A stretch of DNA of 64,000 nt from Flammulina velutipes (Eukaryota; Basidiomycota; Agaricomycetes; Agaricales; Physalacriaceae). Under the pieces are notes generated by a model. It was not told the origin of the DNA. It saw nothing but the letters and a program-made list of their open reading frames with translations, and did no database searches. Made by a program: the position numbers and the translations under genes. Shown piece by piece: positions 1 through 64,000 of the stretch. Location of the stretch: contig CM022372.1 in assembly GCA_011800155.1 (NCBI GenBank), positions 248,001 through 312,000 of the forward strand. Reading direction: 5' to 3'. Within the stretch, counting starts at the first letter, position 1. Each line of letters opens with the position of its first letter.

Positions 1-98
1 TTCGTCAAAACCATTATTTCTTAATAATTTTAAATATTATTAAATCAATTCGGGATAACGTCCCACGTGGCCGCGGCCGGCATATGGATGCGGGCGCT

Positions 99-740
99 GC
101 GCCACGCTTTCCCGTATCCTCCTGGGTCACCTGGTCTGCCCTATCCATCTTATAAAATGTATTACATGCCACAGATGGTCTTTCTTTCTTCAAAATGTGC
201 AGGATGCGGCCGAAATCATCTGCCGGCGCTGCGCCACACTGTTATTCCTCCTCCAGGGTACCTTGCCCTCGTCTCTTCGCTAAAAGGCAGATTTCACGTG
301 TAAAACCGCCCTTCCGTTATTGAACAATGGACCTTCGTGGCCAGAATCATCCGGCGTCGCGCCACGCTTATCCACCCTCCGGGGTCAGCTGTCCTTATTC
401 TGTCTATTGGGTAGCACGTACTATATGTAATCAATGTACTCACATTGGTCGCAAGTGTCGAATGAGTCTAGTTTATTTCCCGGCATTGCGCCACACTTTC
501 ACGCTCCCTCCTCGGTCAGTCCTCCTCTTTCCATTCGTGGGAAGACCTCGGAATACAGAGTAAATGATAGCGCTATAGTGTGCCGCACTTTGCAGCAGTG
601 TATGGCAATTTACTGTTCCCCCGTGGTAGCCAGTGTTCCCCTGTCCCCTCCTTGATTCTGTTAGCAGCCAGTACATCCGTCGGAAAGACTGAGTTTATCT
701 GAGAAAGACGTGGTTTTTCTGTGAGAGACGCGCCACATGC
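99..740. repeat. Degenerate ~129-bp tandem repeat carrying GCGCCAC
   Basis: GCGCCAC occurs at 99, 231, 359 and 488, spaced 132, 128 and 129 bp, and again at 730. Each of the first four sits in a similar context (a GGC or GGCGCT stretch before it, a CCTCC-GGTCA stretch about 20-30 bp after it). No gene is seen in 1-991. A comparable cluster lies at the left end of element beta, so this looks like a subterminal repeat array of the transposon. Confidence 0.65.
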
Positions 741-991
741 GAGTCTGGAAGATATCTACCTTCCCATTAACGTTCCCTAGATGATTATTTAGATCAGCGG
801 TCTTGAGCGCCTAATTTGCTGTGTACGTTTTTGGTCGTAAGTTCCAATCTTGCTAGTACCTTTTTTCTTTGGAATCCGATCCTGGGATAGACATTGAACG
901 CACTCTCTATTTTCTTCACCATATCGATCTGTCCTACTACTTTGTTAAATACTACTAGATAATGTTCCCAAAAATGATCTATGTTCAACGT

Positions 992-3726
992 TCAACCTTT
1001 ACTCGGGGCCGCTTCAATCAACTTGTCCATTACCCATTCCACCTCCACCAACGCGGTGGACCACTGCTCCCCGGCCTTGCCAGAAACTGCTGCGCTCCTC
1101 CACCATGAAAGTGTTGCAACGACGCTAAGCATCCCATTGGCGCCCGGGACCGTGAGCGCCTCGAACTGTCCAGATACAGCGTCACGCACATATACCCCCC
1201 GACTCTTCTTTCTCCATGCTGGCTGGAGGGAAGACCACCATCCATTCCATTCCTTCGCAAATTTCTGCAACGCCGCTTTCTCCAATGACATTCGTCCTCT
1301 TCTTGTCCGTCCACCAGCCACCCAATCCCCTAGCATCTTCAATCTTTCTGAGCCATCGCTGTTCTTCCCTCTCGGTAAGGTTGCTCTCTTTTTGGCCAGC
1401 ATCCCTCCACAGACGTACTGACACTCCAGCCTCCATAGCCTATCCACCATGCCCAACATGTCAGCCGCTCCGTCTGCAGCGAGGAACTCCTTCAAAGGAT
1501 CAACGAGCCATTCAACCGAGACGGCATCCCGACTCCCCAATCTATCCAACATACCCTTTATCGTGGGCATCTCTTGCGCTGGAATGACATCGGGACGGTG
1601 GGCAGGTGTCGGTTCAAAATATAACAGAGGTTCGTGCGCTGGACTAGCGTCGCGACTCGCCTCGTGGATGGGACTCAAGTCGGGAGTGGGACTGAAATGG
1701 CGGAAGGGAGTGATATCGTGCAGGATTGCATCGCTACTGGCGCAGGGACCGCGGATGGGAGGGGCAGGACTCAAATCGGGAATAGGAGGAATAGGACTGT
1801 TGTCGCGACTGAGATCCATTGGTGTGGGTTCGCGCGAGGCTCCAAGTGTCAAGAAGCGTCCTGTGTCCATGCCAGGCTCAGCAGGTAAGTTGGTTATGTC
1901 CTCCAAGCCCACTCGCTGACGCTTCGGCTCTCTAGTATTGTCGTCTTCACTTTCCTCATCGCTTTCCGCTGGGATTCGTCGACGAGCCCTCTTATGGCGT
2001 AAGGCCTCAAGTGCTGCCATTTTCATCTCCGCAGGAAAACTCTCAGCATCGTCATTCGGCCTCTCTGTCGTCCAGGCGGGACGTGGTCTTGGGCGCCCTT
2101 TCCCTCTGGGACCAGCAGCTGCTGGTGCCGTCGACGAGTCAAGTGGAATGGTACTGCGTTCCACAGCACCTGCACCAGATGGCCTAGCAATGGTTGCATT
2201 CCCGTTCCTGTGCTGAGTCGTCTCGTGATTGTCGGGATCGCCATCGTCGCTGAAATGCTCGTTGTTGTATTCAACATCGCCATTTCCGCCGTCCTCGTCA
2301 CTGTTTCTACCATCATCGCCGCCGTTACCTCCATCCTCGTGGCCGTTACCACCATCCTCGTCCCCCTCGACCTCCCAATCACCAACTTCCCTGAAGGAAG
2401 CAGTCCGGCTGGTGACATCGTTGAGCGCTTTATGTGTCTTGCTCCAGTCGGGGACCGTGGCATCACTGGTAATGACTCGGGCTCTATCGGTGGGCGACAC
2501 ACATGTCTCAACATATGTCATGTACGCCTCGACGAGGTCAGACGATCGCTGTGGACCAAGCCAATCCATAAACGACATTCCCGTCCCACCACTGTTCTTT
2601 ACTGTAGCCACGCTGGAAACACAAAACTGTCAGCATTTTCGCAATAAAAAAAATAAACAACCTACTCAAAATAGCCCACCTGACCGTCATACATGCCCAT
2701 TGGCCTGGCCACCATGGTGAAAACCTTCAAGCCTGCGTTGAGGTCAAGAGTATGCGACAGCCTGGAGATTAATGATGGCGTGTTTCGAACACACCTTATA
2801 ATGACTCGTCGGTCAGTCAACTCTTTAAAAGATAAATAGTGACTTACGTGGCGATAACAGCAGAATTATCGGCAGACCCTCTATCCAATACCTCCTCCCC
2901 TCTTGCACGCTGACTGTCCGCCTCCGCCTTTGCCTTTGCTGTCCAGGCTTCCTGCTCTTCTTTCGGCAATTTCGCGAAAAACTCCTTTGCGATCCGTTGC
3001 TTCAACGCCAGCGGGATCTTTTGGACTGACTTGTCCGAGCGACTAGCAAACTCCACCTCGACAGCGGCCTCCATTCCGGATTCAGTGTACTGCTCGTGCT
3101 GGTATTGTTGAGCGCCTGAGCGTGCTCTCACCCGCTTCGTTTGACCCAACATTTGGCGAACCATCAACGTCATTGGGTCATTTGGATCGAATCGTTGGCC
3201 AACGGTAGTTGCTCGCCGAGGAGAAATTCCAATGCGCCATCTAACCCAACGTTCCAATCTCTGTCCACCGTGCGTTAGCTTTGTCCAATGTCAAACCATA
3301 GGGTAGACTCACCTTGTTCAGGGCATTCATGTGTTTCGACCACAGGATGGAGTGTTCTTCTGTCAGGTCGGGAGGTGCAGGCAAGGGTGCCAATGGATCG
3401 TATTTGTTGAGGGGACGAGGCGGCTCTTCCCAGTCCTGGAGAGGCCATGGAAAGAACATATGGAAAAGGTGCTGCATTTCTTTCATTTTCAGTGCGCCCG
3501 CAGCCTTACTGATTTCGAGTGCGTCAATGTAGCCCGGAATTAGTGGACATATGAGCTCCTCTGGAAGGCCTTGCATCCACCCCTTGCGGTTTTGCCGTTG
3601 ATTCTTTGGAATGGTAGGTTTTGATGATTTAATGGGGACGACAGCATTCGTAGGGATAACTCGGAAGACATTAGGACCAGCAGCACGCGAACGCCCAGTC
3701 GGTTTTTTGGTTTTCGATACGGCCAT
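992..3726 (-). CDS. Basidiomycete-specific HMG-like / W-rich domain protein (alpha copy, W1)
   Basis: Four exons give a continuous 858-residue product: 3313-3726, 2848-3260, 2666-2794 and 992-2612, with GT-AG introns of about 50 bp. The N-terminal part (KGW-x-QGL..., then FFPW) precedes an HMG-box-like segment with the pattern LKQRIAKEFFAKLPKEEQEAW. The third exon encodes GLKVFTMVARPMG-x-DGQVGYF. A long Asp/Glu/Ser/Pro-rich linker follows, then a conserved C-terminal domain with NGWWSSLQPAWRK and LSVVATLSWWR. A paralogue with the same four-exon plan and an identical 129-bp third exon is at 16569-21972, and a short copy is at 26465-26947. The family is expanded in Agaricomycetes near transposons; its function is unknown to me. 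The HMG-like reading suggests DNA binding, which is inference. It is the first cargo gene of element alpha and is transcribed away from the rest. Confidence 0.75.
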
Positions 3727-4073
3727 TGTGTCGCAGGCGAGGCAAGAGACACGACGGAAATAGGCAAGTATACTCCTGCGCCGTCAGGGTACATCCACAT
3801 CGCGACAAAAATTATCTGAAAATTATCTGAGAACAATCTAAGATCTCAAGGCGGCAGCCCTTTCTTGGGAATACCTCCCTGCAAATTCCAGAACCCACCA
3901 ACGGATCCAACTCACTGGTTGCATATCAGAAACATTCTACGAATCAATGCTCCTTTTGGTAGCGACACACGGTATTTCCTTATTAGTCAGTTCCTCCCGA
4001 TCTTCAGACTGTTATATATTCGCATCGTCTCACATTCCCCAAGGTCAACTCCCCCTGTGCAGTACCCACCAAT
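3727..4073. promoter_or_regulatory. Divergent intergenic region between W1 and the first RNase H1-N gene
   Basis: The 347 bp separate two divergently read genes, so both promoters must lie here. The same head-to-head arrangement occurs in element beta (21973-22201). I see no RNA gene. A TTATATATTCG stretch at about 4011, some 60 bp upstream of the plus-strand start, is a plausible TATA-like element. Confidence 0.4.
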
Positions 4074-4685
4074 ATGTCTGACAATACTGTTGCTAAGCAA
4101 GCCGCTGGTGAGCTCGCTTCTCTCTCGCTCTTCTCGATGGCGCTCACGATACATCGAACAGAACTGCCCTTCTACGTCGAAGACCCTTTCATCAGCCCCA
4201 GCGCCTATGTCAACACGAGCGCCCCATGGGTGGCTGGACGGGCGTACAGTGTCATTCCCCGCGAGCCGTTGCGCCCCACGTTGTTTCCACGCAGTGCCTT
4301 CAACGGCAACAAGTTTCATTTTTACTGCATCATTCGCGGTGCCTACACTGGTATCCTCATTGACAGGTATTGAGTCTTCTTATTTCTTTCGTCTGCGCTA
4401 CTCACCCTCTTCCAGTCAGCAGGCTGTCAGCTTCACCCAAGGCTATCCTAGAGCTTACATGGTGAAGGTCAAGAGCCAAGCGGAGGCCCTTAGGCTCTAT
4501 AACACCAGCTTGAAGATCGGGGATGTTGAAGTTGTTTGTCGTGCCCCGCACTTCATCCGGTAGGTATCGTTACGAACGTTGGAGTTTTTTATCACTGACT
4601 TTGATTTTTTTCCAGCTCGCTCAGAAACCCATGGGCCATCATCTGCATGCTCGTCGCGTTTGTCGTAGTGTCGTATAGGCTTTAG
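4074..4685 (+). CDS. RNase H1 N-terminal (viroplasmin-like) domain protein with C-terminal membrane anchor
   Basis: Three exons: 4074-4366, 4416-4559 and 4616-4685, joined by GT-AG introns in frame. The middle carries one RNase H1 N-terminal-type domain (FYCIIRGAYTGILID...FTQGYPRAYMVKVKSQAEAL). This fold in eukaryotic RNase H1 binds RNA/DNA hybrids and is also called the caulimovirus viroplasmin domain; no RNase catalytic domain is present. The last exon encodes NPWAIICMLVAFVVVSYRL, a single hydrophobic helix right at the C terminus, suggesting a tail-anchored membrane protein. The beta counterpart (22202) has the domain but no such helix. It is the first of two adjacent genes of this type; the neighbour at 4772 has two domains. 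The domain assignment is by pattern; the cargo role is inference. Confidence 0.7.
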
Positions 4686-4771
4686 TCCCGGGGTTTTTTA
4701 CTGTTGTTTGTTTGTGTTCGCCTGACTATAAATTGATGCCATGTTTCGTCCTTCCCTTTCCTTCCACCACC

Positions 4772-5705
4772 ATGAGTACTCCCAACACGAGCCCCATCGC
4801 GGTCGAACGTTCCCCCGCCTCATCGCCAATAGCTTCGACGACGCCTATGCCAAATCCCAAGCAAGCCTACGATGTGCTCATCGTCGTCGAGGACGATGAG
4901 GACGATGAGATAAAAGAGTTAACCAACCGCCTCGGTATGACTACTCTCTATTCTATCGGAAATACGCAAACAACTTCGTATTGGTATGTCTATGGCCTCG
5001 AACCTCTCGGTACCCTCTGACTCAACTTGTTTTCCTAGGTCTACTGGGGCAGCTGCCCAGCGTGCTGGAAGTCCCGTTAGGGCAGAAGGAGTTCGCATCA
5101 GATACCATATCAAGCCCACGGCCTGGGTCGTCTATATCGGCATCCTCCCCGGGGTTTACCACCGCTGGTAAGTTTCCACTAGGAATATTCCACCACAGAT
5201 GACTGACTGCACTGACTAATAGGGTTGATGCGGAGGAGCAGGTGGTTGGGCAGTCTCGCGCAGTCTGTCTCAGTTACCATTCTCGCCGTGACGCGGCTAG
5301 GGCCTTCAGCTTTGCTCTGTCCAAGGAATGGGTGGCGTCCACTCTCGATACAGAACACCCCCTCATTCGTCCGAGGCCAGCGTACCATGTTAGTTTCGTC
5401 CGGCCCAAAGTGAATATGCTTTCCGCCCCGACGCTTATTGGTACGGGTCTGTCCCGCCCTGCGTGGCAAATAGTCTATGTCGGTGTTAGACCCGGCGTCT
5501 ACGATAATTTGTGAGTTTCATATTCTACCTTTCTATCACGATGTTCCCCTTCTTATGTATACCACATAGCTTGCAGGTATCGCTTAACGTTGCTGGTATT
5601 ACTGGCTCCACCTATGAATCTGTCAATACGCGCCAGGAAGCTGTTAGATTGTATATGCGGGCATATGGGCGGGGGGAGGTTGGAACTTGTATCACTGTTC
5701 AGTAG
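4772..5705 (+). CDS. Protein with two RNase H1 N-terminal (viroplasmin-like) domains
   Basis: Spliced from exons 4772-4983, 5039-5169, about 5222-5513 and 5568-5705. The start ATG follows a Ser/Pro-rich leader with an acidic run (VVEDDEDDEI). Two copies of the small nucleic-acid-binding domain follow: one around AWVVYIGILPGVYHRW...SRRDAARAF and one around AWQIVYVGVRPGVYDN...NTRQEAVRLYMRAY. The xxxYVGxxPGVY signature is typical of RNase H1 N-terminal domains. There is no nuclease domain. In element beta the gene at 23039 also has two domains and follows a one-domain gene, so the pair is conserved. Copy 1 of the palindromic element starts 100 bp after its stop codon. Function is inferred only as binding of RNA/DNA hybrid or dsRNA. 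Confidence 0.75.
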
Positions 5706-5805
5706 TCTATTCAATTCAAAGCTGTTGTTGTCTCCCATTTTTCGTCTGCCTTTGAATGCGCCACTCGACTTGCCATAGGCCGGATCTCGCGCCGATGTCC
5801 CGAAC

Positions 5806-8609
5806 CACCCTATGCTATACAGATAACTAGTTAATAGGTGATAGTGGCGGGGCCAAATAACTAGTTGCCAGCTCTTATTAATTAGGCCATTTTGGCAGGC
5901 TAATATGGCTGGCTGGCGGGCAGGGGGCGGGCTGGAATGGGGCGGGATGAGTCCCAAATATGGATAGGAATTGATGGGAGCATGTAGGGATTGATGGGCA
6001 GGGGGAGGGGGAGCAGGGGATGGGGAAATGTGGCCACACATAAATCCGGACCTAGGGATTGATGGGTACTGATGTCATTGATTGCCCAGGGGGATGGGGG
6101 ATGGGGATAGGAATTGTGGCACCAGGAAAATCCGGACCTAGGGTTTGATGGGGGCAGGGGATGGGGGATGGGGACAGGGGAAATGTGGCCACAGGAAAAT
6201 CCGGACTTAGGGATTGATGGGAACTGATAGGATTGATGGGGAAGGGGATGGGGGATGGGGGCAGGGGGATTGGGGGCAGGGGACAATTGTGGCACCAGGA
6301 TAAATACTGGGCTATTGCCAGGGTATGAGGAGGGTATGGGAGGGATGATTGTAGGTTGAAAAATAAAATTCTTTCTAACTATCAGAAACATGAATGGGGG
6401 TGTGGCAGCTACTGAAACCAATAATAAAACGATGTGTGGCGCATTTTTAATCGAGGAGAACATACCTCGGATCAACCTGGGGTTGCTCTAGATGTCTTCC
6501 TATTGAAAAATGAATGTGTGCAGCACAAAGAACCATGTAAAAACACGAAGATTTGGCTAAGAAACAAGCAGAACATTATTGAAAATCCATCAAAAAGCAC
6601 CAAAAAGGGAGCAGCACTTTGCCCTCGCTTGGGGGTGACCTGGAACCACTTGTAGGTCGTTCAGACACCTTTGGGGCATTGTATATGTCACTCAGTTAGG
6701 TCCCCAGGTTAACAGAACCCTTGGATATGATCAAAATGCCAAAAACCCGGACCACTCAGCTTTGGGCCACACTATCAACTTGCCATGACCTGGGGACACC
6801 TTATATTCAAAGATATATGTATATAATGTTCTAATCATGAGTTAGATGAAGTCTGGAGTGTCAAAAATGCGGTCAAAACCTTGGATATACCCCAAATAAT
6901 GTCCCCCAAGAAAGCACACATACCATCAACTTCCCCTGACCTCTGTGTCGTCCCAATGTGTTCTATCATCATTATAGATGATGTATTAGCATCCCAGAGG
7001 TGTTCCCAGTATGTCAAAATGCGAATATAAATGGTACAATAATTTATATCCCCTCCTTCTACAGCAAGAACCACCCCAACTATCACACATCTGAGTGATG
7101 GACTATTGATTTTAACATCATACAATGTGTTTTTAACTTCCCAGAATATGGCCCAGGTTGAACACCCTTCAATATAGAGCATGGACATTTGAGAATTAGT
7201 ACAAAGATCATATCCTCACCATGTACCAAAGAGGTGTATCTTCGAGGTCTACCTATGACCTGGGCCCCAAGATATCATCTATATGATGTCAAATGACTAT
7301 TAGAACAGTCCTAAAGATGTAAATATGCGAACCAGTGGGTGTACTTGAGGAGGAAGGGTGAATAAGGGTTCACCTAGTATCATGAATGTTCGCATTTTGA
7401 CATACTGGGGACACCTCTGGGATGCTAATACATCATCTATAATGATAATAGAACACATTGGGACGACCCAGAGGTTGGGGGAAGTTGATGGTATGTGTGC
7501 TTTCTTAGGGGACATTATTTGGGGTATATCCAAGGTTTTGACCGCATTTTTTACACTCCAGACCTCATCCAACTCATGATTAGAGCATTATATACATATA
7601 TCTTCGAATATAAGGTGTCCCCAGGTCATGGCAAGTTGATAGTGTGGCCCAAAGCTATGTGGTCCGGGTTTTTGGCATTTTGATCATATCCAAGGGTTCT
7701 GTTGACCTGGGGACCTAACTGAGTGACATATACAATGCCCCAAAGGTGTCTGGACGACCTACAAGTTGTTCCAGGTCACCCCCATACGAGGGCAAAGTGC
7801 TGCTCCCTTTTTGGTGCTTTTTGATGGATTTTCAATAATGTTCTGCTTGTTTCTCAGCCAAATCTTCGTGTTTTTACATGGTTCTTTGTGCTACACACAT
7901 CCATTTTTCAATAGGAAGACATCTAAAACAACCCCAGGTTGATCCGAGGTATGTGCTCCTCGATTAAAAATGCGCCACACATCGTTTTATTATTGGTTTC
8001 AGTAGCTGCCACACCCCCATTCATGTTTCTGATAGTTAGAAAGAATTTTATTTTTCAACCTACAATCATCCCTCCCATACCCTCCTCATACCCTGGCAAT
8101 AGCCCAGTATTTATCCTGGTGCCACAATTGTACCCTGCCCCCAATCCCCCTGCCCCCATCCCCCATCCCCTCCCCCCATCAATCTCATCAGTTGCCATCA
8201 ATCCCTAGGTCTGGATTTTCCTGTGGCCACATTTCCCCTGCCCCCATCCCCCATCCCCTGCCCCCATCAAACCCTAGGTCCGGATTTTCCTGGTGCCACA
8301 ATTGCTATCCTCATCCCCCATCCCCCTGGTCAATCAATGACATCAATAGCCATCAATCCCTAGGTCCGGATTTATGTGTGGCCACATTTCCCCATTCCCT
8401 GCTCCCCCTCCCCCTGTCCATCAATCCCTACATGCTCCCATCAATTCCTATCCATATTTGGGACCCATCCCGCCCCATACCAGCCCGCCCCCAGCCCGCC
8501 AGCCAGCCATTTTACCAGCCAAAATATGCCCCCATAGTGGCAGCCAATAACTAGTTCTTTAGCCCCACCACTATGAGGGTTCAACTAGTTATGTCTATAC
8601 TATAGGGTG
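5806..8609. mobile_element. Palindromic TIR transposon, copy 1 (2804 bp)
   Basis: The element is bounded by CACCCTAT and its complement and flanked by the perfect 7-bp duplication CCCGAAC (5799-5805 and 8610-8616). The left arm is 5806-7025 and the right arm 7389-8609; they are near-identical inverted copies around a 363-bp spacer (7026-7388). Each tip carries AACTAGTT palindromes (5825-5832, 5859-5866 on the left). The arms contain a G-run-rich minisatellite near the tip and a shared 0.8-kb inner part. The open frames inside recur in all six arms but are read in both directions and show no domain, so I do not call them genes. It lies in the gene-free interval of element alpha. No transposase is encoded, so it is non-autonomous; the superfamily is undetermined. 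In this copy the two tips differ from each other, unlike copies 2 and 3. Confidence 0.9.
5920..6320. repeat. G-run minisatellite in the palindrome arm
   Basis: About four degenerate units of 80-100 bp, each containing TGTGGC, CCGGACCTAGGG, GATTGATGGG and runs such as GGGGATGGGGGATGGGG. The same block recurs in each arm of all three palindromic copies (for example 8100-8480, 17820-18190, 20040-20400). The dense G-runs could form quadruplexes on one strand of each arm, which is inference. Confidence 0.8.
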
Positions 8610-8893
8610 CCCGAACGTGTGGGCAACATATTCAGTTTATTGACGTTGTAGACCAAGTACATGTAAGAACTCTTTAGAAGCCACTCCAGTACGTATGTAT
8701 GGCATATAACATTGTGCGTCAGCCAATTCCCGACCCATAGATGCCAAAAAAATAAAAGTCTGAAAAATAAACCAAGGACAGGTAAGATTTCATACTATAA
8801 CCTTACCTTTAACCATCATCACGCACTAATCATTGTTCGACGGCCCAGGGGGGGACTCATAGTTTCCTTTGGTTCGGTGTTCTAATCATCATA

Positions 8894-9208
8894 TGGGCCG
8901 TAAGAAGCTCTATTCCACTCCCGAAGCTAGGCAAGAGGCTCGCGCTCGTAGTCAGGCCACCCATTATGCAAAGTGCGTCAACTCTGTCTTTGACCTGCAT
9001 CTTCTGGCTCACGACGTTTCCTAGGAACAAGTCTAAGATCTTATCCAGATGCAAAGAGCAATATCGTGCACGGAGATACGACCAGTGCGCCGTAGAGATA
9101 ACAGAGATTCCAGACAAGACAACGGGGTGTGTCCTCCACCGTCTCCTCTTCTTTCCCCTCTCACTCACCAACATAAAGCCCTATTATAGGACATTCCTCC
9201 ACTGCTGA
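8894..9208 (+). CDS. MGRKKLY-type short basic protein (alpha copy)
   Basis: Exon 1 starts with ATG at 8894 (MGRKKLYSTPEARQEARARS), and an intron (GTGCGT...CCTAG, about 8972-9022) joins it to KNKSKILSRCKEQYRARRYD. The N-terminal MGRKKLY followed by a basic, helix-like stretch recurs at 24732 (minus) in element beta (MGRKKLYHSEEEKAEAQRR), so the two are paralogues. The composition suggests a nucleic-acid-binding N terminus, as in basic-region proteins. The beta copy continues into a helical C-terminal domain. Here the corresponding domain appears to be encoded at 9216-9524, but I could not find a splice that keeps the frame between the two, so this gene may be broken or the two may be separate genes. 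Function unknown. Confidence 0.55.
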   Translation, partial: WAVRSSIPLPKLGKRLALVVRPPIMQSASTLSLTCIFWLTTFPRNKSKILSRCKEQYRARRYDQCAVEITEIPDKTTGCVLHRLLFFPLSLTNIKPYYRTFLHC

Positions 9209-9215
9209 ACTCGAC

Positions 9216-9524
9216 ATGGCTGAAATCCAAAACACTTTGGCACAGCTCGAAACATATCTAGGCCCAGCGGGTTTAACTGCCTACGGAGCCACACTAGCGG
9301 AAGACATCTACCAGGACAACTCATTCGATGCATCAGACAGGCTACTCGACGAGATGGAAACCCTACGTGACCTTCGGGACAGGGCGCGCAACATTTGCGT
9401 CAGGATATGGGAACGCGACGGCGCGACAAAGATTTGGGAGAAAAGTCGACAATGTTTACGTCCCTTCCAGGAAGCATTGGATCTTGTCGACACTCTCTAT
9501 GATCGCACCCTCAGCCAATCTTAG
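9216..9524 (+). CDS. Small helical protein, likely C-terminal part of the MGRKKLY family
   Basis: An uninterrupted 102-residue frame, rich in Leu, Glu and Arg and probably all-helical. Its end (LRDLRDRARNICVRIWERDGATKIWEKS...LDLVDTLYDRT) resembles the last exon of the beta MGRKKLY gene (GARPHIRTLFYRYGICSEWKEA...MQYLDEIHHRTETG). That suggests it is the displaced or frame-broken third exon of the gene at 8894. An ATG at 9216 is available, so it could also be expressed alone. No known domain is recognised. Confidence 0.5.
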   Translation: MAEIQNTLAQLETYLGPAGLTAYGATLAEDIYQDNSFDASDRLLDEMETLRDLRDRARNICVRIWERDGATKIWEKSRQCLRPFQEALDLVDTLYDRTLSQS

Positions 9525-9696
9525 CTTCCGTTGAGCGAAGAGAAGAGCACTGTTGTTTAAAGAGCTGTAATATTATCACCACTTTCCTCATCACCTCTAT
9601 ACCGGACTGATCATCTACGCTCCTCCTTGATTGCGGTAATTTCCCTTTCTGGCTACTGCTGTGCCTGCCTGCCGTTTTCCTTGACCTTTAGCACCC

Positions 9697-10412
9697 ATGA
9701 GCACTATTGAGCCCCAGCCTCCGTCATCCCCTGAGCTCACGCCTGCTGCACCCCCGACTCCAAAGACATCGTCCAAGAAAAATGTTCGTCGCACGGCACG
9801 TATGTCGACGGGAGGGAAGCGACCTACCCCCAAAAACCTCATTCTACGCAACAGTACATTCCGTGAGCGCCAACACCTGCTCGACTTCCCTACTAGAGAG
9901 CGCTTGGCCAAGGAAGGTAGCGCGTACGTTTTTTCTCGGACCTTCACCTCACCTACTCTGACCTGTTACCCATAGTAAAATTCTCCATCGAATGCGGCTC
10001 CTTCGGCGTCCCCTACGTGCCTACCAGTTGGGAACTGCTCAACGGTATCTAAGTATGTCCAATCTCGCCTTTTCAACCACTGTCATTGATTTTCTCCCTG
10101 CCATTTACAGACAACGGCATTGATACTGCGTACATCGAGACCTCGTGGATCGAACATCCTGAAGCCGACTTCAAGAAGGAAACAGTTAACACCTTTCTCA
10201 GCGATGTCGACCTTGTCGCTCACTCCACACAATTCGAGGCCATGGGTGTCGTTACAGGCGACGACCTCCTAAAGCTCTCTCTGGAATTGAGATACCCGGA
10301 GAATCGAGTCAAGGTCCAGGACGCTCTCCGCTTGGACGGGCCCGCATGGCAAGATTTTCGCGTCAAGCTTTTCGCGTTTGCCCGTCCTGTCGTGTTGGAA
10401 ATCGATGACTAG
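9697..10412 (+). CDS. SAM-like small protein, alpha copy 1
   Basis: Exons 9697-9916, 9976-10044 and 10111-10412 join in frame. A Ser/Thr/Pro- and Lys-rich leader (TPKTSSKKNVRRTARMS) is followed by a helical domain: FLSDVDLVAHSTQFEAMGV, then TGDDLLKLSLEL, then LDGPAWQDFRVKLFAFARP. The layout of an F-x-x-MGV turn, a DDLL helix and a final amphipathic helix resembles SAM/death-like helical bundles. The same pattern is in the genes at 10659 and 25068, so it is a cargo family of these elements. A role as a protein-protein adaptor is inferred from fold resemblance only. Confidence 0.6.
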
Positions 10413-10658
10413 GGTTATTAGGAAACGTCCGCGTGTTCAAGGAGGGTCGTAATTGAATAGAGAAATGACATGTTTTTATTTTGTTTCCTATGTCCCAAAT
10501 AGTGAGTCTCGGCGTGTTTTTCAGATCTCAATCTGAATGCGGAGCGGATTTCAGATGGAAATCAAACGACAGATGCCATAAGCAGCAACACCACGTTGGC
10601 GTTCGGGGTCTACGAGCGGCCTCTTTGGTCTCTCCCTCATCTCTTTCCTTCCCCCACC

Positions 10659-11445
10659 ATGAAACCTGAGATCAAGTCTTTTTCGAGGTATGAGGAGCTC
10701 AGAAGCCCTTCCAAGACTGCCCAGAAGTGAGTGTCCTGCTCTGTTCTCTACCATCCTGACCATTTCGTCTATTCAACAGGCTGCTTATTCGACATTTGTC
10801 CCGAACACGTGTTATCCTGAAGGTCATCATGTCGCCTGAGGAAGGTAAAAACCCCTTTGCGTCTGTTCACACTCGTGGCTTACAATTTCCAGAGCAAACG
10901 AGTGGTTTTCAGCTGCTTGATCTGCTGGAAAGCGTCAAGGGGGGATTTCTCTTTGAACGCCTTGCCGCTCTCGGTGTCGCCACTCTCATCGACCTCCGAC
11001 ATATCGCAGGATTGACCACTCTATGGGAATATCGCGACCTGTTGTCCATCGGCATGGGATTTCATCATTTTGGGAGGAACTGGGCGTTTTTTCAGATTAT
11101 GTTGAGTCGATTGCGGAAAGAGGAGCTAGAAACCATGGGGAACATTACTACTGCTGGTAAGTTGCTCATATTGCTTGGTTCTCCCCATCTGACATGTACA
11201 CTATAGCTATTCTGAAGCACGGCATGTACAGAGACAAGTATCGTGCCCTTAACGATGCTCTCTGGAAGCCAGAAAAAGTTAAAAAGCCAAAGCTGGTGGA
11301 TCTCGACAGCGACTCGGACATTGCTGCACCTCCCGTACCCGCTCCCGACACACCAAAATCTTCTATTGCTCCCAAGGAGGTAGTGCCTCGGGAAGTCGTC
11401 CTTGCCCGCGCTGCTAACCTGCTAAATTTACCTCGCTTCCGTTGA
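10659..11445 (+). CDS. SAM-like small protein, alpha copy 2
   Basis: Exons 10659-10726, 10780-10844, 10893-11156 and 11207-11445 splice in frame from the ATG at 10659. The central part (LLDLLESVKGGFLFERLAAL, then GVATLIDLRHIAGLTTL) has the same helical arrangement as the genes at 9697 and 25068. The C-terminal tail is Lys/Asp/Pro-rich (KKPKLVDLDSDSDIAAPPVP), probably disordered. It is diverged from the neighbour, so the two are not a recent tandem duplication. Function unknown. Confidence 0.6.
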
Positions 11446-12260
11446 GTACTAGACGTAGTGTTCCTTTCAATCAGAAAATTGTCAGACCTGATATATTCAA
11501 CGTGGCGCACTGTCATTTGGGCGTGTAATGCTCGAGATTGCTGGGTGAGATAGACCGATTCACCGCACTGCAAAATATTGGTTATTTACGGCACAGACCG
11601 CCTCTTTGAAGACAGAGGTATGCTGCAATAATTCCGTAAAATCAACAAATTAATTTCTGTACCGATCTAGGTTCAGAAGATGGAGGTATCAGCTAGACGA
11701 ACAGATCAGGGGGCTAGTAGTGTGCGCGTGTCGCTCCGCTCGAACGGTCTTACCTAGATGGAGGTGTATGACCCTCTGCATTTTCCCAAAGTTGCAATGC
11801 CAACTGTCATTTGCATGCGGAAATCAGAATTATCCAACGCGGAAATCGGGCTAGGCCATTGTAATAGATGATTACTATGCTGTGAAGTTAGGGCTACATT
11901 TGTGAGGACTCAGATATGTTGGGTACGATGTTTGATTTAATTCTACAATTTAAATGTATAGTACTTTTGAATCTGTGTGCGCTGGGTAGTGTTAGTGTGT
12001 TCAAAACGTCAAGCTTCTTGAGACGGGAGCCGACCTTCGCTTTTCCAGAGCAATTTATCGTAAGCCAGGATTGATGGGTAAGATCTCAGACGCCAATGAA
12101 CCAAGATATGTTTTCGATCTGAAGAAATTGATGCCCCTGATCCGTACCTCATCCGCTTCTGTCACCATGGAATCACCACCAACTGCGCTAGCTTATTCCA
12201 AGGCCTTGGCTCATTCGTTATGTCCCCTCGCTGACCTTCCGCCTTCCCATTCACGTCGAC
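11446..12260. other. Gene-free interval upstream of the alpha KDZ transposase
   Basis: The 815 bp contain only short frames and no recognised RNA or repeat apart from one relaxed TGTGGCGC-like site (CGTGGCGC near 11503). The promoter of the KDZ gene must lie here. Confidence 0.5.
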
Positions 12261-15200
12261 ATGTCCAACCTTCGGCCAGAAAATTCATGGTCCATGCACT
12301 GGCGCCCTCCCGAGGAACACCGCATGCGACGTCAGTTCGAGGCATTGAACAGCACTCCTGATGACCACTCTGGACACGGGCGACCTGCTGCGCACACATA
12401 CTCCCAGTTTCGTCAGCCACTTGCCCAGGGTTCCACTCATTCGAGAGGTGGCTACCACTTGACGTTTGACGGCGATAGTCTGGCATCTGCCCGCCCAGTT
12501 CCGGCAAAGAAACAGCGGGTGGAACCTCGGGATGTCGACAATACATTTTCGGATATGGATTTCGATGTCGCTGCCGGGTATGAGGTCAGCGCGGAGCTCT
12601 TGGGCGAACCTCGCAACTATGTTGACCAGACGGGGGACATTTTGGAAGACAGGAATGGGAATGGGAAAGGGCGACGTCCTGCTAACTATGTGGTGCGCTT
12701 TATTTGATCTTTTAGCGAGTACTTGGCGCTGACCCAGAGCTAGGATGATCGTATGGGCTCATTTGTTGCTCTACGCGAGAACTTCATTGCAGAATCACTC
12801 CGCCTACATGGATTGGGCTACTCGACGTACGAGCGACAATGCTCAACTTGCTCTTCAAAGCTGGTGACTGAGTCAGAGGCACGATCGACCCAAATCAACC
12901 CAAATCCGCTCTATCGCTGCCGTCGTTGTGGCCAGTTTGCGGAATGTGAAGGGTGCTGCATTCGTCGTCATCAGCAGTCACCTCTTCACCGTATAGAGGT
13001 GGGTGCTTTGTGTTAACTTCTATTATAGCATACTGACACTGGTTTAGGTTTGGCGGGAAAATTTCTGGGACCGTACCACCTTGCGAGCCATTGGACTTGT
13101 CTACCAAATCGGCCACGCTGGTTTCCCTTGTCTCGTTCCAGAGGATTCCCCCCGACTCTTGACGATAATGGATACTACGGGCATTCACATGGTGGACAGC
13201 CGTTTCTGTGCATGTGCTCAGTCGCAAGGCATTACTCATTGGCAACAACTATTTCGAGATGGCTGGTACCCCGCGACAACAACTGCCCCTCAATCTTGCG
13301 CCACGATGGAGCTTCTCGAATTTTATCGACGACTAAAGGTTATCGCCACTGTCAATGTCCGTGACTTCGTCACAACACTGGAAAATATGACGGATCCTTG
13401 GGGCACAGAATGGACGCCAGACCGCTACAAGGAACTTGGCAATATGAGCCGTCAGTTCTCATATCTCGAGCGCGTGCGACGATCTGGTGTCTGTCTCGAC
13501 GAGGGAGGATTGGATATGGCAGCGGAGGGGAGTTTGGCAGTTGAATGCTGGGCGTGTCCCCGTCTTGGCGTCAATATGCCGACAAACTGGCAAGACGTAT
13601 CTCCCAGTTTGCAGTAAGTACATTCACTTTATCTTGCCCATATTGTCAGCTGATGTCATTTAGATATGTATACCGCCGAATTCTTTCTGTCGATGCGAAT
13701 TTCCGAATGAAGAACAAGCTCCGTCATATGGCTCGTCCGGACCCACCTCTTTATTCGGGGTTGGGGGTTCAGGTCCCTCAAGAGCTGTACCACGATTGGT
13801 TACGTTCGTACGTCACGGAGGAAGAGGTATGGCTTGGTGCTTTTATATTGTGTGTATTAGCTGATGAATGTTTTATGCACAGGTCTCAAACTGCGCTGCA
13901 TTTGCCGCACTTTTGCAGAAAGATACAAAATTTTCGACTGGGTTGCGTTGGGCGGGTGTTCTCGGAGTCATTTGTGCACGTCATGAAATCCTTCTTGGCC
14001 TGGGCGACTTGGAAAAGGGTGAACGGTAGGTGTTCTCTGCTATTGTCGATGCGAGTTTTTACTGACACAATACGACAGATACAAGAATACGGATTTCATC
14101 CTGTACTGGGTACTGTCACGGATGGGCTTGAAGGAACTGGCGATCACGTACGACATTGCGTGTCAGTATAAGAAACGGTGGAAGGAACGAATCGCTGCAC
14201 TCCCTCGCGCGTTGCGAGAACTTCCAGTTCCCACAGTCACTTGGGGGCTCCCTATTTGGCATGGGAAGGGGCATGGGCTCCAGTGCGAAGAGGAGAATTC
14301 CTTCAAGTACCAGGTCGGTGTTGGGAAGACCGATGGCGAGGGCCCGGAGCGTCTGTGGTCAGTGCTGAATCCTCTGTCGTTCATGACAAAGGAGGAGCAC
14401 CACGGCGCGAGGCACGATGATATTGAGGATTTCATAAATATGCACAACCACAGGAAGAATATCTCTATGGGTCAGTCTTTTTCTGTTTCGTATTTTTTTT
14501 TCGTCATACTGAGAGCAACATAGGGTATGTTCTATTGGAGAGATTGAAGATCGCATTGGAGGAGCGGGACGCGCAATTGGCAGCATTTCTGGAACTTAAC
14601 CGCTCTCTCAGCTCGGACTTGAAGAAAGAATGGACCAAGTTGGTACGGGATTGGGAAGAAGGGAAGGAGAACACGGCCTGTCCTTACTCTGCAACATCTA
14701 CGGCGAGTAAGTGATCTTTCTTTCTTTTGAGTCGACTTCTGAACTGACATTTGCTCTAGACGCGATGTCTGAGGCGCAGGTACGAGCTGACCTCCATTGT
14801 TCCGACACCGAGGAGGCTGCCAACGACGACAAAGAGATTTCAAGCATGGATGTCGACGGGGAGGATGGCTTTCAATTCGACGAAACGGATGCGGAGGGGC
14901 ACGACATCCAACATTCACATACTACAAAAGCTCAGGAGTCGAAGAAGATGACGCTGGCCGCGTTCCTCATCTCAGGCTTGCAAATCGAAGAGGCTCAGTG
15001 AGTACACTACTAGATGCATTCGCGAACATAGGCTCTAACTTGTTCATTCACAGGCATCGACTGCGGCGTGATACATCCTCTCTGACTTCGTTAACCGTGT
15101 CTCGCCAAGGCAAGATCAGTGAAAGACGGACAGCACTCTCCAAGAAGATCAAAGCGTTTCACAAGCACCAGTCACTCTTCATGCCCGGGGTACAGGCCCT

Positions 15201-15603
15201 CAGGCAAGCCCAGGACGAATCCCGCCTTCAAAACAACCAGTCCGACGGGCATCCAGAAGATACCAGGCTGTATATGCCTTCGGATGTTCCGCACACAAGA
15301 ATTATGGGTAGTCTTCGTCTGTTTCAGACGGAGGCTAGGCTACGTCGCGCCCAGTGCCATGATGCTTTGGAGCTTGTTCGTGGACGACTACTGTGCAAGC
15401 GCCACCTCGTCACATTTCGCAACCTGCACGTCACAGGACAGCGCGAGTCAACACGATCGTCCACCCTTATCGTGTCGATGTCTGAGAAGCTGGGGGAGAG
15501 CGTGGCGAAGTATAGGCAATGCCATCAAGCACTGGTGCAGCTGGTAGGGGAAGATAAGTGCGGTAACTATCGGGAGCTGAAGGATGATGACGTGGCCGTT
15601 TGA
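12261..15603 (+). pseudogene. KDZ transposase of element alpha, 5' part, interrupted by element beta
   Basis: About nine exons starting at ATG 12261 (N terminus with SWSMHWRPPEEHRMRRQF). After 12744 comes the KDZ-associated CxC2-type cysteine cluster (CSTCSSK... YRCRRCGQFAECEGCCIRRH). The catalytic core keeps the family's acidic motifs: SVDANFRMK near 13690, YDIACQYKKRW near 14150 and DGEGPERLWSVLN near 14335, the likely DDE triad. The last exon is cut after LKDDDVAV at 15600, where the 16.3-kb element beta enters. The missing C-terminal part is at 31921-32548 and resumes in the same frame after a 10-bp repeat. Compared with the complete beta transposase this fragment lacks the C-terminal SWIWT...EEMRR region. 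It would encode a truncated transposase if transcribed. The identification as KDZ is firm; the exon ends are approximate. Confidence 0.9.
15592..15601 (+). repeat. Left target-site duplication of element beta (GTGGCCGTTT)
   Basis: This 10-mer is repeated exactly at 31921-31930. Reading across from 15601 to 31931 restores the alpha transposase frame, which supports a target duplication of 8-10 bp; one or two bases may be chance extension. Confidence 0.85.
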
Positions 15604-15634
15604 GCCATAGCAGTACTCTACAGCCAAATGTCCT

Positions 15635-15679
15635 GGGATATATCCCCATGGGTGAATGTCAGTGCTGGGGCTATATCCC
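15635..15679. repeat. Left terminal palindrome pair of element beta
   Basis: GGGATATATCCC (15635-15646, a perfect palindrome) and GGGCTATATCCC (15668-15679), 33 bp start to start and 33 bp inside the left tip. They correspond to the pairs at 31846/31880 and 32739/32772, so they are candidate transposase-binding sites. Confidence 0.75.
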
Positions 15680-15839
15680 TACTGGGGTTGAGTTGGTTCT
15701 CCCTAGGCAACCACAGCCGCGGATGATTTGTCAGCCCCGCCCCCGCCATTGGAGGGTCAGGCACACAATCCCGTCCATTTTCATTTGGTACCCATTCCTG
15801 CGGGATCTCCCGGATCGGGATCATGTTGCCGCGGACGGA

Positions 15840-16535
15840 TATTGCCGTCGTTCCCATTATAAAAGGATATATTTGGGCGCCCGTCCACCTTACCGTTTGC
15901 CTGTAGCGCCACATATTGTCTGGGTGATACCTCTTGTTGCGCCACATAATCTCCCATGTGTTCCCATCAACGGCTCTTGCCGCCGCTGTCCCACCTACAA
16001 AAGGATATAATTGTGGCGCGACTGTTAATGGAATGAATCCCCGCTTCCAATTACAGGTAGCATCACCCTCTCGTGTGTAGCGCACTGATCCCCATACACA
16101 TCAACAGCTCTTGTTACTGCTTCCTCTTTGCCACCCTTCCCGGATATAAATGTGGCGCCAGTGGATACAATCAAAAGAATCCCTCGTCAATTTCTATTTC
16201 GGAAAGTTACTCTATATGTGTGACGCCTCCGTATGCTTTGTGCGACTGCTACCTATCGTATACCTTTGGCGGCATATTGCCGGCGCCGGTGTCTTCATAT
16301 AATAGAAAAGCTGTATTTCCGGCGCCGCACTGCAAAGGCAACAACACTTGAGCTATATATCGTAAGCTCTTCATCAGCTCTCGTCCGTCGTGCACCTGAA
16401 AAAGACAATGTTCGTCCAAGTAATATATTTCTTCTAAGTCCAAGATCGTGAGGTCATCCGGCAATTTCCGGTCCGGCAACACCTTGTCTTAATTCTACAT
16501 ACCCCGAAACACTGTTTACCACTACGAGCGCCACA
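15840..16535. repeat. Subterminal TGTGGCGC repeat cluster of element beta
   Basis: TGTGGCGC or its complement lies at 15906, 15939, 16012, 16151 and 16528. Two of the sites and a degenerate one near 15870 share a preceding GGATATA (AAAGGATATATTTGGGCGCC, AAAGGATATAATTGTGGCGC, CGGATATAAATGTGGCGCC) with a period of about 140 bp. This parallels the array at 99-740 in element alpha. No gene is seen in 15605-16568. Confidence 0.65.
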
Positions 16536-16568
16536 CCCATTCTCGACAACTACCAACTACGAAGACGA

Positions 16569-19500
16569 CTAAGACGACTCGTACCCGCGTTCCCTCAGCC
16601 CTTCCATCAACCATGTGGCATCCTTTACGTACTCTTCCCACACGCTGTGCCCAACTTCTTCTCTCTGTGCGTCTCGCCACCAGTACAGGCAAGCAACCAC
16701 CGACAGCCATCTGTTTTGGCCCCAAACATTCAGCGCGCCAAAATCTCGACTATGGCGCGTACGAATACGAGACCCCTCCTTGTTTTCCTTCCTCCACGAT
16801 GGTTGGATTGAATCCCACCATCCGATGAACGACGCCTTGAAAACTGCAACGTCCTTCGGCTTTAATGTCAGCATCTTCTTCGCGGTGTTTCCCCCCTTCC
16901 TCGGCTTCAAACGCCCGTCTGCCACCCACTCTGACAGGATCGCCGGGCGACCACTGGGGCGCAAGTTTCCATCCGCAATTGCAAACTCCACCGAGCCCTC
17001 CAGCTTGACGAAGGCCTCAAGCAACCCTTTCCAAGTGTCGCCCCAATCTGGCGCCGAGAACACGCGGTACGGGACCCGAAACCAATTCAACGCTTCCAGC
17101 AATAACTCGCGCGCTTCATCGTCTACTTGAGTCCCCGGCTCAGCACTGTTGGGTTCATTGTTCCTTTCCTCGACCTCTCTCATGTCTGCTGATGGGATTG
17201 ATGTAGAGGCACCCGCCAGATTGTCGCCAGCAGCGATGTCGCAATCGTCTGCAGCCTGTTCCACCCTTCCGCTGGCCCTCGCAACCTCGTCGACAATGGG
17301 CAGGACGGGCAGGACGGTGGGGACGGATGAGTCCGGCATGATACCGCCCGAGGCGGGAATGGGACTGGCCGGGGGGACTCCACAGGCGGGCAAAGTAGGT
17401 GGGAGGATGGTCGAGGAAAGGGATGTGCTAGAGCTAGCCACTACGTCAACGTCCATCTCGTCGTCGTTGTCGATCGACATTGGCTCATCGGTCAAGGGGG
17501 GGGAAGCTGCAGTCACTTTGAAGCGACTTGACTGGCGTCGCTCGACGGGCTCCGTGTTGTCTGGAACGGACCTCTCTGCACGGGGACGCGATACCTTCTT
17601 CTTCGTCACCTGTGGTAGATTCGTCGTGTCAATATTCAAGGCTTCCAACGCCGCCTTATTCCTGCGGATATTTTCCTCCCTCTCAAGCTCGTACTTCGAG
17701 ATCAGGACTCACCCTATGACCTACCCATAACTAGTTAAACCCCTATAGTGACGGGGCCAAACAACTAGTTGCTGACTGTCACTACGGGCTAATAGGCTGG
17801 CTGGTAGAAATGGCTGGTCGTCGGGCTGGGGCGGGCTGGCATGGGGCGGGATGGGTACCATATATGGACAGGAATTGATGGGAGCATATAGGGATTGATG
17901 GGGAGGGGGAGGAGGAGCAGGGGATGGGGAAATGTGGCCACACATAAATCCGGACCTAGGGATTGATGAGTACTGATGTCATTGATTGCCCAGGGGGATG
18001 GGGGATAGGGATAGGAATTGTGGCACCAGGAAAATCCGGACCTAGGGTTTGATGGGGGCAGGGGATGGGGGATGGGGGCAGGGGAAATGTGGCCACACAG
18101 GAATCCGGACCTAGGGATTGATGAGAACTGATGGGATTGATGGGAGAGAGGATGGGGGATGGGGGCAGGAGGATTGGGGGCAGGGGACAATTGTGGCACC
18201 AGGATAAATACTGGGCTATTGCCAGGGTATGAGGAGGGTATGGGAGGGATGATTGTAGGTTGAAAAATAAAATTCTTTCTAACTATCAGAAACATGAATG
18301 GGGGTGTGGCAGCTACTGAAACCAACAATAAAACGATGTGTGGCGCATTTTTAATCGAGGAGCACATACCTCGGATCGACCTGGGGTTGTTCTAGATGTC
18401 TTCCTATTGAAAAATGGATGTGTGCAGCACAAAGAACCATGTAAAAACACGAAGATTTGGGTGAGAAACAAGCAGAACATTATTGAAAATCCATCAAAAA
18501 GCACCAAAAAGGGAGCAGCACTTTGCCCTCGTTTGGGGGTGACCTGAAACCACCTGTAGGTCGTCCAGACACCTTTGGGGCATTGTATATGTCACTCAGT
18601 TAGGTTCCCAGGTCAATAGAACCCTTGGATATGATCAAAATGTCAAAAACCCGGACCACATAGATTTGGGCCACACTATCAACTTGCCCTGACCTGGGGA
18701 CACCTTATATTCGAAGATATATGTATATAATACTCTAATCATGAGTTAGATGAGGTCTGGAGTGTGAAAAATGCGGTCAAAACCTTGGATATACCCCAAA
18801 TAATGTCCCCCAAGAAAGCACACACACCATCAACTTCCCTTGACCTCTGGGTCGTCCTAATGTGTTCTATTATCATTATAGATGATGTATTAACACCCCA
18901 GAGGTTCCCCCAGTGTGTCAAAATGCGAACATTCATGATACTAGGTGAACCCTTATTCACCCTTCCTGCTCAAGTACACTCACTGGTTCGCATATCTACA
19001 TCTTTAGGACTGTTCTAATAGTCATTTGACATCATATAGATAATATCTTGGGGCCCAGGTCACAGGTAGACCTCGAAGATACACCTCTTTGGTACATGGT
19101 GAGGATATGATCTTTGTACTAATTCTCAAATGTGCATGCTCTATATTGAAGGGTGTTCAACCTGGGACATATTCTGGGAGGCTAAAAACACATTGTATGA
19201 TGTTAAAATCAATAGTCCACCACTCAGATGTGTGATAGTTGGGGTGATTCTTGCTGGAGAAGGAGGAGATATGAATTATTGTACCATTTATATTCGCATT
19301 TTGACATACTGGGGACACCTCTGGGATGCTAATACATCATATATAATAGTAATAGAACACATTGGGACGACCCAGAGGTCAGGGGAAGTTGATGGTGTGT
19401 GTGCTTTCTTGGGGGACATTATTTGGGGTATATCCAAGGTTTTGACCGCATTTTTCACACTCCAGACTTCATCTAACTCATGATTAGAGCATTATATACA

Positions 19501-21972
19501 TATATCTTCGAATATAAGGTGTCCCCAGGTCAGGGCAAGTTGATAGTGTGGCCCAAATCTATGTGGTCCGGGTTTTTGGCATTTTGATCATATCCAAGGG
19601 TTCTGTTGATCTGGGGACCTAACTGAGTGACATATACAATGCCCCAAAGGTGTCTGGACGACCTACAGGTGGTTTCAGGTCACCCCCAAACGAGGGCAAA
19701 GTGCTGCTCCCTTTTTGGTGCTTTTTGATGGATTTTCAATAATGTTCTGCTTGTTTCTCACCCAAATCTTCGTGTTTTTACATGGTTCTTTGTGCTGCAC
19801 ACATCCATTTTTCAATAGGAAGACATCTAGAACAACCCCAGGTCGATCCGAGGTATGTGCTCCTCGATTAAAAATGCGCCACACATCGTTTTATTGTTGG
19901 TTTCAGTAGCTGCCACACCCCCATTCATGTTTCTGATAGTTAGAAAGAATTTTATTTTTCAACCTACAATCATCCCTCCCATACCCTCCTCATACCCTGG
20001 CAATAGCCCAGTATTTATCCTGGTGCCACAATTGTACCCTGCCCCCAATCCCCCTGCCCCCATCCCCCATCCCCTTCCCCATCAATCCCATCAGTTCCCA
20101 TCAATCCCTAGGTCCGGATTTTCCTGTGGCCACATTTCCCCTGTCCCCATCCCCCATCCCCTGCCCCCATCAAACCCTAGGTCCGGATTTTCCTGGTGCC
20201 ACAATTCCTATCCCTATCCCCCATCCCCCTGGGCAATCAATGACATCAGTACTCATCAATCCCTAGGTCCGGATTTATGTGTGGCCACATTTCCCCATCC
20301 CCTGCTCCTCCTCCCCCTCCCCATCAATCCCTATATGCTCCCATCAATTCCTATCCATATATGGTACCCATCCCGCCCCATGCCAGCCCGCCCCAGCCCG
20401 ACGACCAGCCATTTCTACCAGCCAGCCTATTAGCCCGTAGTGACAGTCAGCAACTAGTTGTTTGGCCCCGTCACTATAGGGGTTTAACTAGTTATGGGTA
20501 GGTCATAGGGTGCAGGACTCCGTTAACCCTGACCAACGTGGAGAAAACCTCAACTGCTCTCTCTTTCCCCGCCTCCTCCATTATCTTCTGTCTCTTCCTT
20601 GTGGGCGTGGGCGACATGGCAGCTGGTCGCTTCGTCCCTCCTGAACCTTCCTCATCACTATCCTCATTCTCCGATCCCTCGTCGTCACTTCCAGCCAACT
20701 CGCCAGTATCCTTTGCCGCCACCTTTGCCTTCACCGCCTCAACAACCCCATTCATTACGTCATCATCGAAGAGCACACCTTTGAAGTCGGGAGGGAGCTG
20801 AGGAGTTGTCGCAAGCTTGAACGAGTCTTTATCCGCTTGGGTATACGCGGTGTTGGCGTACTTGACCAAATGGTTGCGCCAGCCTTCATACGCCACTGTG
20901 TCCCACTTCGCGACAGAGACGGGGACAGTATCCAGATTCTTGCCGGAACAAACACTTTCGTCAAACGTTAGCATCACGTTCAATTGCGAACTATCGTCCT
21001 CACCTAACCACTCCTATCTCTCCGTTCATAGCGCCCAATGGACCGACAACATGCACGATGGTCATCAGGCCCGTCAAGCTCATAATCCCTTCGGCGACTG
21101 GCTGGAGAAAAGTGGGGAGGTTCTTGACGCAACTAACAGACATGGTAAGCACTTTCGTCGAGTATGGAAAGCAGGTGAATGCTTACGCAGCACGATCCTC
21201 AGGTGCCTTTGAAGGAGGACCAAGATACAGGTCGTTCCATGCTGTTTTTTTGGCCTCGGCCATCGCCTTGGCCTGCTTCGCCCAGGACTTCTGTGTGTCG
21301 GCACTAAATGACTTGAAGTGCGCCTGGATCGTCTCCTGTCGAAACTTGGGACAGATACCCCCTCTTGCAGGGATCCTCTGCCTCCCCGCAGCGACCTCCT
21401 CATCCCACAAGTCTGAGACCACAGACGTCGCCTCGTCCTTGTTACGCGCCTGCCATTCCTGGAAAGGAGTGCGAGCCCTAGGAGGGCGCATACCCAGTTT
21501 GCCGACTTTGTTGAGAAGCGCGAGGTAGGCGTCGGTAAGGAGGCGGCGACGGACAGTGGAGCGTATGGTTGTCAATTTTAGAGCCCTGTACACCATCCAT
21601 GCACGAATTGCCTGGAATACTTGTGAGTACGATAGGACCTAGTTAATGCATGAAACTGACCTTTTTCTTTTTCTCTCTCAGGTCGCGTCTCGCCCGTAAT
21701 TCCTCAGTTGTACCGTCCTCGACGGGTGGCATCCAAGATTTGTCGAACACCTTCAAGGGAAGTGGAGGTTCAACCGTATCGTCAAGGTCAAAGTGATAGA
21801 AATATTGACGGATGACCTTTCGAAGACATTCTTCCTCGGCGGCTGCTCCCTTGCCCATGGCATCCGCGAAATCATTGACGTAGAGGTTTAGGAAATCCTC
21901 GCGGGCTCCTTCAGCCCAGCCTTTCTTGGTAGTGCGGTGAGCCTTTGGTTTCTTGGTGTACTTTTGAGGCAT
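16569..21972 (-). pseudogene. HMG-like / W-rich domain protein (beta copy, W2), exon split by palindrome copy 2
   Basis: Exons 21661-21972, 21187-21611, 21004-21132 (129 bp, the same size as in W1) and a last exon from 20954 to 16569 that contains the 2803-bp palindrome at 17710-20512. If the insert and one copy of its 7-bp duplication (AGTCCTG on this strand) are ignored, the frame runs on from VRVNGVL into ISKYELEREE, and the total is exactly 814 codons. Motifs match W1: KKGWAEG, an HMG-like FKSFSADTQKSWAKQAKAM, GLMTIVHVVGPLG-x-MNGEIGVV, an acidic linker, then GWWDSIQPSWRK and LSVVACLYWWR. The uninterrupted flanking frame shows the insertion is recent relative to decay. Transcripts would contain a very long hairpin. 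Confidence 0.88.
17710..20512. mobile_element. Palindromic TIR transposon, copy 2 (2803 bp)
   Basis: Flanked by the perfect 7-bp duplication CAGGACT (17703-17709, 20513-20519). The arms are 17710-18929 and 19293-20512, each exactly 1220 bp, with a 363-bp spacer (18930-19292). The first 100 bp of the two arms are identical as far as I can read, but differ from the tips of copies 1 and 3. AACTAGTT sites are at 17729-17736 and 17763-17770, mirrored at the other end. It sits in the last coding exon of the W2 gene. The spacer is in the opposite orientation to that of copy 1 relative to the window, which may simply reflect insertion orientation. Confidence 0.92.
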
Positions 21973-22201
21973 TGTAATGAACTATCGCGTCAGATTGGCA
22001 AGGCAGCCTCAGACGACAGGGGAGGATGTGATGGACAGACGCAACGCAACCGCGGCACCCGGCTGTACCATATTCGCAAGGGCAGGGCACTGTGTCCGCT
22101 ACATTTCCAATAGACGCACCAGAAGCGTGACCAGATTCTGCTCCCGCTTTATTAAGGCTGGCTGCCCATCTTTTTCCTTGATCCTCCTTTCTCTAACTAT
22201 C

Positions 22202-22954
22202 ATGTCGCAATCTCCCCCAAGCAATCTTGACGCCAACAATCAGGCGAAAGAGTCCTGCTCGCTGTCGTCGAATGCTGAGACACCGGCTGGTTCCTCCTTG
22301 GATCTCATCGAAGGTAGTGAGGACGGTTTCAGTGACTATACTATCATCAGTAAGTCACGGCCATCGACTCTTTACTTCGCTGATTTTTGATTCAGCTGAG
22401 CCTACTCACGAAGGTGTTCAATACTATGCGGTTCAACCAGCGCTAGTCGACGCCCCTGCCGCGCAAGTTGATGCTACTGCCGCGCCAATCGATGCCACTC
22501 CTGCGCCAGTCGATGCCACTTCGGTTGGCACCGAAAATACGTCTCTGACTGGGGCGATCCCAGTGACCAACCCGACCCCCATCATCCATGGTGTTCAGTA
22601 CTACACTGTTCCTACCACTGACATGGTGTACCTCGCTGCCGACGAGCAGGCTCGCGAATGGTACGTTGTCACTCGTGGAATCTTTGTAGGCGTTTTCAAG
22701 TACTCGTCAGTCTTTTTCTTCGTCTTGCTGTATCACACCTCCTCATGAGTTCTTACAGCTTCTTGGTGGATCAGGCGACTCGCAAAGTTGGTTCTGCCCA
22801 CGGCAAAAAGGAGGACAGCCTTCGCGATGCGGTCGAACACTTCAACGCCGCCCGCAACAGCGATTGGATGCGTATCTGCGTGTGAGTTGACTACTGCGTC
22901 CCTCGCTTTGCATTGTGAGATATTGACATCATTTGCAGGCGACCAGATCTTTGA
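22202..22954 (+). CDS. RNase H1 N-terminal (viroplasmin-like) domain protein (beta copy, one domain)
   Basis: Four exons from ATG 22202 to TGA 22952-22954. A Ser-rich leader is followed by a run of imperfect eight-residue repeats (VDATAAPI, DATPAPVD types) around 22450-22520. The RNase H1 N-terminal-type domain comes next: EWYVVTRGIFVGVFKY...RKVGSAHGKKEDSLRDAVEHF. The protein ends shortly after (ICVRPDL). Unlike the alpha counterpart at 4074 it has no C-terminal membrane helix. It is read divergently from W2 and followed 84 bp later by the two-domain gene, as in alpha. Likely binds RNA/DNA hybrids or dsRNA; this is inferred from the domain. Confidence 0.7.
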
Positions 22955-23038
22955 AACCATGTACAGGCGCTCGGACCACATGACCCGCTAAATAACTACC
23001 GTAGTTGAATTTCCAATGAAGCAAACGTTGTTCTCTCC

Positions 23039-23979
23039 ATGAGTGACGTTGAGCAATACCCTGTCATCTGGGTCAACTCCTCGTCCGAGTCTGACGATTC
23101 GTCCTCCTACGCGACCTGCGCTGACGATAGCATCGATCTCGAGCTATCGGACAATGATGAAATTTGCCATCTAATCCGGGCACTCGCAGTGGCAGAAGAC
23201 AATGCGGCAGAACGCGCAGGTATTTTTTGGAGTTTCAGGGAGACGTTGCGACTGATCTTGGTTCTTAGAACAGGAGAGGGCGCGCGCGGACGCAACAAGT
23301 TATCAAATCATATCGCCGACGGGGGCGATAACCACTGCTAATTGGTACAAAAAATTGAATTCAATAATTGTGGAAATTCACAGATTCGCAGGGCGAGAGC
23401 AGGCACTGCTCAGGTGGCGGGGGCCCATGTCGTCGCAGATGTCAAACGGACGAAGCGTAGGATACGCTGGCCATTCTATGTTGTCTTCATTGGGCGTCCG
23501 TCCGGCGTTCATATTGGCTGGCGTAACGCACACGCGGCGACCCAAGGCATTACTTGCAACTGCGTGAAGGGATACGCCACACTACAACAAGCCCAGGCGG
23601 CATTCGAATATGCTGCTGACCGGGGATGGGTTGGACCCCCTGATGGTGGACGGCTGATCCCACGTATTCTTCCCATTCCATTGGATGCACGAGCCATGAT
23701 AGCTCCCGCGCTGACTCCATTGTGTCCCAGTGACGCCTACTGGCTGTACTACTGCGTTTATCGCGGGCAGCGCCCCGGTATCTATTGTTCCATGTGAGTC
23801 AGATAACCATATCTTGATTATTGGCTTCATTAACATGCACACAAAGCATTGAGGCGCATCTTTCGTCCGTGGGTGTACCCACTTCGCTCCATGAATGTTT
23901 CTCATCGATCACCGTCGCGAGGGCGAAGTATGTGGAAGCGACAGAGAGAAATGAGATAGTCATTATGCCCGCGCCGTAG
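23039..23979 (+). CDS. Protein with two RNase H1 N-terminal (viroplasmin-like) domains (beta copy)
   Basis: Four exons. Exon 2 joins exon 3 through a 48-bp intron (GTACAA...TTCGCAG) that restores the frame as NWARAGTAQV. An acidic/Ser leader precedes a coil (EQERARADATSYQ). Domain 1 is PFYVVFIGRPSGVHIGW...GYATLQQAQAAFEYA. Domain 2 is YWLYYCVYRGQRPGIYCS..., split by an intron with the downstream exon ending ...EIVIMPAP before TAG at 23977-23979. The counterpart in element alpha is at 4772. No catalytic RNase H part exists. The stop lies 12 bp from the end of the convergent MGRKKLY gene. Confidence 0.72.
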
Positions 23980-23991
23980 GAGTAGCAGTAA

Positions 23992-24732
23992 TCACTGGAA
24001 CGATAATAAACCTAAACTCATCGCGTCCACCAGGTCCCCTGTTTCTGTGCGATGATGAATTTCATCAAGGTATTGCATGACCACGGACATCTGGTTCTGG
24101 ACGTTCTTCGCTTCCTTCCATTCGGAACAGATCCCGTATCTGTAAAACAGTGTCCTGATATGGGGACGAGCTCCGTCAATAAACGCAGCCACCTTCTCCA
24201 AGTACGTCTTGATAACCTCGATCTGATGATCTTTGGCAGTCACACCGACCTCATTGGCCACGCGGAGACAGAAAGTTTCGGGACTCGTCTGCATGTATCC
24301 GCCCAACAACCTGTTCTGTTGGTGCATGCGTCCCAAAAGAAGTTGTGGCGCAGGTTTCGAAATCTCCTCGTCGACATGTGTGAGCCTATGTATGGTGTTA
24401 ATACACAGTAATTTAACAATGATATTTCTTTACTCTGTCTCTCTCTTCTCGTGAACAACACTAGCCTTGGAGGCTCGCGGTTTGGCAGTTGGCACCATGG
24501 GTTGGATGCTACGCTTCACCTCTCTCGTTCGTGCACCAGACGTGCCCGAATCCAACTGCCGAGCTTTGTATTCCTTCAAGATCCTCTTGCGGTTGCTACT
24601 CACAAATTGAATTCAACTTCTGAAAGCTGGAGAATAGCACAAAACTACCCACCGGTCGTACCAATGCATTCGGTTGCGACGCTGTGCCTCAGCTTTTTCT
24701 TCTTCACTATGGTAAAGCTTCTTACGCCCCAT
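23992..24732 (-). CDS. MGRKKLY-type basic protein with helical C-terminal domain (beta copy)
   Basis: Three exons in frame: ATG at 24732 (MGRKKLYHSEEEKAEAQRRNR); then NRKRILKEYKARQL...REVKRSIQPM; then, after an intron GTAAAG...ACATAG, LTHVDEEISKPAPQLLLGRM and the final 110 residues. The N terminus is strongly basic and helix-like, suggesting nucleic-acid binding. The C-terminal domain (VIKTYLEKVAAFIDGARPHI..., LFYRYGICSEWKEAKNVQNQ) is helical and resembles the protein at 9216-9524. Its orientation is opposite to the alpha copy, so the module has been locally inverted in one of the elements. Function unknown. Confidence 0.68.
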
Positions 24733-25067
24733 CTAGAAGCCCAATTGGAATGCTGTGAGTTGTCCGGTGGAGGGCAAGTCGTCTATGGATCGAAGTCAGA
24801 GAGTAAGTGCGGTAGGGAATCAAGATCAAGCTCTCCCTTTATTGGACTTTTATTGGACTTTTATGTTTCCCCGCGTTGTAGCCTCAGACAAACATTGTAG
24901 TATTTGTATATGAGTCTACCCAGATATTTTAAACCTGTGTTATGATTCTTCAGGGGGCAAGAATGTGCAAAGCAAGTTGAAGTATGCGAAGATTAGTCTA
25001 TTTAACTTCCCATCGAGATATCATCGTTCGTTCGGTCCGACTGCCTTACCTTCAAACTTCCCACATC

Positions 25068-25858
25068 ATGTCGTCCAAGTTGGCCACAGACAGGCTTCGA
25101 CTCCCCAACGTTTGGGCATCTAATAGCTGCGAGTAAGTTCTAACGGCTTGATTCTTTTTCTTTGTGATCATGTACTTATCTACGTTTGCAGCTACATCCG
25201 GCAACTCCTTCGATTCGCTCGTCCTCTGCCGGAACGACATTTTCTCGAGCAAGGAGCAACATACCAAAGTCAGCTACATTTCTATCTCTATCCGTCACCA
25301 TAAATTGATCCTGAGGTAGATTTGGAAGCTGACCCCAACTTCCGAGAGCTATACTATCATCATTCCAGGCTGCAGCCGGGATTGGTCTTGTCGCCAGACC
25401 CCTCATTCGTTCATGCCAGCGTACAGACCTGGCTCCGCGACAATTCCCTCGAGTACGCCACAGAACACTTTCGTCGGATGGGGGTGTTCGATCACGCAGA
25501 CTTGGTAAACCTGGCCTGCACAATGTGGACGTCCAAAGAATGCCGAACTCACTTGCAGCGTGGCTTGAACCTTGAGCCCTTGGCTTGGCTGACCTTCGCA
25601 TTGGCTCTCGTCCGTTACGCCCGACCTATCGAGTATACGGGCGAGCCAGACGCAGATGCGGACGAAGAGGAAAAACGGGAGTACACTTACCTGTTTGTAG
25701 AAATGGAATGGCACGATAGACTGCAGGTGGCGCAGGAGCAGGTCATGATCGCAGAGCGCGCACGCCATAAGTGGGTTGAAGCATGGATAAAATTGCGGCT
25801 AGACCACGATCCTGCCTACGCGCAGGAGCGGGAGCAAGAGCAGGAGCAGGAACTCTGA
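25068..25858 (+). CDS. SAM-like small protein (beta copy)
   Basis: Exons 25068-25132, 25192-25268 and 25320-25858 splice in frame (ATYQ joined to NLEADPNF). The central domain, WLRDNSLEYATEHFRRMGV then DHADLVNLACTMW then LNLEPLAWLTFALALVRYARP, matches the domain of the gene at 9697 almost position for position. The C-terminal third is highly charged, with a Glu/Gln run at the end (REQEQEQEL). A TGTGGCGT site follows at about 25881. Probably an adaptor-type protein carried by the KDZ elements; this is inference. Confidence 0.65.
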
Positions 25859-25931
25859 ATTCGGACCCCTTACATTATCATGTGGCGTAGAAAATCATTG
25901 GATTTATTTACGCCCCGTGGAACCAAAGATA

Positions 25932-26295
25932 TCAAAGTTTCGCAATCGGCAACACTGTAGAACTGTTCCTTGAGCTATTCAACCGCTCCCAAACTCGTTC
26001 CGGGGTCTCGCCGTCTGCAACCTGACTTGTGCGTCTACTCTTCCATAAACAGGGGGCATCATAGGAACATGACGGGGAGTGAGTGGCATGGTGCCAAATG
26101 GGTTGCGCCAACGTGAATCGTATGAATGTCCTGGGATGAAGCAGCGCCTGACGGTAGGACCAATGTCTTGGTGAACGCCACAGAACACGAAGCTCTAGTC
26201 GATGATATCGGTCAGTGACTCCGCCATAGAATAACAGCTTAAATACCTTCTGGAGGCGTGTTGGAAACTAAGGCTGACACGGTTGGTTCGGTCAT
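25932..26295 (-). pseudogene. Possible KDZ-related fragment
   Basis: A two-exon reading from ATG 26295 (MTEPTVSALVSNTPPE) across an intron of about 50 bp gives some 120 residues ending with VADGETPERVWERLN near the C terminus. This resembles the third catalytic motif of KDZ transposases (DGEGPERLWSVLN at 14335). Nothing else of the domain is clear, and another frame of the same stretch looks equally protein-like, so this is a weak call. Confidence 0.25.
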
Positions 26296-26464
26296 CGTCG
26301 CGGTAGCTATGATGATTGAAAATAAAATACTAGTTCCCTTTATACCGCGGGGCGCTGATATCGGCACTCATATCAAATACACGTGCGAGGCGAGGAAACT
26401 TTGGGAAGGGGGCAACAATATTGGATTTCCGAAGTAAATAATTTCCCCTCTTCACTCTCATCGC

Positions 26465-26947
26465 CTACAGCCTCTGGGGCTGTCGAATGCCCGCGGCGAA
26501 TGAAACCATGTGATCTAACTTGGCACCCAAGGCCTTTAATAAGGTCGAGTCAGTAAATTAGACGACATGGAAGCTACAAAGACGACTTACTCTAACACGG
26601 GCCTGGTGGAAGCGAGCGACCAAGTCTTCGTCTTCCGGAAAGGGCGGGATGTTCTGTTCAGGATAGACATCGAGGAACATGCGCCACACCGATTCAAGAT
26701 ACGCCATCCGCTGCTGAGGCTCATTCCTGTGCTGCCGGTATTCTGAAACATGCCCTCTGATGAACGTGAATTGGCCCGGCGTCACAAATAGAGATGTCGC
26801 TGAACGAAGTGGAATGTCAGGTCGGGGCGATGAAAACAATCGAATTAACGCACGGGTGCTCACTCGGAAGGCCTTCTCCTTGGGAGCTTTTGACTTTCTC
26901 TCATACGGCGGAGGTTTGCTGGTTTTCAGAGGCATGAGCTTCGGCAT
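26465..26947 (-). CDS. Truncated third copy of the W-rich family (W3)
   Basis: Two exons, 26591-26947 and 26465-26533, joined by a GT-AG intron, give about 140 residues. Only the N-terminal part of the family is present: a basic leader (KTSKPPPYERKSKAPKEKAF), then PGQFTFIRGHVSEYRQ..., FLDVYPEQNIPPFPEDEDLV. This corresponds to KGWAEGAREDFLNLYVNDF in W2 and KGWMQGLPEELICPLI in W1. The HMG-like and C-terminal domains are missing. It lies just upstream of, and divergent from, the beta KDZ gene. It could be a decayed copy or a short regulatory version; I cannot tell which. Confidence 0.5.
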
Positions 26948-27377
26948 TGAGGGAAATGAGGTGACCGTGGTCAGAAAGAGTCAGATTTTAAAGCCCAGAA
27001 GTTCACTTCGGATAGAAGCCCAGAGAAGCCAAATGGTTGCCTAGTGGCGCGCGCGCGACAGATCAGACAAATTGAGTGAGCATAGGGCCATGAACATCCG
27101 GAGGCATCAGACAATTTGTGGCGAGGGGTTAGGTCCCATAATTCCGTGCTTGCATCACTCCACCAGCACAAACATAGTCACAGACGACGTCTGCACATTT
27201 CGACCTTCACTCGACAAGACTGAACGCTCGTTTTTCAGAGAGCCACATTGCGACCAAGAAAACAGTGGAGACAGGTAGAAGAGAGCTACGTCACAATCAC
27301 GAGTCACGGTCCATATTCTTCTGTCGCTCAATGATCATGGCCAATATCATTCAATTCGCGTCCAGCTCTTCTTGCTC

Positions 27378-30300
27378 ATGGTCGAAACATCTTGGGACTT
27401 TCGGTGGCGACCGGATGAAGAATACAAAGGGCGACGCAATTTCGAGTTGAAAAACTTTGGCACGACTTCCATCGGGCCTGCACCCACCAACTTCGCACCT
27501 GCCCGTCCACCTTTGATTGCTTCAGGCAGTGTACCAGCAACTCACCAACCTTTGCCAGGCGTTTACACCCTGCCATCCATTCCCAACGTTAATGCTAGCA
27601 GCCAGCTCCCAGTCACACGCAAACCACGCCGGTCCACGAAATTATCAGATATCTCTCTTCCAGAACCTCTGAAACCTACACAAGAGCGCTCAGGTTACAC
27701 TCGAAGGGATCTGGACACCACAATCGAATTTTCAACAAACGGAAACCGAGCGATTTGTGTGGCTGAACAACGGGATGTCCCCATACCCAAGCGCGTGCGT
27801 GTTAGTGACGCTGGTGGTTGGACTGGTCAGGTTGGGGTGGACATTCCTCTAAGGGAAGAGGATGGTGATGACGAGGAGAGTGTCGCAGGAGAGGAGTCAG
27901 AGACAGAAGACGTTTGGCAGGATGTGGAGGAGGGGTCCAATCCGGCTGCTCTCATCGACGAGAATGGCGAGATAAGGGAAGGGAAGCGCAAGAGTCATGC
28001 TAGCTCCGTACGTCTGTTTCTTCGATTTTTGGTATCATTTGTTCATTGGCATGGGTACAGGATGACCCAATGTCGCTCTTTCTCCCCATGGTTGACACTA
28101 TACTCAACGAGATGTTCGTACGCGAGAGTCTCCCAACACAGCCGTGCTGTCAGACCTGCTGTTTGCCCTTGGCTTCCCCTCCGTCTATTTCCCCCCCGTC
28201 GGCTTCAAGTTCATCACCCTCGCCGTCATCACCCTCGCCGTCAACCGCCTTCGAGGGGGACAGTGCTGCGTCACCACCTCCATCTGTTCCCTCTGCAAGC
28301 GAGCTGGAGTCCTCCGCATCCTCAGTCCCTCAGGCTGGTCTGACCCAACTGCAGTCCATAGCGCAGCTCTTCAAGTGTACCACTTGTGGAGAATTTTTGG
28401 AATGTCGGGTGTGCTGTATGAAACGCCATCAGTATACGCCTCTTCATACACTAAAGGTATGATCTCCCGTGTTCTGGACATCATGTCGACTGACTTGGTT
28501 TGTTGTAGGTCTGGAATCCCGTTGGCTTCTTCACCCGGACGTCTCTACAAGAACTTGGCTTATGCTTCCAACTCGGCCACGGTGGCGGGCCTTGTCCGGT
28601 TCCGGGTGCGCTGAGATTGGTCACCGTCATACATGTCAACGGTGTCCATCAAGTCGCGGCATCGATTTGTGGATGTGACCTTTCAGACGAGGCAAACGAG
28701 TGGCGACAGTATGTTCGCATGGGATGGTACCCCGCTTCGACTGCACAGCCCCGGACGCTGGGAACGTTTGAATGTCTGCGCCATTTTCGACGTCTAAATG
28801 TCGTCGCGAACGTTAATGTTCGCGACTATGTGACCACTTTGGAGCGTCTAACTGACCCAATGGGTCTGGAGTTTGTCCCGGATCGCTACAAATCCTTTGG
28901 TCTGATGTCGCAACAAGTTTCTTACATGGACCGTATGCGTAGATCAGGTGTGGGTTATCTGAAGGGAGGTGTGCGTTCAGCATCGTGGGGGGCGGCGGCT
29001 GTACGTTGCTGGGCGTGCCCTCGGGCGAAGGTCAACCTTCCAGAAAACTGGAGAGATGTTGATGCCAACTTGCAGTAAGTCGTTTCCTCGTTCATGTGAA
29101 GCTCTACTGACACGACCAAAGGTTCAAGTATGCACTCATCTTGGGCATGGATGCATGCTTTCGTTTGGAAAATCGCCTGCGTGCGAAGAGCCAGAACAAA
29201 CAGTATGCGATTTTGGCGGATGGACTCGGCTGTTTTGTGCCCCACAAGAGCTATTTTTCTCATCTCAAGAACTACGTCAAAGAGGAGGATGTACGTTGTT
29301 CATTTGGAATATCTATCATACTGATCCTTGTTACTCCCTTAGATCAGTAGTTGTATTGCGTTTGCTGCCTTGATGCAGAAAGACACGCGTTTGTCCAAAG
29401 GGTTGCGAGCAACGGGGGTGGGGGGATGTATCTGCACATGTCATGAGATCATACGTCCGCTGGGTTTAGGCGACCTTCTGAAAGGCGAGCGGTATGTTTT
29501 CCCGCCTCTTTCGTCTAAGAAACGAAACGATTGACGGCCCACAGGTACGCCAACATGGACTATATATTCTGGGCTTCAATCCTGGGTGAAGACCTCTTGC
29601 AATACATCGTCTCCTACGATGTGGGTTGTCAGTGGAAAATCCACTTGGAGGAGCGTCGGCAACATCTGCCAGCAGTTTTGCGGGACACGAGCGAGACACG
29701 CAAGATCTGCGTAGGGCTTCCAGTCTGGCATGGGGGAGTCCACGAGGATGCATGTGCGTCTTCAGAGTCACTGTGTTACAAAGAGGGCGCTGCTATGACG
29801 GATGGTGAGGGCGTCGAGCGCGTTTGGAGCAAGCTCGGCCCTAAGGCATGGACGACGAAGGAGATGCACGAGAATACTCGGCACGAGAGTCTAGAGGACA
29901 CGATGGACAACCTCAATTGGACTAAAAATCTTGGCCTCGGTGAGTGACATTTTGTTGTAATTGGGCTGCGCATCTAATGTTTGGTGATAGGTATCCTGCT
30001 GCGCCGCCGCTACGAAGTCGCAAGAGTCGAACAAAAAGAGCAGGCGGAAAACTTCAAAAGCACGAGTGCTACTCTCGACATCAAGTTGCGTGAGCGCTGG
30101 ATGAATTGGATCAAGCAGTGGCACGCGGAGGAGGATCTGCTCCGCAAGGATAAGACAGTTGGGAATCCCTATGAGGCTTCGTGGAAGCAAGGTAAAGAAT
30201 TATTTACTTATTGCTGTCTTCCAGTCGCTTACCACTCGAACACAGACACTATCACCGTGGATAAGGTGCATACAGATTTGGATCGAGAGGAATTGGAAGA

Positions 30301-31615
30301 GCTTCGGAACGAGCGCGATGAGACGACAAAGGAGAGGACTAGTACCCGAGAAGTGGTGCCAGCGAAGGGGGTCGCTGGCGTCTTGGCATTCATCCACTTG
30401 GGTTTGCTCATCCAGAGCATGCAGTATGTCTCGGTCCTATTTCTGCGAAACGTAGTGACTAACTCCCTCTCCTGCAGATTGCGAATCAAGAACATGAAGA
30501 AAGCGCGGCGGAAAGAAGATGGTCACACTCGCCTTTTACAAGCACGACGTACGGCTTTCTGGAAGAAACTTCGACGATTCCGTGCCCTGCAGGCGACCTT
30601 CATGCCACAGGCCCTGTCACTAGCTTCAGAACACGAGCAGACGGTCAGCCTGAAGCGAGAGGAGGCGGCACGCAAAGCCAAAATCGATGCAAAACCAGTA
30701 GAGGCGGAGGACATCAAACTTTTCCTCCCTTCTGAAATCCCGAAGTCAGAGCGTGGTCCTTCTTATCAGGCGGCGGTGTTTTCCATTGAGTCGCGGTTGC
30801 GGGAGGCTCAGTGCTCGACACAACTGTCAGTGCTACGTATGCGTTTACATTCCAAATCGCACCTGATCCGTTTCCGAGATGCGAACCTTCGGGGCCAGAC
30901 AAAGACGACACGTTCGCGGGGGGTGCTTGAGCGTCTGAGCGACCGCATTGACAGCGCAGTCCGACGATATCGCGTGGCAAGAAGAGCGTTGGTCCTATTG
31001 GATGGAGATGAGAAATGGCAACATTTCCCTCGGCTGGAGGACACCGACGTCTCGACTCGTTTTGTTACGGACTACGACGGCTTGCGGGCTAGGCGCTTGG
31101 CCAAGATCGGGCGCAATGGCAAGCGTCGTATGATAGCTGATGCCGAGGAAGAGGAGAATAACGGGGCAGAAGGGCGTGGGGGCAGTCGTCGCAAATTGAG
31201 CTGGATCTGGACAGCTCAGGGCGTTCCAGATCCAGACGAGGATGAATCACTTCACGAATGTAAGTATTTTCTGAATGTATACGCCACAGGTACTGACCGT
31301 GTCCATGCAGCTATTAGAGTCGAATGGACCAAAGCATATGCTCGAAAGGAGAGATGGCGGGAGGAGGTAGTTCTGCTCGAGGAGGAGATGCGCCGGGTGG
31401 TCGCTTCCCTTGAGTACAAACGGGGGGAGTGGTTACGGCGAAAGGAGGAGGTTGATAGCACAGACAGAGTTGGGGCAGGAAAACGTGCCTATGCATTACG
31501 GCAGGCGGCTGCACGCTCCAAATTGCGAGACGATTTCAGGATGTGCTTTGACGCGACGGAGGAGTTGGGGCGAACGGGCAAGAAAAGAAGAGTAAATCAT
31601 GTGGTGCAAGTGTGA
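27378..31615 (+). CDS. KDZ transposase of element beta, full length
   Basis: The start is ATG 27378 (MVETSWDFRWRPDEEYKGRRNF), which aligns with SWSMHWRPPEEHRMRRQF of the alpha protein. After an acidic region come the CxC2-type cysteine clusters (CCQTCCLPL..., FKCTTCGEFLECRVCCMKRH). The catalytic core follows: GMDACFRLENR near 29150, GCICTCHE near 29430, YDVGCQWKIHL near 29615 and DGEGVERVWSKLG near 29803, giving the three acidic positions expected for the KDZ nuclease. The C-terminal part has coiled-coil character and ends with KLSWIWTAQG and RVEWTKAYARKERWREE...LEEEMRRV, the region lost from the alpha copy. About ten exons. No frameshift or stop was seen in the exons I could join, so this may be an active autonomous transposase. 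It lies 230 bp from the right end of the element. Confidence 0.9.
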
Positions 31616-31845
31616 AATACTTATGGTTAAATAGTGGACATATGACGTGTGGTGTTTCCTCAAAATTTGATGTGATTCTGGGCTGCTTTTGGCTGGGGTG
31701 CCTGGTTACTGCGGGATTCAATGGCGCTGTGAGAGCAGGAGGGCGGGAAATGATGTAATGAGGCGGACGGCACATCGGCTACGGTCGGTCCGGGAGGGGG
31801 ACGCCACAGGAGATATGCCATGTTTCCGAGGTTCTGTCCCTGCTG

Positions 31846-31891
31846 GGGATGTATCCCTATCACATACTGATTTGACCTGGGGATACATCCC
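31846..31891. repeat. Right terminal palindrome pair of element beta
   Basis: GGGATGTATCCC (31846-31857) and GGGATACATCCC (31880-31891), 34 bp start to start. Exactly 29 bp separate the outer one from the tip at 31920. They are inverted relative to the left pair. Confidence 0.75.
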
Positions 31892-31920
31892 TATGGGCTC
31901 TCATTCACCTGCTGCCACAG

Positions 31921-32548
31921 GTGGCCGTTTATACAGTATCGGAGTCTGATGCTCATTCGGTGAAGCAGTTGGGAGTGTTAGGTGGTAGGGGGAGTAGGAA
32001 GGGAGGCGAGGCAAGTCGGTGTGAGACCCACAGTCGTCAGAATGACCCAACAGATTCGCGATACACGAGAACGTCATGGATATGGACTACCGATGGATTA
32101 CGAGGGGACGACGAATATTTACATGAATGTAAGTTTGGTATATTTTCTGTCCAGTTTTCTGTTGACTGACTCATGTTGTACAGGTGTCCGTATTGAGTGG
32201 GCTAAGGCCTTCGCACGCAAAAGGCGCTGGACGGAAGAGGTTTACATAGTTGAAGAGGAAATGCGTCGTGTCCTACACACTCTGGATTATGAAATACGAA
32301 GGTGGCGCCGACGGGCAGAGCGTGTTTCGTCGCAGTGTCTACGTGAGGACGAGGCTGGCGGACGGCGAGCTTATGGCATGTGGCAGATGTCTTCCTTGAC
32401 GCATCTCAAGAAGGCGTTCGAGTTTTTATGGCTTCGTTCAGAGCCATCGCGAGGGAAGGAACATGGTGTCATGGACGAGGCAGCGTTAGCGGCGACTACC
32501 GCGCTTCTCAGCGAGGACTTAGACCAGGCGGCGGTGATTTCCGAGTAG
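31921..32548 (+). pseudogene. KDZ transposase of element alpha, displaced C-terminal part
   Basis: Begins with the second copy of GTGGCCGTTT and reads V-A-V-YTVSESDAHSVKQLGVLGG, continuing the frame that stops at 15600 in the upstream fragment. An intron (GTAAGT...TGTACAG, about 32130-32183) leads to VRIEWAKAFARKRRWTEEVY and EEEMRRVLHTLDYE, homologous to the C-terminal region of the beta transposase (RVEWTKAYARKERWREE). It ends at a TAG at 32546-32548. Separated from its N-terminal part by 16.3 kb, it has no start codon or promoter of its own. Confidence 0.88.
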
Positions 32549-32811
32549 ACTGTAAATAATGCCGTAGACTTATGTTGGGACTTAAGTTAATAAAATGAAT
32601 GTGGCGTTCAACTTCTTGTGAATATGAACCAATATAGACATCGAGGCGCGATGAGGCCATAAGTGGATAGGGCGCGCGCGGCACCCTTATACTATATATG
32701 GTAATATCCGACCTTGGATGTAGGAGACAAAAGCCATTGGGATAGAACCTAGAGATTACCTATCTTTTTTTGGGATATAACCGAACACTTTTGCAAATTC
32801 TACAACCACAG
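32549..32811. repeat. Right terminal region of element alpha
   Basis: Contains GGGATAGAACC (32739-32749) and GGGATATAACC (32772-32782), 33 bp start to start, with 29 bp from the outer motif to the tip CTACAACCACAG at 32811. The matching tip of beta is CTGCTGCCACAG at 31920. A TGTGGCGT site lies near 32600. Spacing identity with beta supports this as the true end. Confidence 0.72.
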
Positions 32812-32815
32812 GTGA

Positions 32816-34744
32816 TCTATTTTACGCCTGGCCAATGCAGCACGCAAAGACATCACTTTCAACCCACCCGGGCAAAAGGGCTTTGCAGACGACCGTACCA
32901 CCAACGTCCTGATCGCCCGTCTCAAATACTTGCTGGGGCGCCTCCAGCTCGTGGGTTCATTCAGTGAGGTGGCTTCCACCTTTTGTCTTGTTCAGAGGGT
33001 TTCGCTCGAGCTTGAGGCGAGGGTGAATTGGCTAACCGCCGTGCGGAAAACCTACGTCGATTATTCTGCAGCAAAGCCAAGGCAGCTGTTGGCGGTGGTT
33101 GGCGCGTTGACTCAAGATCTGGAGGAGGCGGAGAATCTATGGCGAGTGTGTATCCTTTTGTGTTCATCGTATCGACTGTCGCTAAAGCTTTGTTTTAGGC
33201 AGGGGTTCCGGTCTGGCTTGTTCGCCCCCTCGGTCAAGAGAAGGGCCTAGCTGTCTCGCAGTGGTACGACACCTCCAATCCTCCTCCCCGCCGCAAGCGA
33301 TGCGTTGAAATCGATTATGACGATGTGTCGCCCCCTCACCGGGTTGTTTTCCAAGGCAAATCTGCAGACATTTCTCGGTACCGCGAGATGAGCCTTTTCT
33401 TGATGAGCCTTGCTTCTTCGTATTCCTTGCAGGATATCAACAGCAATGGTCCACCAGCATCTTTTTCTACGTCTCCCACCGCGCCTGCTACTTCCTCTTC
33501 CTTGACGGTGAAGCCGTCGACTCAGACGGCACCCAGCACTAAATCGACTTCCGCTTCAACTGCTCCCCTTGCAGGCTCTTCCTCTTCTCTGCCGACGAAG
33601 ACAAGTACGGCGACCGGGGCAGGTAATGCGGGACCCTCTCGCTCTTCAAAAACAACCTCAAGAGGTCGCAGCCCATGTAAGCTGTCGTGGTATCTTCATT
33701 CTGCAGGAGCTTATTCACTTTTACAGACACAAAGCCTCCTCCACAGGCCCCTCGAAATAAATTCACAGACGTCGTCTCGCCGTTCATGCCGTCCGCAATT
33801 CCCGGTTGGATGGAAGCCAGCAGAGAGGCTGGAGAGGGGTTCAATGCGCAGCTGGGCCAACCCCGTCGAGGAGCTCATAGCGGCTACGCACTTCCTGAGC
33901 CCAACAGCATCATGAGCAGCCTCAAGCCTGAGGAAATCGCGGCACAGCTCTGTACTTGGCTGAAGCTGCGCGACGTACTCATATATCGAATCAGCTCTTC
34001 GCAATTTCGAGCGTTCACCTCTAAGGAATGGCGCTCTATTCTTCAGATGGAATACCGGTCGACCGCAGCAAAGACCAACACCTCACAAAAGCATCGGGCT
34101 GCGCAGGAGTCGCTCATGGTGTGTGTTGCTGCCGGAAATATGCAGGTATTTCTCTTTTTTCTGCCCACAGAATTGCCAACTCAGCGTTTTAATAGGGCTC
34201 CATCGATCTCGCTCACTTGGAGATGGCGCCAATGCGCTGGCAAGGCAAACAGATCGATCTGTCCCTCCCTCTCCCTGTAGCTCTTACACAATCAATCCTA
34301 TGGGAGCTCCACGAGATCAACTTTCGTTGGGAACTTATTGCGCTGGATCGTTATTGCTACAAACTTTGGCCGGCGCCCACTGGCGACGAGCATGACGATG
34401 AGCTCGCTGTGTTAACGCCTGCCGAACGTGAAATGCTCATCATGGGATTTATTCCACATTTTGCTGGGAATCTGGTGCCCGACATGGAGGATGCTGGAGC
34501 AGGCTTTGCGTCTGTGGTTCTTGAGGAGAGGCGGGATGCACTGGTGGCATGGTACCGGGTCATGCAAGGCTGGAGCGATTATGGGACCATGGCCACGGAT
34601 ACGGCGAAATTATCCAAGCGTGTGGCCGAGGAGAAATGCTCTGTCCAGGATGTTGATGCTTTTGAACATTTACTTGTATATTACTACGTGAGTATGTTCC
34701 GCAAAATCTTCAACCGCGCGCCCGTTCTACCAAACCGTCTTTGA
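32816..34744 (+). pseudogene. Basidiomycete protein with GVPVWLVRP motif, 5' end lost at the alpha insertion
   Basis: The frame opens at 32816 without a start codon (LRLANAARKDITFNPPGQKG), directly after the right tip of element alpha at 32811; a TGA stands in frame at 32813. Later exons follow GT-AG introns: AGVPVWLVRPLGQEK at about 33200, a Ser/Thr/Pro-rich linker (33450-33680), a region with FTDVVSPFMPSAIPGWMEAS, and a C-terminal part with LDRYCYKLWPAP, PAEREMLIMGFIPHFAGNL and LVAWYRVMQGWSDY. The family looks like a lineage-specific agaricomycete protein, function unknown to me. The simplest reading is that alpha inserted into this gene and its 5' part lies left of the window. Confidence 0.6.
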
Positions 34745-35063
34745 TTCATGTACTATACACCTGTTGAACAGCTCTCCTATTTTCTTGATACATACACTTA
34801 CAACATATATCTGCTTTTACCACTAACAGCGCCACATTATATTTAAATAGAATAATCGTACGATATGCGCTTGTTACGTCTTGGGCATGGCGGGAACGTG
34901 TCGGTCGGTGACGCTGCGCTGACGTGTTGGTCAGGTCTTTGTAGCCGGATACTACGCGACCCTTGGCAGTGAAGCTATATAACAGGCCTGTTCTTGAGGT
35001 GAGCCCTATCATTCCTTTCCCTCTTATTTCCCCCTCTTGTCTCGCTCTCTGACTGTCACTCTC
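34745..35063. other. Intergenic region
   Basis: The 319 bp contain one TGTGGCGC site (complement at 34829-34836) in an AT-rich context. A TATATAA stretch near 34976 is about 90 bp upstream of the next ATG and is a possible TATA element. No gene seen. Confidence 0.4.
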
Positions 35064-38000
35064 ATGGCTCCTTCTGCTACCGCCACTGCGAAGCGCAAGC
35101 TCGCCACAGCTGCTGCACTTGTTGCGAAGACTGCCGCCAGCGAGGGTACACTTTTCTTCTGTTCCTTGCTCGTGCACTAATCCTGGTTCTATTGCTATCT
35201 TAGAAATTCGTCGTCGCGCTGCTCTCGTTGCTCAACGAGAGAACGAGGAGCTCGCTGCCATGGACGAGGGCATGCCAGGTGAGGCCCTTCACCCTATGAC
35301 ATAGACCTAACTAGTTATCCAGCCCTACTAATGGGGCCAAATAACTAGTTGCCAGCTCTTGTTAAGTAGGCCATTTTGGCAGACTAATATGGCTGGCTGG
35401 CGGGCAGGGGGCGGGCTGGAATGGGGCGGGATGGGTCCCAAATATGGATAGGAATTGATGGGAGCATGTAGGGATTGATGGGCAGGGGGAGGGGGAGCAG
35501 GGGATGGGGAAATGTGGCCACACATAAATCCGGACCTAGGGATTGATGGGTACTGATGTCATTGATTGCCCAGGGGGATGGGGAATGGGGATAGGAATTG
35601 TGGCACCAGGAAAATCCGGACCTAGGGTTTGATGGGGGCAGGGGATGAGGGATGGGGGCAGGGGAAATGTGGCCACAGGAAAATCCGGACCTAGGGATTG
35701 ATGGGAACTGATGAGATTGATGGGAGAGGGGATGGGGGATGGGGGCAGGGGGATTGGGGGCAGGGGACAATTGTGGCACCAGGATAAATACTGGGCTATT
35801 GCCAGGGTATGAAGAGGGTATGGGAGGGATGATTGTAGGTTGAAAAATAAAATTCTTTCTAACTATCAGAAACATGAATGGGGATGTGGCAGCTACTGAA
35901 ACCAATAATAAAACGATGTGTGGCGCATTTTTAATCGAGGAGCACATACCTCGGATCAACCTGGGGTTGTTTTAGATGTCTTCCTATTGAAAAATGGATG
36001 TGTGTAGCACAAAGAACCATGTAAAAACACGAAGATTTGGCTGAGAAACAAGCAGAACATTATTGAAAATCCATCAAAAAGCACCAAAAAGGGAGCAGCA
36101 CTTTGCCCTCGTATGGGGGTGACCTGGAACAACTTGTAGGTCGTCCAGACACCTTTGGGGCATTGTATATGTCACTCAGTTAGGTCCCTAGGTCAACAGA
36201 ACCCTTGGATATGATCAAAATGCCAAAAACCCGGACCACATAGGTTTGGGCCACACTATCAACTTGCCATGACCTGGGGACACCTTATATTCGGAGATAT
36301 ATGTATATAATGCTCTAATCATGAGTTAGATGAAGTCTGGAGTGTGAAAAATGCGGTCAAAACCTTGGATATACCCCAAATAATGTCCCCCACCAAAGCA
36401 CATATACCATCAACATCTCCTGACCTCTGGGTCGTCCTAATGTGTTCTATTATCATTATAGATGATATATTAACACCCCAGAGGTGTCCCCAGTGTGGCA
36501 AAATGCGAACATTCATGATACTAGGTGAACCCTTATTCACCCTTCCTCCTCAAGTACACCCATTGGTTCGCATATCTACATCTTTAGGACTGTTCTCATA
36601 GTCATTTGACATCATATAGATGATATCTTGGGCCCCAGGTCATAGGTAGACCTCGAAGATACACCTCTTTGGTACATGGTGAGGATATGATCTTTGTACT
36701 GATTCTCAAATGTCCATGCTCTATATTGAAGGGTGTTCAACCTGGGACATATTCTGGGAGCCTAAAAACACATTGTATGATGTTAAAATCAATAGTCCAC
36801 CACTCAGATGTGTGATAGTTGGGGTGATTCTTGGTGTAGAAGGAGGGGATATAAATTATTGTACCATTTATATTCGCATTTTGACACACTGGGGACACCT
36901 CTGGGGTGCTAATAAATCATCTATAATGATAATAGAACACATTGGGACGACCCAGAGGTCAGGGGAAGTTGATGATATGTGTGCTTTCTTGGGGGACATT
37001 ATTTGGGATATATCCAAGGTTTTGACCGCATTTTTGACACTCCAGACTTCATCCAACTCATGATTAGAGCATTATATACATATATCTTCGAATATAAAGT
37101 GTCCCCAGGTCATGGCAAGTTCATAGTGTGGCCCAAACCTGTGTGGTCCGGGTTTTTGGCATTTTGATCATATCCAAGGGTTCTGTTGACCTGGGGACCT
37201 AACTGAGTGACATATACAATGCCCCAAAGGTGTCTGGACGACCTACAAGTTGTTCCAGGTCACCCCCAAGCGAGGGCAAAGTGCTGCTCCCTTTTTGGTG
37301 CTTTTTGATGGATTTTCAATAATGTTCTGCTTGTTTCTCAGCCAAATCTTCGTGTTTTTAAATGGTTCTTTGTGCTGCACACATCCATTTTTCAATAGGA
37401 AGACATCTAAAACAACCCCAGGTTGATCCGAGGTATGTGCTCCTCGATTAAAAATGCGCCACACATCGTTTTATTATTGGTTTCAGTAGCTGCCACATCC
37501 CCATTCATGTTTCTGATAGTTAGAAAGAATTTTATTTTTCAACCTACAATCATCCCTCCCATACCCTCTTCATACCCTGGCAATAGCCCAGTATTTATCC
37601 TAGTGCCACAATTGTCCTCTGCCCCCAATCCCCCTGCCTCCACCCCCATCCCCTCCCTCATCAATCCCATCAGTTCCCATCAATCCCTAGGTCCGGATTT
37701 TCCTGTGGCCACATTTCCCCTGCCCCATCCCTCATCCCCTGCCCCATCAAACCCTAGGTCCGGATTTTCCTGGTGCCACAATTCCTATCCCCATTCCCCA
37801 TCCCCCTGGGCAATCAATGACATCAGTACCCATCAATCCCTAGGTCCGGATTTATGTGTGGCCACATTTCCCCATCCCCTGCTCCCCCTCCCCCTGCCCA
37901 TCAATCCCTACATGCTCCCATCAATTCCTATCCATATTTGGGACCCATCCCGCCCCATTCCAGCCCGCCCCCTGCCCGCCAGCCAGCCATATTAGCCTGC

Positions 38001-39515
38001 CAAAATGGCCTACTTAACAAGAGCTGGCAACTAGTTATTTGGCCCCATTAGTAGGGCTGGATAACTAGTTAGGTCTATGTCATAGGGTGGGCCCTTCACT
38101 ATGTTTATGTCGACAGCCTACTGACCGTCTTATGTAGAAGTAGGTGCCGTCTCTGAAGATGAGAGTGGCAATGAGAACGACGAGGACGAGTTGCATGGGC
38201 ATCCCGCAACCTCCTCCGATGTTGAGCCTGGCTGTGACATTGGAGAGTCCGACGAGGACGACACTCCTGGCGCGTCGGGTGTTGTAAGTACTTATCTTTT
38301 CTTCGTTGCTTTCCTTCACTGACAGTTTAACAGGCTATTGTTGATGCGTCTGTCCGTACGCCGGTGAAACGTCGCCGTTCCATGCGTGACGAGGGGTCCA
38401 ACGTGCATGCAGCGAAGAAACCATACAAGGTTGTCGTGGCGGAGTTTACTCCGACCAAGCGCAAACTTGCGGAGGCTGCCAAGAAGTCCCTCCGAAAGCT
38501 CATGGTCCTGTCGACGCCCTATCCTGGCTCGATGTCGCGCTACGGGAGCGTCTATGCAGTTGTCAAGGACACGGCACTGACATCTCATTTCGCCGATGAC
38601 GACACCCGTGGCGCGTTCAAGCGTCTCGAGGCTGGTCCCTCTGTTGAGAAGGATCGTTTCATCACCTTTGTACGTCGCTGCTGTTCTGTTACTGATGATC
38701 ACTAACAGTCTTTTAGGTGGGTTACGGCCGTGGCAATCTGATGAATGCAGTCATCAAGAAGGCCCGCGGTGAGCTTGGGGCCCTTGGGATCCCGGGGAAT
38801 TACACGTCGAAGGCCCTTCAAGAGAAGATTGCCTGGCTGTATCGGACTGAATCATACAAGTTCGGTGGCTTGAATTTGGCGGTATGTTTGTTCTTTTATT
38901 TTTCAACTCTTCTCATCTAACTCTTCTATAGGAAGAGTCCTATGACCGCCAGCTGCCATTCCGGGCTGCTTTCTTTGGCAACCTGCCTCGCACCATGTTC
39001 TTGGAGGGTCGGGGTAAGGCTGATTCGGAGATTTTCCGTGACCTTCTTGAGCTTCAGGCTGTGCCTAAGGCAATGAACTCTCTTTTCATGACTGCTGTGC
39101 GCTTTTTTTCCTTCTTTTTCTTTGTGTTATTCACTGTCTTATTAGCTTGAACATGCTCTTCTTGAATGGAGAGAGGGCACCTTCAAGTCTGCTGACTTCA
39201 AGGAGGACTCTGGTATGAGGTGCGCTTTTTTATTTCCTTTTTGGGCTTCGGATTTTCGGACTGATGCCAGCCAGGTACATGTATCATCTTGCCGGCTGGG
39301 AGAAGCTTGAGAAGGAGGCACCCCGCTATGCCCTCAAGGTTCAACAAGATCTTTTCAAGCAGATGCTGTGAGTTCTTTTCTTTTTGCCCTCTTCTTGGTT
39401 TTCATATATGTTTAGCTTGCAAACCAACAAGCTCTTTCTCCTTGAGAGCACTGTTGATGCTGGTGCCATGAACAACCTTGACTTTGCTGGCCTTGAATCC
39501 TCTGTCACTGTCTAG
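35064..39515 (+). CDS. DUF6532-like basidiomycete protein with palindrome copy 3 in an intron
   Basis: ATG at 35064 (MAPSATATAKRKLATAAALV). Exons join across an intron at about 35147-35202, then across the intron that begins GTGAGG at 35279 and ends TTATGTAG at about 38136. That intron would be only about 50 bp without the 2.8-kb palindrome. Later exons give an acidic region (EDESGNENDEDEL, DIGESDEDD), a Lys-rich region (VKRRRSMRDEG), and a C-terminal helical domain: KLAEAAKKSLRKLMVLSTPYPG..., LMNAVIKKARGELGALGIPG, YDRQLPFRAAFFGNLPRT and YMYHLAGWEKLEKEAPRYALKV, ending with TAG at 39513-39515. The C-terminal domain resembles the fungal DUF6532 family, which often sits near transposons. Function unknown. 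Splicing out a 2.85-kb self-complementary intron may be inefficient. Confidence 0.72.
35290..38089. mobile_element. Palindromic TIR transposon, copy 3 (2800 bp)
   Basis: Flanked by the perfect 7-bp duplication GGCCCTT (35283-35289, 38090-38096). The arms are 35290-36509 (1220 bp) and 36873-38089 (1217 bp), with a 363-bp spacer (36510-36872). The tips of the two arms are the same over the first 90 bp to my reading, and AACTAGTT sites lie at 35309-35316 and 35343-35350. The insertion is four bases downstream of the GTGAGG donor of the host intron, leaving both splice sites intact. Confidence 0.92.
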
Positions 39516-39840
39516 TGCGCTTTTTTTGCTTTTTATTACTGTCATTACTCTTGCATATCATATACTCTACTCTCTTTACATCTATATATCTCTCTGACTG
39601 CCATATTTCTGTTATAATAGTGGGTTATATTCTAGTAATCAATTTGATGGTTATTGCTTGTTTTATTTGCTTGTGAATTGCTTTGGTTTCGCTTTTTTTG
39701 AGGTTTTAATAGTAAGCTTTCAACCAACTCTAGGCTGTATTGCTAGAGACTTACAGTTGTCTGCTTCATGTTTGTAGGTTGTAAAGATGTTATCTATCAT
39801 ACATCCTGAAGTTGTTTATAAAGTATCAACAAGTGTTATC
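39516..39840. other. AT-rich intergenic stretch
   Basis: About 325 bp of AT-rich DNA after the DUF6532-like gene. No gene, RNA or clear repeat was found. Confidence 0.5.
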
Positions 39841-40265
39841 TAGGTTCCCATCGGGCATGGTTAGAATTACGTAGTAACTTATGTTAGTCTCGATACACCC
39901 TATGGTAGCTTACAGAGTATATCCAAGTTGTACGTAGGTTACATTCAAGTTGATACTAGGTTCCCGTCGGGCATGGTTAGAATTACGTAGTAACTTATGT
40001 TAGTCTCGATACACCCTACGGTAGCTTACAGAGTATATCCAAGTTGTACGTAGGTTACATCCAAGTTACAGATAGGTTACATTCAAGTTGATACTAGGTT
40101 CCCGTCGGGCATGGTTAGAATTACATAGTAACTTAAATAGTTCAGAAGATACATGCAGGTTACCTTTAAGTTACATTAGAGTTGAGTATAGCTATTCATA
40201 CAAGATTTGGTAACCATAGATGATTCAAGTTCATCTAAGTTCAATTGTAATTTTAACCATGCCCG
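39841..40265. repeat. Tandem repeat with one inverted partner (uncharacterised element)
   Basis: A 117-135 bp unit is repeated 2.3 times (starts near 39841, 39958 and 40094); each unit begins TAGGTTCCC-x-TCGGGCATGG. CGGGCATGGTTAGAATTAC is at 39852, 39968 and 40106, and its near complement GTAATTTTAACCATGCCCG at 40247-40265. The direct copies on one side with an inverted copy on the other suggest a small transposon with subterminal repeats. Confidence 0.65.
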
Positions 40266-40566
40266 TGGTTAGCTTTGACGACTTTCGGCTTTCATAGGCT
40301 TAGGGTAACTATAGTTAATTTAAAGAAAATAGGCCTTTCCAGATGTTTTAGATATTTCTTGAAACTATTACTATTGTATTGATTGTAGTATTATGTACTT
40401 GTTGGTTGATAGTATGATGAATATTATATTCTTTTTGCAATCTTTTGAAACTATTTGAATCTTTTAACTCTCTTAGAAAGCTTCTTAAAGTCTACTTTAA
40501 GCATTATCAAGACAATTATGAGTTACTACAAAGTTGTTCTTGAGGTATTTCAGAGATAACCCGAGA

Positions 40567-40741
40567 CAAGGTTCACCATTACTAATGACTTAAGATAACT
40601 CAAGTAGATTTGCATATAACTATACTCAACTTAAGTTAAGCTAAGCGGTGAACCTTGTCCTAAGTAGCTTTGACCAACTTTTAGCCTCATGAGCTTTAAG
40701 TTATCTATAGCTAACATAAGATATATAGGCCTTTCCTGATG
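40567..40741. repeat. Hairpin and diverged duplicate in AT-rich DNA
   Basis: ACAAGGTTCACC near 40567 pairs with GGTGAACCTTGT near 40646, a 12-bp inverted repeat. The stretch 40654-40741 is a diverged copy of 40255-40347; both end with GGCCTTTCC-x-GATG. Probably remnants of non-autonomous elements. Confidence 0.5.
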
Positions 40742-41350
40742 AACGAGGTGGTTGAGGATGAGGACAATGATGTGGTGGTTATTGGCGACAAGGATGATGC
40801 ACAGATGAAGGCTAGAGACCTCATGGAGGTCCGAGTCCAGATGGGTACCCATGGGTAGATCCGTCGGCCCGGGATCCCCAGACTCGGACCCCTTAGATCC
40901 GCGGGTCAAAGGGTCCGGGTCCGGCAAGGGTGCGGGGACAGAATTTATGGAAAATGCATGGGTACCCACCACGAGTACTCATGGATCCTTGCCTAATTAA
41001 GCCTATATAAGCCTATTTTCATGGGTACTTGTGGGTCGAGTCTCAAAAAACCTGGATCCTCCGGATTTGCGGGTCAAAAGTGGAGGGTCCGGCCAAGGGT
41101 GCAGGGGCAGTGGCCAGTGACCATGGGTACCCATGCAGGGATCCGGGGGTGCACCCGCGAGTAACTCGTTGAGGTCTCTAATGAAGGCAAAACTTGGTAT
41201 GCCCTTCTTTTTTCTTCATTGCATGATTTCTTAAATTCTTTACAGAGCGCAGAGCATTGAAGTGGACCTCTGGCAAGTATGAGTTCTTCACCAAGCCCAA
41301 AGTCGTCAAAATGGATGGCGACTGGAAGTACACATTCAAGTGCCTCACGT
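40742..41350 (+). pseudogene. hAT transposase N-terminal relic
   Basis: Two coding-like pieces: NEVVEDEDNDVVVIGDKDD, broken by the 368-bp element at 40813-41180 and continued by AKL, then after an intron-like GTATGC...TTACAG the stretch RALKWTSGKYEFFTKPKVV and WKYTFKC. The W-x-SGKYEFF...Y-x-FKC pattern resembles the start of fungal hAT transposases ahead of their zinc-binding BED-like region. Nothing of the RNase H core follows. There is no start codon context. Confidence 0.5.
40813..41180. mobile_element. Non-autonomous hAT-type element, 368 bp
   Basis: Ends TAGAGACCTCA and its complement TGAGGTCTCTA, flanked by the perfect 8-bp duplication ATGAAGGC (40805-40812, 41181-41188). An 8-bp duplication and TAGAG-type tips are typical of hAT. 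The interior has repeated GGGTACCCATG and GATCC-rich segments and no coding capacity. It sits inside the hAT transposase relic. Confidence 0.88.
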
Positions 41351-41654
41351 TAGTTTCACTACCTTTTATACGTCGGACTGTACCTAATGAACCTATTGAA
41401 TGATTTCGGAAGGGTATCATTCCCCTTATGTTTGCTGAGTTGCTGTGCAGGAGGAAAGCAACTTGTAATCTCTCGGGCTCAGGCTTACATTGAGTACAAC
41501 AAAGTCTGTGGGCTACAGTAGTTAGTATGTAGTGAAAGAGTGGGAAAACGCAACACCTTTGTGTCCCGACAGAAGAATCCTGGGAAACGAGATCAGCTAG
41601 TGATAGGCATCCAGCAGCGGCACTTATCAAGTATCACACCAGTTGTATAAATTG

Positions 41655-42265
41655 TAGGGTTTAAAGGTTAAGTTACTTAACTGGTCATTTTGGAGCGACT
41701 TAACCTGACCTGACTGGAAACATTAACCGGACCCTGAGCGACTGGTCACTGCGAATGACTGGTTAAGGTTAATGGTTAAAGCATTTGGAGAAATTTAATA
41801 TGACTGTCAATGACTGGTCTTAACTGGTTATAACCAATACCCTTGATATTCTCAATATATAAAGAGAAAAAGAGCTATAACACAAAGATTTCTTACATAT
41901 ATAGTATATATATGATTGATAAAGTCTGATATACTAGTATTATGAAGAGAAAGACCAGAAAACATAGACTTGAATATGAAAAAGATAAATCAATAGATTC
42001 ATTGACCTTGGTTTACCTCTAAATGATAGGGTTGATAGCATATTAACCAGTCATAACCTGTTAATAAGTAATAATAACTGATTATAACTGCATTAAGTTT
42101 TAACTGGTTATAGCCAGTTATAACTGAGTCTCGAGTGACTGGTTATACTTATTGACTGGTCATGGTTAATGGTTAATCAACTTTCATGATATTGAATGAC
42201 TGGTTAAGGTCAGGTTAATCCAAAAAGTAGGTCATTAACCTGACTTAACCTGACCTTTAAACCCT
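41655..42265. mobile_element. Non-autonomous hAT-type element, 611 bp, with many GACTGGT/TAACC subrepeats
   Basis: The tips TAGGGTTTAAAGGT and ACCTTTAAACCCTA are perfect over 14 bp and are flanked by the 8-bp duplication ATAAATTG (41647-41654, 42266-42273). Motifs such as GACTGGTTAAGGTTAATGG and TTAACCTGACC occur repeatedly and in inverted orientation through both halves, as in foldback-like hAT MITEs. No open frame of interest. Confidence 0.9.
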
Positions 42266-42273
42266 AATAAATT

Positions 42274-43136
42274 GCTTAATGTTATTTCAGCGTCAAGATT
42301 ATAAGCCTTAGGATATCTGTGTAGTCGCCATAGCACTGATGGTGCGTGGCAAAGATTGATTGACATTATGCTTAATATATGGCCATGGAGAGCTACAGGC
42401 TCCTGAGTGACAGGATACCCATAAATTTGAATAAAGTAGAGTTTACTGTAGATGTAATGCTGAACGAGTGATAATTAAGGACAAGAGAGCTTGGTGCTGC
42501 TTGTGGCGCAAGAGTACGGAAAACACTGGAGGTAGCCGACGGTTTGTATTTGTTTGTAAAAAAAAAGCTGGTGGTAAGAATTATCGAAAATGAAGGACCT
42601 TGACAAGCAGGGTAATGTCCCAAATATGAGAAGATATCCTGACCCTGAACACAGCCAGTAATCAACTTTGCCATTGTTCTAATATTAATGGATCTCAGAT
42701 GTACCATTTCTGTTTCTAATAGTAAGTACACTACCTGAGTAATAATATCACAGATGATACTGAAAGAGTTCAGCTTTTCTGAATAAGATAGACTTGAACA
42801 CAGCTATACCAATAGTATAGGAAGTCGTCATCATCAAATACACTGCCTCCGACCGCCTAAATGACCCCTTGCATGCTCCCTGCGTGTACAAGGAATTTCT
42901 TTGTGGTGCATAATGATAATCCTATATTTCGTTATTTTCACTGGTTAAATAACCACGGGCTAACCAACCGCTAACCAGGCTGAGCGGGGGATGCATACTA
43001 TACTCTATATACTATTACGGTGTCACCGTACTCGTTTAACGCCAGGATGAGACGTGTCAGGAGATCGAAGCATGAGCACGATAATCGGATTGCTTAGTCA
43101 GCTACTGACAGCGACTGCCCACAAGTCTTCCACATC
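42274..43136. other. Gene-free boundary between mobile and core regions
   Basis: The 863 bp hold one TGTGGCGC site (42502-42509) and AT-rich DNA. A 112-codon minus-strand frame (42393-42731) has no recognisable domain and is probably spurious. Confidence 0.5.
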
Positions 43137-44116
43137 ATGACTACCGACGAGCAATGCGAACCAACTCGAATTGGGGCTGGCAGTTTTGCCACTGTTTTTG
43201 TCATCCGGGGAGGACCTGAGGCGTTCAAGGAGGTGGCACGGGCAACTGCTGAAGATACAGCTACCCTTCGTCAAGAATTTGATTTCCTGGAGGATATCTA
43301 TCGCAAATGCAACGGCGATTCGTTTTTCGCGATCCCTCGAGGCCTTGCCTTCAACGATCCCTTTGCCGTTAGCGATGGATTTCTGGCGCACGATGCTCCA
43401 AGCCCAGCTTCTGTCGCCCGTCGTCGCGGCGTTCGGCCGGTGGTGACTGCTGGCGTTATGGCCGCCTTTTCACGTCCCGCATATGCCATGGATCGTGTCT
43501 ACGCCTTGCCATATGATGCTGGCAAAGTCATCGCCCGACTCTTCTTCCCACCGACCATCAAGGACAGCCCAGCTTTGTGCCGCCTTTACTTCGGAAAAGA
43601 CTTTTCAAACGCCAAAGCGTCTCGGTTCATCAACACCCAAAACTTCCCTTTGGACGCCAGCCGTTATATGCAGCTTCGCGCTGCCTTCCCTGAGGAACTC
43701 CCGGATGCTTCGGTAATTGCGAAGGGGATGGGAGAGATGCTCGCTAGGCTCCATTACAGATCCGCAGTAGACGCTCGAGATGTAGAGTTCGTGCTGGGCG
43801 GGGCAGGAAAAGCTCGATTCTCCTACTTCATCATTGATTTCAACCAGGTATGTTGTTCGCTTCATTGTATGCCTCATCTAACTGCCAGTAGGTTCGTGCG
43901 TGCCCGAAAGGTGCTGAAGGTACTACCCAAGCCTTGGTCAATGCCTTCTTCGACAACGATCCATACTACCCTCGCCCTCGCCCCGCTGATTCTCTCTACA
44001 CCCACTTCAAACAAGGCTATGTCGATGCGTGCTCGAGTGAAGATCGTCCCCTCGCCGACGCATTCCTTAACGGGATTGAGTCTGAACAGATCCAGAGGGA
44101 CCTGAACCGCGGTTGA
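43137..44116 (+). CDS. DUF3669 protein (kinase-like fold, fungal)
   Basis: Two exons, 43137-43847 and 43892-44116. The N terminus has a kinase-like glycine loop (RIGAGSFATVFVI) followed by EAFKE and a hydrophobic lobe. The C-terminal part carries the family signatures ARLHYRSAVDARDVEFVLGG, FIIDFNQ at the intron, and FFDNDPYYPRPRP...YTHFKQGY. These match fungal DUF3669 proteins, which look like distant protein-kinase/aminoglycoside-phosphotransferase folds. An HRD/DFG catalytic pair is not seen in standard form, so activity is uncertain. It is the first ordinary gene after the mobile region. Confidence 0.8.
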
Positions 44117-44381
44117 TAGTCGTCTTCGTAAGTGTATCAACAGAATGATTGAGCGTCGAGATGTGACCTGTGTGGCGATTCTCTACCTATGATATCACTG
44201 TAAACTTGTAGCCTAGAACTGTAGCATCACGTCGCGCGAGTATTCCAAGGGCTTTTTTGCTCATCGAGTCTCCAGAGTTGTTCCAGAGGGACAGTGTTTA
44301 GGTGACTGGATCGAAGTCTCCCTATTTGCTTCGCTCATTTGATCCATCGGTAAATTAGGACTTTTATCATACACGCAAACA

Positions 44382-45452
44382 CTAAACCGCCGTGAACCCC
44401 GCATCCTTGAGCTTGGAAACCAGCTCATCGACACTCTCTACTTTCGCCCCGCCGACACGCTTCGGAGGCTCCGCGACCTTGAGAGTCTCCAATATCGGTG
44501 TAAGGTCCACTCCAAGATCTTCAGGTTTTAGCTTTTCGACGGGTTTCTTCTTGGCCTTCATAATATTAGGCAACGACGCGTAGCGGGGCTCTATGCACAG
44601 AGGAGGAAGGGTCAGCTAGCATGTACGACGCGACGCGCATCCAGACTAACCGTTAAGCCTAGGAAGGAAACAACCATCAGCACCAGTCAGACGCCACACA
44701 CAAAAAACCAACGCACCTCAAGTCCGTAGTGATAATAAGCGGCAGCCGACACTTGATCTCCTCCGAGCCTCCATCAATCTCCCTAAGGACAGTAGCAACC
44801 TTCGTCGTCGGATCCACCTCGACCTTGCTCGCAAACGTAGCCTGCGACCAGCCCAACAGCCCCGCGAGCATCTGCCCCGTCTGCCCCGCGTCGTCGTCAA
44901 TCGCCTGCTTCCCCAAAATGACGATATCCACCCCGCCCTCCTGCTTCTCGATGAGTGCGCGGAGCGTCTTGGCCACGCCGAGCGGTTCCGGTGAAGCCGC
45001 AGCCTCGGGGATCTCGACGTGGATGGCGGAGTCGGCGCCCATCGCGAGGGCGGTGCGGAGGGTCTCGATGGATTTGGGAGGGCCTATCGTTACGGCTTTT
45101 ATGGACTTGATTCCGTCCTTTAGTTTTTCGCGCAGGCGGACGGCCTCTTCCACGGCTGGAGAAAGGAAGGATGTCAGCTATGCCAGCGAGAACAAGTAGG
45201 AGTGCCAACCGATCTCATCGAAGGGGTTCTAGACGACAGTTAGTGGGTCCTGGCGCAATATAGGTAACGGGACACGCACCATGGAATGCTTGACATTCAA
45301 GTCGACACCAGTCTGTTGAGCATTGACTCGGATCTTGACGGCATAGTCGACAGCCCTACGACGCGCTCAGTCTCCTTAAGCGAAAGAGAGCATTGATCTC
45401 ACCTCTTCACCGGGACGAGAATGTTAAGCAAACGAGCGGGAGATGGACGCAT
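44382..45452 (-). CDS. ETFB: Electron transfer flavoprotein subunit beta
   Basis: Several exons from ATG 45452 ([17 protein letters not shown]) to the stop at 44382. Conserved ETF-beta segments are visible: [69 protein letters not shown] (the AMP/FAD-binding side), a mid-domain with [12 protein letters not shown], and [14 protein letters not shown] near the C terminus. The protein forms a heterodimer with ETF-alpha in the mitochondrial matrix and passes electrons from acyl-CoA dehydrogenases to ETF-ubiquinone oxidoreductase. Length (about 260 residues) fits the family. The product ends ...[10 protein letters not shown]. No oddities. Confidence 0.95.
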
Positions 45453-45526
45453 GACAAGAGCAAAGTACGCGGTAAACGTTAAACCCGAAAGCGGCCGTAA
45501 ATCAGTATTCACGTGTTATTGTACAT

Positions 45527-46516
45527 CTAATCTCTTTCTGCATACGCCAGCAAGTGCTGCTCAATCTCTGCCTCGCCCATGACTCTCCACAGACCCTTCG
45601 TCTTGGGATCTTCGTCCTCCGCGCTGGACACAATTCCAATCTCAATCTCACCAGGCTTGTAGTCGGTCGCATGCACCGTCGACATGGCCTCAATCGCCAT
45701 CTCAATGACCTGTGCGCGACCAAGCGTCTTGCCAGCCTTGACCGCATCGTCCGCGCCCCTTCCATTATCCAACTTCTTCCACTTCTTCTCAAGATGGTTC
45801 ATCGCCTCCTGCTGTTTCTGCCCAGCCGCCGTCGCATGGAACCCAACAAAGTAACCCGCAGGATCCAGCTTGAAGCATTGAGGCCCAAATTCAGAATCGA
45901 TGCCGATGAGTATCATCGCTGAACGAGCGTCAGCCTTTCTTTTCAAGGGTACGAAGGACAGATACGCACATATCCCAAGAGGCCGCATGGCAGCACGCTG
46001 CGTATAAACCTGGTTGATATTCGCTAACCGTCGTGCCAACGCGTCCGGAGTGATCTCATATCCATACTTGTAGCGAAACTCAGCAGCCTCTGCGCGCGCA
46101 CGGGAGACTTGCGCACGGGCATCTGCAAGCAGACCAGTCATCACGCATCCAATCGTCGGCGTCAGGCTGAATAGATGTGTCACGCTCGAGGCATCGAGGA
46201 GTTTATCCTGTGCATAACAGTAAATGGGCAGTTCCTCAACATAGAGCACTCGTACGCACCGGGATTTTTCGCTGGGTTATAACAACAGACGTATCCTTCC
46301 CTCTCACCGACACAGCCGTATGCGCAGAACCCGATATAGCCTTAAAGGCATACTCTATCCATCTGATCAGCTTGCACTACAACTAGCCCTGTTTGTCGCT
46401 CACCAACTTGGTAAAGACGTCCTTCAGGCGAGAAAACAGTAAGATATCTATGAACGAATCAGTACGCATCGCAGAACAAAACAGTGCACCGACCTGTCGT
46501 AGGACGTTCGCGACAT
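45527..46516 (-). CDS. SCL1: 20S proteasome subunit alpha1
   Basis: The start ATG at 46516 gives MSRTSYDR, followed across short introns by [19 protein letters not shown], the N-terminal alpha-subunit signature. The rest is [71 protein letters not shown] and a C-terminal [21 protein letters not shown]...QVYTQRA-x-MRPLG is diagnostic for the alpha1 (SCL1/PSMA6) subunit of the outer ring, which gates the 20S core. About five exons. A second proteasome alpha gene (PRE9) lies 1.4 kb away. Confidence 0.95.
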
Positions 46517-46626
46517 GCTGGTAAAAGGACGAGACGCGCAACTTCGCTGACGCGTATACGTCACATACGTGACGTTACACCCCGGACCGGGAATACCCAT
46601 TTAAATTCCTCTTGAATCCTACCGTC

Positions 46627-47001
46627 ATGCACCCAACTCTGCGCGCCTGTTCACGAGCGCACACGCCCCTCATCAAGTTTATCGGAAAGCGCGTCTACCC
46701 ATCAAGTACGCCAGCTACCTTCCCCACTGTCCATTCATACCCTAACACCAACTTCCAGCGCCCGAGGCCCCACATGCTCACCCAGCAGGCATCCCACTCC
46801 CTTCAGGATTCGGCCAAGCTGCCCCATCCCCAACGCCTTCCGGAAAGAGCGTATTTGCCGAGTTCTGGGAAGCACCCGAACGGTTCTGGAGTAGGGAGAT
46901 CACTTGGGATGAAATGGCTGCTATAGAGGTGCGTATTCGCCTTGGACAGCCCTATGGACACTGACTCTTGCTATTAGAGTGGCGGCGCGTCGCGTTGGTA
47001 G
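46627..47001 (+). CDS. KGD4/YMR31-like small mitochondrial protein
   Basis: Three exons, 46627-46705, 46759-46928 and 46978-47001, give about 90 residues. The N terminus HTPLIKFIGKR with a Pro-rich stretch, APEAPHAHPAG, and the end FAEFWEAPERFWSREITWDE then ESGGASRW match the basidiomycete version of the small protein first described as mitochondrial ribosomal YMR-31 and now known as the E3-recruiting KGD4 subunit of 2-oxoglutarate dehydrogenase. Its start codon lies 110 bp from the divergent SCL1 start, so the two share a promoter region. Family assignment is by short motifs. Confidence 0.7.
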
Positions 47002-47091
47002 TCCCTATCTATAACCTGTTCCTTCAATCCAATTAACTTGCCCAATACCTCTTCCAACCCGCTCACACTTTGCGCGCCATCACATATATAT

Positions 47092-47182
47092 ACGCCGATG
47101 GTGAAATGGTTACCATGCTTGCCTTCCATCCCACCTCCATATTCTTTAGCAAGCGGTGGGGGTTCGATTCCCCCTCGGCGTA
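47092..47182 (+). tRNA. tRNA-Gly(TCC) with a 19-nt intron
   Basis: Acceptor stem ACGCCGA/TCGGCGT pairs over 7 bp, with A at position 73. The D-arm reads GGTGAAATGGTTACCAT and the T-arm GGTGGGGGTTCGATTCC. The anticodon stem CTTGC/GCAAG encloses CTTCCA, then 19 nt (47129-47147), then A, so the intron is at the canonical 37/38 position and the mature loop is CTTCCAA with anticodon TCC. All stems are intact. Confidence 0.92.
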
Positions 47183-47312
47183 TCATGGTGGTACTTATAT
47201 AGTTTTGTTTCCGTGTCCAAGTGCAAAATACCGACAACCAACGACCGAGATAGCCTCAACGCTTGCTCGTCTGAGGGCTATATTACCTGGCCGCAACCGA
47301 GAGTCTCTAGTC

Positions 47313-47400
47313 ATCCATGCTGCAAGTACACATTGCCGAATTCTCATCCTTCTTCGCCCATCCCTGCCTTCTCCAACGACGGCGCGTTGATCTCCTTCGG
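47313..47400 (-). pseudogene. Degenerate copy of the PRE9 3' end, copy A
   Basis: The plus strand reads CATCCTTCTTCGCCCATCCC, CTTCTCCAACGACGGCGCG and TTGATCTCCTTCGGCTTATAC, clearly related to the last coding exon of PRE9 at 47947-48030. It is part of a repeated unit with the upstream tRNA. Confidence 0.8.
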
Positions 47401-47443
47401 CTTATACATCTCGGTTTGAGACTAGACACAATACACCTGGTAA

Positions 47444-47521
47444 GCGCTGATGGTGAAACGGTTATCACGTTTGTGTTGCTCACGTACACAAGCGATGGAG
47501 GTTCGATTCCTCCTTGGTGCA
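47444..47521 (+). pseudogene. tRNA-Gly-derived copy 2
   Basis: 78 nt related to the tRNA at 47092: GATGGTGAAACGGTTA and GGAGGTTCGATTCCTCC are conserved. The anticodon arm is changed (TTTGT...ACAAG around GTTGCTCACGTAC), and the acceptor stem has three wobble pairs. It is unlikely to be decoded as glycine, and probably not functional. Confidence 0.75.
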
Positions 47522-47609
47522 ATACCAAAGACACATATGGTGCTTTTGCTTTTGTGCCCAAGTACAAAAGCAAAAACCGCTCGACTAACCAACAAGCGAG
47601 TTTTCAGAT

Positions 47610-47720
47610 GAACGTTTCTATGTATCTACACATCTATCCTGGTCCTTCATTCCCAATTCCTCCCTTCTCCAGCAACACGTCAAGCTCCTTGCGCTTAAGT
47701 ATACATCGATATCTTGATTT
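47610..47720 (-). pseudogene. Degenerate copy of the PRE9 3' end, copy B
   Basis: Reads CTCCCTTCTCCAGCAACACGT and CTCCTTGCGCTTAAGTATAC, aligned to CTCCTTCTCCAGCAGCGCAT and CTCCTTGGGCTTATAGATC of true PRE9. It lies between the two degenerate tRNA copies. Confidence 0.8.
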
Positions 47721-47746
47721 GAGGCTGGACATAACCCACCTAGTAC

Positions 47747-47824
47747 ACGCTGATGGTGAAATGGCTATCCCACTTGTGTTGCTCACGTACACAAGCGGTG
47801 GGGGTTCGATTCCTCCTTTGCGCA
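47747..47824 (+). pseudogene. tRNA-Gly-derived copy 3
   Basis: 78 nt with the same altered anticodon arm as copy 2, so the two share a history. The acceptor stem is broken at two positions. The D- and T-arm consensus (A and B boxes) is still recognisable, so it could still recruit TFIIIC. Confidence 0.75.
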
Positions 47825-47946
47825 CTACCAAAAGCACATTGTGGTGCTCTTGTTTTTGTACTCAAAGTACAAACTCAAAAACCGCTCGACTCTCTCAATA
47901 CACCCAACGAGCGAGTTTACAAACAACTTCTCTATTCATTTACACA

Positions 47947-49069
47947 TCAAGTACTCATAGCCGTATCCTCGTCCTTCTTCGCCAATCCCTCCTTCTCCAG
48001 CAGCGCATCGATCTCCTTGGGCTTATAGATCTTCGCCTTAGGCTTCCCCGTCTTTTCGTCCAAAGTCAAAACCGCAAACTCCACTACCCAAAAAAACAAA
48101 TCAGTCCCAATCCCCAACCAATCCATAAAGAAAAAGAAACACTCACACTTCTCACTCCCCAACGTCGTACTATCCATCGTCTTACTCATAGTCCTCAACA
48201 CCAACCCAACCGCATCCTGCACCCCCATCCCATCCTTATACTCCTGCTTCAACAAACTCTGCGCCGTCCCACTATTCGCCCCAACACACGTCGCCTTCCA
48301 CCCACTATAGTTCCCACTAGGGTCACTATGGTACAACTGGAACCCATAATGCTCATCATACCCCGCATACAACAAACTAACCCCAAACGGGCGCAAACCC
48401 CCATACTGCGTGTAACCCTGCTTCGTATCGCACAACCTCTGCGCGAGGAGCTCGACGGGGATGGCAGTATCGTACGTCAGGAGATGCTGCTGCGCCGCCG
48501 TGCGCGCGTGGTTGATGAGCGAATTGGCGTCAGACGTGATTCCAGCCACTCCAGCAATGATGTTGCTGTCCCAATAATCATCAGACCACACACGAGCCTA
48601 GAAGGGTAGATAAAGCAACTCACTCGTTCACCAGATACACCTTCTCCCCACTCCCACCATACCCCGCACCAGTGGTCAGATCCAGCAGCTTGCCCGTCAC
48701 CTTCTTCTCAGCCGCAAGAACCACCCCATCGCTCGCTAGCACGCCCAGCACCGTTCCCGCGCGCGAGATTGCTTCCATGGCGTATTCAACTGTTCACCAT
48801 TAATAACCCATCCATGCCACATACACAAACGGGTTCACGTACTTTGGTACAAACGACCTAAAACCCAGTCAGTCCACCATCTACAAGGTACTGAAAAAAA
48901 GAAAACACACCCTCCGGTGAGAATATCGTCGTTCGGCCTGGTAATCGAAATAAAATCAGTTGCGTTCCATCGTCAGACGTGCCGTTTGGTGCGTACTGTC
49001 ATATCTGCGTGCCTACGAGCGCCAGAAGGTAAATCAGCGTGTCCGTCAAGATCCAGAGAGACGCACCAT
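47947..49069 (-). CDS. PRE9: 20S proteasome subunit alpha3
   Basis: The first coding exon is just ATG (49067-49069, donor GTGCGT) and the second is only 16 nt (48997-49012, AR-RYD). Then follow [14 protein letters not shown] joined to [93 protein letters not shown] and a Lys-rich tail ending AMST. The order and the [15 protein letters not shown] signature identify alpha3 (PRE9/PSMA4). The tail exon has been copied twice downstream together with a tRNA. Protein length (about 255) is normal. Confidence 0.95.
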
Positions 49070-49299
49070 CTTTGAGGTGTTGGAAGAGCAAAGCAGGAAT
49101 ACAGAATTCAATCACAGTGACGCGTACGCGTCCTCGGCAATCGCCGGTGAAGATGCCTGCCTGACGCTCGTCAACATTAAATATTCAGCACGAAGGCATG
49201 GTAGTGTCATGGAACAGTATAACATTGATTGAAGCAAGCGACTAGTACTATGAGATACAAGAACATAAATGAGAAAAGATAGTCGAAGAGTCTAAGCAC

Positions 49300-51021
49300 T
49301 TAGAAAGTGATCTTCTTTTTGCCGCCGTCCGAGTGAACAATGCCTCCAGTACGGGGATTAGGTGCACCACGTCCACGTCCACCACCACGTCCACCACGGT
49401 CTCCAAACCCACCGCGTCCGCCACGTCCGCCACCACGGTCACCAAATCCACGGCCACCACCGCGTCCGCCACGGTCACCACCAAATCCACGTCCGCCTCC
49501 ACGACCACCACGGTCGCCTCCAAAGCCACCGCGTCCGCCACCCCCACCAGACGCATCCCTCGGCTGCGAATAATCCAACCTAATCATCCTACCCGCAATC
49601 TCCGCGCCCGACGCAGCCTCAAACGCCGTCGTAGCCCCATCCAAACTCTCAAACTCGACATACCCAAAGCCCTTCGGCCTGCCCGTCTCGCGATCCGTCG
49701 GCAACCGCACACTCTTCACAGGCGCATGCTCGCCAAAGAACTCCCACACAACATCTTCGGTCGCATCGAAGCTCAGATTGCCCACGAACAACGTCTGCGA
49801 CGGAGAGCTCGTCGAGTCTCCAAACTTCTTCGCCCTATCATTCTGCCTGTCCTCCGTAGGCTTAGGCGTGGACAAGTCCACGTTGATGGGACGCCCGTCG
49901 ATCTCTTTGCCAGCATACGTCAAAGCCTTCTGCGCCGCCTCGGGCGTGCTGAAGTTGATATACCCAAATCCTCTCGACCGGCCCGTGTTACGGTCTAGCT
50001 GCACATGAGCTGATAGAACCTCGCCGCAGTCAGCGAACTCGGACGCCAAACGCGCATCGTCGACGGCCCAAGACAACTGTCCAACAAAGACGTTGCATAT
50101 CTCGGACGAGCCAGCAGGGGCAGCATCGCCGTTAGCGAGCTTGACCTTTTTAGGTGGGGCAGGTGCGTCGTCAGTCGCTTTTCTCTTGCCTAAAAACACG
50201 CAAGTCAACATCGGAAGAAAACAGGAAAAATCGCAGATAGACATACCATTGGTAACGGGAGCTACGGTCTTCTTCGTCGCATCGCCCATCTTGACATCCT
50301 CATCGTCGTCAGAGTCAGAGTCGTCAGAGTCTGAATCAGCGGCTGCTTTTTTAGCGACGGGCTTCTTCTCCGCCTCATCGTCAGAGTCGCTGTCGTCAGA
50401 GTCCGACGTGGTAGCAGCAGCAGCAGCAACGACAGCCTTCTTCGGTGTCTCATCATCAGAGTCGTCCGAGTCTGAAGAAGAAGTAGCGGCAGCAGCGACC
50501 TTTGCGGGAACAACTTTTGCTTTCGTTTTGGGGGCCTCATCGTCCGAGTCCGAATCAGAGTCCGAATCAGAGGCGGTCGCGGCCGTCACAGCAGGCTTGA
50601 CCTGGGCAGCTTTGGGCTTTTCATCTTCGCTTTCACTCTCTGAGCTTTCATCAGAGGTGGCGGCCTATGAGACTGATAAGCAAAAAGATCTGAAGGGATA
50701 GATAGACACAGACGTACCTTTGGTGCAACGACCACTTTGGCCTTTACAGGAGGCTCGTCGTCGGAATCAGACTCTGAAGACGACGACTCGGGCTTGGGCG
50801 GCGGGGCAGCAGCCTTTTTGGACTTTTTCTATCGAGCCATCAGCGAGTGTAGATAAACAAGGAGCATGAGAACATACAGCGGGAGGTGCAGGCGCAGGCG
50901 CAGCAGCCTTCTTGTCCTTCTTCTTGCCGTCCTTGACAGGCTTGATGACCTCTTTGGCAGGAGCGACCTGCTTGACTTTGACGCTCTTTTCCTTCTTTTC
51001 TTTCTTGTCGACTTTGGCCAT
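49300..51021 (-). CDS. NSR1: Nucleolin-like protein (NSR1/gar2 type)
   Basis: ATG 51021 opens a Lys-rich N terminus (MAKVDKKEKKEKSVKVKQV), followed by alternating Lys/Ala-rich and Ser/Asp/Glu-rich acidic blocks (SDSDSDSDDEAPK types), the casein-kinase-2-type tracts of nucleolins. Two RRM domains follow: ICNVFVGQLSWAVDDARLAS...RSRGFGYINF and QTLFVGNLSFDATEDVVW...RPKGFGYVEF, each with RNP-2 and RNP-1 motifs. The C terminus is an RGG domain (repeated GGDRGGRGGGRGFG). This is the architecture of yeast Nsr1 and fission-yeast gar2, nucleolar proteins for 18S rRNA maturation. Three introns interrupt the N-terminal half. Confidence 0.93.
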
Positions 51022-51232
51022 TGCGGAAGAGAGGAAGAGGTGGGGAAAGCGGTAAAGAGGAAGGGGGGAAGGTGGTGGTGTGGAACGAAGAACGGAAAAT
51101 GCTTTTCAAAAATTAATGATGGTGATCGGGATTAGGTCAGCATCCGGACCGACGTTGCCGCTCTGCGCAGTGGCAAAAAGATGGATGGATGAATAGCAAA
51201 TAATGAACAAGAACGCAGGATCGTAGACTACG

Positions 51233-52337
51233 CTACATCACACGTACGCTGGGCGCCTGTACGCCCACCGTGCCCACTGCGTTGCCAGCATAACTCGCTC
51301 CCAGCCCCGGGCTCATCCCACTCACGCCCGTCGCTGCACCACCGCCCTTTTCCTCCAATTCCCCATACATCACTACCATGTCTCTGCGCTCCTTACACCA
51401 TCCTTCTGCGTCCCATACATGGTATTGGCCACTCTCGCCACCGGGTACTTTCTGGCTGGGGACCATGCCCGACTCTTTCGTTATCCATAAATGAAGCTTT
51501 ATGTGGAACCGCCAATTGCGGTTATATCTAGAGCACCGTCAGTATTCGCTTCGGTGAATGGGTGCAGGCACGTACAGTTCCATCGCAGCCACTTCCTGTA
51601 GCACGTCCCTAGGGCTAGAGTAGAACATGAAGAAAAGCGTCTCGTCGCTGAAGCCCGCGACTTTCGCAGGTCCAGGCGGAGGTGGCGCGACGTTGTAGCA
51701 CGCCGGTAGGTGAAAGTCGGGTTCCACTGAGCGTGCAGCGCTCTGGTCCGTCCAAGGAGTGATAAACGTCGAGTATAAATCGCCTATGTAGCCCATATCG
51801 AGCCCCATAGTCCCCAAGTCCGTCCCTATAGCGCTCAGCCCTCCGTCCGGATCCGCGCCCGCGTTCTTTATAGACAACAGCAGGCCAAGCAGCCCCCAAC
51901 GATCTGCAGCACTGACAAGCACCTGCTGCGCCGGCGTCTGTGGATGCAGGTTATGCGTCGGATGCGAATGTGGTATGGTCGAGGAATTGGGAGGCAGAGG
52001 ATGTGAGGACCCGTTCTGTACAAAGTGCGACGCTTGTGGATGTGCTCCGTTCGGCCGCGTTCGTTGCTTTTCCGTAGATGTTAGGCTGAGCATCCCCGGT
52101 GGCGCGCCGAGGGCGGGAAAATCGTCCACTGTGAGATCGCGCGTTTGCTGTCCGGGCACCGGTCGTTGAGGCGTTAATCCACCCGCCTGGCTCGCATAGC
52201 TCGCGCCAGCGCCACCAGCGTTGTTAACGTTATTGGGGTTGTTTGATCCATTCGCGGTCCAGCCCAGCGCTGGAAAATCTGCGGTATCAGTCAACGCGGA
52301 ATAGGCCAGTCCGTGTACGCCCACCTTGTCGATTCAT
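51233..52337 (-). CDS. NOT2: CCR4-NOT complex subunit NOT2
   Basis: The start is ATG 52337 (MNRQ), then an intron of 46 bp (52279-52324) and DFPALGWTANG. A second DFPALGAPPGM follows, the FPALG-type motif of NOT2 N termini. The C-terminal NOT2/3/5 domain reads GTDLGTMGLDMG...YSTFITPWTDQ, FHLPACYNVAPPPP, DETLFFMFYSSPRDVLQEVAAMEL, then across an intron YNRNWRFHIKLHLWIT and HVWDAEGWCKERRDMV. The protein is a scaffold of the CCR4-NOT deadenylase/transcription complex, acting in nucleus and cytoplasm. The C-terminal extension after the domain (GVSGMSPGLGASYAGNAVG) is low complexity. Confidence 0.93.
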
Positions 52338-52477
52338 TCTGTTTATCTTTTCACAAGTGTTCGTGATGGTTAGTCGAGACAAGTGCCTACGTCTGTTTAC
52401 CAGCGCCCTTGAAAGCTTACGTCATCGTTCCGTCACAGAATACGGTTTATTCTTAAATCGATACAAAGGACATTGTA

Positions 52478-53301
52478 CTATCCAGACTTTCCTAACAATT
52501 CCGCCAGCTCTCCATTCTCGACCATCTCCTGCACGATATCCAGTCCTCCAACAAACTCTCCGTTTATGATCAGCTGAGGAAACGTCGGCCATTCGTTCAA
52601 CGTCTTTAAACCTGCATCCAAATTAGCTATTGGCGATGGTAAAAATAAAACATACGCACCCTGTCTCACAGCATCGTCCTCCAGAATATCAAACGTCGTA
52701 TACTCCACCCCATTCTCAGTCAACAGCGCCGTAATCTTCCTCGAGAACCCACACCGCGGCGTCGCAGGCGTTCCTTTCATGAACAACACAACCTTTGACT
52801 GGCTCATCAGCCCCTTCAAGCGCTTGTTCAGATCCTCCGGGCTCTCGTAATGCCCCGTAGGCGCAGCCGGCGCCTTGTCCGTCTTGCTCAATGGCTGGCT
52901 CACCGGCACAACCAAGTGCTTCGCTATCGCCGCCGTCAACGCAGGCGCATCCGCACCAGATATCCGCTCCAGAAGTGTATGTCCCCGCAGAATGATAAAC
53001 GACGGAACAGCCTCGATATCAAAGCTCTCAGTGATATCAGACTGCGCCTCAGCCTCGATCTATACTCCGCTATCCTCAGCATCGCACATCCTCGCACAGA
53101 AACGCACGAAGAACGCACCTGCAGAACTAGAAGCTTTTCGTATTTCCTCGCCAGCTCCTTTACCACTTCGTTCATCTGCTTGCATGGTTCCGCCCATTCC
53201 GCCCAAAAGTTCAGCAGCGATACTCGGTTCAGATCCGCAGAGAGCAACGACTGGAAGTGTTCAGGCGAGGAAACAACGTTGAAATTCGTGAGCGCGGCCA
53301 T
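52478..53301 (-). CDS. GRX4: Monothiol glutaredoxin with thioredoxin-like domain (Grx3/4 type)
   Basis: ATG 53301 starts a thioredoxin-like domain with an incomplete active site (LLNFWAEWAEPCKQMNEV). An exon with ESFDIEAVPSFIILRG and a linker lead to the glutaredoxin domain: KVVLFMKGTPATPRCGFSRK, with the CGFS monothiol site, then NEWPTFPQLIINGEFVGGLD. Trx-CGFS proteins of this type (yeast Grx3/4) bind a [2Fe-2S] cluster with glutathione and signal cytosolic iron status. Three exons; about 240 residues, normal for the family. The choice between GRX3 and GRX4 is arbitrary in fungi with one copy. Confidence 0.93.
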
Positions 53302-53488
53302 GGTGGACAAAGCTGAGTATTGGTGAGTGATGGATGGATGATTCACGCGAAAATGATATCAGATTGCGATTACTGGCTCGATCAATCTTCGGCCGATTCA
53401 GAGTCCGAACCGAAGTGGCGCAAATCAGCTTTCAACTGATACAGTTCCCAGGATGGTTGCGTTGGGCACCGTAAATTTTCTTCAATAC

Positions 53489-54771
53489 TCAAAGTGTACA
53501 CATCAACGGTCTACTACAATGCGCTCTGCGCATGTTTAAATCCGCTACTTGCTCTTCCAGAGCTTTAATCTTCTTCTCCAACTCTGCACGTTCTCCCTCG
53601 ACTTCCAATGCCCCTCTACCCTCATGATCGACCTCCATGAACCCCCTACTCCGAGTATTCTTCTCGGCCTCCACGATTACTTGGTTGGGCTCCTCCTACA
53701 AAGCAAATGTCTAGGTCAAAATCACGCTAGCCTGTAAGCAAAAGTAAGCTCACCTTCTCCGCCGCCACGAGCGCCTTACTCTTCTTCAAGTCTTCGGCAG
53801 CGTCCACCATTGCCTGGTCAGCCTCCTAAAAAGCGAAGGTTGAGGTGTCACACAAGGTATGCAAAAAGTAAGTTCACCTTCTTCGCCTCAAGCATTGCAT
53901 CTTTGTAGTCTTTGTACTCCTTTTCGTATGCAATCCTCAGCGCCGGAGGCTCCTGTGATGGTAGAAGGACACCCTCTGGTATCATCGGGGGTGCTCCCCG
54001 CCATAACCAGGAGCTGATTCTTTGAGTGATTGTCGTCAACTCGGTGCAGTCCGAGTCCTTCTCCGCGACGATGTGATCCCAAATGGTACTCGTGAACCAG
54101 TAGCTGCTGATATTGTGATCGGAGGTCGCCTTAGTCACGACGTGGGCGAGCACAGCAAGTTCGTCGAATAAGAGTGCTCGATCTCTGAGTGACATCGTCG
54201 AGAGGACGATTGATTTCCTTCTGAAAGGGCTGGCAGATTTGTGGGAGCAAGTGATGAGGGCGTGAGCTGTAATCTGACTGGCTTTGAGGGTGCATTGTTT
54301 CGGGGAACTGGATTCGGATAGTAGAGAGGAGGAGGAGGAAATTGAGTTCCATGGGATGACAGATGCAGGATCTTGGGAGATGGCCGACGGAAGAGGAATA
54401 GACAAAGGGGGTGAGATATCGTCTACATTTGACGCCAAGGCGTTTTGGGCCATAACCATATCCATGGGTAATGAACAAGATGTCGCAGAGGGATTGACAT
54501 CCATATTGGAGCTTTTAGCTGTCGACGCCTTGTTGAGGATTCTATCAATCCCCACAAAAGCGGAGTCAATAACGCGATCTGAGTCGTCGAGAAAGACCAC
54601 CCTCGCGCCGAGGTACTCCCTCCGGAGGCCAGATGCCTCTTTCATGATCATCAGTTCAGTGACAAAGATGTGCTCGAAGAGCAACGGAGACCAGAATTGC
54701 TCTTTGAGGAATGATTCGAGTGGCACAAAACTGTCGTACGGCCTAAAGAAGCGATATCGTTCCGTCTGCAT
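53489..54771 (-). CDS. Uncharacterised protein, tandem paralogue 1
   Basis: ATG 54771 opens MQTERYRFFRPYDSFVPLES; the N-terminal domain (FLKEQFWSPLLFEHIFVTEL, MIMKEASGLRREYLGARVVF, LDDSDRVIDSAFVGIDRIL) is shared with the gene at 55464-57127. A Ser/Pro-rich linker and a region with STIWDHIVAEKDSDCTELT and PEGVLLPSQEPPALRIAYEK precede three short 3' exons that encode coiled-coil heptads (EADQAMVDAAEDLKKSKALV, AELEKKIKALEEQVADLN). The homologous frame extends upstream of the ATG for 14 codons, but the codon equivalent to the paralogue's start is GTC, so the original start appears lost. No known domain; nothing to suggest an enzyme. Confidence 0.7.
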
Positions 54772-54844
54772 CTTGAGATATGGATTGACTGCTGCTGGTT
54801 GAAGGAAAGAGACGAAGTCTCATGAATGATCGGGATGTCCCACA

Positions 54845-54857
54845 CCCTAACCCTAAC
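54845..54857 (-). promoter_or_regulatory. Short telomere-like repeat upstream of paralogue 1
   Basis: CCCTAACCCTAAC, two units of the TTAGGG-type telomere repeat, about 75 bp upstream of the ATG at 54771. Such telobox sequences bind Tbf1/Rap1-type factors in some fungi. A chance occurrence cannot be excluded. Confidence 0.35.
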
Positions 54858-54859
54858 TT

Positions 54860-55463
54860 TCGCCGATAAGATAGCGATCATGCTGTACATGTGGACTCGA
54901 AATTAAAGGAATCTACAATTGTATTCTGAGGACCACTATACTTGAAAGAACGGGTTGTGAATGTATACAAATGTTCTGTGATGACAACTGAGAAAGGGCT
55001 GGTGGAGAGCCGCCGGCCAAGGGAAAGAAGACAAGTGTTGGGTGCGCCACACAACGGGTGGGAAGCACAAAAGAACGAAAGGGAACAACGCCTGAGGCCG
55101 GAAGCTCAGACACGACACGGTGCTGCACCTGAAAAGGGAAGGACCACTGATTGGGTCATGCACAACCACCGTGTGAAAGCGAGGAATCGAGGGAAGAGGG
55201 TGGGCAAAAAGCGAAACGATGACTCGCAACATAATTAAGTGAAGAAGAACGCGCGGAGCAAGAAGCGATGGAGCGTCCGACGCCAACTGATCCGGCTTGA
55301 CTGAACTCACGTGGTCGAATTCTGGAATCCGACATTGAGGGCTCGAGTACGTGTTCATTCTACTCTATCTTATCTAGTGCTAGACTGGCTCGCTCCTCGC
55401 CAGAGCTATCTGGCAACAATCGAAAAGAACAGTAGCCTACAATACAGGCCGAAATCTTTACGA
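54860..55463. other. Intergenic region between tandem paralogues
   Basis: About 600 bp without a supported gene. It holds one TGTGGCGC site (complement at 55044-55051). A 140-codon minus-strand frame (54936-55358) is Leu/Ser/Pro-rich with no domain and looks spurious. Confidence 0.5.
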
Positions 55464-57127
55464 CTACTGTGAAGTGGGCTCTGCACATGCCTTACTCTTC
55501 AAATCTGCTACTTGCTCTTCCAGAGCTTTAATCTTCTTCTCCCATTCTGTCGTCAATAGTGCACGTTCCTCAGACATCGTCTGCTCAAGAGTCAGAGGAA
55601 GCCGTTGAGAGACATCCTAGATGATGAGAAAAGTCAACATGATGTGACGTTCGCCGCAGTGTCGATGAACTCACCTCGCTTGCTTCATGGACTCCTTCCA
55701 ACTGTTTACTAACCTCCAGCTCGACAGCCACGATGCCCCTACTCGGTCTCCGGGTCTTCTTCCCGGCCTCCACAATCGCCTGGCTGTCCTCCTCCTCCTA
55801 CAAAGCAGAGGTCGGTCGAGAGCATGTTAGGTAGGTGAAAGAAGCTCACCATCTTCGTCATCTCCGATACATAGGCAGGATGACGACGCTCTTGGTTGGC
55901 TTCCTACAAAGAAAAGGTCGAGGTCAAGATCTTAGATCACTATAGATAGGCAAAAGGAAGCTCACCTGCTCGACCGCCACGGGCACCCTACTCTTCTGCC
56001 CAGCCTCCACAATTGCCTGGTTGTCCTCCTTCTACAAAGCAGAGGTCGGTCGAGAGCATGTTAGGTAGGTGAAAGAAGCTCACCATCTTCGTCATCTCCG
56101 ATACATAGGCAGGATGACGACGCTCTTCGTTGACCTTCTACAAAGCAAAGGTCAAGTCAAGATCATGCCAGGTAAGCAAAAGCAAGCTCACCTTCTTCGC
56201 CTCGAGCATCTTCTCCTTGTAAATTTCCCAGTCCTTTTTGTAGGCAATCCTCAGCGCCGGAGGCTCTTGAGATGGTAGAAGTACACCCGTTGATACCAGC
56301 GAGAATCCGTGAGGTATTCCCTGTTGTACCCACCTGCTGACTCCTTCGGTGATCGTCGTCGAGTCGATACAGCCCTCCTTCTCAGTGACGACGAGATCCC
56401 ATGTGGTTTTCATATGCCAGTAGCACATCGTGCTACTCACATTGTAGTCTGGAGCCGCCTTACTCACCGAGTGGGCGAGAACAACAAGTTCATCGAACGG
56501 AAATGCTCGACCGCTGAACGACATCGTCGACAGAACCACCGAGGTCTCGCTGGAAGGTATGACGGATTTGTGGGAGCAACCAATGGTGTCGCGAGCTGGA
56601 CCGGTGCTAAGACAGCGATGCGAGAAGGCGATGGCTTCGTCCCACGAAGGTAGTAGTGAGGAGGAGGAGGACGATGAGGAGGCAACCAAGTTCCCTTGAG
56701 CGACAGGTGCAGCATCCTGGGAGATGGGTGGAGAACTGAGAAGGATAGATGGAGTGGATGCGACGTCGGTGGGTGATGAAGGAGACGGCGTAGCGGCGTT
56801 TTCGTCTACATCGCCTAATCGGTATCCTTTGACCTTCGAAGCCTTGTCGATCCCTCTATCAATCCGAGCAGAGGCTGAGTCCATGACCTGGTCTGAGTTG
56901 TCCAGAGCGACTACCTTCACGCCGAGGTATTCGTGTTGGACACTTGATCGCTCTTTCATGATCATCAGTTCAGTTACAAAGATCTTCCCGAAGAGCGATG
57001 GAGACCAGAATTGTTCGTTGAGGAACGCGCCGAGCGGTAAAGTGCTTTCGTATGGCTTGAACAACTGATAACGTTCTAACTGCTCCTGGAGATGCGGATC
57101 GAGTTCTTCTGGGGGAAGGGAAGACAT
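55464..57127 (-). CDS. Uncharacterised protein, tandem paralogue 2, with duplicated exons
   Basis: ATG 57127 gives MSSLPPEELDPHLQEQLERY, and the N-terminal domain matches paralogue 1 (FLNEQFWSPSLFGKIFVTEL, MIMKERSSVQHEYLGVKVVA, LDNSDQVMDSASARIDRG). After VLLPSQEPPALRIAYKK a chain of small exons follows. The exon encoding ERRHPAYVSEMTKM occurs twice (near 55850-55905 and 56083-56140), each followed by an exon starting with a Glu-rich DNQAIVEAGQK or DSQAIVEAGKK segment. The last exon encodes a coiled coil (EWEKKIKALEEQVADLKSK), as in paralogue 1. The stop is at 55464-55466. Function unknown. Confidence 0.7.
55799..56140 (-). repeat. Tandem duplication of an exon-intron unit (233 bp offset)
   Basis: The stretch from TACAAAGCAGAGGTCGGTCG through GACGACGCTCTT (about 96 bp, from 55799) recurs from 56032 with no difference that I can see, including intron bases. 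Intron identity points to a recent duplication or conversion. Confidence 0.85.
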
Positions 57128-57945
57128 GATGGGGGGAGAAGGATGTGAAAGTCGCGCTGGATGCCCATGACGGCTACTTATAGGAAACAGAATGTTTGCT
57201 TATGTCATGACCCGAGCTCATGATCGAGATATCCCGCCGACTTTCCAGGTTGAAAACACCGGTGTTCACAGCTCCTGATACCTATTGATGAAAGGCGGGA
57301 CACTGAGAGGTACTCCTTCGACACAGAAACGATTCAAGGATAGAAAGTACGAACTTGCCTTTTCCGGTGATTTATGATGCCCCTCGCTTTACACTGAATA
57401 ATGTTGAAGCTCTCGCACTACAATTCAAAATTTAAGCTGTGAAGCGAGAGTTAAATATCTGGGCTACCTTATCAGTTCTTCGAGCTTGTTAGTCGACACT
57501 TACACTTTTTGTTCACTCTGGCAAGGATCGGACAAGCCATTGATTGAGTAAAGACAACTCCTTTAACTTGTACACTTGTGTTTGCGAATACGGCATACTT
57601 GTAATTACCGTTATCTCTCAAAATGTTATCAGTTTTCTAGTTAGAAAGTCATCAAGGTCGCATACCTACCGACATCGAACAACCCTATCTAGTCTATATA
57701 TAGGAAACTTACGAACCATTCTCAACGCGACAGGTGATGGAACCATGTATGACTCGGAGGTGTTTCGATGCTGACTGGGAAAGAATCAAGAAGAGTATCG
57801 TGCACGGCGATACTCTATAATGGAGCTTAGCGTCGACGAAGAAACGTAGAAGCGGTCCACGAACTAGCAGAGACGATTCCACTAACGATCTCGAGGAGGA
57901 AAGATGCTCAAAACAGGATTGATGTATAATACATACAATAATCTC
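57128..57945. other. Intergenic region
   Basis: About 820 bp between paralogue 2 and HGH1. AT-rich with one short frame (57544-57774) that has no support; no RNA gene seen. Confidence 0.5.
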
Positions 57946-59517
57946 TTACACCTCCTCTATTTTATTATCCTCGTCATCAGACTCTACCTGGATCTTCGCA
58001 GGCTCCTTCTCAGGCGGCTCATCCGACTTAAGCAGATTAACCAGCCGTTCGATATGTTCCGAAATCTTGTCCACCGGCTCCACCTCGTGTGTAGCGCGCA
58101 CAATCTCGTACACGCCATGTTCCCGCAGGTAATCGCGCCCCCATCTCGTGTGGCACATCAACAGCAACGTCTCGACGTGCGTCAGACGCAGGACCTCGTC
58201 GGGTTCCCGGGTCTTGTCTGCAGGAAGGAATTGTAGAGGCTCCAGTAGTTTGTCTTGGTCCTGACAGTAGAATTAGAATGGCGGGTAGGATTAAGATGGA
58301 TGATGATGCGCTTACCTCAAGATCGAACTCCTCTGGTCCGGCGAGCGGGAGGAGAAGGTAAGGCAGCACGTCGATTCCGTGAGCTTCGACCTTTGACGGA
58401 GGTACGGCAACATTTTCGGATTCAGGCGTGAGCATTGCTCGGTGCGCAGGGGAGTGGAATGCGCAATTTCTGTTGGACCGTTAGGTTTTGATACGACGAA
58501 ATTGAATGTGATTTACTTGATAGCAGAAACGACGCCTCCGCGTCTCATCGTATCCTTATGCTCGGTGAACGAAACAATTTTCGCCAGAGGGAATTCCAGG
58601 GGTTCATTGGGATTGAGGAAATTTGGTGGACGGGGTGTGAAGAAAAACGTGCGTCCGGGCGATGACTACAGGAAGAATTAGATGTATAGGGGTATTTGAG
58701 GGATGAGACTGACCGCTGCTACGTTCGAAAAGACGCTTGCTAGGAAGTGTAAACTTCCTTTCCTCGTCCGTTTTGATAGGTCTTCCGTCAGTTCTACCGT
58801 TGCGCCTTGCGCGAATGCATCGAGCAGCAAGGGGAGGGCAAGCTCGTCTGTTGTCGTCCCATCCGGGTATGGGACTGGTGCAGGACACGTCCCAGAGCGT
58901 GATTGCGTGGTAAAGAATCCGTTCTTGATGTTCGGACTTGCGATGACGTTGACTTTCATGGATATTAACGTTGAGCATGCGACGGACGACGAAGAGAGGT
59001 TAGATAGGAGCATGGATGCGAGGTCGGCTAGAATGGCATCTGGGTTCTGGGTTTCGTTAGCATGACGTTCGGAGGATTGGTGAGCGGACTGACGATGATA
59101 TACGACACGACGAAGTTCAAAAATTGGGCATCGGACAGCGCCTGGATGACAATCGGCGAGTCTGAGAGATTTATGAGAGCTTTGAAGGCATCGTGCGCTA
59201 TGGCCTCGCTTAAGCGTTAGTTTAACTGGATAGACGGGGAGATCGAAGAACGCACGAGCTGGTCTCTGCAGAGGAGTTTAAGATCTCGAAGGACATCGGA
59301 TTCCTTTTGCGTCTGCTGAAGTCCACCGCCTTTGACACTCGTCAAGAAGATTTCTCGGTGAGGCGCATCCTTCGGAGTTTGCGGTAATAGATTTGATAGA
59401 GCGATCTGCCTGACTTGCGGATTTTTGTCGCGAAGGAACTGGAGCAACTGTGATAGACGTCAGTGTATATAATGAGGAAAAGCAAAGAGACCGTACTTCT
59501 TTGTGGTGAGCGTCCAT
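57946..59517 (-). CDS. HGH1: Armadillo-type protein HGH1 homologue
   Basis: ATG 59517 gives MDAHHKE, then after an intron LLQFLRDKNPQVRQIALSNL, a helical repeat start. Later exons give DAFKALINLSDSPIVIQAL, DLASMLLSNLSSSSVACSTL, LPLLLDAFAQGATV, HFLASVFSNVAA, GRTFFFTPRPPNFLNPNEP and TMRRGGVVSAIKNCAFHSPA, the last two being the diagnostic HGH1 (former DUF383/DUF384) motifs, and VDVLPYLLLPLAGPEEFD. HGH1 is a cytosolic chaperone for eEF2 folding together with TRiC and Cns1. The acidic C-terminal tail (VESDDEDNKIEEV) is usual. It is divergent from SPT20, with 52 bp between the start codons. Confidence 0.92.
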
Positions 59518-59569
59518 TTGATAGAGCGATCGTAAACCTAACCCCAGCGACCCTTGTCTTTGTACCACC
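59518..59569. promoter_or_regulatory. 52-bp gap between divergent HGH1 and SPT20 start codons
   Basis: Only 52 bp separate the two start codons, so the transcripts must either overlap at their 5' ends or have very short leaders. The promoter elements must lie partly in the opposite gene. No TATA box is visible. Confidence 0.5.
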
Positions 59570-61706
59570 ATGACATGGTACAATCAGGCGCGTAACATGG
59601 AGGTAAGCTACTCTCGCGCGTCGGATACAGCTCTGTTAACGTTAACATAGGTGCTGCTGGCCAAGCACCAGGCGCATCCGCCGTCGTTCACCGTCAACCT
59701 GCACGCGGAGCATTGGACGCTGAACAACGGCCCCAAGTTTCTCTACAACAACCACTTTGCTGTATGGTCGTCTTGAACATTTATTTCCATCTCTTACAGT
59801 CTATTTCTAGTCGATATTGGACGACATCCGCGCACAACAAATACCGTCCGACTTTCTAGACCTGTTCGAAGCGGCGCGGACACCATTCTACGAAGGTGCG
59901 CCATTTGTCCTCTCCATCGTTCCCAAATTTGACTATCGATCTAGGATGTCTGATTGTAGAGCTCATCGACTACCGTCCCCGTAAACCGCATGAAGTCCCA
60001 CTGGATATCCCCACGCGAAACCGAACTGTCCTTCAACCCACGTCGGAATCTCTGTGGGCAGACATTTGCCTCTTGAACGCCAAACACGGGAACAAATGGT
60101 CGGACATGGATTCCCTAGAAGTAGAATCCAAGATACTGGTGCGTCGAATCCATCGTCTACTCTGCTCAGTTCATGAGCTGAGATAATCATAGTTGGCGAC
60201 TTCACCTGCATTGTGCCTCGACCCGGACCCAAATATCACGCGAATGGTCAACCGCGTCGCAAAGGTGTCTACCCCGCCCATCCCAAACGCCCTCAAACGG
60301 AAGGCATCTGCGGTTGTCCAAGAAGACGACGAAACCGACAAGGCTCGTCGAGCCAAAATTATGCAGTTCATGAATACGCGAACATCGCGCCCCACAAAGT
60401 ACGTCCGTGCCGATCGAGTTAGTCCCGATGCTCATAATGCATTTTCAGCTTTCGCCTCCTCGACATTATTCAAAAGGCAAAGCAGGCGAAAACAGATTCA
60501 TCAAACGGCTCCCAGCCTCAACAACCTCCACCGAACGCTCCTACTCCCTCGCATGTGCCCTCTCCTGCGCCTCCTCCTCAGTCTACCCAATTCGTTAAAC
60601 AACCTCTGCCACCGCCAGCACAACAGGAAAAGGCGAAAGAAACCCCGATGGCATTCAACCTCCAAAACCCTCCCGTTCCACAGGCGCCCGCCCCCATCCA
60701 ACAGTTCATCGCTCAGAATATGACGAAAACGAACACACCTTCTCCTCGGACGCAAACTCCACATCAGGCGCCAGCCTTTGTCGTACAAACACAAGACACT
60801 ACCAGTCGGAATTCTACGCCTTCAAAACAGCAACAGCAGGCTTCACCGCCTCATATCCCCCCTGCTGCTCCGACGCAAACTCCCGTGACGTTTCAAGCTG
60901 CTATTCCCGGTGCCCAGTTTCTACAACAGATTCCCACTGTCCGGGGCAACCAAAACAAGATGTCGAAAACCGCGGTACCAGCGCCTGGCGCGCCTCAACA
61001 ACAGCCACCAACAGCGATGAACCAACAGCAGATGTACGTGCATCGTATGATGTACCAACAACAAGCCATGATGGCGCAACAGCAGCAAACTCCGCATGTG
61101 CAAGTCGGACAGCCAGGCCAGCCCCAACATCACCCGACGCCCCAGCCCCAACAGCCACCAGTACAGGTCGCAGCGCAGCCGGTGCCAACACCAGGGCAGA
61201 TACAGCAGCAGCAGATGTATCAATACCAGCAACAACAACAACACCACGCCCAGGCGCAACTCCAAAGCGGGCGTACTTCCGTCGCGCCTGCTGCCGTCCC
61301 CTCCGTCAACGCCATCCGCGCCAGCCCCCATCTCGCCAACCAGCGAGTGGCCTCTCGGTCCCCTATGCCTCCCCAAGCCCCCCAGCCAGCCCAACCAACC
61401 TCCCAAGCCCAAGCGTATCAATACAACCCCGCCAACGCCGCTCAATACCGGAGCGCCAGCACCGTGCAGGGCGCTGCGCCCGCGCAGCCTGGGGCGGTGT
61501 ACACGTATGGCTACCCGCAGATGTATGCGATGCAGGGGAGGCAGCAGCAGATGTATTGGCAGGCGCGGATGCCGCAGATGGGTGCGAATGGGCAGTTGCA
61601 GGGGGTTAACCTCAATCTGCAGCAGTTTCAGCAGATGCAGATGCATCAGGCTCAGCAGCAGCAACAGCAGCAACAGGCGGGACAGCAGGCGGGGCAGAAG
61701 CGATGA
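59570..61706 (+). CDS. SPT20: SAGA complex subunit SPT20
   Basis: ATG 59570 gives MTWYNQARNMEVLLAKHQ, then HPPSFTVNLHAEHWTLNNGP, FLYNNHFASILDDIRAQQIP, DLFEAARTPFYEG and CLIVELIDYRPRK, the conserved SPT20 domain. The rest follows as ALKRKASAVVQEDD, RLLDIIQKAKQAK and a long Gln/Pro/Ala-rich C-terminal half (runs of QQQQ, PQPQQPP), typical of fungal Spt20. Six or so exons in the 5' half. It is a structural core subunit needed for SAGA integrity in transcription activation. The stop is at 61704-61706. Confidence 0.92.
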
Positions 61707-62491
61707 AGATCTGGACGTGCTTGTATTTATATTACTTACTGGTATTTAGCAAGGGAATTATTTGTGCATACCCATTTCTTGGGCTCATCACTATTTCTTT
61801 TTCTTTTTGCGCTTGGAAAGGGATAAAGAACTCGCCAACAAGGACCACGACAATCACATCCGACAGTCTTCGCAAGATCGTCGCCGACGCTGAGTCTCCA
61901 CTGGCAGGCGCGCTTTCCTATGTCCATCTGACAACCCGTTAGTGAGTCAGAGGATCGTTTGGGTCGAGAGCGGTCAAGGATGGAATCACCCAGTGCGCGG
62001 TTCCGAGGATGTTTGGGCAATTGGGAGACCATATATAGCTCACAGAAGGTGGTAGCTGCAGGATGGTGGTAAGTACCATCTAAAGCCTACACCGTTTCCA
62101 GTATGCTGTCTAACACCCATTGGCAGTGGGATCAATAGGTCGATTCGATCATCAACTACTAAGATGCATCGTTGTTCGTTCTACTTGTGAGCATTCAGGA
62201 AATCATCATCACTTGCCCAAACTACACCCACAGCAACGTGGTAGCTTGACTCGATGGGCGCGGAGTCGCTGGTTGAGTAAGGGAATAACGAACGGTGCTA
62301 CAGGACACGTTGTTAGATTTGGCTTGGATTGAATTGAAAAGAAAATGGCATACCCACGAGGGGCGTAAGACCCAACTTGCAAGGAGTCCGCTGGTAGCAC
62401 TAACAGCCCGACCTCCTAGTATGCCTGTTCAGAAAAATGTCAGTGTTATCTGGTATTGACCTCGCAGCGGCGACCTACAACGGAATGGCCC
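61707..62491. other. Intergenic region 3' of SPT20
   Basis: About 785 bp. A 98-codon minus-strand frame (61736-62032) has no domain or splice support. Nothing else recognised. Confidence 0.5.
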
Positions 62492-63990
62492 TTAAACTAG
62501 AGCGTTCGGATTAGCACCGAGCACGGGAGCGAGAGCGTCCTGCGTCGATATGGGCTGAAAATACACAGATGAGAAGAGGAGGGGATAAAGTTGAGCAGGA
62601 GACGCACGAAATCGGAATGAAGGGTAGGAGATGGCTTGTCTTGGGGAGAAACGGCGGGAATAGTTGGGAGATCACCCAATTCATCGGCGGGGACATGATC
62701 AGCCTCATCGGCAGAAACGTTAATCTGATATATTTGTCAGTATATCAACATCCAGCTTGTTTATATAGGTAACGTACGCGCGCTTGAACAGGTATGGCAT
62801 AAATGAGTTCGATCGTGTTATCTCCTTCGGGGAATAGCTCGCGCTCGAGCTGTGAATGCATTTCAGTTGATGATAAAGTGATAAAGATGAAGAATGAAAC
62901 GTTCGCGTACCTCTGAGCAGATACTTCTACCTTCCGTTACCGGCGTCGGAGCACGAATGGTAATCTCGAAATTGCTAGACGTGTGCTGCGAACATAGTCA
63001 ATCGATTGATGCTTTCCTCTTCTCAGATGAGAAAACACGTACCTCGTTCACGTCCCAGTCGTCGTCGGAAGCCTGATAGTGTTATCAGCAATAGACGTAT
63101 AAGAAGAAATGTCGAACATACTTGCGGGATGGAAGGAACATCCTGTGCCGGCATGGGAATAGGGCCAGGCGAGAGACCTTCCGTAAGACCGCGGCTGATA
63201 GGTTTGACGGCTAAGCTGTCCATAGAGCCAGACCATGATCGCCTGTTCTCTATCGCTGTCAAGGATGCTGAACCCAAAGTGTGTTTGTTCACGGATGACT
63301 GTGAGATTGTTATTGCCGATAGTCGAGAGGTAAGCGTAATGCAAACCTTGACTTCAGGTGGAGCGCGGTGTTGTTCCGCGCTTATGACAATTTCCGGAAC
63401 ATGCTGTGTGAACATAGCAGTTGTCGTGGAACGAAGACAGTGTGCGCCATCTGCGCGAACTTCTTCTACGATAGGGATTGTAGGAGCAATGCTCGGATGT
63501 ACAGTTTCGGTAGTCTGGTTACAAAGTCATGAGTGTTAGGTACAGATGAGCGGACAGTACACTAACCTTGTTCGTTTCCTGGGGCGCCGGGGGCGTCAGA
63601 GAGGTCGAAGGCCGGCGCTGCTCAGCGTCGACTCGGCCTTTGGAGCGTGAAAGTCTAGTCTTATCTCAAACAGACAAAACTCCTTGTGATGGCTAAGTTC
63701 TAGGGCATTCGAGTACGGGCCGGGATTCTGGCAAAATCGAGTCATGCAGGTAAGGTCCTTGTGGACAAGTCTGTTGTGCTGTACGAGGCATTAGTAGTAT
63801 GTCTGAATGCTTGTAGTGATCATACCTTGCGCAGGTCACTGTCGTTGCGAAGTGGAACACCCCAACATTCTGGGAACCTGCAGCTTGGATGAGCCGGCGA
63901 GGACACGTAGTGGGCGTTCGCGTCAGAACGAAGAACTTTGGCGCCACAGGAACAGTAAAATGTTTGAAAAGCTGTATGCTGTTCAGCGAC
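62492..63990 (-). CDS. Unrecognised multi-exon gene, 5' end probably beyond the window
   Basis: On the minus strand, exons joined by GT-AG introns give a Ser/Thr/Pro-rich region (RRPSTSLTPPAPQE), then HPSIAPTIPIVEEVRADGAH, APPEVKVCITLTSRLSAITI, NRRSWSGSMDSLAVKPISRG and ASDDDWDVNE. Next come SNFEITIRAPTPVTEGRSIC, LERELFPEGDNTIELIYAIP, NVSADEADHVPADELGDLPT and DFPISTQDALAPVLGANPNA with the stop at 62492-62494. The protein is mostly disordered, with a more conserved-looking segment around ELFPEGDNTIELIYAIP. I do not recognise the family. The N-terminal part (63693-63990) is uncertain. Confidence 0.45.
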
Positions 63991-64000
63991 GTTAACTACC

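What the first reader, a model, noticed from the sequence alone, without database searches (positions are those of the whole stretch)
15592..31930. A 16.3-kb KDZ transposon inserted in another KDZ transposase gene, with a 10-bp target duplication
The alpha transposase stops at 15601-15603 just after GTGGCCGTTT. The same 10-mer recurs at 31921-31930 and is followed in the same frame by a KDZ C-terminal region (YTVSESDAHSVKQLG..., EEEMRRV) that the upstream fragment lacks. Everything between is therefore one insertion. It contains a full KDZ transposase and at least five other genes. Precise ends and an intact interrupted frame are rare evidence for the true limits of a giant KDZ element; most KDZ gen­es are annotated without element boundaries.
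Basis: seen in the sequence. Interest (0 to 1): 0.95.

Follow-up and report, generated by a model that had tools for sequence, protein, structure and literature searches.

The report
Nested KDZ transposons with exact ends
A 13.5-kb jumping gene of a known fungal type has landed inside the transposase gene of a relative, and relatives elsewhere in the genome show its exact ends and a fixed spacing of mirror-like DNA sites near each end that may be how its enzyme recognises it.

Summary
The nested KDZ insertion is real, but its limits need correcting. A second copy elsewhere in the genome (99% identical) fixes the ends: the element is 15602-31923, 5'-GAGCC...CACAGGTG-3', and the target duplication is 7 bp (GCCGTTT), not 10. 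The extra GTG is the element's own last three bases, which happen to match the host. About 2.8 kb is a later palindromic insertion (17710-20512) with its own 7-bp duplication, so the KDZ element itself is 13.5 kb. The host gene belongs to another KDZ element (C5:247848-280814, TSD ATCTATT). An uninterrupted relative on C7 aligns straight across the site. In this genome 13 of 13 elements of this tip type whose two ends I located have exact 7-bp duplications. The tips are not inverted repeats; instead 12-bp dyads sit about 33-45 and 67-78 bp from each tip. A second KDZ tip type (CAGGCC...GGTTG) has a different dyad at the same distances. I infer that the dyads are transposase-binding sites. The element is Kyakuja-like by TSD length and lack of TIRs, but its 5' end is GA, not the published CA. 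The nesting is ordinary; the end architecture is the interesting part.

The parts
15595..15601 (+). left copy of the 7-bp target duplication, GCCGTTT
   Evidence: sequence; length set by copy 2 and the other elements
15602..31923 (+). KDZ element B1, 5'-GAGCCATAGC...CTGCCACAGGTG-3', 16,322 bp including a 2.8-kb nested insertion; 13,512 bp without it
   Evidence: 99% second copy at C5:2030306-2065509 with different flanks and TSD CTCCTTC
31924..31930 (+). right copy of the 7-bp target duplication, GCCGTTT
   Evidence: sequence
15635..15646 (.). subterminal dyad GGGATATATCCC, 34-45 from the left tip
15668..15679 (.). subterminal dyad GGGCTATATCCC, 67-78 from the left tip
31846..31857 (.). subterminal dyad GGGATGTATCCC, 67-78 from the right tip
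31880..31891 (.). subterminal dyad GGGATACATCCC, 33-44 from the right tip
16569..21972 (-). gene g1, about 813 aa model, no Pfam match, interrupted by the palindromic element at 17710-20512; homologues in the C9 element, host A and C7
   Evidence: pN/pS 0.20-0.32 against C9
17710..20512 (.). 2.8-kb palindromic element, 1,232-bp arms 97% complementary, 339-bp spacer, 5'-CACCCTATG...CATAGGGTG-3', TSD CAGGACT at 17703-17709 and 20513-20519
   Evidence: at least 40 arm matches genome-wide (capped)
22202..22991 (+). gene g2 (approximate model), no Pfam match
   Evidence: conserved exons against C9
23039..23797 (+). gene g3 (approximate model), two Cauli_VI / RNase H1 N-terminal domains
   Evidence: PF01693 E=4.9e-10, two stretches
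23992..24732 (-). gene g4 (approximate model), MGRKKLYHSEEEK... start, no Pfam match above cut-off
25068..25858 (+). gene g5, no Pfam match, homologue in host element A
26465..26947 (-). gene g6 (approximate model), no Pfam match
27370..31615 (+). KDZ transposase gene of B1 (spliced; CxC2 at about 28545-28865, KDZ core exon 29534-29944); start approximate
   Evidence: CxC2 E=5.6e-30; KDZ E=9.8e-31; pN/pS 0.09-0.16 against C9
1..32814 (+). host KDZ element A, which begins 153 bp before the window (C5:247848) and ends CACAGGTG at 32814; TSD ATCTATT (right copy 32815-32821)
   Evidence: collinear with C7:153040-167006
12192..32548 (+). KDZ transposase gene of host A (approximate start), interrupted by B1 between 15601 and 31924
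   Evidence: CxC2 E=3.2e-31, KDZ E=3.2e-28
5806..8609 (.). palindromic element of the same family inside host A, TSD CCCGAAC

Best explanation
B1 is a 13.5-kb cut-and-paste KDZ DNA transposon that inserted into the transposase gene of an older KDZ element (A), making a 7-bp duplication; a 2.8-kb palindromic element later inserted into B1. Shown: the limits, the 7-bp duplications, the empty relative on C7, the second copy, and dyads at fixed distances from the tips. Inferred: the KDZ transposase (CxC2 zinc-cluster domain plus RNase H-like core) binds as a dimer to each subterminal dyad, pairs the two ends, cuts about 33 bp outside the outer dyad at the conserved tip, and joins the element to target strands staggered by 7 bp. 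The dyads take the place of terminal inverted repeats.
For: Second copy about 99.1% identical over the three aligned blocks, with other flanks and its own TSD. Empty relative. 13 of 13 elements of this tip type with both ends located have exact 7-bp TSDs; all 10 right tips found by tip pattern alone belong to these and have a left tip with the identical 7-mer. Dyads GGGATNNATCCC at 34/67 from the left and -44/-77 or -78 from the right in the B-like tips examined, with up to 2 mismatches. Within each end the dyad columns agree more (left 0.90, 0.89; right 0.74, 0.89) than the neighbouring spacers (left 0.77, 0.61, 0.70; right 0.62, 0.55, 0.67) over 9 left and 7 right tip types. A second tip type (CAGGCC...GGTTG, 7-bp TSD in 2 of 2) has another dyad, TGGTTATAACCA-like, at the same distances. 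The paired GGG-type pattern finds 14 places in 38 Mb, 12 of them among the 26 tips located, reversed-pattern control 0. The TGG-type pattern finds 11 places: 4 known tips, 6 new ones that lie 1.8-4.3 kb downstream of a KDZ domain (coordinates; five of the six are near-identical copies of one family), 1 unexplained; reversed control 0.
Against: Binding and cleavage are not shown. In host A and its C7 relative the outer left dyad is degenerate; their right-end sites are within 1-2 mismatches of GGGATNNATCCC but, like the inner left one, fail my 5-of-6 symmetry cut as 12-mers. One CA..TG left tip (C8:2110768) has a poor outer dyad. Two GGG-type and one TGG-type dyad pairs are not tied to a located tip, and the exact GGG-type pattern misses 14 of the 26 located tips. 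The GGG-type and TGG-type elements are related, so the equal spacing could partly be common descent. Eight of the 13 elements were paired, or their pairing first checked, by looking for the same 7-mer. No reads were available to exclude misassembly.
Confidence: 0.9

Rival explanations
1. The 10-mer is a true 10-bp target duplication and the element ends at CACAG.
For: Both copies of the 10-mer in the window are identical.
Against: Copy 2 keeps GGTG before its own 7-bp TSD; the 13 elements with both ends located all end in GGTG and have 7-bp TSDs. The C7 relative has GTG at the site without any insertion.
Confidence: 0.02
2. The two KDZ parts are unrelated fragments brought together by rearrangement or misassembly, not one interrupted gene.
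For: TE-rich region with repeats; no read data.
Against: One contiguous alignment to C7 across the site; A is collinear with C7 apart from the two insertions and three stretches of about 770, 270 and 200 bp that blastn did not align; exact 7-bp TSDs at B1, at A and at the palindromic element.
Confidence: 0.03
3. The subterminal dyads are not transposase sites but promoter elements, operator sites for self-regulation, or simply inherited sequence without function.
For: They lie outside the gene models at both ends; no binding data; the families are related.
Against: Same distances at both ends although the two ends are otherwise not alike; two tip types keep the distances while the dyad sequence differs; dyads more conserved than neighbouring spacers.
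Confidence: 0.35
4. The composite (16.3 kb) moves as one giant element with the palindromic part as cargo.
For: The palindrome lies inside B1.
Against: It has its own 7-bp TSD and splits g1; copy 2 lacks it there and carries another copy elsewhere.
Confidence: 0.04

Closest known systems
Kyakuja DNA transposons of Agaricomycotina (PMC12730594, passages read)
   Same: KDZ-type transposase, 7-bp target duplications, no terminal inverted repeats, ...TG-3' end
   Different: 5' end is GA (GAGCC), not CA; no TET/JBP domain in the ORFs and gene models scanned; the dyads are not mentioned in the passages read (the word 'subterminal' does not occur in the main text). The second tip type here (CAGGCC...GGTTG) does fit CA..TG.
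Zisupton and Dileera (PMC12730594, passages)
   Same: KDZ superfamily transposase
   Different: 8-bp TSDs, and TIRs for Zisupton; here 7 bp and no TIR at the tips. The 19-kb element in copy 2 (8- or 9-bp TSD, 115-bp inverted repeat near its ends, 86%) looks more like these.
KDZ1, KDZ2, KDZ3 of Cryptococcus neoformans (PMC12810828, passages)
   Same: 9-11 kb KDZ elements with a CxC domain, complete ends, shown to move
   Different: 139-241-bp TIRs and 4-8 bp TSDs, CxC1 rather than CxC2; smaller than B
KDZ (Dileera, Kyakuja) and Plavaka elements of Marasmius oreades (PMC8290104, passages)
   Same: limits set by TSDs in an agaricomycete; end motifs summarised in a supplementary figure
   Different: the supplementary figure was not seen, so it is unknown whether dyads are shown there

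Membership tests
KDZ superfamily | KDZ catalytic domain (PF18758) | tested here: met
   B1 exon 29534-29944 E=9.8e-31; host A exon 14077-14475 E=3.2e-28
KDZ superfamily | CxC cysteine cluster in the transposase | tested here: met
   CxC2 (PF18803) E=5.6e-30 in B1 and 3.2e-31 in A
Kyakuja | 7-bp target duplications | tested here: met
   13 of 13 elements of this tip type with both ends located
Kyakuja | no terminal inverted repeats | tested here: met
   tips GAGCC... and CACCTG... (right end reverse-complemented) are not alike
Kyakuja | 5'-CA..TG-3' termini | tested here: not met
   5'-GAGCC...CAGGTG-3' in B1 and the other GAGCC-type elements; met by the nested C8 element and the C12 element
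Kyakuja | transposase falls in the Kyakuja branch of a KDZ tree | not tested
   no named reference sequences at hand
Zisupton / Dileera | 8-bp target duplications | tested here: not met
   7 bp in 13 of 13
Zisupton | terminal inverted repeats | tested here: not met

The most novel reading that the evidence does not exclude
TIR-less KDZ transposons use a spacing code: transposase dimers bind dyads placed about 33, 67 and sometimes 100 bp from each tip. The dyad sequence diverges between families while the distances stay fixed. Each family would thereby mark its own ends, and new KDZ element limits could be predicted from sequence alone.
Probability: 0.55. Interest if true: 0.6.

Novelty: new member of a known kind. 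Interest (0 to 1): 0.47.

Why it matters
Exact ends for 15 KDZ elements of two tip types in one genome turn 'KDZ genes' into whole elements with known length, gene content and duplications. If the phased dyads are the recognition sites, they explain how KDZ elements without inverted repeats are recognised, give a sequence rule for finding element limits and non-autonomous relatives, and give a direct target for binding and excision assays.

Tried and rejected
Rejected: the 10-bp duplication; one single 16.3-kb insertion; assembly fragments as the cause (see rivals). The g1 search in the 5.8-billion protein set gave 1 hit (55% identity over 63% of the query) without context, so it says nothing about function; this set seems poor in fungi and I did not spend the other two searches. 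A phage-collection search with the left end gave no match, as expected. The left-tip pattern first failed because I set the gap too long and was rerun. The pN/pS value for g3 (0.77) was dropped: the C9 stretch holds a stop, which I think broke my codon alignment (one search shows the two proteins). Left tips at C5:2004453, C8:90672 and C8:1048257 have no right partner by my pattern, so they are not in the 13; the 13 are elements whose two ends I could pair. Eight of them were paired, or their pairing first checked, by looking for the same 7-mer beside the other tip (C9a, C9b, C1:3164639, C8:467860 and A; the two at C1:2904187 and C1:2972006; C19). In each the 7-mer abuts a recognisable tip, and six of those eight right tips were also found by pattern without the 7-mer. 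The ~15 kb of extra DNA in C8:941621-970598 was not examined. KDZ-in-KDZ nesting (3 of these 13 elements hold another KDZ element) was not tested against chance. No fungal genome other than the window's own could be searched.
Full report
WHAT IS THERE. The window is C5:248001-312000 of a 38.1-Mb, 23-contig genome that carries many KDZ transposase genes (166 matches to PF18758, exon by exon, a lower bound). The introns and the KDZ content suggest a mushroom-type fungus (inference), but the species was not identified. The 10-mer GTGGCCGTTT is present only at 15592 and 31921 of the window.

THE HOST GENE IS REALLY SPLIT. The C7 relative matches window 15400-15599 at 88% and window 31921-32700 at 81%, and the two matches abut, overlapping by 8 bases. 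With the flanks joined, the last part of the host KDZ gene aligns to C7 over 1.1 kb in one piece, 84% identity, and both read the same open frame across the site. The KDZ protein inside the insertion also aligns to the upstream and then the downstream host part. Host element A is collinear with C7 except for the two insertions and three stretches of about 770, 270 and 200 bp that blastn did not align.

THE TRUE LIMITS. A second copy, about 99.1% identical over three aligned blocks (98.97, 99.15 and 99.36%), lies at C5:2030306-2065509 on the other strand. It starts CTCCTTC|GAGCC and ends CACAGGTG|CTCCTTC. The element in the window is therefore 15602-31923 and its duplication is GCCGTTT, 7 bp. 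The GTG in front of it on the right is the element's end; on the left it is host sequence, also present in C7. Host element A begins 153 bp before the window, at C5:247848 (ATCTATT|GAGCCC), and ends at 32814 (CACAGGTG|ATCTATT).

A THIRD LAYER. 17710-20512 is a palindromic element: arms of 1,232 bp, 97% complementary, 339-bp spacer. It has 5'-CACCC...GGGTG-3' ends and TSD CAGGACT, and splits gene g1. Three such elements in the window and one in copy 2 have 7-bp duplications (4 of 4 looked at: CCCGAAC, CAGGACT, GGCCCTT, ACCCGAC). At least 40 arm matches exist in the genome; 278 candidates were found and 40 scored. Without it the KDZ element is 13,512 bp.

HOW GENERAL. Thirteen elements with GAGCC...GGTG tips were paired end to end, and 13 of 13 have exact 7-bp duplications: GCCGTTT, CTCCTTC, CCCACAT, GGTTCGA, AGCTGGC, TGATTGC, ATCTATT, AGTAAAT; GGAAGAT, GACAGCT, GTTTGGT, AGCGCTC; GCGTAGG. 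Eight of them were paired, or first checked, by looking for the shared 7-mer. As a check without the 7-mer, a right-tip pattern found 10 places (reversed control 0), and all 10 belong to these 13. A left-tip pattern found 11 places, 8 with a partner and 3 without. Three of the 13 hold another KDZ element: A holds B1; copy 2 holds a 19-kb element in its KDZ gene, with an 8- or 9-bp duplication (the site is AGGAAGAGG) and a 115-bp inverted repeat near its ends, 86%; the C8 element holds an 11.2-kb element, 5'-CAGGCC...GGTTG-3', TSD GACACCT.

GENE CONTENT. Besides the KDZ transposase (CxC2 and KDZ domains), B carries six gene models, g1 to g6, spliced by hand and approximate. g3 has two RNase H1 N-terminal (Cauli_VI) domains; the others have no Pfam match above cut-off. 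g1, g5 and the KDZ gene have homologues in A. Against the C9 relative, pN/pS is 0.09-0.16 for four KDZ exons, 0.20-0.32 for three g1 exons and 0.26-0.57 for g2, g4, g5 and g6 pieces, with synonymous sites near saturation; the g3 value was invalid and dropped. The accessory genes therefore look like lasting parts of the element, not chance cargo. In B1 the KDZ exons looked at are open but g1 is broken; in copy 2 g1 has no insertion but the KDZ gene and g2 are interrupted.

THE ENDS. The two tips of one element do not form an inverted repeat. Yet in the B-like elements 12-bp dyads of type GGGATNNATCCC lie at 34-45 and 67-78 from the left tip and at 33-44 and 67-78 (in three of the ten right tips) from the right tip, with up to two mismatches. 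Over 9 left and 7 right tip types, mean column agreement is 0.90 and 0.89 (left dyads) and 0.74 and 0.89 (right dyads). Neighbouring spacers have 0.77, 0.61 and 0.70 on the left and 0.62, 0.55 and 0.67 on the right; the last 15 bases have 0.95. In A and C7 the outer left dyad is degenerate. Their right-end sites are within 1-2 mismatches of the same motif at -76 and -43 but not symmetric enough for my 5-of-6 cut. The CAGGCC...GGTTG elements carry a different dyad, TGGTTATAACCA-like and often imperfect, at 33/34 and 67/68, and in two right tips again at 100 (five left and four right tips; the C8:2110768 left outer dyad is poor). Two of two such elements with both ends located have 7-bp duplications (GACACCT, GGTTTTC). 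A genome-wide search for two GGG-type dyads 19-24 bp apart found 14 places, 12 at tips already known (of 26 located), and 0 for the reversed pattern. For the TGG type there were 11 places: 4 at known tips, 6 new ones that lie 1.8-4.3 kb downstream of a KDZ domain listed (five are near-identical copies of one family), 1 elsewhere (C2:3459569), reversed control 0.

HOW IT MOST LIKELY WORKS. Shown: cut-and-paste style insertion with 7-bp duplications, precise tips, dyads at fixed distances. Inferred from general knowledge of RNase H-like transposases: dimers of the KDZ transposase bind the dyads, pair the ends, cut at the tips about 33 bp outside the outer dyad, and join to a target staggered by 7 bp. 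No binding or cleavage was tested.

COMPARISON. PMC12730594 (passages) gives Kyakuja 7-bp TSDs, 5'-CA..TG-3' ends and no TIRs, and Zisupton and Dileera 8-bp TSDs. PMC12810828 (passages) reports mobile Cryptococcus KDZ elements of 9-11 kb with TIRs and 4-8 bp TSDs. PMC8290104 (passages) set limits of transposons including KDZ elements in Marasmius by TSDs. So whole KDZ elements with exact ends are not new. B is Kyakuja-like in TSD and lack of TIRs but fails the CA end; its transposase was not placed on a tree. I found no mention of phased subterminal dyads in the passages seen: the word 'subterminal' is absent from the main text of PMC12730594. One search of the held library with the terms 'KDZ transposase', Zisupton, subterminal and palindromic, at least two of four, listed 15 of 103 papers; judged by titles and abstract starts, only PMC12730594 among the 15 deals with KDZ ends. 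Subscription papers and supplements were not seen.

VERDICT. The nesting is real and ordinary in this genome. The element is a new member of a known kind. The phased dyads at TIR-less KDZ ends are the part worth following up.

Noticed in passing
35290-38089: A third palindromic element of the 2.8-kb family, outside both KDZ elements, with TSD GGCCCTT. The family (5'-CACCC...GGGTG-3', inner TAACTAGTTA dyad, 7-bp TSDs) is abundant and may be moved by a KDZ transposase.
   Followed up: partly
C5:2030306-2065509 (L010, L026, L027, L042, L047, L048): Copy 2's KDZ gene is itself interrupted by a 19-kb KDZ element of another type (8- or 9-bp TSD, 115-bp inverted repeat near its ends), in the same C-terminal region of the gene as the insertion in host A (roughly 30 codons away by alignment). 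Possibly a preferred site, possibly chance.
   Followed up: partly
23039-23797: Gene g3 carries two RNase H1 N-terminal domains (recalled to bind RNA/DNA hybrids); host A has a sub-threshold match (5203-5511). Such a protein in a DNA transposon is unexplained.
   Followed up: partly
C8:1618153, C13:1008518, C2:3459569: Paired dyads not tied to any located KDZ tip; possible relics or non-autonomous elements.
   Followed up: no
39840-40067: Two nearly identical 116-bp tandem units (97% matches) in an AT-rich stretch, beside a short further array.
   Followed up: no
C9:910468-947219: Two complete copies of one KDZ element, 9.8 kb apart in the same orientation, each with its own 7-bp duplication, so two insertions rather than a segmental duplication.
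   Followed up: partly
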